64,000 nucleotides of DNA from positions 6,523,229 to 6,587,228 of the forward strand of contig OY848921.1 in NCBI GenBank assembly GCA_963693285.1, in the 5' to 3' direction. Made by a program: the position numbers and the translations under genes. Below, piece by piece: positions 1 to 64,000 of this stretch (within the stretch, counting starts at the first letter, position 1; every line of letters starts with the position of its first letter). The stretch comes from Xestospongia muta (taxonomy: Eukaryota > Porifera > Demospongiae > Haplosclerida > Petrosiidae). The notes under the pieces were generated by a model that was given only the letters and a program-made list of their open reading frames with translations, made no database searches and had not been told where the DNA came from.

Positions 1-1722
1 GCTCTCTCTTTACTCATCCCTATTATGGATCAGCAATATACTATTGGTTGTGCTTTAGCCTCAATTCTAGCAAGCTTGATAGTTTACAACAAAGTCATGA
101 AGCAGTTACAAGCAAGCTCTCTAAAGTCATTACATATTGGCTAAGAGAAAAAGCTAGTACAGCTACATGGAAAGAGCTACTTGAGGCAGTTGAAGGTAAT
201 ATCGTAGATAATCGTCAAGTTGGTGAGGATATTCGTCAGTTTCTGACAAACCAAGTATACTTCAAAGGAGGTATGTTATTTGACATAATGCTATGGAGTT
301 TATGTAAAGGATTTCTTATTGTATGTGATTTTCAAAGGCACCAACGAAATTAATCCACATTAAGTAACTGCCAATGGATATTATAATCAATGAATGTAAT
401 TACTGCTACTGCAAGCATCAAAATAATCTAATATGTTTTTATGATCATAATCTTGTTTATATCTATACAGATTTTCTATTAGCAAGATGTGTAAACATAA
501 ATATTTAGGTTAATGCTTAAATACATTTTGTCCCCTTTAAACTGAAGGACCAGTCATTTTAATTTTATGGTATGTAGTATAACAATCTTATATTAGTACT
601 CAAGTAAGTGTAAGCAATAGCTTAAATAATACAAAATTGTTAGTCATATTAATGAATGAAAGGATGGAGATATATAGAAGTAAAGGGCACTAAATAAAAG
701 TTTTCACAGAAAGCCATTTATTATGAATAATTAATAAATTAAACTTTTGGCTGCACAGCCTGCACTTGTGTCTCATCATACTTTAGCTATAATCAAAAGA
801 ACCAAGGTACACATTGTTGTAAGTATAGGTTACACTATAGTTTAATATTTAGTGTAATAAAACAAGTAATATACAGTGTTAAACAGTGTTATTTTATGGT
901 AAGAAAATGTTTTCTCTGCACGAAGAGATCATCAGTGACAATTCTTAGCACATAATTATCATACAGGATACCACATATTTAGCTAAGCAAAAAAATGTTG
1001 TGCATAACAATTTTGTATGATAACATTATTCCCTTTTATCTGCAAAATTATTAATTCTATCTTTGAAATATGCAATCAAAATAAAAATTGAATGTTTGTT
1101 AAAGACTGTTATAAGTGAAATGATTTGCAAAAAAAAATATACAGTGTCCAAATTTCCAGCGCAATGATACATGCATTGCTAAATTACTTTGTGGACACCC
1201 ATTAGCTCCATATTTCCATAACCTACTTACATCCTTTATCTGTATCCTTCCATTTTATAGATTCTCAAAATGAAGAAGAAAGTTCTAAATTCATTAAGCC
1301 TCAAAAAACAAGTAGGCTTACTCCATCAATAGATTTAAACGTACCTATAATAATGATAATGAAGTTACAATAGTTACCTAGCCAATTTAAAAACCCATAT
1401 ATTTTTAATTTTAGCCATTTTAAGTTCTGATGCCTAATTTAACATGTTTTTAACTTTGACAGTTTGGTGGTATAACTCTTGCTCCTAAATTTAAAATCAA
1501 TAATTATGTCAAATAAACGGAATTATTTGACTATCTGATCAAGGCTCTAATGTATTTACACTTATATTCTTTACTCCAGGCACTTGTGGCAGCCAAAGCA
1601 AATACTATCTCCTTTATTTTGGTATATTTGTAATAGTCTTGATTGCTGCTGTCATTATTGGCTATTTGGTACATTTTTATAAACATAGTAATTTCTTGGA
1701 TAAATTTTATCCCTTTTTCTAG
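1..1722 (+). pseudogene. 3' end of a Roc-COR-Death gene with a C-terminal membrane anchor (partial, frameshifted)
   Basis: The left edge of the window enters a Death-domain exon (1-270), homologous to the terminal exons at 37429-37754 and 63114-63439. Compared with the copy at 14922-15233, one base is missing near position 58-61, so the reading frame shifts inside the domain. The later frame contains the conserved [11 protein letters not shown] segment. The exon ends in phase 1 at GTATGT. Two more in-frame exons follow: 1261-1311 (acidic linker, phase 1 to 1) and 1580-1722, which encodes a hydrophobic segment (FGIFVIVLIAAVIIGYLV), a short basic tail and a stop. The phases agree across all three exons, so the ancestral protein ended Death-linker-transmembrane, unlike the intact copies, which stop right after the Death domain. 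The Roc-COR part lies outside the window. It is called a pseudogene because of the frameshift, but a sequencing error in one base cannot be excluded. Confidence 0.7.
1580..1722 (+). other. Terminal exon encoding a predicted transmembrane segment
   Basis: The acceptor CTCCAG precedes about 46 codons ending in TAG at 1720-1722. About 18 consecutive apolar residues are flanked by polar/aromatic and basic (HFYKH) residues, typical of a single-pass anchor with a short cytosolic tail. It joins in frame (phase 1) to the preceding 51-nt exon. A matching linker exon exists at 16290-16343, but no matching membrane exon is visible downstream of it. Confidence 0.6.
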
Positions 1723-2523
1723 ACTATTCCACTTCCTAAAGAGTTTTGTTAATGGATTGTTATGTATTGACTTTATGTAGATCTTTTTAAGTGAATTCAG
1801 TTTCTTTATTTTCCATAAGACTTCACAACATGTACATAAAGAACAAAATTTCTATTACACGTTTGGATGTCCTTTAGTAAACTTTTGCCAGTAAAATTAA
1901 CTTTAACAATGGATGATTTAAGGTAAAAAAAGATGTGACTGAGGTTTGCAAAATCTTATATCTAAATAGTTGGAATAGTTGAGTATTGTATACAATTATA
2001 AGTAATATCAAGCGCCAGGGCACAATAGAGACAGCAAACATATACAAAGAATAATTTTTTAAAATGCCTTGTAAGAATAATAATAAACCAAAAGAGCAGA
2101 ACGACAGCTGGGTAAAACTTTATATAGCAGTAACAATACCAGTTTTACATGCTAGTATCATATAGAGTTTTCTTGATAACTAATTGTTATTGGGATGATA
2201 TGTTAACTGCCATTGTACTATCTCCACATCAATGAAGCATATTGGTGTAAAACTTGTGACAATAATTTGAGGCATTAGTAAGCTAACGTTTCTATAACCA
2301 GTATCATAAGAACAATATGTCAGACTACTTGCTAGTTTCTACTTTAACACTACTTTAATGCTTAACTAAGAGTTTGATTGCTTTGGAACACTCATATATG
2401 AGAGTTAGATGTATATAAAAGACTGTAAAATTGTTGTATATGAGACGTGAGGCCATTATATATACATCAATGGGAATGTGATGTAATATTTTCTTCAATT
2501 TTATGTTGTTTCTTGTGTTTAAG

Positions 2524-3192
2524 CCACCCCTATCCTCTACAAAAGAAAAACAATCCAGTCAATTAATAATAGAAAGAGATTATATGCAATTGTTAAACAT
2601 ATTATTTTAATCATTCTACTGTAGGTGTCTTGTCAGTGCCCTGTGGTTTGAAAAATGGAAAGCATATGTCAAGAGTGCCACTAAAACAGGAGTTGTTACT
2701 GATTGTCCTGGTTCAGTACTAACTCCATGTAAAAAACGTAAAAATCATCAATGTAGTCTTAAAGACAAACTGAGTAGAGGTACACATTACATACTGGTTC
2801 CTGAGATAATCTGGGATCTGTTGATACATTGGTATGGATTAAGTGAGAAGTCCACCTATATTACAAAGTTAGTTTTGTTTGTGTCTTGTGAAGTAAATAT
2901 ATTGTAATCCATTTATGATGTTTATACTACTAAGATTGACCACGTTGATATAACATTGTATAGCCAATAATTATATGATTGATTAGTTATCTTAAGTGTT
3001 CACATGCTAACTTATTAAATGACATTTTAATATAATTAAATAACCCTAGCCAACTGCTATAGGAAAGTTGTAAAATTCAAAGACATGCTATCACAGAATT
3101 TATAGTGGAGGTGTATCCATTACATATTCATGTAACACTAAGTTCTAGCAAAACATTAAGACCATATACAGTTCAACAAAATGATAGAGTTG
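2524..3192 (+). pseudogene. DUSP-UBL exon fragments of the pseudokinase family
   Basis: Three consecutive exon remnants match exons 2-4 of the pseudokinase-DUSP-UBL genes: a degraded exon 2 (from 2524), a DUSP exon (from 2625, opening CLVSALWFEKWKAYVKS and containing HYILVPEI) and a UBL-start exon (about 3063-3192). No kinase/coiled-coil exon lies upstream and exons 5-7 are not recognisable downstream. In the last exon one A is missing from the run in GTTGTAAAATTC (five As in the intact copies), which shifts the frame. This is a partial duplicate, not a functional gene. Confidence 0.75.
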
Positions 3193-5317
3193 GTAAGTTG
3201 TTAACATGTCTTCTACCAGTCTGTAATACTATATTATAAGTATTATAATATATTATATTATGTAATTGATGAGTAACCTTCCATTTATCAAAATTATATC
3301 TAAACATAATATCTTAATGCTGTATCTATATTTCAACCCTGCATTGTTTGTATTGTGTACCCTCGTTGCCACAGGTTTAGTGAGCATTTTGACTGTAGGT
3401 TTGTATGAGGCACCATTTGTATCAAAATTGGAAAATTATCATAATATATTAAATAACTTTTGATTTACTTCTTATTTATTTAATAAATCATACATTATTT
3501 AGTAAATCACAAGTTATTTAATAAATAATGACCATTAAAAGTAAATCATAACATGCTAACTGTTCCATTGAATGCATATTCAATTTTGACACAAATGGCA
3601 CCCCATAGGATTGCACTTAGTTATTAAAGCTTTAATGGCACCTTTCAAGCTTTCTTCAACACTATAACACTCCCTAAATTTAAATATCTGAGCTCTGAAA
3701 TAAATAGTTGCTCCTCAACACAGTGGATGCTCAACAATAAGACCTAAAGTGAACAGCATCACACATTATATTATAATTAGATGCTGAGGACAGGGATCTA
3801 CATGATTCATGACCCAAAGAAGATATATACCAAGTGTGACGTAGTTATGGCTTCTTATTTAGAGTGTTCATCAATGCCATGTCCTTAAATAAAAAAAAAC
3901 ACTAAAATTAAAGATAGAAAAAGGAAGACCTTTCAAAAGGAGGATGGCTAAGATGGATGGGTTGATTGCTTTTAAAATCCTATTGTGTGTACAGAATACA
4001 TCAATTTACAAATTCATCGTGGAATTTCACCAATGTTTCCCTCCGAAGTTATGCAGTTTCACTCATTTGACTGTCTTATTTGTTATCAGTTTATAGACAC
4101 ATTTGGAGATAGCCATTACTGTCATGAAACTTCTGGTATAATTGGTGTTTCAAATCTTTTATTTTTGTCTACTTAACATGTAGCTTAACCAAAGAATAGA
4201 GCCATGAAAGCCCATAAATGGTGTCTATGGAAAACCTGCAAGTTGCAATGCATATATAGATACTGCAGTGTGGGCTCTGTACTTTATTGCTTTTCATTGT
4301 ACTATTATAACAATTGAATTCATGGCCCTCAATTGTGTACAGAGTTAATAAGTAGCTTTCATACTGTCATTTCTACCATTGTCTAGTTTAAGATGTGTCC
4401 CTAATTTCATGTTTTTTTAGTAATATTGATACACATAGAATAATTGTTCTTGAATTTGCATTCTTTCCTCTTTTATGTTAATTATTGTAATTATATCACA
4501 TTGTTACAACATTAATGAGTGCATTGCTAAAATCTGTCACTACTTCATATGATTATACAAACTGTATAATATAATAATATCACCATTGTTGTTGAATTAG
4601 ATTCTTTCTTTTTTTTATTATGACAGTGAATCTGTTATTAAAATTTATCAATCTCAATGTTTCTGTCACAATGAAATATGATGATACATTTTAGATAATA
4701 GTGCATGTAATTACACATTAAAATTTGTTTGATATTTATGTAATGAATTCTAGCTGATGATAATTTTTATCAATGATTCATTTTCCACTCTTCTATATGT
4801 TCCTGTAATAATGTTAATTTCTCTTCTGATGCTAACTAATAAAAGCTGGTTAATTAATACAAACTACACAGCGTACAATATAACTTTTACCTGTCTGTTT
4901 GTTTATATCACCTCATCACAAAAATTGAAACTACAATATTATAACTAATTAATAACTTTTTACTTACTTTTTTTATGTTTTCTGCAAATCTACATTTAAT
5001 GTTTCCAAAGTCACCAACAAACAACGAAAGAGGTAGAAACTGTAAGAGTAAATGCATGAGTTAATTGTATAGATATAAATATGGTTTTAATTAGCTATAT
5101 AATTCTTTTATACAAAGACAGCCATCTCTTAATATACATATCCTATTTTTAGTGGTCGTAAATAATATCATTAGTAATAGTCTAGCTGGACTTGTTATAT
5201 AGAGAACCTATATGAGTCAACATTATGTTTAATTAATAGGATACAATAGTATTATAATGATTATCAATCAAACATGTTTTGTATAGATGAATCTCTTACA
5301 CTTTTTTTGTATTATAG
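3193..5317. other. AT-rich non-coding stretch
   Basis: I see no exon homologous to the neighbouring families, no RNA gene and no clear repeat array here. Short open frames are of the size expected by chance in AT-rich DNA. Confidence 0.5.
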
Positions 5318-5632
5318 ATATTCAGAAGATTCTCCCAAAAGTTCCAGAAAACAAAGATGTCTTAATGTTACTACTTCTTGTTAAGGAGAGTTGGTACATT
5401 ATTGGTACTGCACTTGGAGTCAATCCCAAAAAGCTGAATAGCTTGGAAAGAAGTAGTAACCAACCATAGATCACTCTGTCAATGATCATAAATAAATGGC
5501 TTATGGAGAAAGACAAAAAACCACATGATAATAGAGGCAGTGGACAGTTCAGGCAGCCATGACACATGTGATAATATTCAAGAATTCTTAATGAAACCTG
5601 ATGTGTACACAAAATACTCTAAACAATATTAA
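5318..5632 (+). pseudogene. Degenerate Death-domain exon
   Basis: After the acceptor ATTATAG the frame reads DIQKILPKVPENKDVLMLL and then WYIIGTALGVNPKKLNSLE, clearly related to the Death exons at 37429 and 63114. An in-frame TAG at 5467-5469 interrupts it, and a frameshift follows before the recognisable end (IQEFLMKPDVYTKYSKQY, stop 5630-5632). The final 'KPDVYTKYS' motif matches the short C-terminus of the intact genes rather than the membrane-anchored form. No Roc-COR exon lies just upstream. Confidence 0.8.
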
Positions 5633-7756
5633 CTGATGAGTGCATTGTCCTAACTTGTATGCAATAATACTATAGGTTTTTTTGTGTGTGATTATATGAT
5701 CTTCATGCTAATTATTCATAGCAATTTCTTTAGTTTCTTTGCTCACAGATCCAGATAGCTGCATGTTTGTATATGCAGCTATCAATTGTAATTAAAGAAG
5801 TAATTTTGTATATTTACTTTCATATATCATCACATCTACAGGAAATATTGCTACAAACATGTATTATTCATTGTGCTCTACTGATATCTAGGTCAGGTAA
5901 AATGTTCTTTCTATCTAGAAGCCTGAAAGAAATGCCTAAGTTAAAAACCAACTGATTCTAGAAGGACTAGCTTATCATTAGATCTATTATAATAGACAAT
6001 GAGTGTAGAGACTTATTCCTTAGTTGGAATTTTATTTTGTAGTCTGATTATTATAATCTTTAAAAAGGTTTTTACTTAATTAAATGGTAGAGATGTATCA
6101 CTTTGAGGTACTTATATAAGTATTTACAACTTGAATTAATGTATTTGAATGAAAGATACAATGTTCTTCACCAATAATCTTACAATGAAGACTAGTGCTC
6201 CAAATATGTGCTCATAATCAGGAGCCTGTATATCAATTTACCAGTAGCTTTTGTCATGCTGTCAGTGAAACTGTCATGCTGATTAGTTCCAAAATAGAAT
6301 ATCACAATATCATTTTATGATCACATATTCACAAACATTATATGTATATACATCCCAATAGCTTGAATCAATCTTAAAATTCCATGTACAATATTGTTTT
6401 GATTAATTTATTTTTTATAGTTATTAAGTAAATATATCACTAAATGCTGATTGATTTGATATCAACACTAAAGTCCTATTTATGGTTACCACTTGTAAAG
6501 TTAACTTAGACAAAAATCTAAAGTGAAATATATTGAGGCATACAGACATATTTTACACTATACATAATTATACTTTAGAGCCAACAACCAAGAATATTAG
6601 TGTCTTATCATTGCCTTCATACTTCAATTATCATTAATAGTTGATGTCATACATACACTCAACTGCAAACTCTAATTACATTATTTTTATTATTTTTTTT
6701 ATACTGACATATAGTCTAGATCTTTCAAACCAAACTAAGCTCTATGACTTAACAACAGATAGGGAAATGACTAACTGTGACATTGCTATTTCTTCATATT
6801 CATATTCACAGTAAAGAACAAGTTGAGAAATCTAAATAGTCAGCTCAATTAATAATAACACACCCTACATGCTATTTTAACACATGTGTTAAAATGCCAT
6901 ATCCAACTATGTTAGCACATGTGACCTGATTTGTTATAATAAGGGATCACTTCTATCAAAACATTTGTGACCTAATTTGTGAAAAGGGAATACTTTAAAA
7001 ACACCTCAAAGACAGCTTCATATACATACAGTTACCACAAATAGTTGTGCAGATATAACAACTTATGTATATACAAGTATTTTTTGAGATTTTTTAATAG
7101 TGGTTGGTCCAACTGTCTTGCCAGAAGTGTTTCCTTAGTGTTAATCATGTAACAACTACATGTTCTATGTTTTAATAAATCAGAGCTAGAAAATGTGCAA
7201 AACTATTATAGTATTGTTTAAATAGTCATTCAGCATAATATGAATTGGATTAACATTGACAAATTACATATTAAAACTATGCACCTTTTTTGTCTGCACA
7301 ATGATATGTACTGTTGGCAGATTTCAGTTAACAAAATATATTGCTCATTTATTCTACACATTTTTCTAACATGCCAATAGTACACAGTAAACAGTCAGTG
7401 AATTTATGATCTGATGACATTGTCTATATATTGGCATTAGCGACTTCACTATACTGTCTTGATGGAAGTATAATATATAAATAATAGGCAGTGTTAAAAA
7501 TTAAACATTAAAGTACAACTTTCTATTACCAACATGCTGACTGCTACCTAAATAATAAATAGTACTTCATAAGGAATTACGCTTGCAGTTTAATAGCTAG
7601 TTGTAGTGTCACCTTTTCTTGATCAGGCTTGATGTAACAATAACGTTTCTGCCTACACTGTTCTCCACGCTTTACTGCAAGAAATGATGATACCATATAA
7701 CTACACAAAGTAAAAATTTTAGCTCCTCCCTTTCTAAGGATATCCTAGGGCAAAAG
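5633..7756. other. Upstream region of the first pseudokinase gene; start of module 1
   Basis: There is no gene here. From about 6080 the sequence is repeated before the other kinase copies (about 19830-21076 and 42400-43747), including the block around 6540-7090. It therefore marks the left part of the duplicated module and probably holds the shared promoter of the kinase genes. No clear TATA box is seen. Confidence 0.6.
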
Positions 7757-10700
7757 ATGGATTTGGAGTTGTCATTGATGAACCAAATACAGCCACTATT
7801 ACTAGATGAAGTAATAAAGCAAGACATCGAAATAGGCCGTGGTACGTACGCTACTGTGTTCGAAGTACAAGTTCATGGGCTAAAATGTGCGGGTAAGCGA
7901 TTGATTCTAGAATCCGTGCTGCAACAAAATGACAAGTTTAAAAAGAAATTCGTTGCTGAGTGTTTGCTGCACAGCTACCAACGTCATCCTAACATAGTCC
8001 AGTTAATTGGAGTGTGTATTACACCAGAGCCAACTTTAGTAATGGAGTATCTTCCAATGAATCTAACTTGTTGTTTGGAAACTCACCAAGATCTTCCAGA
8101 GTGGATAAAATCAAGTATTCTTTATGACATTTCTAAAGGCCTCAATTTTCTTCATAATCAGAAAGCTTCTATAGCTCATTTTAGTGTGACAAGCAACAAT
8201 GTTCTTCTCACTGCTCACCTTCAGGCTAAAATTACAGATCTCTGTGTTTCAAGGCTATTTAAGGAGATATCAACTGACAGTGTTGGCTTAATCACTGATG
8301 ACACATCCTCTAACCACTTAGCATTTATGCCACCAGAATATTTCACTGATCATACATCATGTAGTACCAAATTTGATATATTCTCCTTTGGTTGTATTAT
8401 GATACATGTTTTAAGTCAAGAGTATCCCAATCCATCAGAAAAGTTTGACGATAGCTTCATTGATACTGCTATGACTGAATTTAACTTTACTCAAGTCTCT
8501 GAATGGGAACGTCGTGAACACAATCTTGCTGATGTGTCATCTCATCATCCACTCTTACCACTCATAGAGAATTGCTTGGATAATGATCCAGAAGAAAGAC
8601 CTCAAATATCTGAGGTTATAAAGGCCATTGAAAATGCATCACCACCTATACCATCTCCATATAGTGATGGAATAATAGCATTAATAGAGACTCTGAACAA
8701 AAAAGACAGTCAAGTCAGGGAGGCACGCAAAGCTGTCAAGACCAAAGTTAATGACCTACAGGAGATACTAAATGCCAAAACAAGATCTGTTACTCGACTT
8801 GAAAATGTTGTAGAGAAAACAAAAAAAGAGTACAATGACATAGTTACAGAGAAACAAGAAGAGACCAGTCATCTTCAAAGTAAAGTCAGTAGTAACTTAG
8901 TTACAATCAGTGATCTCAAAGAGAAATCAGCAGAACAAGAGAAACAAGTTAAGTCATTAGAAAAACAAATGGGTCTACAATCTACTGTTATTGAAGAACT
9001 TGAACAAAAAATGCAAATGAAAGATGACAAATTATTAACAATGGAAGGAGATCTTGCAGAAAAAGAATCAAAGATAGATGAACTTAGGAAGATAGCCTCA
9101 AGTGTAAAATCACAAACTGATCGCAATAATGAACTTCAACAAGAAATGAAGGTAATGTTGGAAAACCAGGAGCGACTTCAGGCAATTACATCTAATCAAC
9201 AACTTCAAATTGACAGCCTTCATCAACAATTGAATACAACAACAGCCAACAATGTCCTATTAGAGACTACCAAGAATAACTTAGTATTATTACAAGATAC
9301 TATACTACAAGACAAGGCAGATATCATTGACCAACATCAAGCAGAAGTAACTGCTCTCAGAGCAGCCAATGACCTAACATCTGTCAGACAACAAGCTTTA
9401 GAGTTAGAGATAAATATACTTCAAGAAAAAAACAAACAACTCACAGAGTCTACAGTCTCTCTCAAGGAAAGTCTTGATACCACAATGAGACACTTGAAAG
9501 AACAATCTGACCTTGTTAAGAAATTATCTCCGACACAAGATAAGCTGCTAGAAGCTATAACAAAGATAAGTATCAATGGTAAGTAAAAAAATATTCTTCA
9601 ATTTCATAATTATTGTGTCCTGTGTTTAGGCCCACCTTTATCTCAACAAAAGAAAATAATTCAGTCAATGATGAAGCAAAGACTAATAGAAGGAGACTCA
9701 TGGTATATACACTAATTGTTAAATACATTACTTTAGTCATTCTACTGTAGGTGTCTTGTCAGTACCCTGTGGTTTGAAAAATGGAAAGCATATGTAACTA
9801 GAGTTGTTACTGATAGTCCTGGTCCAGTTACTAACTTCATGTTGTTGGAACGTAAAGATCATCAACGCAGTCTTAAGGAGAATTTGGATAGAGGTACACA
9901 TTACATACTTGTTCCTGAGATAGCCTGGGATCTATTGATACAGTGGTATGGATTAAGTGAGATGTCCACCTACATTGCAAGGTTAGATTTGTTTGTATCT
10001 TGTGAAATATAATTACGATGTTTATACTACTAAGATTGACCACATTGATATAATGTTATATAACCAATACTTGTATGAATGCTTAGTTATTTCAAGTGTT
10101 CACATGCTAACATAATAAATGGCATTTTACTATAATTATTAAATGATCCTTATCATCTGCTATAGGAAAGTTGTAAAAATTCAAAGACATGCTATCACAG
10201 TATTTATAGTGGAGGTGTATCCATTACATATCCATGTAACACTAAGTTCTAGCAAAATATTAAGACCATATACAGTTCAACGAAGTGATAAAGTTGGTAA
10301 GTTATTTAACATGTCTCTCCTATTAGTCTAAATACTATATTATATGTAGCTTATTTGATGGAGAAACTCCGTAAGCAGTACAATGTAGGAGATAGCATTG
10401 AGACCAGACTATGGTTATGTCATGAGAGTATTAACACTATACTAAAACCCACAGACACTATGGGATGTAATCAATCACATTATTCAGTAGAACCTAATGA
10501 TGTAAGTACACTGTTCAATAATTGATAATACACTTTTACATTAAATATAGACACTGTTACTTGAGACTAAGATTGGTACTTGGTTAATACAGGAGTCAAC
10601 TAGTAATGGACAAATATTTAATAAACCAAAAGAAGGTATATTAACAAATATTAACTGAAATTAATTAAGAAGTAATTAATGTGTGACCTTCCATTTATAA

Positions 10701-11030
10701 AAATTGCATAATCTAACCTTTAATCACAATGCCTTATATAGTATGCAAATAGCTACAATGACGTAAAGTGGACTCAGCTAAAATAATAATATAAGTATTG
10801 AGAGAGCTAATGTAATTACTGCTCATTCATAATAATGGTATAAATATTAGAGAATGTTTTTAATATTATGTGCTGTTTATTTCTTTTTTCCAGCTAAATT
10901 ATCATGTGTTGTACCTTCTGATGATCAACATATATTACTAAAATCAAATCCCTCCTATATGTATAAACATTTATCACCAGTGGTACCATCGTTTGAAGAA
11001 TCTGCTGACTATGAGACAATGTCATCTTAA
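7757..11030 (+). CDS. Pseudokinase - coiled coil - DUSP - UBL protein, copy 1 (7 exons)
   Basis: Exons: 7757-9578, 9630-9702, 9751-9981, 10166-10296, 10350-10501, 10551-10635, 10894-11030. All junctions are GT-AG and the phases close to 876 residues. Residues about 20-290 form a protein-kinase fold: glycine loop GRGTYATV (27-34), beta3 Lys47, alphaC Glu68, Asn148, an Asp at 161 in 'DLC' instead of DFG, PPE at 192-194, and DIFSFG. The catalytic HRD Asp is replaced (HFS, Ser143), so catalysis is probably lost although nucleotide binding may remain. Residues about 305-600 are a long heptad-rich coiled coil. The later exons encode a DUSP domain (LWFEKWKAYV, HYILVPEIAWDLLIQWYG, IARKVV) and a USP4/15-type ubiquitin-like domain (ETRLWLCHES, LKPTDTM). 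No ubiquitin-protease domain is present. It probably acts as a scaffold. Compared with the other copies, 15 nt (5 codons) are missing in exon 3. Confidence 0.88.
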
Positions 11031-13379
11031 TTTATAACAAGACACACTTACAATATACAATTTATGTCCTAAGTTTATATGGACTCCTGTTATATTAACA
11101 ATGTGCAATTTATCAGTTTATATTAAGGTAATTGTTAATAGCCATTAGGTATGATGATGTTTTATTAATTATTATTATATAAATTTTATTTTTATTTATG
11201 CAATGTCATCTAATTACTGTATTTTGAACTTTATAATGTCTTCTAATATTATACAACCAAATATTGTCCTTCACATGATAGTCATATGTTGTTTTGTCAT
11301 CATTTTTTCAAAAATATTTTTTGGTTACAAATTTAGCTGATCCAGTATCACTCACTAACTATCAATATCCAAAATAAATCTTTTAAAATGATTTGTTCTT
11401 TAGACTTTATGCTTTGAAACTATAATTGTTACAATGAAATGTTTAAGAGTTTGCACCCACCTTGAACCATGTCTACAAATTACAGAGCCGATCGAGCAAC
11501 AAATATTGAATTTTGTTGGCACATGGTAAGCAATGAATTTAATATAATTTACTACAAGCACTATGATCTTAGGTATGACTATTTAAATCTTAACATTCTC
11601 TAACTGAAATACTTCTTAGCTAGCACTATATAGCCATTATAATTATTAACTCTCCAGTCTTTAATATTACATAATTTTCAATATCAAAATGAATCTTAAG
11701 AACCTTTTATAATTATTATCTTGTTCATTATCAACAAATAAACTTTACTATTTATATGCTAGATCATCAAAACAGTCAAGTTTGGTTGTTAATATATTAT
11801 TAATAATATATTATAGCTTAGTGCTACAACTGATTGCATATTTGTCTGGGTATCACAAATAGCTATCAAAGCTGTGATGAGTTTAATTATGATAAGAACA
11901 AGCCAAAACAATAGTATGTGTATCCCCCCTTATAGATTAGAGTATATAAAGATTACATCAGATAAAGTGGTTCACAGATAGCTACAATACATATCATAGT
12001 TGTGATGAGTTAAATTATCATAAGAACATACTACAACTATAGTATGTGTACTCTCCTCATATATAGATCAGAATATATGATGTTTATATCAGATAAAGTG
12101 GTATATATTAGTAATATAATAATATAATAAAATTTATTTAAGGCTACAGTTTATACAATTATAAAGTTTATGATTAGTCCACTACATGCTTGAATCAGAT
12201 TTTATAAAAGATATACAACAATATCCTTTATAAATATCTATAATATTTTTCACAAGTGTGATAATTGAAAGCAATATATGAAACAAAACTACATACTTTA
12301 ACCTTCAGTACATATAGCAATCAATGAATTTTATTAATGACAACTGTGAGTTTGTGACAATGGGTGTGACCAACTATGCTTGAAGCTTCTCATTATTTAC
12401 ACTATATAGCTTGCTTCTCAGCCTACATTTCTAGCTATAGTATTCCACAGGTACTTGCTAATCATACACTCCATTCAATGTTTATAAAAGTCACTTTTTT
12501 CCAAGACAATTATTTGATGTTTTTCATTGTGATCTTGTTTTGTAGCATACAGTTTAGTAATATCCCCCATTATATATGATGTTTGATGCTACTTTAATGT
12601 AATGATTACAGTACCTAAAGATAAACATCACACATGATTTCTTCTCTTGTGACAAGTATAGAATTAGTCAAATTGATACATGCGAATACAAAGATTGTCT
12701 CATAGATAAGTAAAAAGGTGAAACTAGCCAAGACAATTTGAATATATAACTAGTTTTCTATAGGCTCAAAGATGAGCATTATTAAGACTAATATTAATTA
12801 TTTTATATATAAAAATCAATTTTATCTTAGAAGTACATATCATTGACTTCATAAAGATCAATGCAAATATTTCCTACCTATTAATGACACTAGTAGAATG
12901 TAACAAATTGATAATAATAGCTCCAGTGTGATTGATGAAATAAATGTTTGCTTACTGTTAACATTATTATTATTTGTATTTACAATATACACATCATCCT
13001 TTATAACAGTTCATATGTTCAGTATTCATGTTGTTTAAATGTTCTTTATAGTCCAGTGAAGAAATATACTAACTATACATTTAATGTTGACTATGTAATA
13101 TAATATGTACAAGAATTATTATATCATGTTTTATTACTAGCAACAATGTCAATACACCTCACTAAAATAATGGTGCCATTGAACTGAAAACTTTTATTAA
13201 TATATTAGCCGTGGTATTAAGTTAAGCTAATAGTGCCATTAAATGTCTTCTTTCAATGCATAGTTTCAAATAATGTAATAGATGTTACATTGTAGTGACA
13301 TTCCTTGTTACTATGTGTCTTTCTTTCTTTTATGTTCCTGTAACGACACCCTGTATTCTCATTGCATAACAATTTATAG
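11031..13379. other. Intergenic; deleted SPT4 locus and upstream flank of a decayed Roco gene
   Basis: The region is homologous to the downstream flanks of the other kinase genes, but the SPT4 exons found there are missing (see the relic at 11448-11505). From about 12960 the sequence resembles the 5' flank of the intact Roc-COR-Death genes (28310-28470, 51470-51650). At the position of their ATG exon (around 13130-13160) the coding sequence is not preserved. Confidence 0.55.
11448..11505 (-). pseudogene. Relic of the SPT4 promoter/5' flank
   Basis: The segment GAGTTTGCACCCACCTTGAA and its continuation match the sequence just upstream of the SPT4 start codons (near 25845 and 49440). Directly to its left, the sequence around 11417-11440 matches the 3' flank of the SPT4 genes (near 24640). 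The whole coding region between these points is gone, so module 1 has lost SPT4 by a deletion of roughly 1.2 kb. Confidence 0.65.
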
Positions 13380-16343
13380 AAAGTAAGTATGTATAATGGC
13401 AATTCATGAGATCTTGTTTACATTTTATTCTGATTGTGTATTTTTTAATAATGTTTTTATAATAATAAAGTTATTAACTGTAATTGATAGTCCTTGTTAC
13501 TGTGTCATTATTTTTTTATGTTCTGTAATGACAAACTATAATCTAAATCTGACAACTACTTATAGCCAGTCAGTATGTACAATATTAATTCATGTGAACA
13601 CATTTATGTTTTATCTTGATTGTGTAGTTGTTTAAAATAATTCAAATTATTAGGTTTTAATGACAATCCATGTTACTATGTGTCTTTCTTTTTTTTATGT
13701 TCCTGTGGTAAAATCTATGCATATTCTCATTGTCATATTAACTATTTATAGAGAGTAAGTATGCACAATGTCAATTCTTATGATCAAAGTTAGTAGACTT
13801 TTATGTCAGTCCTTGTTACTATGTGTCTTTCTTTCTTAAGTTATATAAATTACTTAAAATTTACAGAGTACTTAAATTAACTTGTTGTTTATTTTTATAT
13901 CAACTATTAACCTGCTGATATCAAATGTACATATACATGTATAGAAGGAAGATGAAAGAGGTAAAGTATTTATGTATTACTTAATATAACATTATAATGC
14001 TACAAGAGATAACAATACAATTTTGTCAATCATTAGCTCTACCAAGTTATCGTCTTCAAGCTACTCCACTACATATCACTTTTAGCACAAAATTTGTACC
14101 TCCTGGTTTCTTCACACGTCTCATTACCTCTCTTGCCAGTAATTCATTTTGTGAGCTGATGTTTAAATTTACTATATCGCAATTGTGTCACTTTTGTTTA
14201 TCACAAATCAGATGATTACATCACACTCACTGATCTCCACTTTGCCATACAAGTTGATGTATTACGATATACTCCAGCTAGCTTGAACATTCCATCCTTT
14301 GATATAATATGTCAAGAGCTATTGAGTGTTCTTAAAAGTTGTGGAGATCTCATTGAACAAACTCTTACAGGTCATTGGGGAATGATGAATGAAGCCACTC
14401 AATCTGTCTCTATGGAGAAGGAATTTCAATTGTATGTGATCAAAAGAATGTGATCAATCTGAGGTTCATTACTTCAATATATCAGTAGACAAGTCTTCCA
14501 TTCACTGTGAAAAGAGTATGTATAGATCATATCGTAGACCTACTGCTGAGGAAAGAGTCTGGATTGATAAATGGAACATATCGAAAGAGGTACAGTTCAG
14601 GAGAGTTCATTGTAATGTCTCAATGTATTCTTTATAGGGAATATCTCTTGAATCATCATCACCTCCTATAACCATGGTGTCTAGTGCTACTGGTCAAATC
14701 TGTCAGCAGGAGTCTCTTGAAAGTAAAATAGGTAAGTCAGTCTATGCATGTTAACTTTTATGTATCCATTATAACTTATGATAAATACATGTACATGATC
14801 AGATTAATGTTTTGTGGTCTTAATTAGATTGAACATGTGTATAGTCATTAAATAATCCTGCCAATATTACACAATGTATAAGCTCAGATCTATACTTATA
14901 TATATATTGTATTTATTGTAGATATTTCTGACATTTTGTCAAAGGTTCCTATTTTTAAAGATGTTCTCTCTTTGCTCATTCCTATTATGGATCAGTGGTA
15001 TACTATTGGTTGTGCTTTAGCCATCAATCCTAGCAAGCTTGATAGTTTAGAACAAAGGCCTAAAGCAGTTAAAGTAAAGCTCTCTAAAGTCATCACATTT
15101 TGACAGATAGAAAAAGCTAATGCAGCTACATGGAAAGAGCTACTTGAGGCAGTTGAAGGTAAAATTGTAGATAACCATCAAGTTGGTGAGGATATTCATC
15201 AGTTTTTGACAAACCAAGTATACTTCAAAGAAGGTATGTTATTTGAAGTAATGCCATTGAGTTTCAACAAAATTTTAGTTATTGTATATGATTTTCAAAG
15301 CTACCAAATAAAATTAATCCATATGAAGTAACTGCCAGTTCATATTGTAATCAATGAATATAATTACTGCTACTGTGAGCATCAAAATAATCTAAGGATG
15401 TTTTTAATGATCGTTATCTTGTTTCACCTATATATCTATACAGAGTTTAGCAAGGTGTGTTAGCATAATCATTCAGGTTAATAATAAAATTAATACATTT
15501 TGTCTTCTTTAGGCTTAGGAAACAGTCATTAATTTTATAGTATGTAGTATAACAATCTTATAACAGTACTTTTTAATTATTTTGTTAAGAAGATAATAGT
15601 TCCGAAAGTTAGCATAAGTAAGTGTAAGCAATAATTTAAATGATACAAAATGGTTAGTCATGTTGATGGATAAAAGGATGAAGATATATAAGAGGAAAGG
15701 AGTTGCCACAAAAACCTATTTCCTATAAATAACTAGTAATGATGCTTTCAGCTTCACTTGAGTCCCATCATACTTTAGCTATCATCAAAAGAACATGAGT
15801 AAGGTAAACATTTTTGTAAGCATAGGATACATTGAGTTTTATATTTACAATACTAAAACAAGTAAAATACAATATTGTACTTTGTTATTTTAATAGTGAA
15901 AAAAATGTTTTACTCTACAGCAAGAGATCAAAAGTAACAATTCTTAGCACATAATTATCATACAGGATACCTCATATTTAGCTAAGCAAATAAATGTTGT
16001 GTATAACATTTTATTTAATAATAACATTGTTCCTTTTATCCAAAAAATTATTATTTCTATCTTTGAAATATGCACTCAAAAAAGTGAGTGTTTGTTAAAG
16101 CCTATAGACTAGAAGATTGATATAAGTAAAATGATTTGCAAAAGATAATATGTAGTGTATTATCTTTATACAGTGCAAATTTCCAGCACATTGATGTATA
16201 TGCATTGCTAAATTATTTTGGGAACACCCATTAGCCCCATATTTCTATAACCTAGTTATATCCTTTGTCTGTATCCTTCCATTTTATAGATTCTCTAGAA
16301 AAAGGAGTTGTTCATTCAAAATTCATTGACACTTCGAAAACAA
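13380..16343 (+). pseudogene. Decayed Roc-COR-Death gene with three one-codon cassettes
   Basis: Remnants in order: three array units with central triplets AAA (13380-13382), CCA (13566-13568, donor GTCAGT) and AGA (13752-13754); a 16-nt linker exon (13945-13960); a COR C-terminal fragment from about 14035 to 14589; the following exon 14638-14731; a Death exon 14922-15233; and an acidic linker exon 16290-16343. The Roc domain and the first half of COR are deleted, because the intron after the linker exon joins directly into the middle of COR. The COR fragment has two small frame-shifting deletions and the Death domain has TGA where others have a Trp codon (around 15100). The recognisable ATG exon is absent. 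This gene is dead but informative as a third, older version of the array. Confidence 0.85.
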
Positions 16344-17258
16344 GTAAGCCTAGCCCATCTCTAGAATTTTAAACATACCTATAATAATGATAACGAAATT
16401 GCAACAGTCACCCAACCAATTTAAAAACTTGTCTCTTTTTAATTTAAGACATTTTAAAGTTCTGAAGCCTAATTTTAATAGGTCTTTAACTTTGACAATT
16501 TAGTAGTATTACTTCTTGCCTCCAAATTTAAAATCAATATGTTAAATATTTTTAACTCATTTTTTGCTTATGCCATTTGTTTTTTAAAAATGTCTTTCTA
16601 ATCAACAATAATAATAACATGTTCTTGTAAGTTATATAAATTACTTAAAATTTACAGAGTACTTAAATTGACTTCTTGTTTATTTTTATATCAAATATTA
16701 ACCTGTTGATATGAAATGGAACATATATATATTTTCATTAGAATTTTTTTGGAAGCATCCCACAATGTTTAAAAATTAAATGACATAAAAATCAACATTG
16801 CATCATTTATTTCTAGTTCTAAACTTTTAAAACAGCACTGATTTAACATTTATATTTAATTATGTAAGTATCAATTGTACTTTCTTAAAAGTATCGAGAA
16901 AGACAGCTATATCAAAAAAAGGTTCTCTTCTGCAATAGAAAAATGTTTTTTTATTGTCATCATTGTTTATATAGAATTAACAGTGATATGTAAATCTCAT
17001 TTCACCCATATTATAGCATTACTAGTTATGAAGTAATTGTTTTGGTAAATACCATATTAAATGGAACAACTGTCATGATTTATAATATTAAATGAAATGT
17101 AATTGTTATTGTAGTTTTTATCAAAACACAATAGTCTAGTAAATGTATATTGAATTTTAATTTATCAGGATACATATAGAATTACCCTCTAAATAAATAT
17201 ATTATATCAGGATAATATTTTATGATATTAACAATCATTGTTTAATTTTATCTAATAG
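16344..17258. other. AT-rich spacer before a Roco pseudogene
   Basis: The part around 16620-16740 resembles the intron just before the linker exon in the intact Roco genes (compare 33350-33450). The 16-nt linker exon itself and any cassette units are absent. No membrane-anchor exon is found after 16343. Confidence 0.5.
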
Positions 17259-19832
17259 ATGCCTATAAGAGAGCTCTAGCAGAGGGAGAAATGGATGTAG
17301 CATATGGACGTGTTATGTTACTTGGTTCAGCTGTAGTAGGGAAAAGTAGCTTAAAGCGATCATTGATGAAGTTTTCATGGCAACCTCGCACTACCAGTAC
17401 GATAATATCTGATGTTAGCTATGTTCGACCATTTGGACATGATTGGTATGCTATGATCCTGGAAGATACTGACAACAAATGGAGAGACGTAACCCCTGAT
17501 GATGAAATAGAAGAAATTGCACAACTCCTTGCTTTAGTATATAAGCATGGTTCTGGTCCCAGATCTGTGCTCAATACAATGGCAGCCTCAGCACTCTACC
17601 CTATAGCTGCTATGATGAAGGCTTCAACCTTATCTTCACAGCTAGTTTAAGATATAGAGACCACCAGAGTTAATGAAATTCTTTCAAAAGCTATAGTTCG
17701 TTCTGAACACATATCCAGAGGTGATCTTAACAGTATTAAACCTCAGCCATTTTTACACATCTGGGATTGTGGTGGTCAGCCTGTTTTTCTTGAAATCCTC
17801 CCTGCCTCCCAGCCTCGTACATTGTTCCTCCTCCTGTTTGATGCCTCTAAAGATTTCAATGAAATAAACATCAGCACACTTGACCTGATGCTCAACTGGA
17901 TGGCTAGCATTCATGGTCACCACATTCGTCGTGAAATAGAGGGTGGTCTTTGTGGGTACCCTCGTATGTACTGCATTGGTACCCATGGTGATGTTTTAAT
18001 AACCAATGAGAAGAAGAAAGCAGTTCTAAATGAGCTAGAGTCCAATTACAAAAATAAAGCATTTATTGAACTTGTTAAAGAAACTTTCATTATCAACAAC
18101 ACCCCTTCTGATAAAAAAAATGCGAAGATCCAAGTCTCATTAAGCTACATAGAGCTATTTGTCAGTTCACATATGAAAAGCTCATTGTCGGGACTCCAGT
18201 TAGATGGGTTCTCTTTCGTAAAGTAATCCAATTGTTTGATAAAAATGTAATCAATCTTGAAGAAGCTCATGCTATTGGAGTAGCTTGTAAAATACCTCAT
18301 GATGATGTTCCAAAGGTCCTCCTATTTTATCATGATATAGGAGTAGTGCTGTTCTATCCCAATATTACTGGTTTGAGTAACAAAGTTATCATTAATCCTA
18401 AATGGTTTGTGGACATGCTTGGAAAAGTGTTCACACTAAATGGACAAGCTGATGGACAAACAAGACTAATGTGGACATTACTACAGGAAAAAGGCATTCT
18501 AGTAGAACCATTTTATGTGTCCCTTTGGAAAGAATGAAGGGCAGACCTTAGTCCAGAAGATATAATTGAACTTTTAGTTCATTTTCGTCTTGCTGCTAAA
18601 GTTTCTACTAAAGAATATTATGATCGAAAAGTAAAGCAATATTGTTTGCCAGCCACACTTCCAACATTCAAAAGAGATTCCAACAAAATTTACAAGATTA
18701 TCGTCTTCAAGCTACTCCACTACATATCACTTTTAGCACAACATTTGTACCTCCTGGTTTCTTCACACATTTCATTACCTTCCTTGTCAGTAATCCATCT
18801 TGAGAGCTTATGTTTGAATGTGGTATATATCGTAAGTGTGTCACTTTTGTATATCACAAATCAGATGATCACATCACACTCACTGATCTCCACTATGCCA
18901 TACAAGTTGATGTATTACGATATGCTCCAGCTAACTTGTACACTCCATCCATTGATATAATATGTCAAGAACTATTGAGTGTTCTTAAAAGTTGTGGAGA
19001 TCTCGTTGAACAAACTCTTACAGGTCATTGGGGAATGATGAATGGATCCACTCAATTTGTCTCTATAGAGAGGGAATTTTAATATATATGTAGATCAAAA
19101 GGATATGATCAATCTGAGGTTTATTGCTTAAAAAGATCAGTAGACAATTCCTCCATTCACTGTAAAAAGAGTATGTATAAATCATATCATAGACCTACTG
19201 CTGAAGAAAGAGTCTGATTTGATAGATGGAACATACCAGAAGAGGTACAGTTCAAGAGAATTTATTATAATGTCTCTATATATTCTTTATAGGGATTGTC
19301 TCCTGAATCATTATCACCTCCTGTAACTATGGTGTCAAATGCTACTGGTCAGGTCAAATGTATAAGCAAGAGTTTCTTGAAAGTCAAAAGGGTAAGTCAG
19401 TCTATGCATGTGAACCTTCATATATCCATTTAAATACATGTACATAATCAGGTTAATATTCTGTGGTCTTAATTAGTTTGAACATATGCATAGTCATCAA
19501 ATAATAATATGAATATAATCAAATAATGTACTATCAAAGAATAAATATTTGTAATTTGAATGAAGCCATTCATTTTGCATATTGTGACAGATATTACTGA
19601 AATGTTTTCTTTTTTGTTATTTACTGAATTTTTTTATGAGTATATATATATTGTAAGATATATATACTCATATCTATATTTATGCATATTGTATTATTGT
19701 AGATATTTCTGACATTTCGTCAAAGGCTCCTATTTTTAAAGATGCTCTCTTTTTGCTCATTCCTATTATGGATCAGTGGTATATTGTTGGTTGTGCTTTA
19801 GACATCAATACTAATAAGCTCAATAGTCAATA
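17259..19832 (+). pseudogene. Roc-COR-Death pseudogene, truncated in the Death domain
   Basis: The Roc exon starts at 17259 with the usual acceptor. The protein reading from Met 17291 has the P-loop region changed to GSAVVGKSS (the intact copies have GSAGVGKSS). A CAA-to-TAA stop occurs at 17648-17650, about 51 nt are missing around 17862, and later frameshifts and stops (TGA near 18536, TAA near 19080, TGA in GTCTGATTT near 19214) break COR. The next exon is 19293-19391, and the Death exon begins at 19703 but stops being homologous near 19832. There the sequence switches to DNA matching about 6540 (upstream of the kinase gene). It is dead, and its 3' end marks a duplication junction. Confidence 0.9.
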
Positions 19833-21076
19833 GACATATTTTACACTATACATAATTATACTTTAGAGTCAACAACCAAGAATATTAGTGTCTTATCATT
19901 ACCTTCATGCTTCAGTTATCATTAATAGTTGATGTCATACATACACTCACTGCAAACTGTAATTACATTATTATTATCTTTTTTTATACTGACATATAAT
20001 CTTTTAAACCAAACTAAGCTCCATGACTGAACAAAATATAGGGAAATGACTAACTGTGACATTGTTATTTCTTCATATTCATATTCACAGCAAAGAACAA
20101 ATTGAGAAATCTAAATAGCCAGTTCAATTAATAATAACACACCCTACATGCTATTTTAACACACATGTGTGTTAAAATGCCATATCCAACTATGTTAGCA
20201 CATGTGACCTGATTTGTTATAATAAGGGACCACTTCTATCAAAACATTTGTGACCTAATTAGTTAAAAGGGAGTGCTGTAGAAACACCTCAAAGACAGCT
20301 TCATATACATACAGTTACCACAAATAGTTGCGCAGATATAGCAACTTTATGTATATACAACTATTTTTGAGATGTTTTAATAGTAGTTGGTCCAACTGTC
20401 TTGCCAGAAGTGTTCCCTTAGTGTGAATCATGTAACAACTACATGTTTTATGTTTTAATAAATCAGAGTTAGAAAATGTGCCAGTTACCTTAGCATTGTT
20501 TAAAATAGTCATTTAGCATATTTTCCACTAAATTAATACTGACAAATTACATCATAAAATTATGTACCTTTTTGTGTGCACAATAATATGTACTGTTGAA
20601 AGATTTCAGTTAACAAAATATATTGTTTATTCTACACTTTTTACTATTGTCACTGATAAGCTCAAACAAACATTTTTTTAGAAGTTATACCTTGTTTGTA
20701 GAATAATTAAGTTTACATTATTATAGTTTAGATGCAACATTCAGTGAATTTATGATCTGATGACATTGTCTATATATTGGCATTAGCGACTTCACTATAC
20801 TGTCTTGATGGATGTATAATATATAAATAATAGGCAGTGTCTAAAATTAAACATTAAAGTACAACTTTCTATTACCAACACTCTAGAGACTGCTACCTAA
20901 ATAATAACTAGTATTTCATGAGGAATTATGTTTGCAGTTTAATTACTAGCTGTAATGTCACCTTTTTTTGATCAGGCTTTATCGCAAGACATGTTAGTGA
21001 TGATACCATATAACAACACAAACTAAAATTTTAGCTCCTCCCTTTCTAATCATACAATAGGGCAATCATTACAAAG
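19833..21076. other. Start of module 2: upstream region of the second kinase copy
   Basis: Homologous to about 6540-7756 and to 42720-43747. It contains no gene. The sharp change from Death-exon sequence to this block at about 19832 is the boundary between duplicated segments. Confidence 0.6.
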
Positions 21077-24000
21077 ATGGATTTGGAGTTATCATTGATG
21101 AACCAAATACAGCCACTATTACTAAATGAAGTAATAAAGCAAGACATTGAAATAGGCCGTGGTACGTACACTACTGTGTTCGAAGTACAAGTTCATGGGC
21201 TAAAATGTGCGGGTAAGCGATTGCTTCTCGAATCCGTGCTGCAACAAAATGACGAGTTCAAAAAGAAATTCGTTGCTGAGTGTTTGCTGCACAGCTACCA
21301 ACGTCATCCTAACATAGTCCAGTTAATTGGAGTGTGTATTACGCCAGAGCCAACTTTAATAATGGAGTATCTTCCAATGAATCTAACTAGTTGTTTGGAA
21401 ACTCACCAAAATCACTGCTCACCTTCAGGCTAAAATTACAGATCTTTGTGTTTCGAGGCTATTTAAGGAGATATCAACTGACAATGTTGGCTTGATCTCT
21501 GATGACACATCCTCTAACCACTTAGCATTTATGCCACCAGAATATTTCACTGATCATACATCATGTACTACCAAATTTGATATATTCTCCTTTGGTTGTA
21601 TTATGATACATGTTTTAAGTCAAGAGTATCCCAATCCATCAGAAAAGTTTGACGATAGCTTCATTGATACTGCTATGACTGAATCTAGCTTTACTCAAAT
21701 CTCTGAATGGGAACGTCGTGAACACAATCTTGCTGATGTGTCATCTCATCATCCACTCTTACCGCTCATAGAGAATTGCTTGGATAATGATCCAGAAGAA
21801 AGACCTCAAATATCTGAGGTTATAAAGGCCATTGAAAATGCATCACCACCTATACCATCTCCATATAATGATGGAATAATAGCATTAATGGAGACTCTGA
21901 TCAAAAAAGACAGTCAAGTCAGGGAGGCACGCAAAGCTGTCAAGACCAAAGTTAATGACCTACAAGAGATACTAAATGCCAAAACAAGATCTGTTACTCG
22001 ACTCGAAAATGCTGTAGAGAAAACAAAGAAAGAGTGCAATGACATAGTTACAGAGAAACAAGAAGAGATCAGTCATCTTCAAAGTGAAGTCAGTAGTAAC
22101 TTAGCTACAATCAATGATCTTAAAGAGAAGGCAGCAAAGCAGGAGAAACAAGTTAAGTCATTAGAAAAAGAAATGGGTCTACAATCTACTGTTATTGAAG
22201 AACTAGAACAAAAAATGCAAATGAAAGATGACAAATTATTAACAATGGAAGGAGATCTTGCAGAAAAAGAATCAAAGATAGATGAACTTAGGAAGATAGC
22301 CTCAAATGTAAAATCACAAACTGATCTCAATACTGAACTTCAACAAGAAATGAAGGTAATGTTGGAAAACCAGGAGCGACTTCAAGCAATTACATCTAAT
22401 CAACAAGCTCAAATTGACAGCCTTCATCAACAATTAAATAGAACAACAGCCAACAATGTCCTATTAGAGACTACCAAGAATAACTTAATACAATTACAAG
22501 ATACTATACTACAAGACAAGGCAGATATCATTGACCATCATCAAACAGAAGTGACTGCTCTTAGAGCAGCCAATGACCTAACTGCTGTCAGACAGCAAGC
22601 TTTAGAGTTAGAGATAAATATACTTCAAGAAGAAAACAAACAACTCACAGAGTCTGCAGTCTCTCTCAAGGAAAGTCTCGATACCACAATGAGACACTTG
22701 AAAGAACAATCTGACCTTGTTAAGAAATTATCTCCAACACAAGATAGACTGCTAGAAGCTGTAGCTAACATAAACATCCATGGTAAATAAACAATAGTTT
22801 TTCAATTTTATAATTATTGTGTCCTGTGTTTAGGCCCACCTTTATCTCAACAAGAGAAAATAATTCAGTCAATGATGAAGCAAAGACTAATAGAAGGAGA
22901 CTCATGGTATATACACTAATTGTTAAATACATTACTTTAGTCATTCTACTGTAGGTGTCTTGTCAGTACCCTGTGGTTTGAAAAATGGAAAGCATATGTC
23001 AAGAGTGCTACTGGAACTGGAGTTGTTACTGATAGTCCTGGTCCAGTTACTAACTTCATGTTGTTGGAACGTAAAAATCATCAACGCAGTCTTAAGGAGA
23101 ATCTGAATAGAGGTACACATTACATACTGGTTCCTGAGATAGCCTGGGATCTGTTGATACAGTGGTATGGATTAAGTGAGAAGTCCACCTACATTGCAAG
23201 GTTAGGTTTGTTTGTGTCTTGTGAAATATACTTACGATGTTTATATTACTAAGATTGACTACGTTGATATAATGTTATATAATCAATACTTGTATGAATG
23301 CTTAGTTATTTCAAGTGTTCACATGCTAACATATTAAATGACGTTTTACTATAATTATTAAATGATCCTTATCATCTGCTATAGGAAAGTTGTAAAAATT
23401 CAAAGACATGCTATCACAGAATTTATAGTGGAGGTGTATCCATTACATATCCATGTAACACTAAGTTCTAGCAAAACATTAAGACCATATACAATTCAAC
23501 GAAGTGATAATGTTGGTAAGTTATTTAACATATCTCTCCTACTAGTCTATAAGACTATATTATATGTAGCTTATGTGATGGAGAAACTCCGTAAGAAGTA
23601 CAATGTAGGAGATAGCATTGAGACCAGACTATGGTTATGTCATGAGAGTAATAAGACTATACTAAAACCCACAGACACTATGGGATGTAATCAATCACAT
23701 TATTCAGTAGAACCTAATGATGTAAGTACATTGTTCAATAATTGATAATACACTTTTACATTAAATATAGACACTGTTACTTGAGACTAAGATTGGTGCT
23801 TGGTCAATACAGGAGTCAACTAGTAATGGACAAATATTCAATAAACCAAAAGAAGGTATATTAACAAATATTAACTGAAATTAGTTAACAAGTAATTGGT
23901 GTGTGACCTCCCATTTATAAAAATTGTATAATCTAAACCTTTAATCACAATGCCTTATATAGTATGTCAATAGCTACAACGACATAAAGTGGACATAGCT

Positions 24001-24262
24001 GAAATAATAATATAGGATACTGAGAGATCTAATGTAAATCCTGAATATAATAGTTCAGTCATATAATGGTATAAATATTAGAGAATGTTTTTTAATATTA
24101 TGTGCTGTTTATTTCTTTTTTCCAGCTAAATTATCATGTGTTGTACCTTCTGATGGTCAACATCTATTACTAAAATCAAATCCCTCCTATATGTATAAAC
24201 ATTTATTACCAGTGATACCATCCTTTGAAGAATCTGCTGACTATGAGACAATGCCATCTTAA
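21077..24262 (+). pseudogene. Pseudokinase - coiled coil - DUSP - UBL gene, copy 2, with a 116-bp deletion
   Basis: Exons as in the other copies: 21077-22782, 22834-22906, 22955-23200, 23385-23515, 23570-23721, 23771-23855, 24126-24262. Compared with the copies at 7757 and 43748, about 116 bp are missing after the codons for CLETHQ (near 21410). This removes residues about 111-149, including the alphaE helix and the whole catalytic-loop region, and shifts the frame. The first frame ends at 21433; the original frame is open again at 21492-22790 and covers the rest of the kinase lobe and the coiled coil. All downstream DUSP-UBL exons and splice sites are intact. Full-length protein cannot be made. 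A shorter coiled-coil/DUSP/UBL product from an internal start remains possible. Confidence 0.85.
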
Positions 24263-24692
24263 TTTATAACAAGATACACTTACAATATACAATTTATGTC
24301 TAAGTTTGTATGGACTCCTGTTATACTAACAATGTGTAATTTATCAGTTTATGTTGAGGTAATTGTTAATGAGTATAATGATGTTTTATTAATTAATCAT
24401 TATATAAATTTCATTTTTATATCATGCAAAGTCACCTAATTATTGTATTTTGAACTTTACTTTATAATGTCTCCTAATATTATACCACTAAATAATGCTT
24501 GTCACATGATAGTCATGTGTTGCTTTGTCATCATTTTTTCGTTACATATTTGGCTGATCTAGTATCACTCACTAGCTCTCATTATCCAAAATATATCTTT
24601 TAAAATGATTTGTTCTTTGGACTTTATGCATTGAAACTATAATTGTTACAATGAAAATATTTAAGATGAAGTGATGTATTTATCATAGAGTG

Positions 24693-25823
24693 TTAGGCTC
24701 TGTCTGATGTATCTCTAGATTGATAGACCACACCTCTTTCTCTTAACTCATCTAGCACATCTTCAGGAAGTTCTCCCGATACTGATATTGCATAACATCC
24801 CTTAGTAAATTTATCTAAAGATAAAGAAATTGATGACATTATAAATACTTAGTTATTAAATCAATTACATTAGAAGAGGTAATCATATAGACAAATACTT
24901 AAATTTAAGATCAGCAAATGAACCATGTTGAGCCACACCCACAAAAGCAATATACAATTATCAAGAAATGTCAAATGCATTTCTAAATTGTCTCAACAAT
25001 AAAACAGACTATATCAAATATATATATAATATTATTATTTCCTAAGAAATAGTTTTGTAGACTCTATATCTATGTAGAAGTAATTTTTAATTTTGAGTTT
25101 GCTATGAGCCTAAATGAGAGAACATTATCCAATCCATACATAGGGTAGTACTACCATCTACCTAATGACATATACCACTGGTTACTTATGTAGTAAATAC
25201 TAATAATACTTACCTATTCTCTGCCATTTAGCTACCCAGCTATCTTCATTACCCATCATAGCTATCATCCTAACAAGAGATACAATATAATATTATCATC
25301 ATTAAGTTTAATGATGATATAAGTTTAATCTTTTCTTCATTTGTAATTTAAAAAATAATAAACTTCACTAAGTTCTTATACAGATTTCTAAGCACTGGGT
25401 ACAGATATAAACAGTCTTTGTTAGTGATTTTTGACTAATATTTCTCATTTAATATTGAAAGTGTACAAGATGTCAGCTTCAATCATTACATCAGACCCCT
25501 TAGGTGCATGATGTCTCTGATATTATGTATCACATGTAGGTATTTATATGTTATATTTGATAGACTTACCCATCAAAATTTGAACTAGTACAATCATTGA
25601 CTTTTCCTCTGTTTCCTTTGAGATGAAGATATCTCTCACAATTATCACATCCAGTATAGAGAAACTGATCAAATGACTACATTAATGATAGATATTATTA
25701 TCACTAACAATGTAAAGTAGACTTCTACTTTATGATACATCACTACAAACTTACCTTTACCATAGAACATAGCTTACAAGCTCGTAGTCCTCGAAGATCC
25801 TTAGGAATAGATTCTAAAGACAT
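24693..25823 (-). CDS. SUPT4H1: Transcription elongation factor SPT4 (DSIF subunit), copy 1
   Basis: Four minus-strand exons: 25823-25755, 25676-25570, 25269-25214 and 24814-24693, all GT-AG, giving 117 residues, the same length as human SPT4. The protein starts [19 protein letters not shown] and contains the zinc-binding CxxC pairs (ACKLC and GCDNC), [24 protein letters not shown] and [10 protein letters not shown], all hallmarks of SPT4. SPT4 pairs with SPT5 as DSIF on RNA polymerase II to control pausing and processivity in the nucleus. It lies between the kinase and Roco genes on the opposite strand. Compared with the copy at 47460-49417 I see only synonymous differences in the exons. Confidence 0.95.
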
Positions 25824-28475
25824 GGTGGAAATTTTTAACCCGTTGAGTTTGTACCGCCTTGAACCTCGCCTACAAGATTACAGACCCGATTGCGCGGTGA
25901 AACACAAAGAAGGGCGAGCACTTGCACCACTGTAAATTTAGTCAAAGAAAGGAGGTAAGTTGAACAGTACCTTATCTGATTGCTAATATAACTTACACCA
26001 TGTGAAACTTTAACTAAATGACTAAGTCTGTGCAATTTTAATTCTAATTTGTCTGAGTCTATGATGAGACCATTACACTGGTATTAGTCACCTGACTATG
26101 ACAATTATTGACCTAGTTCTGGGTGTCTCTAAGCTTGATGAAATTCCACAATGTCAACGAAGTATCTAGTTAAGTAGAGAATGTATTTGATTTTGTCCTA
26201 ATTAATGTCTCAATAATTGTAAATAGCATACAATGTAGTAAAGTTATGTTGATTCCTCAACTTCAATGATCATGACACAATAGATATCAGACAACTTGAC
26301 ACAGGATTAGAATAGTGTAGCAATATCTACATGTTGTAGTCATTAAGTAATGAAACTATTCCACTATCCAGCAATAGAATAATGGTTGATTGTACAAGAA
26401 ATTATATTTATCCCAATTTAGCATTTTCTAGCTGAAATACTTTTTGCCGGCACTATGTAGCCAATATTAACTCTCCAGTCTTTAATATTACATAATTTAC
26501 AGTATCAAAATGAATCTTAAGAAACTTTTATAATTATAATCTTGTTCATCATCAACAAATGACTTTACTATTTATATGCTAGATCATCAAAACAATTAAG
26601 TTTGGATGTAAATATATTGTTAATAATATATTATAGCTTACTGCTAAAACTGATTATGTAATTTAACCAGTTAATATGTCTGGGTATCACAGATAGGTAT
26701 CATAGCTGTGATGAGTTAAATTTTGTTAAGAATGTGCCACAACATTAGAGTAACACTCAGGTCTTTTTCTCATTATAAATAAACTATATGGAGTGGAAGC
26801 ACTGAAAGCAGCTTGGCGATACATCAAGACAGCAAAAAAGACCGCTTGTCTTTGTCAACACTTAGCCCTCAACCAGAGATGCAAGTGCTACCATATGCTC
26901 CCACAATATCTTCATCAGAAGCCTCTGGTCCCCTCCGCTAAAGGATACAAAATTGAAAGACATCAAACTCTGCACACATATGAGCCCACCCACACAACAC
27001 ATACAGGAATGGAGGATGTTTTGATCTTTGTACCTTAGCGCGTAATATAAATAGATGCTTTTTACTTTTACTTTTTCATTATTTAAGCTATCGATAATGA
27101 TAGTTGCTCTGACTATTGAAATGTTTGGCGTTAATATATATTTTTGTTTGGTGAAATAAAAAAGAACATTCAAAACACTAATCTACCCAAACACCTAGGT
27201 CTTTTTTTCAGAGTATATAATGATTACATCAGATAAAGTGGTTCACAGATAGCTACAATACATATCATAGTTGTGATAAGTTAAATTATCATAAGAACAT
27301 ACCACAACTATAATATGTGTACTCTCCTCATATATAGATCAGAATATATGATGTTTATATCAGATAAATTGGTATGTATTCATAATATAATAAAATTTAT
27401 TTAAGGCTACAGTTTATACATTTAAATGTATGACTAGAGCACTATATGCCTGACTGTAACAAGTTTGACATTCATGCAGACATCATGTCAGGTTTGTATC
27501 TCATTGTCATCATTTGATGTGTTATAAGACCTACAACTACATTGATTTACTAGTGCTAGGCCAGCATATTGTATTATTGTTTTGTTTAATACATAATTGT
27601 ATACTGAAAACTTTACTTTGATCCTTCTACAATAATAATTATTAACCACCAGTCACTAAGCTATGTTATAAAACATAGTTATGACACAACCCTAATATAA
27701 TAAGAGACATTAATGACAGTTGAAACAAGACAGTTGGCTGTGCTATTCCTTGTTACTAGTTAATTACAAATGGAACTATTCCATTTATATTTCAACTGAT
27801 ATTGGGAATGTCATATAATATTATTATAAACTTCATTGTGCTAGCTCTATTGTAGTGTGTGTTATTACAATGTGTAGTTGTATATTAAAATGCTTTTAGG
27901 CCATTCACTTTTATGAGTACTTGTACATATAACAAAGACAGTTAGGACATTCTAGTTCTCTCAACTGTCCAGCTACTGTTTGCATAAATGTACTTTTTGT
28001 TTAATATAAATCAATTTGACTGTATATGTTAGAGTGTCAAACTAATCAAGTTTATATATGTATATATTATTGCTTGAACATTAATATAACAAATGATCAA
28101 TGTATGAAGCAGGTTCAGATGATAGTATGTGCATTATTAACATAATACTGCCTAGTGTTCATATATAGATATATATATGTGTGTGTGTGTCCATTTCCTT
28201 TGTTTTACTCTATTATCATATGACTTATCCAAGTACATAACCTTGACTTGTAGAATGATCAACATAAATTAATAATTACAAACATTATCAGTAAACATAT
28301 TATTTGTATTTACAAGATACACATCATCCATTATAACAGTTAATATGTTTAGTATTTATGTTGTTTAAGAGTTCTTTGTAATCCAGTGAAGAATTATACT
28401 AAGTATACATTTAATGTTGACATTATGTATCTAAATTATTATACTATGTATTGTTACTAGCACATATTACTGACT
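25824..28475. other. Region between divergent SPT4 and Roco genes
   Basis: This holds the SPT4 5' flank (GC-richer just upstream of its ATG) and the 5' flank of the Roc-COR-Death gene. Most of it is repeated at 49418-51652. The exception is the insertion at 26765-27205. I see no further gene. Confidence 0.55.
26765..27205. mobile_element. Module-2-specific insertion of about 430 bp
   Basis: The equivalent place in module 3 (near 50345-50370) lacks this block. The insert is bounded by similar copies of AGGTCTTTTT (near 26759 and 27200), which look like a target-site duplication. The interior is less AT-rich than its surroundings and contains an 81-codon open frame with no family I recognise. 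A retroposed fragment or non-autonomous element is likely; the class is unknown. Confidence 0.5.
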
Positions 28476-28505
28476 ATGGCTGAAAGAAATGAAAGATCAG
28501 GTTTG
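28476..28505 (+). other. Proposed first coding exon of Roco copy A
   Basis: ATG plus nine codons ([10 protein letters not shown]) followed by the donor GTAAGTC, ending in phase 0. The same exon occurs at 51653-51682 with one residue changed (Ser to Pro). It lies just upstream of the cassette array in both intact loci and is lost in the dead locus at 13.4 kb. Confidence 0.7.
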
Positions 28506-31500
28506 GTAAGTCATTCTATATATGTAACTAATGGAGAACGTTGCTACATATAATAAACAAAAACAATTAAATGTATTCAATAATATAATCTAAAAATAGT
28601 AAATGTTGTTACTATTGACTAGTTAATTTGTAATTTTTTCAATGGTGACTGAGATTATTATGACACCTATGATGGTTTAAAGCCACACCTTTGATAGCTA
28701 CTTGGAAAAAAATGTAATATAAACTTTAAATATTTAGACACTTAGTAAGTTCAATGATATTTTTAATAAGTATGTAGTAAGCTCACTTGTTATGATGTGT
28801 CTTCCTTCTTTCTTGTGTTCCTATGATGACAAACCTATACTCTCATTGTCACAACTATTTATAGGAGGTAAGTATGTACAATCTCAATTAATGTGATCTC
28901 ATTATCTTAATTGTGTATTTGTTTAAATTAATTAAAGTTATAAGGTTTTTAATTATAATCCTTGTTACTGTGTGTCTTTTTTTGTTTTTTATGTTCCTAT
29001 GATGACAAACCTATACTCTCATTGTCTCAACTATTTATAGGAGGTAAGTATGTACAATGTCAATTCATGTGATCTTAATTGCATTTAATCTTAATTGTGT
29101 AGTTATTTATATTAACTAAAGTTATTAGGTTTTAATTATAATCCTTGTTACTGTGTGTCTTTTTTTGTTTTTTATGTTCCTATGATGACAAACCTATACT
29201 CTCATTGTCTCAACTATTTATAGATAGTAAGTATGTACAATGTCAATTCATGTGATCTCATTTGCATTTTATCTTAATTATGTAATTGTTTATATTAATT
29301 AAAGTTATTAGCTTTAAAATTACAATCCTTGTTACTATGTGTCTTTCTTTGTTTTTTTATGTTCCTATGATGACAAACCTATACTCTCATTGTCACAACT
29401 ATTAATAGCTGGTAAGTATGTACAATGTCAATTCATGTGATCTTAATTGCATTTAATCTTAATTGTGTAGTTATTTATATTAACTAAAGTTATTAGGTTT
29501 TAATTATAATCCTTGTTACTGTGTGTCTTTTTTTGTTTTTTATGTTCCTATGATGACAAACCTATACTCTCATTGTCTCAACTATTTATAGATAGTAAGT
29601 ATGTACAATGTCAATTCATGTGATCTCATTTGCATTTTATCTTAATTATGTAATTGTTTATATTAATTAAAGTTATTAGCTTTAAAATTACAATCCTTGT
29701 TACTATGTGTCTTTCTTTGTTTTTTATGTTCCTATGATGACAAACCTATACTTTCATTGTCACAACTATTTATAGCGGGTAAATATGTACAATGTCAATT
29801 CATGTGATCTCATGTACATTTTATTTTGAGTGTGTAGTTGTTTATATTTAATTAAAGTTATTAGGTTTTTATTTACAAGCCTTGTTACTATGAGTTATTC
29901 TTTGTTTTTTATGTTCCTATGATGACAAACCTATACTCTCATTGTCACAACTATTTAAAGTTTGTAAGTATGTACAATGTCAATTCATGTGATCTCATTT
30001 GCATTTTATCTTAATTGTGTAATTGTTTATATTAATTAAATTATCAGGTTTTAATTACAATCCTTTTTACTATGTGTCTTTTTTTGTTTTTTATGTTCCT
30101 ATGATGACAAACCTATACTCTCATTGTCACAACTATTTATAGTGGGTAAGTATGTACAATGTCAATTCATGTGATCTCATTTATATTTTATCTTAATTGT
30201 GTAATTGTTTATATTAATTAAGTTATTAGGTTTTAATTACAATCCTTTTTACTATGTGTCTTTTTTTGTTTTTTATGTTCCTATGATGACAAACCTATAC
30301 TCTCATTGTCACAACTATTTATAGGGAGTAAGTATGTACAATGTCAATTCATGTGATCTCATTTATATTTTATCTTAATTGTGTAATTGTTTATATTAAT
30401 TAAGTTATTAGGTTTTAATTACAATCCATTTTACTATGTGTCTTTCTTTATTTTTTATGTTCCTATGATGACCAACCTATACTCTCATTGTCACAACTAT
30501 TTATAGCCGGTAAGTATGTACAATGTCAATTCATGTGATGTCATTTGCATTTTATCTTAATTGTGTAATTGTTTATATTAATTAAAGTTATCAGGTTTTA
30601 ATTATAATCCTTTTTACTATGTGTCTTTCTTTGTTTTTTATGTTCCTATGATGACAAACCTATACTCTCATTGTCACAACTATTTATAGCCGGTAAGTAT
30701 GTACAATGTCAATTCATGTGATCTCATTTGAATTTTATCTTAATTATATAATTGTTTATATTAATTAAAGTTATTAGGTTTTAATTATAATCCTTTTTAC
30801 TATGTGTCTTTCTTTTTTTTTTATGTTCCTATGATGACAAACCTATACTTTCATTGTCACAACTATTTATAGCGGGTAAATATGTACAATGTCAATTCAT
30901 GTGATCTCATGTACATTTTATTTTGAGTGTGTAGTTGTTTATATTTAATTAAAGTTATTAGGTTTTTATTTACAAGCCTTGTTACTATGAGTTATTCTTT
31001 GTTTTTTATGTTCCTATGATGACAAACCTATACTCTCATTGTCACAACTATTTAAAGTTTGTAAGTATGTACAATGTCAATTCATGTGATCTCATGTACA
31101 TTTTATTTTGAGTGTGTAGTTGTTTATATTTAATTAAAGTTATTAGGTTTTTATTTACAAGCCTTGTTACTATGAGTTATTCTTTGTTTTTTATGTTCCT
31201 ATGATGACAAACCTATACTCTCATTGTCACAACTATTTAAAGTTTGTAAGTGTGTACAATGTCAATTCATGTGATCTCATTTGCATTTTATCTTAATTGT
31301 GTAATTGTTTATATTAATTAAATTATCAGGTTTTAATTACAATCCTTTTTACTATGTGTCTTTTTTTGTTTTTTATGTTCCTATGATGACAAACCTATAC
31401 TCTAATTGTCACAACTATTTATAGGGAGTAAGTATGTACAATGTCAATTCATGTGATGTCATTTGCATTTTATCTTAATTGTGTAATTGTTTATATTAAT

Positions 31501-34140
31501 TAAAGTTATCAGGTTTTAATTATAATCCTTTTTACTATGTGTCTTTCTTTGTTTTTTATGTTCCTTTGATGACAAACCTATACTCTCATTGTCACAACTA
31601 TTTATAGGAGGTAAGTATGTACAATGTCAATTCATGTGATGTCATTTGCATTTTATCTTAATTGTTTAGTTGTTTGTATTAATTAAAGTTATTAGGTTTT
31701 AATTACAAACTTTGTTACTATGTGTCTTTCTTTATTTTTTATGTTCCTATCATGACAAACCTATACTCTCATTGTCACAACTATTTATAGGAGGTAAGTA
31801 TGTACAATGTCAATTCATGTGATGTCATTTGCATTTTATCTTAATTGTTTAGTTGTTTGTATTAATTAAAGTTATTAGGTTTTTATTTACAAGCCTTGTT
31901 ACTATGAGTTATTCTTTGTTTTTTATGTTCCTATGATGACAAACCTATACTCTCATTGTCACAACTATTTAAAGTTTGTAAGTATGTACAATGTCAATTC
32001 ATGTGATCTCATGTACATTTTATTTTGAGTGTGTAGTTGTTTATATTTAATTAAAGTTATTAGGTTTTTATTTACAAGCCTTGTTACTATGAGTTATTCT
32101 TTGTTTTTTATGTTCCTATGATGACAAACCTATACTCTCATTGTCACAACTATTTAAAGTTTGTAAGTGTGTACAATGTCAATTCATGTGATCTCATTTG
32201 CATTTTATCTTAATTGTGTAATTGTTTATATTAATTAAATTATCAGGTTTTAATTACAATCCTTTTTACTATGTGTCTTTTTTTGTTTTTTATGTTCCTA
32301 TGATGACAAACCTATACTCTAATTGTCACAACTATTTATAGGGAGTAAGTATGTACAATGTCAATTCATGTGATGTCATTTGCATTTTATCTTAATTGTG
32401 TAATTGTTTATATTAATTAAAGTTATCAGGTTTTAATTATAATCCTTTTTACTATGTGTCTTTCTTTGTTTTTTATGTTCCTTTGATGACAAACCTATAC
32501 TCTCATTGTCACAACTATTTATAGGAGGTAAGTATGTACAATGTCAATTCATGTGATGTCATTTGCATTTTATCTTAATTGTTTAGTTGTTTGTATTAAT
32601 TAAAGTTATTAGGTTTTAATTACAAACTTTGTTACTATGTGTCTTTCTTTATTTTTTATGTTCCTATCATGACAAACCTATACTCTCATTGTCACAACTA
32701 TTTATAGGAGGTAAGTATGTACAATGTCAATGAACTAAGTTACTGGGAATATTGTTAATACTCATTGTTCTTAGTCTGGGCAGGCATTACAGTACTTGCT
32801 TTGTGTATATGTGTGTTTCTGTCTGTTAACAGACAGTGTACTCTGAAGTGCTTACCAAAGATGTTGTCTAAAATTTGCAAAATTTGCAGTTTAGTACTAT
32901 AAATTATTTCTAGCTAAATGGCTGCCAAAAAAAGCTTGAAAGTTAGTGACCTTTTAAAAAAATCACAGGCAAGATTGAAGATTTGATCACTACAATAATT
33001 TACTAATAAGATGTGACAATTTTCATAGAAATGCTTTATTTTGAAGTTATTGGGCCAAAGAAACAGCCACTTGCAAACACACAACTGTTAGTGACACACC
33101 TGTAAAATTAAACAGTTGGCAGTCCTATGGTTTTTATTACCATATACCACATCTATTAATTTCTATTTAGTAAGTTCTCAGGTAATGGTAGTATGACCAA
33201 CTAAAATCATTCAGCATAATTTAGCCACTACTACAGCAAGTGTTCTGTACTTTAGTGCTTTTTTCTTTGTCAATTATTGAACTAAGCTTTGCTTATGTCT
33301 TTTATATTTTTATTTAAAAATACCTTTCTGACCATTTGATGATAATGTGTTCTTATCAGTTATTTACAAATTTACAGGATACTTAAATTGATTTGTTGTT
33401 TATTTTTTATGTCAATGATTTACCTGTTGATTTCAAATGGAACATATACATGTATAGAGGGATGATGAAAGAGGTAAAGTATTTATGTATTACTTAATAT
33501 AACATTATAGTGCTAGGTGATATAACAATACAACACAAACTAATTCTATACTGTTGTCAGATCACTTCTCAAGTCATTTTTGTAAAATATTTGAAGAAAC
33601 CATACCTTAACTGTTTTATATGATGTACAGACAAATTAAAGACACTTCATAAGGTTATTAAGAAGTGTCAAACTATATAGGTAATTTTTATTGCAGTTTA
33701 TATTTCTGTGATCATCTCACAATGCTCAAAGAATAAATGACATGACTAATCAACATTATACCATGGCATTCAAAAGATCAGAGTTTAGCCACCCAAGTAG
33801 AAGTTGCATTTTTTGAGTTTATTTAAATTAACTACAGCTACACATGTAGTGTTTCTGTTCTGTTACAGCTATTTTTGAAGAGAAAGCTTAACACAGGGAG
33901 TAGTATAGTTTTGGTAAACAGAACAATTGTAAAAATCACATCCCACATACTTTCAATTATTGAGACCAGTTCAAAACTTTTAAACAGAACTGGTAGAAAT
34001 ATTATATGAAAGTATCAATTGTGATATCATTGCAGTATTTAGAAAGACAGCAATATCATAAAAACTATTTTTCTTCTGAAAAATGGATTTTTTTATTTTC
34101 AATATGGTTTATATAACATTGACTGTGTTTTATATACATA

Positions 34141-34211
<71 letters not shown>

Positions 34212-34245
34212 GCATGCATGCATGCTTACATACATATATACATAC

Positions 34246-34291
<46 letters not shown>

Positions 34292-37200
34292 TACACAAAG
34301 AAACTATCCATCAATGTCATTCTTAGCAATGTATATCAAACCCCATATAACTGTATATATTCAATATGACTACATCATTTAACTGCTTACTAAATACTGA
34401 GTACTGAAAGAAGTTATATGTGTTAATAAAACAATAGCAACTATCATCCTGACTATAGGAGATACTATTGCTCCCAGTATAGTTATAAAAAAGTAACTTA
34501 TATTAATGAAATGATGTTGCTTCAAGTATACCTCTATGGAATTATCATTGTTTACCTAAAACTGAATCTTACTATATAGTTAAAATATAAAATCATCACC
34601 AAGATTGCTGTATCATCATTCTTGTGTGTTGTATTGTGTAACTAGTCCTATTAATATCTGTTAGTTTGGTCTCAAACTATTCAACCTTTAGTGGAAAATA
34701 CCACATTGACCTATTGAGTGTTCATAATATTGTATGATGAAAATTAAACTACTTGACCATAATCACTGTGAATATCCCTAGTCAAGTTTCAACAGTTACA
34801 AATTCTACCATTTTATTAACTATCCAGGTATATGCTTTGAAGCACAATTGATCATATCCATATTATAGTTGGTTAATACCATATTAATTGTAACAACTGT
34901 CATGACTTTTAATGTTAACTGAAGTGTAGTTACTATTGTAGTATTTCTCAGAAACACAATGGTTTAGTAAATGTATATTGAATTTTAATTTGTCACGGTA
35001 CATACAAAACTACCCTCTAAATAGATATATTAGATCAGGATAATATTTTATGATATTAATAATCATTTTTTAATTTTATCTGATAGATGCCTATAAGAGA
35101 GCTCTAGCACAGGGAGAAATGGATGTAGCATATGGACGTGTTATGTTACTTGGTTCAGCTGGAGTAGGGAAAAGTAGCTTAAAGCGATCATTGATGAAGT
35201 TACCATGGCAACCTCACGCTACCAGCACCATTATATCTGATGTTACATGTGTTCGACCATTTGGACATGAATGGTATTCTATGAGCTTGGAAGATACTGA
35301 TGACAAATGGAGAGAAGTAACCTTTGAAGACGAGATAGAAGAAATGGCACAACTACTTGCTATAGTATATAAAGATCGTTCCAGTCCCAGATCTGTGCTC
35401 AATACAGTGGCAGCCTCAGCACTCTACCCTATAGCTGCTATGATGAGGGCTTCATCCTTATCTTCACAACTAGTTCAAGATATAGAGACCACCAAAGTTA
35501 ATGAAATTCTTTCAAAAGCTATAGCTCGTTCTGAGCATATATCCAGAGGTGATCTTAGCAGTATTAAACCTCAGCCATTTTTACACATCTGGGATTGTGG
35601 TGGTCAGCCTGTTTTTCTTGAAATCCTCCCTGCCTTCCTTACTTCTCGTACATTGTTCCTCCTCTTGTTTGATGCCTCTAAGGATTTCAATGAAAGATGG
35701 CAGTCTATACAGAATATTGAGGGGAGACAAATTTTTGGTGAGGAGGTAAACATCAGCACACTTGACCTGATGCTCAACTGGATGGCTAACATTCATGGTC
35801 ACCTCGTTTGTCGTGATAAAGAAGGCGGTCTTTGTGAGTACCCTCGTATGTACTGCATTGGTACACATGGTGATGTCTTAAAGACCAACGAGAAGAAGAA
35901 AGCAGTTGTAGATGAGCTGGAGTCCAACTACAAAGATAAAGCATTTATGGAACTTGTTAAAGAAACTTTGATTATCGACAACACCACTTCTGGTAAAGGA
36001 AAACATGAAGATCCAAATCTCATTAAGCTACGTAGAGCTATTTGTCACTTCACATATGAAAAGCTCATTGTCAAGACTCCAGTTAGCTGGGTTCTCTTTC
36101 GCAAAATAATCCAAATGTTTGAAAAGAATGTAATCGATCTTAAAGAAGCTCATGCTATTGGAGTAGCTTGTAAAATACCTCATGATGATGTTCCAAAGGT
36201 CCTCCTATTTTATCATGATCTAGGAGTAGTGCTGTTCTATCCCCATATTACTGGTTTGAGAAACAAAGTTATCATTAATCCCAAATGGTTTGTGGAAACA
36301 CTTGGGAAAGTGTTGACACTAGATGGACAAGCTGATGGACAAACAAGACTAATGTGGACATTACTACAGGAAAAAGGCATTCTAGTACAACCATTTTATG
36401 TGTCTCTTTGGAAAGAATGTAGAGCAGACCTTAGTCCAGAAGATATAATTGAAATTTTAGTTCATTTTCGCCTTGCTGCTAAAGTCACTACTAAAGAATA
36501 TTATGATCAAACAGTCAAGCAGTATTTTTTGCCAGCCACACTTCCAACTTTCAAAGGAGATCCCAATAAAGCTCTACCAAGTTATCGTCGTCAATCTACC
36601 CCACTACATATCACTTTTAGGACCAAATTTGTACCTCCTGGTTTCTTCACACGTTTAGTTACCTCTCTGGCTAGTAATCCATCTTGTGAGCTTATGTTTG
36701 AATGTGGTATATATCGCAATCGTGTCACTTTTGTATATCACAAATCAGATGATTACATCACACTCACTGATCTCCACTATGCCATACAAGTTGATGTATT
36801 ACGATGTGCTCCAGCTAGCTTGGACATTCCATCCTTTGAAACAATATGTCAAGAGCTATTAAGTGTTCTTAAAAGTTGTGGAAATTGCGTTGAAAAAACT
36901 CTTACAAGTCATTGGGGAATGATGAATGAATCCACTCAATCTGTCTCTATGGAGATGGAATTTGAATATCTATGTAGATCAAAAGAATGTAATCAATCTG
37001 AGGTTCATTACTTCAATATATCAGTAGACAAGTCTTCCATTCACTGTGAAAAGGGTATGTATAGATCATATCGTAGACCTACTGCTGAGGAAAGAGTCTG
37101 GTTTGATGGATGGAACATACCAGAAGAGGTACAGTTCATGAGACATCATTATAATGTCTCGATATATTCTTTATAGACAGTGTCTCTTGAATCATCATCA

Positions 37201-37754
37201 CCTCCTGTAACCATGGTGTCAAGTGCTACAGGTCAAATTTGTCAGCAAGTGTCTCTTGAAAGTGAAATAGGTAAGTCGGATCATTGTGTATATGAATTGT
37301 TACGTAACTTGTGATAATTACATGTACATAATGTTTTGTGGCCTTTGTTATTTTGAACATGTGTATAGTCATCATAACTGGTTGGTTTATTCCTCTTACA
37401 TAGTGAATACATATTGTATTTATTGTAGATATTTCTAGTATTCTATCAAAAGTTCCTACTGCTAAAGATGCCCTCTCATTACTCATTCCTATTATGAATC
37501 AGTGGTATATCATTGGTGGTGCACTAGATATTAATCCTGGTAAGCTCAACAGTTTAGATCAAAGCTTGGATCCAGTCAAGACAAAGCTTTTCAAAGTCAT
37601 CACATATTGGCTGGACGAAAAAGCTAGGGCAGCCACTTGGAGAGAACTCCTTGAAGCAGTTGAAGGTGACATTGTGGAAAGTTGTCAAACTGGTGAGAAT
37701 ATTCGTGAATTTCTAAGAAAACCAGATATATACACAAAATATTCTGGTCAATGA
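28476..37754 (+). CDS. Roc-COR GTPase with C-terminal Death domain and an array of one-codon exons, copy A
   Basis: Proposed exons: 28476-28505 (ATG, 10 codons, ends phase 0); 22 three-nucleotide cassettes within 28865-32710; 33458-33473 (16 nt); 35087-37128; 37177-37270; 37429-37754. Without cassettes the total is 2508 nt (835 residues plus stop), exactly in frame, and each cassette adds one codon. From Met35119 the Roc domain shows the P-loop GSAGVGKSS, a DCGGQP switch-II motif and GTHGD as the guanine-specificity motif. COR follows ([35 protein letters not shown]). The last exon encodes a Death domain ([31 protein letters not shown]). Roco proteins are GTP-dependent dimer switches, and Death domains recruit partners, so this is probably a signalling hub. 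The 48-nt intron 37129-37176 is open in frame and ends in TAG, so retaining it would give a form without the Death domain. The main exon is certain; the 5' exons are inferred. Confidence 0.85.
28865..32710 (+). repeat. Tandem array of 22 units, each holding a 3-nt cassette between splice sites (copy A)
   Basis: Units of about 183 bp (176-185) each carry a pyrimidine-rich tract with TATGTTCCTATGATGAC, then CTATTTATAG, three variable bases, then GTAAGTATGTACAATG. Triplet starts and codons: 28865 GAG, 29041 GAG, 29224 ATA, 29409 CTG, 29592 ATA, 29776 CGG, 29961 TTT, 30143 TGG, 30325 GGA, 30507 CCG, 30690 CCG; then 30873 CGG, 31058 TTT, 31243 TTT, 31425 GGA, 31608 GAG, 31791 GAG, 31975 TTT, 32160 TTT, 32342 GGA, 32525 GAG, 32708 GAG. 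Acceptors are TATAG except AAAG in the five TTT units; donors are GTAAGT except GTAAAT in the two CGG units. Units 13-17 and 18-22 are copies at a 917-bp offset, and units 6-7 recur as 12-13 at 1097 bp. The flanks are nearly constant while the triplet takes eight values. I infer that each triplet is a one-codon exon; the alternative is an intronic satellite. Confidence 0.85.
32711..35086 (+). other. Introns around the 16-nt linker exon of Roco copy A
   Basis: Non-coding except for the linker exon at 33458-33473 (acceptor ATGTATAG, donor GTAAAG), which encodes RDDER plus the first base of the next Asp codon. The same exon is at 59103-59118 (RDNKR) and 13945-13960 (KEDER). It starts in phase 0 and ends in phase 1, matching the Roc exon at 35087. 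The remainder is AT-rich and closely similar to 58410-60771. Confidence 0.65.
34130..34291. repeat. Microsatellite (TA)n, (CATG)n, (TG)n
   Basis: A long TA run, short ATGC tetranucleotide repeats, a TG run and another TA run lie in the intron before the Roc exon. An equivalent tract is at 59790-59912. Confidence 0.95.
37129..37176 (+). promoter_or_regulatory. 48-nt intron that is open in frame and ends in a stop (possible retained-intron switch)
   Basis: GTACAG...TTATAG: the length is a multiple of three, the frame stays open, and the 3' splice-site TAG is itself the stop. Retention gives the tail [15 protein letters not shown] and no Death domain; splicing joins to the exon at 37177 and on to the Death exon. 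The same arrangement is at 62814-62861, and the frame is also open in both pseudogenes. Confidence 0.55.
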
Positions 37755-38081
37755 GTTGATTGTTATTGTTGTTGTTATTATTGTTATACATTTATTTTTA
37801 TTAGTTGTTCTGCATAACATTAAATATTTTGATAATAACTGTCTTCTTAGTTTTAATTTTAGCTTTAATACAAGTTTTTATTAAAGTGCTAGTATATCTA
37901 CATGTTTTATTAGTGATTTCTATTTTCTAGTCAACATACATGATCTATTATTTGGTCTTATATTTACACATATTGTGTCATATTATGTAATTAGATTAAT
38001 AAGTTTTGTCACGATAACACAATTGTTTATATCACATGTTAGACCAGACAAGTCATAATTTACACCCACACTGTGTGTTAG

Positions 38082-38089
38082 TATAAAAG
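38082..38089 (+). promoter_or_regulatory. Candidate TATA box of the Reeler gene
   Basis: TATAAAAG about 55 bp upstream of the start codon, in a block conserved before the second Reeler copy (63760-63767). Confidence 0.6.
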
Positions 38090-38143
38090 CTTAGTAATCT
38101 CCTGTTACAGTTTACTAGTATTTAGCTCGTACATCTAGTAACA

Positions 38144-40904
38144 ATGAAGTTAAACTACTTTGCTGTTCTGGTCCTTACAATATTATCGATAGAGACTAGT
38201 AATGCATTCAGTAGTGGAGCTCCTTCAGATGCATGTAGTACTATGCAACCAAGTCATGGAGCAAATGTACCTAGTGATTGTGGACCTAATTGTCCATTTA
38301 ATGTTGTAGTAACTAATATTGGTGGACAACCAGTTCAAGGCAATGTTGATTATCGATGTGGACAAGTACACACAAGTAAGTAAAATGATTCTATTATGAT
38401 TTGTACCAATACATTAAAGAAGTGATTGACTAATATAGTTACTAATATTATTGATATTATATTAATTCACTATTGTAGTTTGTTGATATAATGAAAGATA
38501 TCTACTAACATTATTAGGAGAGATTGAATCAAATTATATTAATATCTTGACATCTTTCTCTATTAGTTGTAGTATCTACTGATGATCCATCAGTTCAATT
38601 TCGTGGCTCCATGTTAGAAATAAGAGAGACCACTAATACTTTTGATAACCAGTCACCATTTGCTGGTCAGTTTGTAAACTTTGGAGTATCACAAGCTGGT
38701 ACATGTCCTGGTGTTGGACCTGTAAGTAGTTTATAGAATATATGTTTTGTAATAGTATGTAAACATTAATATAAACTGTTGTATCACATTATATCTTTCT
38801 AAGTAGTCTATTATAATGATACAATGATTATATTAATACTCTATATTTTGGGGCCACATTACTTGTTGAAGATTTGTCAGGTCAAAACAACAATTTTAGC
38901 CTCAATAATGAACTTGGTTGATCTCTACAGATAAATAATGTCTATCTTAAATGTATGATGTATTTACTGTAACAAATATACTTTGTTTAAAGTTCATAAC
39001 TATATAACATATAGTTATGTCAGACCATCATTATAGTCTAGTTATAATATAACACTGTGTTATAGGGTGCTTATGGTACACACACTGAGAACAGTGATAA
39101 GACTTCTCTCACCTTTCAATGGTTAGCACCTTCTAATGGTAATACTCCTTCATCAGTGACTATATGGTAAGGTCTTCATGATACATCATTAATGTTCTCT
39201 AATCTTGTTAGGTTCACTGTGTGTAGAATGTTTAGTTTGTTTCATGTTACACTGAGAGGTCCTGATCTTGTAAGTAAAATATCTTGTCATTTTATGTCAT
39301 ATGTATGTAATATGTATGTAGATACCGGACCCAGTGTTTTGTGATACTGCCACTACACCAACTACTCCACCCACTACCCCACCAACTACCCCACCAACTA
39401 CTCCACCCACTACCCCACCAACTACTCCACCCACTACTCCACCCACTACCCCACCAACTACCCCGCCAACTACTTCGCCAACTACTCCACCCACTACCCC
39501 ACCAACTACTTCACCCACTACTCCACCCACTACCCCACCAACTACTCCGCCAACTACTCCACCCACTACCCCACCAACTACTCCACCCACTACCCCACCA
39601 ACTACTCCACCCACTACCCCACCAACTACCCCACCAACTACTCCACCCATTACCCCACCAACTACTCCACCAACTACCTCACCAACTACCCCACCCACTA
39701 CTCCACCCACTACTCCACCCACTACATCTACACAGCCTACACTACCATCAAGTAAAATACTTTAAATGTATTAGTTTTTTAATATATATTTATTATTAAC
39801 AGAACGACCCAAGAAATTCAAAATTTCTCTACTCAGAGATTCTCCGATAATTAGAGGTAACAGTCTACTTGCTTACATCAAGACATCACATAGGAGTATT
39901 AAATTGTCCTGTAAAATAACTGCTAGAAAATGGAGGGATTGTAAGTTATATATATTACATGTAACATATAATATCAATGAACATGTACAGGTAGTTCTGG
40001 AGTTGTTAGATTTTATGATCTTCCTTCACGAAGTAGACCTTATTATTTGAATATATGTGGTTATTCTTATTATGGATATGATGAATTTCACAGGATTTTT
40101 TGGATTGGTAAGTCATATTATGTGTTCTATTAAGTAGATGAGGTGTCTGAGAGATGAATAGCTCTGTTATGACATTACAATTGAGACTGACCCTATAATT
40201 ATATAGTTCTTATAGCTAATTACTACATGTGATATTATGATAATATGATATTTCATAGGTAAACCACTGTTCTGTGCTGTCGGCTTTATCAACAATGGTC
40301 TTACAATTAGTAATTCTAATGTTGTTGCCGAGTATAAAGCTGTTGGGAAAGCTGTAGAGTCTTTATTATGTCAACTAGATAATGGAGACTATTATCCCTG
40401 TAAGTCACTCTTGTTGTACAATAATATCACATACATACATACTTTGAAATTTTTACAAATACCATGATCTACTAGAATTAGACATGTATCCTCACATACT
40501 GATAATCTATACTGTGTACTGGTATCTATGTACTGGTATCTGTGTACTGGTATCTATGGTGTCCAATTTAGAAGCCCTAGAACCTTTGCTAATTACCTTT
40601 AATGATGATAAGTGAGGCTGTATTAGGTTTTTAGGTTTGTGGTTTCTAAACCAAAAAACTAAATGTATAAACATATAACTTTATGTACATATAACCACTA
40701 ATGTATATAATATATATATATATATATATAATTACTGTAATGTGTAATGTTGCCTTGTTCATTCTATTTCTCTCTCATGTATTTTAAGGTAACAGTCCTG
40801 TTACTATTGAGAATTTAAGTTCTGGTAAACACAGATTTATCATAAAACCACAAGGAATAAACTGTACCAGGAAAAGAGCTATAGCCATTCGTTTCTATAT
40901 CTGA
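38144..40904 (+). CDS. Secreted Reeler-domain protein with a Thr/Pro-rich linker
   Basis: Nine exons: 38144-38375, 38567-38721, 39066-39166, 39212-39269, 39322-39751, 39803-39940, 39991-40107, 40259-40399 and 40789-40904; the phases close to 495 residues. The first about 20 residues are a signal peptide (LNYFAVLVLTILSIETSNA). A Reeler domain follows: FSSGAPSDACSTMQPSHG at its start, FRGSMLEIRE, FAGQFVNFG, CPGVG and TLTFQWLAPSNG-like segments. Exon 5 encodes a long PTT repeat (about 120 residues), a likely O-glycosylated stalk. The C-terminal exons hold two cysteine-containing beta-rich repeats with patterns such as SLLCQLDNGDYYPC and SPVTIENLSSGKHRF, resembling short Ig-like extracellular modules. 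No membrane segment is seen at the C-terminus, so secretion is likely. Reeler domains occur in extracellular matrix, defence and reductase proteins; the specific role here is unknown. Confidence 0.85.
39353..39728 (+). repeat. In-frame coding minisatellite (Pro-Thr-Thr repeats)
   Basis: Tandem copies of a 9-nt unit, mostly CCAACTACC/CCCACTACT variants, encode Pro-Thr-Thr repeats with occasional Ser or Ile replacements. The unit keeps the frame, so length changes alter only the stalk length of the Reeler protein. Confidence 0.95.
40704..40731. repeat. (TA)n microsatellite in the last Reeler intron
   Basis: A simple TA run with no further structure. Confidence 0.9.
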
Positions 40905-41067
40905 AGACATCATCATTTATTTATTTATATTTCAGTTATAAAAAACATAGTTTATTGAAATTGCAAGGCCTTTACAAATCAATCTACAGTGTTAATAAAG
41001 ATTAAAATATACAGTGTTAACAAAGATTAAAATGTCAGTTAAAACATGCTATCATTAGTAAAATAGT

Positions 41068-42002
41068 CTAATTGTTAGGGAGGGCTAGTTCAGGTATATT
41101 GTAGTAGAGATCAAGAGAACTAGGATTAGCTAGAGCTCCACGTTGTTTGATGTCACCTCCTGAAATAATCCTCTTGACAGCTACCTCAACCTTCTTGGAA
41201 TTGATAGTATACTGGAGAGAGAGAAAAGGACTTAGCATAATCTAAATAGTCAGTAATATAACAAATGTTTTGTCCACTATTAATACTGTTGTTTTATACA
41301 CTTACAATAACTATATTTATTATATCCATAGTTACCTGTGACAATGGCTACTGTATTTTAAGTGTGATAATTATAACCAGTATATATTACTAGAGACAAA
41401 ACTTACTGGAATATCTTGAATCTTTAGTATGACAGCTGGAACATGTCGTGCTGATAGTTCACGTCTAATGACAGTCTTTATTTTACTAACTAGCTCTGGA
41501 GTGAATCTAACCACAGTAATATAACAAGATGACTTTTAAGTATAGAATCATACCTGTATCCATCTGCCATTTTCAAAAAGAGGACGACCCTTTCATCAGA
41601 ACCAGTAGATTGTCCTACACAAACACTATCGGCAACTTCATCAAATTTCTCCACTAGAAATGATACAAATGTAATATAACACATAACATATCCATACATG
41701 TATGTATGTTAATGAGTAGTAACAGCAAGTTTGTGTTAGTGTTGTTAATAACTCACCAATATTGTAAATTTCAGCACTTCCAAATCGAACACCATTAGGA
41801 TTTAAAGTACCATCACTAAAAGACAATACATATTGTTTACTTACATGTTTATTTACAAATTTTTCATTTGATGGTTTAACTGTCTCTCTACTCTATTCAC
41901 AAGTCCATCCATCAATCCATTCATTCATATACCTTCTTCCTAACATAACAATTCCTCCAGTTTTAGAACTAATAGAACAGTAGTCACCATGTGCCCAAAC
42001 AT
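41068..42002 (-). pseudogene. AACS: Acetoacetyl-CoA synthetase, 3' exons only (truncated)
   Basis: Five minus-strand exons: 42002-41933, 41815-41757, 41653-41554, 41506-41407 and 41211-41068 (stop 41070-41068), with GT-AG sites and consistent phases. Together they encode about 157 C-terminal residues of AACS: WAHGDYC and [66 protein letters not shown] and [17 protein letters not shown] makes acetoacetyl-CoA from ketone bodies in the cytosol. The family is about 670 residues long, so most of the adenylating domain is missing. No further AACS exon is visible before the next module starts at about 42400. The fragment looks like the edge of a neighbouring gene caught by the duplication; the full gene may lie right of the window. 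The exons themselves show no stop. Confidence 0.88.
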
Positions 42003-43747
42003 CTATAATACACAGATATTGTAACTAGACTATATATTAGTCTATTATACTAGACATTACAAACTGATAATAGATATATGACAAAATTAAACAAATAATA
42101 TATTAACTCTAGATCAATGTCTAGTCTTGTCTTCAAATACTACAACAATATCATAATATATCTAACTTCTTATTCCATTTTTCCAGTACTAGTGCAATAT
42201 CAGTACTATCACTTGTACATTAACTTCATAATAGCTATAGTACTTATCTTTGCTTTGTATCCTTACATTATCAGAATGACAGCTGCACACTAAATGACTG
42301 TTTACAGAAGCTTCTAATAATACATAAACTGTTTATATTAGTGATAGACATCCAAGAGCTTCAATATCACATATTGGACAATAAATAGTAAGTATTTGCT
42401 TAAATAAATGGTAGAGATGTATCACTTTGAGGTACTTATATAAGTATTTACAATTTGAACTGATGTATTTGAATGAAAGATACCTGCTTTTTACCAATAG
42501 CCTTACAATGAACACTAGTGCTCCAAATGTGTGTTCATAATAAGGAGCTTGTATATCAATTCACCAGCAGCTAAAAGGATGTTTTGTCATGCTGTCAGTG
42601 AAACTGTCATGCTGATTAGTTCCAAAATAGAATATCACAGGATTATTTTATGATCACAGATTCACAAACATTATATGTATATACATCCCAATAGCCTGAA
42701 TCAATCTTAAAATTCCACGTACACTATGTTAGCACATGTGACCTAATTTGTTATAATAAGGGATCACTTCTATCAAAATATTTGTGATCTGATTTGTGAA
42801 AAGGGAGCACTGAAAAACACCTTAAAGACAGCTTCATATACACACAGCTACCATAAATAGTTGTGCAGATATAGCAACTTATGTATATACAAGTATTTTT
42901 TGAGATGTTTTAATAGTGGTTGGTCTGACTGTCTTGCCAGAAGTGTTCCCATAATGCGAATCATGTAACAACTACATGTTTTATGTCTTAATAAATCAGA
43001 GTTAGAAAATGTGGAAGTTACCATAGCATTGTTTAAATAGTCATTCAGCACATTTTCCACTAAATTAATACTGACAAATTACATCATAAAACTATGTACC
43101 TTTTTGTGTGCACATTAATATGTACTGTTGAAAGATTTCAGTTAACAAAATATATTGTTTATTCTACACTTTTTACTATTGTCACTGATAAGCTCAAACA
43201 AATATTTTTTTCTTAAATTGTATGTATTATTATATACCTTCTTGGTAGAAAATACTGAATATAGTATAATAGAATATATGGAATATATTTCACTATACTG
43301 TCTTGATGGATGTATAATGTATTTATAATGGGTAGCGTTTAAAGTACTAGTAATCAAATTCCATATTTTAATGTGGTTAAAGCATTTAGGTTCCTGTGAT
43401 TAAGGTTTAGGGTCTAGGGTAAATATAGTATAAATTTCATATTAAAATATATGGCATTCCTTTCATGACACACTAGACACTGCTGCCTAAACAATAACTA
43501 GTATTTGAAAAGGAATTAAGTTGTAATTTAATAGCTAGCTGTAGTGTAAATTTAATAGCTAGCTGTAGGCTTGATGTATAGTGAGAACAATTAGAATGGT
43601 TATATAACATAAACATGAGCTTTCCTGCCTATATTGCTCTCTACGTTTTATTGCAAGACATGTTAGTGATGATACCACATAACTATACAAAGCAAAAATT
43701 TTTAGCTCCTCCCTTTCTAATCATACCTTAGGGCAATCATTACAAAG
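42003..43747. other. Module junction and upstream region of the third kinase copy
   Basis: From about 42400 the sequence again matches the block starting near 6080 upstream of kinase copy 1. The boundary between the AACS fragment and this block lies at about 42340-42400. A deletion relative to module 1 is seen near 42720. No gene is visible. Confidence 0.6.
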
Positions 43748-46700
43748 ATGGATTTGGAGTTGTCATTGATGAACCAAATACAGCCACTATTACTAGATGA
43801 AGTAATAAAGCAAGACATCGAAATAGGCCGTGGTACGTACGCTACTGTGTTCGAAGTACAAGTTCATGGGCTAAAATGTGCGGGTAAGCGATTGCTTCTC
43901 GAATCCGTGCTGCAACAAAAAGACAAGTTCAAAAAGAAATTCGTTGCTGAGTGTTTGCTGCACAGCTACCAACGTCATCCTAACATAGTCCAGTTAATTG
44001 GAGTGTGTATTACACCAGAGCCAACTTTAATAATGGAGTATCTTCCAATGAATCTAACTAATTGTTTGGAAACTCACCAAGATCTTCCAGAGTGGATAAA
44101 ATCAACTATTCTTTATGACATTTCTAAAGGCCTCAATTTTCTTCATAATCAGAAAGCCTCTATAGCTCATTTTGGTGTGACAAGCAACAATGTTCTTCTC
44201 ACTGCTCACCTTCAGGCTAAAATTACAGATCTCTGTGTTTCGAGACTATTTAAGGAGATATCAACTGACAATGTTGGCTTGATCTCTGATGACACATCCT
44301 CTAACCACTTAGCATTTATGCCACCAGAATATTTCACTGATCATACATCATGTACTACCAAATTTGATATATTCTCCTTTGGTTGTATTATGATACATGT
44401 TTTAAGTCAAGAGTATCCCAATCCATCAGAAAAGTTTGACGATAGCTTCATTGATACTGCTATGACTGAATCTAGCTTTACTCAAATCTCTGAATGGGAA
44501 CGTCGTGAACACAATCTTGCTGATGTGTCATCTCATCATCCACTCTTACTGCTCATAGAGAATTGCTTGGATAATGATCCAGAAGAAAGACCTCAAATAT
44601 CTGAGGTAATAAAGGTCATTGAAAATGCATCACCACCTATACCATCTCCATATAATGATGGAATAATAGCATTAATGGAGACTCTGAACAAAAAAGACAG
44701 TCAAGTCAGGGAGGCACGCAAAGCTGTCAAGACCAAAGTTAATGACCTACAGGAGATACTAAATGCCAAAACAAGATCTGTTACTCGACTTGAAAATGCT
44801 GTAGAAAAAACAAAGAAAGAGTACAATGACATAGTTACAGAGAAACAAGAAGAGACCAGTCGTCTTCAAAGTGAAGTCAGTAGTAACTTAGCTACAATCA
44901 ACGATCTCAAAGAAAAGGCGGCAACACAGGAGAACCAAGTTAAGTCATTAGAAAAAGAAATGGGTCTACAATCTACTGTTATTGAAGAACTAGAACAAAA
45001 AGTGCAAAAGAAAGATGACAACTTATTAACAATGGAAGGAGATCTTGCAGAAAAAGAATCAAAGATAGATGAACTTAGGAAGATAGCCTCAAATGTAAAA
45101 TCTCAAACTGATCTCAATAATGAACTTCAACAAGAAATGAAGGTAATGTTGGAAAACCAGGAGCGACTTCAGGCAATTACATCTAATCAACAAGCTCAAA
45201 TTGACAGCCTTCATCAACAATTGGATACAACAACAGCCAACAATGTCCTATTAGAGACTACCAAGAATAACTTAATTCAATTACAAGATACTATACTACA
45301 AGACAAGGCAGATATCATTGACCAACATCAAGCAGAAGTGACTGCTCTCAGAGCAGCCAATGATCTAACTGCTGTCAGACAACAAGCTTTAGAGTTAGAA
45401 ATAAATATACTTCAAGAAGAAAACAAACAACTCACAGAGTCTGCAGTCTCTCTCAAGGAAAGTCTTGATACCACAATGAGACACTTGAAAGAACAAACTG
45501 ACCTTGTTAAGAAATTATCTCCAACACAAGATAGACTGCTAGAAGCTGTAGCTAACATAAACATCCATGGTAAATAAAACAATAGTTTTTCAATTTTATA
45601 ATTATTGTGTCTTGTGTTTAGGCCCACCTTTATCTCAACAAGAGAAAATAATTCAGTCAATGATGAAGCAAAGACTAATAGAAGGAGACTCATGGTATAT
45701 ACACTAATTGTTAAATACATTACTTTAGTCATTCTACTGTAGGTGTCTTGTCAGTACCCTGTGGTTTGAAAAATGGAAAGCATATGTCAAGAGTGCCACT
45801 GGAACTGGAGTTGTTACTGATAGTCCTGGTCCAGTTACTAATTTCATGTTGTTAGAACGTAAAAATCATCAACGCAGTCTTAAGGAGAATTTGGATAGAG
45901 GTACACATTACATACTGGTTCCTGAGATAGCCTGGGATCTGTTGATACAGTGGTATGGATTAAGTGAGAAGTCCACCTACATTGCAAGGTTAGATTTGTT
46001 TGTCTCTTGTGTCAAATAATCCAATTATGAAGTTTATACTATTGAGACTGACCATGTTGATATAATATTGTATAACCAATACCTATATGACTGCTTAATT
46101 ACTTCATGTGATCTCATGTAACATACTATGTTACATTTTAATATAATTAAATGATCTTTACCATCTGCTATAGGAAAGTTGTAAAAATTCAAAGACATGC
46201 TATCACAGAATTTATAGTGGAGGTGTATCCATTACATATCCATGTAACACTAAGTTCTAGCAAAACATTAAGACCATATACAATTCAACGAAGTGATAAT
46301 GTTGGTGAGTTATTTAACATATCTCTCCTACTAGTCTATAATACTATATTATATGTAGCTTATGTGATGGAGAAACTCCGTAAGCAGTACAATGTAGGAG
46401 ATAGCATTGAGACCAGACTATGGTTATATCATGAGAGTAATAAGACTATACTAAAACCCACAGACACTATGGGATGTAACCAATCACATTATTCAGTAGA
46501 ACCTAATGATGTAAGTACACTGTTCAATAATTAATAATACACTTTTACATTAAATATAGACACTGTTACTTGAGACTAAGATTGGTACTTGGTCAATACA
46601 GGAGTCAACTAGTAATGGACAAATATTTAATAAACCAAAAGAAGGTATATTAACAAATATAACTGATATTAGTTAACAAGTAATTGATGTGTGACCTCCC

Positions 46701-47036
46701 ATTTATCAAAGTTGTATCTAACCTTTAACCACAATGCCTAATATGGTATGTCAATAGACAAAATGACATAAAGTGGACAGCTGAAATGATAACATGATAA
46801 GATACTGAGAGATCTAATGTAATTGCTGTTCAGTCATATAATGGTATAAATATTAGAGAATGTTTTTAATATTATGTGCTGTTTATTTCTTTTTTCCAGC
46901 TAAATTATCATGTGTTGTACCTTCTGATGGTCAACATCTATTACTAAAATCAAATCCCTCCTATATGTATAAACATTTATCACCAGTGATACCATCCTTT
47001 GAAGAATCTGCTGACTATGAGACAATGCCATCTTAA
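43748..47036 (+). CDS. Pseudokinase - coiled coil - DUSP - UBL protein, copy 3 (7 exons)
   Basis: Exons: 43748-45569, 45622-45694, 45743-45988, 46174-46304, 46359-46510, 46560-46644 and 46900-47036, total 881 residues, with no frameshift. The domain order is the same as in the copy at 7757. Beta3 Lys47, Glu68, Asn148 and Asp161 remain, but the catalytic Asp is Gly here (HFG, position 143; Ser in copy 1) and DFG is DLC. So two different replacements have occurred at the same dead position. The coiled coil runs over about residues 305-600. The DUSP exon contains 'KSATGTGVVTD', which copy 1 lacks. The ATG is preceded by the same short leader (CTAATCATAC, GGGCAATCATTACAAAG) as copy 2. SPT4 follows downstream on the other strand. 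This is the most complete member of the family in the window. Confidence 0.9.
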
Positions 47037-47459
47037 TTTATAACAAGATACACTTACAATATACAATTTATGTCTAAGTTTGTATGGACTCCTGTTATAC
47101 TAACAATGTATAATTTATCAGTTTATATTAAAGTAACTGTTAGTAACTATAATGATAACTTATTAATTCCTATTATATAGATTTTATTTTTATGCAATGT
47201 CACATATTTACTGTATTTTGAAATTTACTTTATAATGTCTCCTAATATTATAACACCAAATATTGTCCATCACATGATAGTCATGTGTTGCTTTGTCATC
47301 ATTTTTGGTTACATATTTGGCTGATCTAGTATCACTCACTAGCTATCATTATACAAAATTAATCTTTTAAAATGATTTGTTCTTTGTATTTTATGCTTTG
47401 AAACTATAATTGTTACAATGAAAATATTTAAAATGAAGTGATGTATTTATCATAGAGTG

Positions 47460-49417
47460 TTAGGCTCTGTCTGATGTATCTCTAGATTGATAGACCACAC
47501 CTCTTTCTCTTAACTCATCTAGCACATCTTCAGGAAGTTCTCCTGATACTGATATTGCATAACATCCCTTAGTAAATTTATCTAAAGATAAAGAAATTGA
47601 TGACATTATAAATACTTAGTAAATTAAATTAATTATATTAGAAGAGGTAATCATATAGACAAATGCTTAAATTTAAGATCAGCAAATGAACCATATTGAG
47701 CCACACCCACAAAAGCACATACAATTATCAACAAATGTCAAATGCATTTCTAAAATGTCTCAACAATAAAACAGACTATATCAAATATATATATATAGAT
47801 ATTATTATTTCCTAAGAAATAGTTTTGTAGACACTATATTTATGTAGAAGTAATTTTTAATTTTTAGTTTGCTATGAGCCTAAATGAGAGAACATTATCC
47901 AATCCCTACATAGGGTAGTACTACCATCTACCTAATGACATATACCACTGGTTACTTATGTAGTAAATACTAATAATACTTACCTATTCTCTGCCATTTA
48001 GCTACCCAGCTATCTTCATTACCCATCATAGCTATCATCCTAACAAGAGATACAATATAATATTACCATTAATAAGTTTAATGATGATATAAGTTTAATT
48101 TTTTCTTCATTTGTAATAATTTAAAAATAATAAACTTTCACTAAGTTCTTGTACAGAAATAGGCGATTTCAAAGAATACTTTATCTCTTGTTATTCTTTT
48201 GTCAACTGCTTTAAAAATGAAAGTGGAAATATTTGCTGGCCATTGAGTCAAAATTCACCATTATTATTAGAAATGAACAGACATTAATGTATTTTGTATA
48301 TTTAATCTTATTAATTGTTATATGTCATTGTCTAGAGATTTAAGTTTTGAGTATCTCTGTAATGGCTTTCTCTATGGACAGAGACAGTGAGTGACTTCAA
48401 GTAATAACAACAGTCACGTGTATAGTAATGACATAGTATGTATCAAAGGATTGTGTATGTGAGTCTTAGATTTGTGCAGGACTATCATGTGATTGTAATG
48501 TGTGGGGCAAATATTTACAGGACATTAGAGTCATTGCTACACTATTGAATATCTAAGCATAAAATAACACAATAAAACTAACCCTCTATTTCTTTGCCTT
48601 TATACTTCAAACACACATATACATACTACATGTACTAACAAACTATTATAAAGAGATGATCCTAATGTCCTTTATTTAATTGTTTTCCTTTAGTGTTGTT
48701 ATTTATATCATGTAACCATCCTTAAATTTTTATTAGTTTCTTGTGATAAATGGTATGAAGAGATTAGTATTTTCTGTAAAAATATTTTAAACTCTCCATA
48801 GATTTGTAGTGGCAAGGGATTTATAAAAGCATTATCATTGACAATGATGGTTTTTATCAACATAGTAGGTAGGATACAATGTACACTATTGTGAGTTAAT
48901 TTAGTATTATCAGAGCGGTCCAAAACAAGATGGAGCTGTGTATGAGATTTCAATAATTTTTCTGTGATTTCAAACATTTACCGATTTTTAGCTCTGTGTA
49001 CAGATATAAAATGTTTTTGTCAGTGATTTCAGACTAAGATTTCTAATTTAAAACTGAAAGTGTACAAGATGTCAGCTTCAATCATTACATCAGACCCTTA
49101 GGTGCATGATGTCTCTGATATTATGTATTACATGTGGGTATATGTTATATTTGATAGACTTACCCATCAAAATTTGAACTAGTACAATCATTAACTTTTC
49201 CTCTGTTTCCTTTGAGATGAAGATATCTCTCACAATTATCACATCCAGTATAGAGAAACTGATCAAATGACTACATTAATGATAGATATTATTATCACTA
49301 ACAATGTAAAGTAGACTTCTACTTTATGATACATCACTACAAACTTACCTTTACCATAGAACATAGCTTACAAGCTCGTAGTCCTCGAAGATCCTTAGGA
49401 ATAGATTCTAAAGACAT
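47460..49417 (-). CDS. SUPT4H1: Transcription elongation factor SPT4 (DSIF subunit), copy 2
   Basis: Exons 49417-49349, 49270-49164, 48039-47984 and 47581-47460 on the minus strand have the same lengths (69, 107, 56, 122 nt) as copy 1 and encode 117 residues. The zinc-binding CxxC pairs and all SPT4 signature segments are present. I see only silent changes from copy 1, for example GTC/GTT in VNDC. The intron between exons 2 and 3 is about 1.1 kb instead of 0.3 kb because of an insertion. A housekeeping factor present twice in tandem with an unchanged protein suggests a recent duplication or retained selection. Confidence 0.95.
48156..48985. mobile_element. About 830-bp insertion in an SPT4 intron
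   Basis: Between CTTGTACAGA (48150) and the resumption of homology near GTACAGATATAAA (48998), this block is absent from the matching intron of copy 1 (25390-25400). It contains an 89-codon minus-strand open frame (48977-48708) that I cannot assign. No terminal inverted repeats are obvious. It may be an element or a captured fragment. Confidence 0.55.
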
Positions 49418-51652
49418 GGTGGAAATTTTTAACCCTATGAGTTTGTACGGCCTTGAACCACGCCTACAAGATTACAGACCCAATTGCGCAGTGAAACACA
49501 GAGAAGGGCGATAACTTGTACTACTGTAAATTTAGTAAAAGAAAGGAGGTAAACTGAACAGTACCTTATCTGATTGCTAATATAACTTACACTATGTGAA
49601 ACTTTAACTAAATGACTAAGTCTGTGCAATTTTAATTCTAATTGTCTGAGTCTATGATGAGACCATGACACTGGTAATAGTCACCTGACTGTGACAATTA
49701 TTGACCTAGTTCTGGGTGTCTCTAAGCTTGATGAAATTCCATAATGTCAACGAAGTATCTAGTTAAGTAGAGAATGTATTTGATTTTTGTCCTAATTAAT
49801 GTCTCAATAATTGTAAATAACATACAATGTAGTAAAGTTATGTTGATTCATCAACTTCAATGATCATGACACAATAGATATCAGACAACCTGACACAGGA
49901 TTAGAATATTGTAGCAATATCCACATGTTGTAGTCATTAAGTAATGAAACTATTCCACTATTCAGCAATAGAATAATGGTTGATTGTACAAGAAATTATA
50001 TCTATCCCGATTTAGCATTTTCTAGCTGAAATACTTTTTGCCGACACTATGTAGCCAATATTAACTCTCCAGTCTTTAATATTACATAATTTACAATATC
50101 AAAATGAATCTTAAGAACCTTTTATAATTATAATCTTGTTCATCATCAACAAATGAACTTTACTATTTATATGCTAGATCATCAAAACAATTAAGTTTGT
50201 ATATAAATATATTGTTAATAATATATTATAGTTTACTGCTAAAACTGATTAGGTAATTTAACCAGTTAATATGTCTGGGTATCACAGATAGGTATCATAG
50301 CTGTGATGAGTTAAATTTTGTTAAGAACGTGTCACAACATTAGAGTAACACCCAGCTCTTTTTTTCAGAGTATGTAATGTTTACATCAGATAAAGTGGTT
50401 CAGAGATATCTACAATAGATATCATAGCTATGATGAGTTAAATTATCGTAAGAACATACCACAAATTTAGTATGTGTTCTCTCCTCATATATAGATCAGA
50501 ATATATGATGTTCATATCAGATAAAGTGGTATATATTCATAATATAATAATATAATGAAATTTATTTAAGGCTACAGTTTATACATTTAAATGTATGACT
50601 AGAGCACTATATGCCTGACTGTAACAGGTTTGACATTCATACAGACATCATGTCAGGTTTGTGTCTCTTTGTCATCATTTGATGTTATAAGACCTGCAAC
50701 TACATTGATTTACTAGTGCTAGACCAGCATATTGCATTATTGTTTTGTTTAATACATAATTGTATACTGAAAACTTTACTTTGATCCTTCTACAATAATA
50801 ATTATTAATCACCAGTCACTAAGCTATGTTATAAAACATAGTTATGACACAACCCTAATATAATAAGAGACATTAATGACAGTTGAAACAAGACAGTTGG
50901 CTGTGCTATTCCTTGTTACTAGTTAATTACAAATGGAACTATTCCATTTATATTTCAACTGATATTGGGAATGTCATATAATATTATTATAAACTTCATT
51001 GTGCTAGCACTATTGTAGTGTATGTTATTACAATGTGTAGTTGTATATTAAAATGCTTTTAGGCCATTCACTTTTATGAGTACTTGTACATATAACAAAG
51101 ACAGTTAGGACATTCTAGTTCTCTGAACTGTCCAGCTATTGTTTACATAAATGTACTTTTTGTTTAATATAAATTAATTTTACTGTATATGTTAGAGTGT
51201 CAAACTAATCAAGTTTATATATCTATATATATTATTGCTTGAACATTAATATAACAAATAATCAATGTATGAAGCAGCTTCAGATGATAGTATGTCCATT
51301 ATTAACATATTACTGCCTAGTGTTCATATATAGATATATTATATGTGTGTGTGTGTGTCCATTTCCTTTGTTTTATTCTATTATCATATGTGACTTATCC
51401 AAGTACATAACCTTGACTTATAGAATGATCAACATAAATAATTACAAACATTATCAGTAAACATTATTATTTGTATTTACAAGATACACATCATCCTTTA
51501 TTAGAGTTAGTATGTTCAGTATTCATTTTGTTTAAATGTTTTTTGTAATCCAGTATAGAATTATACTAACTATACATTTAATATTGACATTATAGTATAA
51601 TTTGTATCTGAATTGTTATATTATGTATTGTTACTAGCAAATATTACTGACT
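49418..51652. other. Region between SPT4 copy 2 and Roco copy B
   Basis: Homologous to 25824-28475 without the 430-bp insertion. It holds the two divergent 5' flanks; no other gene is seen. Confidence 0.55.
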
Positions 51653-54600
51653 ATGGCTGAAAGAAATGAAAGACCAGGTTTGGTAAGTCATTCTATATAT
51701 GTAACTAATTGGGAACGTTGCTACATCAAATAAAGAAAAACAATTAAATGTATTCAATAATATAATCTAAAAATAGTAAATGTTGTTGCTATTGACTAGT
51801 TAATTTATATGGTAACTGAGATTATTACGACACCTATCATGGTTTAAAGCCAAACCTTTGATATCTACTTGGAAAAAACCTGATATAAACTTTAAATATT
51901 TAAACACTTGATAGTTATTCAAAAGTATTTTTAATAAATATACAGTAAACTCACTTGTTATGATACGTCTTTTTTTATGTTCCTATGATGACAAACCTAT
52001 ACTCTCATTGTCACAACTATTTATAGCTGGTAAGTATGTACAATGTCAATTCATGTGATCTTATTTGCATTTTATCTTAATTGAGTAGTTGTTTATATCA
52101 ATTAACGTTATTAGGTTTTAATTACAATCCTCGTTACTATGTGTTCTTCTTTCTTTTTTATGTTCTTATGATGACAAACCTACACTCTCATTGTCACAAC
52201 TATATATAGTGGGTAAGTATGTACAATGTCAATTCATGTGATCTCATTTGCATTTTATCTTAATTGAGTAGTTGTTTATATTAATTAACGTTATTAGGTT
52301 TTAATTACAATCCTCGTTACTATGTGTTTTTCTTTCTTTTTTATGTTCCTATGATGACAAACCTCCACTCTCATTGTCACAACTATTTATAGCTGGTAAG
52401 TATGAACAATGTCAATTCATGTGATCTTATTTGCATTTTATCTTAATTGAGTAGTTGTTTATATCAATTAACGTTATTAGGTTTTAATTACAATCCTCGT
52501 TACTATGTGTTCTTCTTTCTTTTTTATGTTCTTATGATGACAAACCTATACTCTCATTGTCACAACTATATATAGTGGGTAAGTATGTACAATGTCAATT
52601 CATATGATCTCATTTGCATTTTATCTTAATTGAGTAGTTGTTTATATCAATTAACGTTATTAGGTTTTAATTACAATCCTCGTTACTATGTGTTTTTCTT
52701 TCTTTTTTATGTTCCTATGATGACAAACCTCCACTCTCATTGTCACAATTATTTATAGCGGGTAAGTATGTACAATGTCAATTCATATGATCTCATTTGC
52801 ATTTTATCTTAATTGAGTAGTTGTTTATATCAATTAACGTTATTAGGTTTTAATTACAATCCTTGTTACTATGTGTTTTTCTTTCTTTTTTATGTTCTTA
52901 TGATGACAAACCTATACTCTTATTGTCACAACTATTTATAGATTGTAAGTGTGTACAATGTCAATTTATGTGATCTCATTTGCTTTTTATCTTAATTGAG
53001 TAGTTGTTTATATTAATTATAGTTATTAGGTTTTAATTACATTCTTTGTTACTATGTGTCTTTCTTTTATTTATGTTCCTATGATGACAAACCTATACTC
53101 TCATTGTCACAACTATTTATAGGTGGTAAGTATGTACAATGTCAATTCATGTGATCTTATTTGCATTTTATCTTAATTGAGTAGTTGTTTATATTAATTA
53201 TGTATTTGTTTAAATTATTTATAGTTATTAGGTTTTAATTACAATCCTCATTACTATGTGTTCTTCTTTCTTTTTTATGTTCTTATGATGGCAAACATAT
53301 ACTCTCATTGTCACAACTATTTATAGGAGGTAAGTATGTACAATGTCAATTCATGTGATCTCATTTGCATTTTATCTTAATTGAGTAGTTGTTTATATCA
53401 ATTAACGTTATTAGGTTTTAATTACAATCCTTGTTACTATGTGTTTTTCTTTCTTTTTTATGTTCTTATGATGACAAACCTATACTCTTATTGTCACAAC
53501 TATTTATAGTCGTTAAGTATGTACAATGTCAATTTATGTGATCTCATTTGCTTTTTATCTTAATTGAGTAGTTGTTTATATTAATTATAGTTATTAGGTT
53601 TTAATTACATTCTTTGTTACTATGTGTCTTTCTTTTATTTATGTTCTTATGATGACAAACCTATACTCTCATTGTCACAACTATTTATAGGTGGTAAGTA
53701 TGTACAATGTCAATTTATGTGATCTCATTTGCATTTTATCTTAATTGTTTAGTTGTTTATATTAATTAAATTATTAGGTTTTAATTACATTCTTTGTTAC
53801 TATGTGTCTTTCTTTGTTTTTATGTTTCTATGATGACAAACCTATACTCTCATTGTCACAACTATTTTAGTATGTAAGTATGTACAATGTCAATTCATGT
53901 GATCTCATTTGCATTTTATTAACCTCGCTGTGCGTAGGCGCAAAGCGAGGGTACTGTAGTCTATTTGTGTGTGTGTGTGTGTGTGTTTGCACTGCCTGTT
54001 ACATTTGAACTACTATAACTTGGCAAGCGATGCCTTAGCAGCTACCAACGTTTAGCAATGAATAGAAAAACATGTGGACTTTACAACAGTAGTATCAAGA
54101 ACATCGTCAGGGAAAACGAAAGCTTAAAAGTGGCAAAAGAATTTTCAGGCATCATAGTCAAAGTGCCGTTTCTTGAAAAGTAAAAAACTTAATGTAGAGA
54201 TTTTTTAGTATGCTGTAGAGAATCTTAGAGGAATACGGATCAGCAAAACAGAAGGCCATTGGTCGAAGCAATCATTAGAAAACTTCTGAAAAGTGTTTTG
54301 TGGACTCAGAGCAAAGTAACGCATTCAGGAAACATCTCAAAGCACTGGAGAAACTGCTACTAATAGATAATATATTGATTTATATTTGTACTATGGGACG
54401 TTTCCAAAGAATGCTTCATTTTCAAGTTACAATAAATTTTGTATATGAAATACTGAAACGTTTTAAGGCATCATTTAAAGGCTCAGAGAAACTTTCATCA
54501 CGAATCTAGCACTTAATCTTGCTTGGCAATTGAATGATACTATTACTTACTCAGTTACAGCTTCACAGACATGTCAATCAGAGTGCAAAGTACCCAATAA

Positions 54601-57600
54601 ATGACAAAGCTTTTTTCCCTTTGATTAAAGAGAAATGCTGAGTCATCAAACAACAGTTTGTAATGTGCATCAAGTGATCCATCAATATTTGACCACACCT
54701 TGTTTCATTTTTGTGATGCTACCTAGTAACATCATAGCTGGGCCTAAGCTGGCATAGCATTTACAAATAACTTAGAAACTGTAGCGAGGTTCGGCACTTT
54801 AGTGCCTTTCATCTTAATTGTGTAGTTGTTTATATCAATTAACGTTTTTAGGTTTTAATTACAATCCTTGTTACTATGTGTCTTTCTTTGTTTTTATGTT
54901 CCTATGATGACAAACCTATGCTCTCATTGTCACAACTATTTATAGCCGGTAAGTATGTACAATGTCAATTCATGTGATCTTATTTGCATTTTATCTTAAT
55001 TGAGTAGTTGTTTATATTAATTATGTATTTGTTTAAATTATTTATAGTTATTAGGTTTTAATTACAATCCTCATTACTATGTGTTCTTCTTTCTTTTTTA
55101 TGTTCTTATGATGACAAACCTATACTCTCATTGTCACAACTATTTATAGCATGTAAGTATGTACAATGTCAATTCATGTGATATCATTTGCATTTTATCT
55201 TAATTGTGTAGTTGTATATATTAATTATAATTATTAGGTTTTAAGTACATTCTTTGTTACTATGTGTCTTTCTTTGTTTTTTATGTTCTTATGATGGCAA
55301 ACATATACTCTCATTGTCACAACTATTTATAGGAGGTAAGTATGTACAATGTCAATTCATGTGATCTCATTTGCATTTTATCTTAATTGAGTAGTTGTTT
55401 ATATCAATTAACGTTATTAGGTTTTAATTACAATCCTTGTTACTATGTGTTTTTCTTTCTTTTTTATGTTCTTATGATGACAAACCTATACTCTTATTGT
55501 CACAACTATTTATAGTCGGTAAGTATGTACAATGTCAATTTATGTGATCTCATTTGCTTTTTATCTTAATTGAGTAGTTGTTTATATTAATTATAGTTAT
55601 TAGGTTTTAATTACATTCTTTGTTACTATGTGTCTTTCTTTTATTTATGTTCCTATGATGACAAACCTATACTCTCATTGTCACAACTATTTATAGGTGG
55701 TAAGTATGTACAATGTCAATTTATGTGATCTCATTTGCATTTTATCTTAATTGTTTAGTTGTTTATATTAATTAAATTATTAGGTTTTAATTACATTCTT
55801 TGTTACTATGTGTCTTTCTTTGTTTTTATGTTTCTATGATGACAAACCTATACTCTCATTGTCACAACTATTTTAGTATGTAAGTATGTACAATGTCAAT
55901 TCATGTGATCTCATTTGCATTTTATTAACCTCGCTGTGCGTAGGCGCAAAGCGAGGGTACTGTAGTCTATTTGTGTGTGTGTGTGTGTGTGTTTGCACTG
56001 CCTGTTACATTTGAACTACTATAACTTGGCAAGCGATGCCTTAGCAGCTACCAACGTTTAGCAATGAATAGAAAAACATGTGGACTTTACAACAGTAGTA
56101 TCAAGAACATCGTCAGGGAAAACGAAAGCTTAAAAGTGGCAAAAGAATTTTCAGGCATCATAGTCAAAGTGCCGTTTCTTGAAAAGTAAAAAACTTAATG
56201 TAGAGATTTTTTAGTATGCTGTAGAGAATCTTAGAGGAATACGGATCAGCAAAACAGAAGGCCATTGGTCGAAGCAATCATTAGAAAACTTCTGAAAAGT
56301 GTTTTGTGGACTCAGAGCAAAGTAACGCATTCAGGAAACATCTCAAAGCACTGGAGAAACTGCTACTAATAGATAATATATTGATTTATATTTGTACTAT
56401 GGGACGTTTCCAAAGAATGCTTCATTTTCAAGTTACAATAAATTTTGTATATGAAATACTGAAACGTTTTAAGGCATCATTTAAAGGCTCAGAGAAACTT
56501 TCATCACGAATCTAGCACTTAATCTTGCTTGGCAATTGAATGATACTATTACTTACTCAGTTACAGCTTCACAGACATGTCAATCAGAGTGCAAAGTACC
56601 CAATAAATGACAAAGCTTTTTTCCCTTTGATTAAAGAGAAATGCTGAGTCATCAAACAACAGTTTGTAATGTGCATCAAGTGATCCATCAATATTTGACC
56701 ACACCTTGTTTCATTTTTGTGATGCTACCTAGTAACATCATAGCTGGGCCTAAGCTGGCATAGCATTTACAAATAACTTAGAAACTGTAGCGAGGTTCGG
56801 CACTTTAGTGCCTTTCATCTTAATTGTGTAGTTGTTTATATCAATTAACGTTTTTAGGTTTTAATTACAATCCTTGTTACTATGTGTCTTTCTTTGTTTT
56901 TATGTTCCTATGATGACAAACCTATGCTCTCATTGTCACAACTATTTATAGCCGGTAAGTATGTACAATGTCAATTCATGTGATCTCATTTGCATTTTAT
57001 CTTAATTGTTTAGTTGTTTATATTAATTAAGTTATTAGGTTTTAATTACAATCCTTGTTACTATGTGTCTTTCTTTGTTTTTATGTTACTATGATGACAA
57101 ACCTATACTCTCATTGTCACAACTATTTATAGACTGTAAGTATGTACAATGTCAATTCATGTGATCTCATTTGCATTTTATTAACCTCGCTTTGCATGAG
57201 CGCAAAGCGAGGGTACTGTAGTCTGTCTGTCTGTCTGTCTGTGTGTCTGCACTGCCTGTTATCTTTGAACTACTATAACTTGGCAAGCGAAGCCTTAGCA
57301 GCTACCAACGTTTAGCAATGAATAGAAAAACATATGGACTTTACAACAGTAGTATCAAGAACATCGTCAAGGAAAACGAAAGCTTAAAACTGGCAAAAGA
57401 ATTTTCAGGCATCATAGTCAAAGTGCCTGTTTCTCGAAAAGTAAAAAACTTAATGTGGAGATTTTTTAGTATGCTGTAGAGAATCTTAGAGGAATATGGA
57501 TCAGCAAAACAGAAGGCCATTGGTCAAAGCAATCGTTAGAAAACTTCTGAAAAGTGTTTTGTGGACTTAGAGCAAAGTAACGCATTCAGGAAACATCTCA

Positions 57601-59826
57601 AAGCACTGAAGAAACTGCTACTAATAGATAATATATTGATTTATTTTTGTACTATGGGACGTTTCCAAAGAATGCTTTGTTTTCAAGTTACAATAATTTT
57701 TCTATATGAAATATTGAAATTTTTTAAAGCGTCATGTAAAGGCTCAGAGAAACGTCCATCACGAATCTAGCCTTAATCTTGCTTGGCAATTGAAAGATAC
57801 TATTACTTACTCAGTTACAGCTTCACAGACATGTCAATCAGAGTGCAAAGTACCCAGTAAACGACAAAGCTTTTTTCCCTTTGATTGAAGAGAAATGCTG
57901 AGTCATCAAACAACAGTTTGTAATGTGCATCAAGTGATCCCATCAATATTTGACCACACCTTGTTTCATTTTTGTGATGCTACCTAGTACATCATAGCTG
58001 GGCCTAAGCTGGCATAGCATTTACAAATAACTTAGAAACTGTAGCGAGGTTCGGCACTTTAGTGCCTTTCATCTTAATTGTGTAGTGGTTTATATTCAAT
58101 TAAAGTTATTAGGTTTTAATTACAATCCTTGTTACTATGTGTCTTTCTTTGTTTTTTATGTTCTTATGATGGCAAACATATACTCTCATTGTTACAACTA
58201 TTTATAGGTGGTAAGTATGTACAATGTCAATTCATGTGATCGCATTTGCATTATATCTTAATTATGTATTTGTTTAAATTAATTAAAGTTATTAGGTTTT
58301 AATTACAGTCCTTGTTACTATATGTCTTTGTTTGTTATGTTCTTATGACAACAAACCTATACTCTTATTCTCTTATTGTTACAACTATTTATAGGAGGTG
58401 AGTATGTACAATGTCAATAAACTAAGTTACTAGGAATATTGTTAATAGTCATTGCTCTTAGTCTAGGCAGGGATTACAGTACTTGCTTTGTGTGTTTCTG
58501 TCTGTTAACAGACAGTGTACTCTGAAGTGCTTGCCAAAGATATTATCTAAAGCTGCAAAATTTGGGAAGGAGATAAGGTTTAGCACTATAAATTATTTCT
58601 AGCTAACTGGCTTTCAACAAGATGGAAGATTTGATCACTACAGTAATTTACTAATAAGATGTGGATATTTTCATAGAAATGCTTTATTTTGAAGTTATTG
58701 AGTCAAAAAAACGTCATTTGCAAACACACAACTGTTATAACACACCTGTAAAATTAAACAGTTGGCAGTCCTATGGTTTTTATCACCATATACCACATCC
58801 ATTAATTTCTATTTAGTAAGTTCTCAGGTAGTGGTAGTATGACCAACTAAAATCATTCAGTATAATTTAGCCACTACTACAGCAAATGTTCTGTACTTTA
58901 GTGCTTTTTTCTTTGTCAATTATTGAACTAAGCTTTGTTTATGTCTTTTATATTTTTATTTAAAAACATCTTTCTGACCATTTGATGATAATATGTTCTT
59001 ATCAGTTATTTACAAATTTACAGGATACTTAATTGATTTGTTGTTTATTTTTTATGTCAATGATTTACCTGCTGATATCAAATGGAACATATACATATAT
59101 AGAGGGATAATAAAAGAGGTAAAGTATTTATGTATTACTTAATATAACATTATAGTGCTAGGAGATATAACAATATAACAAACTAATTCTATACTATTGT
59201 CAAATCACTTCTCAAGTCATTTTTGTAAAATGTTTGAAGAAACCATACCTTAACTGTTTTATATGATGTACAGACAAATTAAAGACACTTCATGAGGTTA
59301 TTAAGAAGTGTCAAACTATATAGGTAATTTTTATTGCAGTTTAAATTTCTGTGATCATATCTCACAATGCTCAAAGAATAAATGACATGACAAATCAACA
59401 ATATACCATGGTGTTAAAAAGAGTTCAGCCACCCAAGTAGAAGTTGCATTATTTGAGTTTATTTGAATTAACTACAGCTACACATGTAGTGTTTCTGTGC
59501 TGTTACAGCTATTTTTGAAGAGAAAGCTAAACACAGGGAGTGGTATAGTTTTGGCAAACAGAACAAATGTAAAAATCACATCCCACATACTTTCAATTAT
59601 TGAGACCAGTTCAAAACTTTAAAACAGAACTGGTAGGGACATTATATGAAAGTATCGATTGTGATATCATTGCAGTATTTAGAATGACAGCAATATCATA
59701 AAAATATTTTTCTTCTGAAATACGGAATTGTTTTTTATTTTCAATATGGTTTATATAACATTGATTTGTGCTTTATATAATATATACATCCATGCATGCA
59801 TACATACATATATATGTACATATATG

Positions 59827-59890
<64 letters not shown>

Positions 59891-62800
59891 TACGTATATA
59901 TACATATATATAAGTAGCAATAAAGTATTGTCAAGCCTTGAGATGAGGCAATTAATCATGAGTTACTATCCATAACATCATAAGAAACTATCCGTCAATG
60001 TCATTCTTAGCAATGTATACCAAACCCCACATAACTACATATATTCAATATGACTACATCATTTAACTGGCTACTGAATACTGAGTATTGAAAGTTGTAT
60101 GTGTTAATAAAACAATAACAACTATCATCCTGACTATAGGGGATACTATTGCTCCCAGTATAGTTATAATAAAGCAACTTATATTAATGAAATGATGTTG
60201 CTTCAAGTATACCTCTATGGAATTATCGTTGTTTACTCAATACTGAATTTTATTATATAGTTGAAGTATAAAATCATTATCAACAAGATTGTTGTATCAT
60301 CATTCTTGTATGTTGTATTGTGTAACTAATCCTAAAAATATCTGTTAGTTTAGTCTCAAACTATTCAGCCTTCAGTGGAAAATACCACATTGATCTATTG
60401 AGTGTTCATAATATTGTATGATAAAAATTAAATTACTTCACCATAATCACTGTGAATATCCCTAGTCAAGTTTCAACAGTTACAAATTCTACCATTTTAT
60501 TAACTATCCAGGTATATGCTTTGAAGCATAATTGATCATATCCATATTATAGTTGGTTAATACCATATTGATTGTAACAGCTGTCATGACTTTAAATGTT
60601 AACTGAAGAGTAGTTACTATTGTAGCATTTCTCAGAAACACAATGGTTTAGTAAATGTATATTGAATTTTAATTTGTCACGGTACATATAGAACTATTCT
60701 CTAAATAGATATATTAAATTAGGATAATATTTTATGATATTAATAATCATTGTTTAATTTTTATCTGATAGATGCCTATAAGAGAGCTCTAGCAGAGGGA
60801 GAAATGGATGTAGCATATGGACGTGTTATGTTACTTGGTTCAGCTGGAGTAGGGAAAAGTAGCTTAAAGCGATCATTGATGAAGTTACCATGGCAACCTC
60901 ACACTACCAGCACCATCATATCTGATGTCAGTTGTGTTCGACCATTTGGACACGAGTGGTATGCTATGAACCTGGAAGATACTGATGACAAATGGAGAGA
61001 AGTAACCTTTGAAGACGAAATAGAAGAAATGGCACAACTACTTGCTATAGTATATAAAGATCATTCCAGTCCCAGATCTGTGCTCAATACAGTGGCAGCT
61101 TCAGCACTCTACCCTGTAGCTGCTATGATGAGGGCTTCATCCTTATCTTCACAACTAGTTCAAAATATAGAGACCACTAAAGTCGAGGAAATTCTTTCAA
61201 AAGCTATAGCTCGTTCTGAGCATATATCCAGAGGTGATCTTAGCAATATTAAACCTCAGCCATTTTTGCACATCTGGGATTGTGGTGGTCAGCCTGTTTT
61301 TCTTGAAATCCTCCCTGCCTTCCTGACTCCTCGTACATTGTTCCTCCTCCTGTTTGATGCCTCTAAGGATTTCAATGAAAGGTGGCAGTCTATACAGAAT
61401 ATTGAGGGGAGGCAAATTTTTGGTGAGGAAGTAAACATCACCACACTTGACCTGATGCTCAACTGGATGGCTAACATTCATGGTCACCTCATTTGTCGTG
61501 ACAAAGAAGGCGGTCTTTGTGAATACCCTCGTATGTACTGCATTGGTACACATGGTGATGTCTTAAAGACCAATGAGAAGAAGAAAGCAGTTGTAGATGA
61601 GCTGGAGTCCAATTACAAAGATAAAGCATTTATGGAACTTGTTAAAGAAACTTTGATTATCGACAACACCACTTCTGGTAAAGGAAAACGTGAAGATCCA
61701 AATCTCATTAAGCTACGTAGAGCTATTTGTCAGTTCACATATGAAAAGCTCATTGTCAAGACTCCAGTTAGCTGGGTTCTCTTTCGCAAAATAATCCAAA
61801 TGTTTGAAAAGAATGTAATCGATCTTAAAGAAGCTCACGCTATTGGAGTAGCTTGTAAAATACCTCATGATGATGTTCCAAAGGTCCTCCTGTTTTATCA
61901 TGATCTAGGAGTAGTGCTGTTCTATCCCCACATTACTGGTTTGAGAAACAAAGTTATCATTAATCCCAAATGGTTTGTGGAAACACTTGGGAAAGTGTTG
62001 ACACTAGATGGACAAGCTGATGGACAAACAAGACTAATGTGGACATTACTACAGGAAAAAGGCATTCTAGTACAACCATTTTATGTGTCTCTTTGGAAAG
62101 AATGTAGGGCAGACCTTAGTCCAGAAAATATAATTGAAATTTTAGTTCATTTTCGCCTTGCTGCTAAAGTCACTACTAAAGAATATTATGATCGAACAGT
62201 CAAGCAGTATTTTTTGCCAGCCACACTTCCAACTTTCAAAGGAGATCCCAACAAAGCTCTACCAAGTTATCGTCTTCAATCTACCCCACTACATATCACT
62301 TTTAGGACAAAATTTGTACCTCCTGGTTTCTTCACACGTTTTGTTACCTCTCTGGCTAGTAATCCATCTTGTGAGCTTATGTTTAAATGTGGTATATATC
62401 GCAATCGTGTCACTTTTGTATATCACAAATCAGATGATCATATCACACTCACTGATCTCCACTATGCTATACAAGTTGATGTATTACGATGTGCTCCAGC
62501 TAGCTTGGACATTCCATCCTTTGATATAATATGTCAAGAGCTATTGAGTGTTCTTAAAAGTTGTGGAAATCGCGTTGAACAAACTCTTACAGGTCATTGG
62601 GGAATGATGAATGAGTCCACTCAATCTGTCTCTATGGAAATGGAATTTGAATATCTATGTAGATCAAAAGAATGCGATCAATCTGAGGTTCATTACTTCA
62701 ATATATCAGTAGACAAGTCTTCCATTTACTGTGAAAAGGGTATGTATAGATCATATCATAGACCTACTGCTGAGGAAAGAGTCTGGTTTGATGGATGGAA

Positions 62801-63439
62801 CATACCAGAAGAGGTACAGTTCAGGAGAGTTCATTATAATGTCTCAATATATTCTTTATAGGCAGTGTCTCTTGAATCATCATCACCTCCTGTAACCATG
62901 GTGTCAAGTGCTACAGGTCAAATTTGTCAGCAAGTGTCTTTTGAAAGTGAAAGAGGTAAGTCAGATCATTCTGTATATGAATTGTTATGTAAGTTGTGAT
63001 AATTACATGTACATAATGTTTTGTGGCCTTTATTAATTTGAACATGTGTATAGTCATCAAAACTGGTTGGATTATTCCTCTTACATAGTGAATACGTGTT
63101 GTATTTATTGTAGATATTTCTAGTGTTCTATCAAAAGTTCCTACTGGTAAAGATGCCCTCTCATTACTCATTCCTATTATGAATCAGTGGTATATCATTG
63201 GTGGTGCACTAGACATTAATCCTGGTAAGCTTGACAGTTTAGATCAAAGTCAGGATCCAGTCAAGACAAAGCTTTTCAAAGTCATCACAACATGGCTGAA
63301 TGAAAAAGGTAGGGCAGCTACTTGGGGAGAACTCCTTGAAGCAGTTGAAGGTGACATTGTGGAAAGTCGTCAAACTGGTGAGAATATTCGTGAATTTCTA
63401 AGAAAACCAGATATATACACAAAATATTCTGGTCAATGA
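51653..63439 (+). CDS. Roc-COR GTPase with C-terminal Death domain and an array of one-codon exons, copy B
   Basis: Proposed exons: 51653-51682 ([10 protein letters not shown], phase 0); 21 three-nucleotide cassettes within 52027-58397; 59103-59118 (16 nt, RDNKR); 60772-62813; 62862-62955; 63114-63439. Exon lengths outside the array are identical to copy A (30, 16, 2042, 94, 326 nt), so the frame closes with any number of cassettes. The Roc motifs [15 protein letters not shown] and GTHGD, the COR segments and the Death domain are all intact. Differences from copy A are scattered substitutions. The array is longer than in copy A because of three inserted elements. The 48-nt intron 62814-62861 is open in frame and ends in TAG, as in copy A. 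A function in Death-domain signalling controlled by a GTPase switch is inferred from the domains. Confidence 0.85.
53921..54806. mobile_element. Hairpin-ended element in array unit, copy 1
   Basis: About 890 bp inserted in a unit between GCATTTTAT and ATCTTAATTG. It begins AACCTCGCT and carries the inverse AGCGAGGTT at 54783-54791, then a small palindrome GGCACTTTAGTGCC. Right at the 5' end is a hairpin (CCTCGCT...AGCGAGG, 53923-53950), followed by a TG run. No ATG-started gene is seen. It resembles a non-autonomous foldback/MITE-like element. Confidence 0.7.
55927..56812. mobile_element. Hairpin-ended element in array unit, copy 2
   Basis: Essentially identical to the copy at 53921 and exactly 2006 bp away, like the flanking units. 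It was duplicated together with them, not inserted independently. Confidence 0.75.
57183..58066. mobile_element. Hairpin-ended element in array unit, copy 3 (diverged)
   Basis: Same ends and same position within the unit. It has several substitutions, a (CTGT)n run instead of TG, and a cleaner 5' hairpin (CCTCGCTTTGC pairing with GCAAAGCGAGG). It is probably an older duplicate of the same insertion. Confidence 0.7.
58410..60771 (+). other. Introns around the linker exon of Roco copy B
   Basis: Homologous to 32720-35086. It contains the 16-nt linker exon (59103-59118) and a TA microsatellite. Nothing else is recognisable. Confidence 0.6.
59790..59912. repeat. TA-rich microsatellite
   Basis: A long TA run flanked by CATG/TACA short repeats, at the position equivalent to 34130-34291. 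Confidence 0.95.
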
Positions 63440-63759
63440 GTTGATTGTTATTGTTACACACAAATACATTTATTTTTATTAGTTGTTCTGCATAACATAA
63501 AATATTTTGATAATAACTGTCTTCTTAGTTTTAATTTTAGCTTTAATATGAGTTTGTATTAAAGTGCTAGTATATCTATATGTTTTATTAGTGATTTCTT
63601 CTTTCTAGTCAACATACATGATCTATTATTTGGTCTTATATTTACACATATTGTGTCATATTATGTAATTAGATTAATAAGCTTTGTCATGATAACACAA
63701 TTGTTTATATCACATGTTAGACCAGACAAGTCATAATTTACACCCACACTGTGTGTTAG

Positions 63760-63767
63760 TATAAAAG
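63760..63767 (+). promoter_or_regulatory. Candidate TATA box of the second Reeler gene
   Basis: TATAAAAG at the same distance from the start codon as in the first Reeler copy. Confidence 0.6.
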
Positions 63768-63821
63768 CTTAGTAATCTCCTGTTACAGTTTACTAGTATT
63801 TAGCTTGTACATCTAGTAACA

Positions 63822-64000
63822 ATGAAGTTAAACTACTTTGCTGTTCTGGTCCTTACAATATTATTGATAGAGACTAGTAATGCATTCAGTAGTGGAGCTC
63901 CTTCAGATGCATGTAGTACTATGCAACCAAGTCATGGAGCTAATGTACCTAGTGATTGTGGACCTAATTGTCCATTTAATGTTGTAGTAACTAATATTGG
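63822..64000 (+). CDS. Second Reeler-domain gene, 5' part (cut by window end)
   Basis: The first-exon sequence is nearly identical to 38144-38322: start codon, signal peptide (LNYFAVLVLTILLIETSNA, one Ser-to-Leu change) and the opening of the Reeler domain with SSGAPSDACSTMQPSHG. It continues beyond the window. Its spacing from the Roco gene (about 380 bp after the stop) equals that in module 2. Confidence 0.85.
   Translation, partial: MKLNYFAVLVLTILLIETSNAFSSGAPSDACSTMQPSHGANVPSDCGPNCPFNVVVTNI

Follow-up and report, generated by a model that had tools for sequence, protein, structure and literature searches.

Tandem arrays of predicted one-codon exons ahead of Roc-COR genes in the sponge Xestospongia muta

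Can a stretch of protein be spelled out by exons that hold a single codon each? The question is raised by a 64,000-nucleotide stretch of the Xestospongia muta genome (the window), in which 22 tandem units lie between the first predicted exons of a Roc-COR gene (Table 1). In 22 of the 22 units, an AG is followed by exactly three nucleotides and a GT, with acceptors of the forms TTTATAG, TTAATAG or TTTAAAG and donors GTAAGT or GTAAAT, and the phase is 0 on either side of each unit. From the first codon (28865-28867) to the last (32708-32710), units 1-11 carry GAG GAG ATA CTG ATA CGG TTT TGG GGA CCG CCG and units 12-22 CGG TTT TTT GGA GAG GAG TTT TTT GGA GAG GAG, and the residues across the array read E E I L I R F W G P P R F F G E E F F G E E. 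Tandem Repeats Finder places the repeat at 28786-32731 with a period of 183 bp, 21.6 copies and 92% matches. The initial annotation had described this array of 22 units of about 183 bp, and both the coordinates and the repeat finder agree with it; its residue list is identical to the codons read, unit by unit, and the acceptor, three bases and donor that it claimed for each unit are all in place. As each unit is one codon in phase 0, the reading frame is kept by any number or subset of units.

Table 1. Features of the two Roc-COR genes and of the array remnant in the window.
Feature	Position	Strand	Remarks
Remnant	13342..14634	+	Units K and P (one donor GTCAGT), 16-nt exon, Roc fragments
First coding exon (predicted), first gene, 30 nt, 10 residues	28476..28505	+	Phase-0 end; donor GTAAGTC
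22-unit array of predicted one-codon exons	28865..32710	+	183-bp units; sequence read and Tandem Repeats Finder
16-nt exon (predicted) AGGGATGATGAAAGAG, RDDER + 1 nt, first gene	33458..33473	+	Matched once behind each array or remnant
Roc-COR exon, first gene	35087..37176 (end of open frame)	+	Acceptor TCTGATAG, phase 1
Last exons (predicted), Death-like domain, first gene	37177..37754	+	By eye; second part from ~37429, TGA 37752-37754
First coding exon, second Roc gene, 10 residues	51653..51682	+	
Second array	52027..58397	+	19 units counted intact
16-nt exon, second gene, RDNKR	59103..59118	+	
Roc-COR exon, second gene	60772..62861 (end of open frame)	+	

Both genes of the window match PF08477 (Roc) and PF16095 (COR-A) above the curated cut-offs of Pfam. 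The first gene had been labelled Roc-COR-Death, of which Roc and COR are confirmed in this way; the Death part is weakly supported, as the last exon gave zero Pfam matches at E<=1 and a match of 37% over 59 aa to the Amphimedon protein P0098, whose UniRef name begins 'Death domain-'. By eye, the true donor of the first gene's Roc-COR exon is probably near 37128. On the + strand of the window, the motif TAG-NNN-GTAAGT has 36 occurrences, of which 34 are inside the two arrays and the remaining 2 are at 13377 and 13749; the reverse strand has none.

The arrays of the window belong to a larger family. In the 324 kb surveyed (the window and 260 kb around it), there are 12 main arrays of 19-60 intact units each and 2 remnants, with one 16-nt exon behind each of these 14, a full-length Roc-COR exon behind 11 of the 12 main arrays, and an exon similar to the 30-nt first coding exon located in 6 of the 12 main-array genes. 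Altogether 477 intact 3-nt units were obtained from 492 fuzzy anchor matches, and because an intact unit requires AG and GT by definition, the invariance of these bases carries no evidential weight. The 15 rejected matches include several non-units and at least one true unit that was missed, namely the last of the second array (58395, GAG followed by GTGAGT), which the parser overlooked though it is a good unit; another unit of that array has a broken donor (53510, TCG followed by TTAAGT). A looser parse of 329 anchor matches gave 324 parsed units, with a length of 3 nt in 306, 0 nt in nine (GTG codons misread), 7 nt in three and 11 nt in three (units with altered donors), 16 nt in one and 40 nt in two. 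The units are tandem, homogenised and AT-rich, with a median spacing of 183 nt, and the array composition differs by gene, being of E/R, P/R or T/W type. As the arrays have been homogenised by duplication, the units are not independent. One array with 52 intact units precedes a Roc gene surviving as fragments only, and the Roc of one array gene has a stop codon inside, so the integrity of an array is no guarantee of the integrity of the gene.

The evidence for one-codon exons includes what the three bases hold and what surrounds them. There are 0 stop codons among the 477 intact units, whereas position shuffles gave 20 on average and 0 of 5000 shuffles reached zero. With redundancy reduced to 151 distinct array-codon pairs, 5.9 stops were expected and 0 observed (P=0.0006); for the distinct codons alone (n=34), 1.4 stops were expected (P=0.19), a weak test that we count against our best explanation. 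Base diversity within the codon is 0.73, 0.74 and 0.37, of which the first two are the maximum among 120 positions, and it is <=0.08 at donor +1 to +6 and acceptor -8 to -1 (AG and GT being fixed by definition), in line with the initial description of a varying triplet in near-constant flanks. The donor appears to compensate for the codon: a perfect GTAAGT follows the codon in 103 of the 106 units that lack G at -1, versus 326 of the 371 that have it (P=0.003), and in a reduced set of 251 units in 62 of 64 versus 154 of 187 (P=0.003), as should be the case for a 5' splice site in use. Cysteine codons are also lacking (0/477 intact units, shuffle P=0.049; 0 genome-wide within exact flanks), although this was not significant after redundancy reduction (P about 0.21) and cysteine avoidance was rejected as a real signal.

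The same pattern extends through the genome. Exact copies of TTTATAG-NNN-GTAAGTATGTAC number 510 on the forward strand and 0 on the other. Genome-wide, the exact flanks never enclose TAA, TAG or TGA; they were found 0 times around 4-14 nt and once around 0-2 nt (on C10), that is, exactly 3 nt are retained in 510 of 511 exact-flank sites over the range of 0-14 nt. A motif of 32 fixed bases, allowing <=2 mismatches, has 757 forward and 0 reverse matches genome-wide (control 0/0), all on C5 among the first 100 matches listed. A chance origin of the motif occurrences is excluded. A search of a viral contig collection with one pattern found no exact unit.

A distant Roc paralogue (65%) on C14 has a like layout in its own intron sequence, with 17 sites of 3 nt each and no stops; in one unit on C14, AG and GTAAG are 4 nt apart, which we count against our best explanation. 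Sites of the C14 type number 50 genome-wide, with 0 stops, and 43 of these, overlapping partly with the 17, are on C14 and at C6:835-844 kb, where a COR domain follows on the same strand about 7 kb after the end of the array. The absence of stops, the exact length of 3 nt, the variable codon within constrained sites, the donor compensation and the layout of the distant paralogue together lead us to read the units as one-codon exons, and the initial proposal to this effect is strongly supported at the level of sequence. The codon series was found in none of 21 sequences from relatives, which begin within the Roc domain or shortly before it, and a region search with a joined N-terminus gave 10 matches, all among those obtained before and again with the codon series in none; we count this against our best explanation.

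How conserved the codons are differs between paralogous arrays. In the first 20 paired units of two arrays, 17 codons are identical, 3 synonymous and 0 nonsynonymous, with one further unit unpaired; the probability of 3/3 synonymous by chance is 0.007, for a block that was picked after being seen. Beyond this block, the 30 aligned units of the same pair comprise 14 identical codons and 16 with a nonsynonymous change, with 0 synonymous; over 70 units of three other array pairs the counts are 19 identical, 50 nonsynonymous and 1 synonymous, so that order and residues are not kept throughout. The conservation within the block mildly favours inclusion of the codons in order. Among 144 reciprocal nearest unit pairs, codon positions 1-2 differ in 37 of 288 cases and introns in 412 of 24399 (odds ratio 8.6), and in within-array pairs with identical introns the codon differs in 3 of 55. 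Exchange of units inside near-invariant flanks accounts for such pairs equally well as hypermutation targeted to the triplet, which is unneeded, as in the 20-unit block 3/60 exon positions differ compared to 113/3379 (3.3%) in the introns.

Our best explanation, which we consider likely, is that the units are true one-codon exons joined one after another in order, which would give the Roc-COR protein an N-terminal peptide at one residue per exon. A 3-nt exon seems too small for both of its ends to be recognised simultaneously, and splicing would therefore proceed from 5' to 3': the growing exon would join the next acceptor, the strong GTAAGT behind the new codon would turn into the next donor, and each 180-nt step would leave one codon behind. 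As whole units are duplicated, lost and exchanged, the peptide could be rewritten with the reading frame untouched, and each gene would get its own tail, whether charged, proline-rich or tryptophan- or threonine-rich. In an immune-like GTPase, such gene-specific tails could plausibly have a role in recognition or in assembly. More tentatively, and with rather more doubt than confidence, the arrays may be a splicing-based peptide writer, in which interchangeable codon cassettes compose and rapidly rewrite long N-terminal recognition peptides residue by residue, perhaps with cell-specific subsets resulting in somatic diversity.

The initial annotation had suggested that splicing could select one, some or all of the codons. 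In a selective use of the same exons, each transcript would take up one or a few codons, resulting in many tails per gene across molecules or cells. Any subset of phase-0 codons would stay in frame, and the near-identical acceptors and donors would compete with each other. However, purely synonymous change in the 20 paired units is what would be expected if all were joined in order, and the array-wide E/R, P/R and T/W compositions resemble continuous peptides; neither argument is direct, and the block was picked post hoc. We consider this selective use rather unlikely.

Two further readings give the triplet little or no role in the protein, and both are far less probable. Ratchet points of recursive splicing are zero-length and leave no bases in the mRNA. 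If the units aided stepwise removal of a long intron, the triplet would be an incidental by-product of little protein function; the acceptor-donor pairs, at a 183-nt median spacing, do resemble recursive sites, and the preference for G at -1 suits recognition by U1. It is nevertheless very unlikely that this is all they do, as three bases, free of stops, are left in 510 exact sites and 0-2 nt in 1, and codon positions 1 and 2 are the most variable of the 120. An unspliced intronic satellite with chance AG-NNN-GT, amplified by unequal crossing over, would also be tandem, homogenised and AT-rich. This was rejected, and is the least probable reading of all, on the absence of stops, the exact length, the donor compensation, the variable codon in constrained flanks, the restriction to one strand, and the shared layout of a distant paralogue with diverged introns; in addition, units are located ahead of Roc exons on C5 and C14, and probably on C6.

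If in-order joining is true, up to 60 consecutive exons encode part of a protein at one codon each, and the shortest in-frame exon is employed in bulk. It would become testable how serial splicing handles exons below the size required for exon definition, and peptides could evolve without the risk of frameshift as codon cassettes are copied, lost and exchanged. Ordinary gene annotation and short-read alignment are expected to overlook one-codon exons. In the literature searched, we found no gene described with one codon per exon in series (up to 60).

Several known systems share some of these features. Isolated 3-nt microexons are described in honey bee elavl2 (exon 4d), Drosophila homothorax, TnT and mouse Ncam, and for the bee exon sequential splicing has been argued, as its size would not allow spliceosomal complexes to assemble at both ends (PMC8553928, PMC8042270, PMC7392893). 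As these sources present them, they add one residue, as the sponge units are predicted to do, but are single, whereas the sponge arrays hold 19-60. In Drosophila, the acceptor of a ratchet point adjoins a donor and the intron is removed stepwise (PMC8605326, PMC6110457). Schistosome micro-exon genes, as described in PMC10526429, have many short exons of 3-81 bp and encode variable proteins; their exon lengths vary and their introns reach 5 kb. In contrast, the predicted exons of the sponge arrays all measure 3 nt and are repeated as 183-bp tandem units, with introns that are nearly the same from unit to unit, in a Roc-COR gene. They are in frame by sequence, and a single long Roc-COR exon encodes most of the protein. 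Compared to the secretion signal of micro-exon genes, the predicted N-terminus of the first sponge gene is charged and, by eye, without a hydrophobic leader.

In Dscam, the exons encode parts of Ig domains, one being chosen per array. Tandem paralogous predicted exons at one gene position, as in a Dscam-type array, are also found in the sponge genes. Arthropod Dscam is described as using tandem duplicated exons to diversify an immune-related protein, and brown algal ROCO genes as having arrays of LRR exons N-terminal to ROC, with exon shuffling, diversifying selection and alternative splicing (PMC11378527). The algal and sponge genes have in common the ROC-COR family and an array N-terminal to ROC, although according to the same source an algal exon is 72 bp and encodes one LRR, compared to one codon and no domain in the sponge. 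If the reading of in-order joining is true, the sponge arrays would provide an animal ROCO family with a system of diversity that parallels the arrays of LRR exons in brown algal ROCO genes.

Re-reading the DNA and listing the units within the window (C5:6523229-6587228 of a 158-Mb genome in 28 contigs) bore out the 22 tandem units of the initial annotation at 28865-32710, with the codons it had given. All 22 have TTTATAG, TTAATAG or TTTAAAG as acceptor, exactly 3 nt, and GTAAGT or GTAAAT as donor. The 30-nt exon 5' of the array ends with a complete codon and the 16-nt exon 3' of it starts with one, so that each unit is one whole codon; the first 68 residues of the protein were predicted on this basis. 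The gene had been described as Roc-COR-Death, of which the Roc and COR-A domains exceed the Pfam cut-offs and the Death domain is weakly supported. Among the 120 protein matches listed for its Roc exon, three come from a named species, each time Amphimedon queenslandica, and a sponge is therefore the likely source of the DNA.

The array belongs to a family. Searched genome-wide with 32 fixed bases and at most 2 mismatches, the unit gave 757 matches, all on the forward strand, with none on the reverse strand or in the control, and the first 100 listed places were all on C5. A scan of 324 kb of the cluster (stretches of 200 kb and 60 kb plus the 64-kb window) returned 492 fuzzy anchor matches, 477 of them with AG, exactly 3 nt and GT. 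These intact units make up 12 main arrays (19 to 60 units) and two remnants (3 and 2 units); a single 16-nt exon lies behind every one of the 14. A full-length Roc-COR exon lies behind 11 of the 12 main arrays (one with an in-frame TAA), only Roc fragments lie behind the twelfth (52 units), and the remnants accompany broken Roc genes. The MAERN exon, the 30-nt first coding exon, was detected in six of the 12 main arrays, allowing up to 9 substitutions in a scan that took in the 6902-kb array downstream of its 5' end. In three of the other six (6288, 6323 and 6387 kb), ATG is the first intact unit codon, and the start codon there may therefore be a 3-nt exon in its own right. A similar stretch, which ends in GGAAGTAAGTTG and may be a 5' exon plus its donor, precedes each of three arrays (6238, 6288 and 6357 kb).

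Other features of the cluster were also observed (Table). The array of the second Roc gene in the window is broken by three 1075-bp gaps between units, which look as if one insertion had been duplicated along with its units. Protein kinase genes sit between the Roc genes, roughly one per Roc gene, and those in the scanned stretches are about 89-98% identical to the first one. After the Roc gene of the 22-unit array lies a gene with a signal-peptide-like start (by eye) and a 12-bp repeat, one frame of which reads Thr/Pro repeats. Elsewhere on C5, five Roc-COR copies of 55-59% identity carry in-frame stops within the match (one TAG and one TAA in four, a TGA in addition in the fifth), and may have retained introns or be a pseudogene group.

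Coordinates of features on the contigs and in the window
Feature	Location	Remark
Array with ATG as first intact unit codon	C5:6288061	L014
Array with ATG as first intact unit codon	C5:6323872	L018
Array with ATG as first intact unit codon	C5:6387288	L024
Gaps in second window array	window 53871-54946, 55877-56952, 57133-58208	
Protein kinase genes	window 7691-9586, 21387-22790, 43721-45577	long tail, coiled-coil-like by eye
Gene after Roc gene	window 38134-39800	repeat at 39352-39725
Stop-bearing Roc-COR copies	C5:2.18-2.78 Mb	minus strand
C14-type units	C6:835-844 kb	27 of 50
C14-type units	C14:3495-3504 kb	16 of 50
Other C14-type units (7)	C1:22986333, 23123618, 27604466; C7:4718875, 4724295; C6:1521747, 1521941	single or few per place

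No stop codon occurs among the 477 intact units. When the three codon positions were shuffled independently (5000 shuffles), a mean of 20 stops was obtained and no shuffle gave zero; the same held once same-codon units whose introns differ by less than 5% had been merged, which left 245 units (mean 11.4, 0/5000). With 151 distinct array-codon pairs 5.9 stops are expected on average (P=0.0006), and with the 34 distinct codons alone 1.4, which is not significant (P=0.19). The exact motif TTTATAG-NNN-GTAAGTATGTAC occurs 510 times genome-wide, never with TAA, TAG or TGA as the codon, never with 4-14 nt at the codon position and once, on C10, with 0-2 nt, these counts taking in the units of the 324-kb scan and thus not being an independent sample. 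Between them, the 477 units encode every amino acid but cysteine, nineteen in all, and the absence of cysteine is not significant once redundancy is reduced.

Across the 477 units, diversity at the three codon bases is 0.73, 0.74 and 0.37, the first two being the most diverse of 120 listed positions and near the maximum of 0.75, and it is at most 0.08 at donor +1 to +6 and acceptor -8 to -1, where the invariance of AG and GT is built into the unit definition. A perfect GTAAGT was found in 103 of 106 units without G before the donor versus 326 of 371 with it (Fisher P=0.003), and in 62/64 versus 154/187 of a reduced set of 251 (P=0.003). By what is generally known of 5' splice sites, such compensation between the -1 base and the intronic bases is to be expected where U1 recognises exactly this site.

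Two arrays, at 6323 kb and 6387 kb, were aligned on intron similarity alone. Their first 20 paired units have 17 identical, 3 synonymous (GAA/GAG, and CCG/CCA twice) and no nonsynonymous codons; 113 of 3379 intron positions differ, and within this block the second array has one extra unit, TAT, without a partner. Single changes in these codons are synonymous in 19% of cases, which gives three out of three a chance of 0.007, for a block picked after seeing where the differences begin. Beyond the block, codons are identical in 14 and differ nonsynonymously in 16 of 30 further aligned units, a part in which gain and loss of units leave the alignment uncertain. In three other array pairs (70 units, mean intron difference 3.1 to 8.4%), 50 codons differ nonsynonymously, 1 synonymously and 19 not at all. 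The residues are thus conserved within a single block and vary outside it. Between reciprocal nearest units, codon positions 1 and 2 differ at 37/288 and introns at 412/24399 (odds ratio 8.6). This excess can be explained by exchange of codons between units via their shared flanks, or alternatively by selection for change; a targeted mutator of the codon bases is not needed, because the conserved block changes slowly.

A three-nucleotide exon cannot carry recognition complexes at both ends simultaneously, as has also been argued of the 3-nt exon in bee elavl2 (PMC8553928). Given that the introns measure about 180 nt and that every codon has a strong donor directly behind it, the natural route would be stepwise joining from 5' to 3', every step leaving one codon and uncovering the next donor, and we infer that the one-codon exons are joined in this way. 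The initial annotation proposed that splicing could select one, some or all codons. Choice among codons may occur, and in-order inclusion is favoured by the conserved block and the peptide-like strings that the unit codons would give, such as EEKERKEREEREERWREREREEEERRR (after which the 16-nt exon of that gene gives RKLER) or RPPPRPIRPRPPPRPIP.

A second unit type was found at a Roc paralogue on C14 (65% protein identity). The 8 kb upstream of its Roc exon had no blastn match to the fetched C5 sequences save the Roc exon itself, and contain 17 sites at which AG and a GTAAG or GTGAG donor enclose exactly three bases, set in a recurring context distinct from that of C5, CACACCTATTTAG-NNN-GTAAGTCTGTACTAT. 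Their spacing is uneven (the period of one pair is 193), none of them is a stop and 15 of 17 end in A; one additional site has 4 nt instead of three. Since the few bases adjoining the splice sites resemble those of the C5 unit by eye, a common origin of the two types is likely. Genome-wide, with up to 3 mismatches, this type gave 50 matches (46 forward, 4 reverse, controls 0) with no stop codon in the full list. Most lie in two places, the C14 group being partly the same as the 17 upstream sites; on C6, the next COR domain on the same strand is at 851 kb.

Among the entries listed by searches of the open-access PMC literature we found no tandem array of one-codon exons, and we know of no case of the combination, a peptide written at one codon per exon. 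Its ingredients are known one by one. Isolated 3-nt microexons are known, for example in bee elavl2 (PMC8553928), schistosome micro-exon genes are described with exons of 3-81 bp (PMC10526429), aphid bicycle genes and ratchet sites are further described systems, and brown algal ROCO genes are reported to carry arrays of 72-bp LRR exons (PMC11378527).
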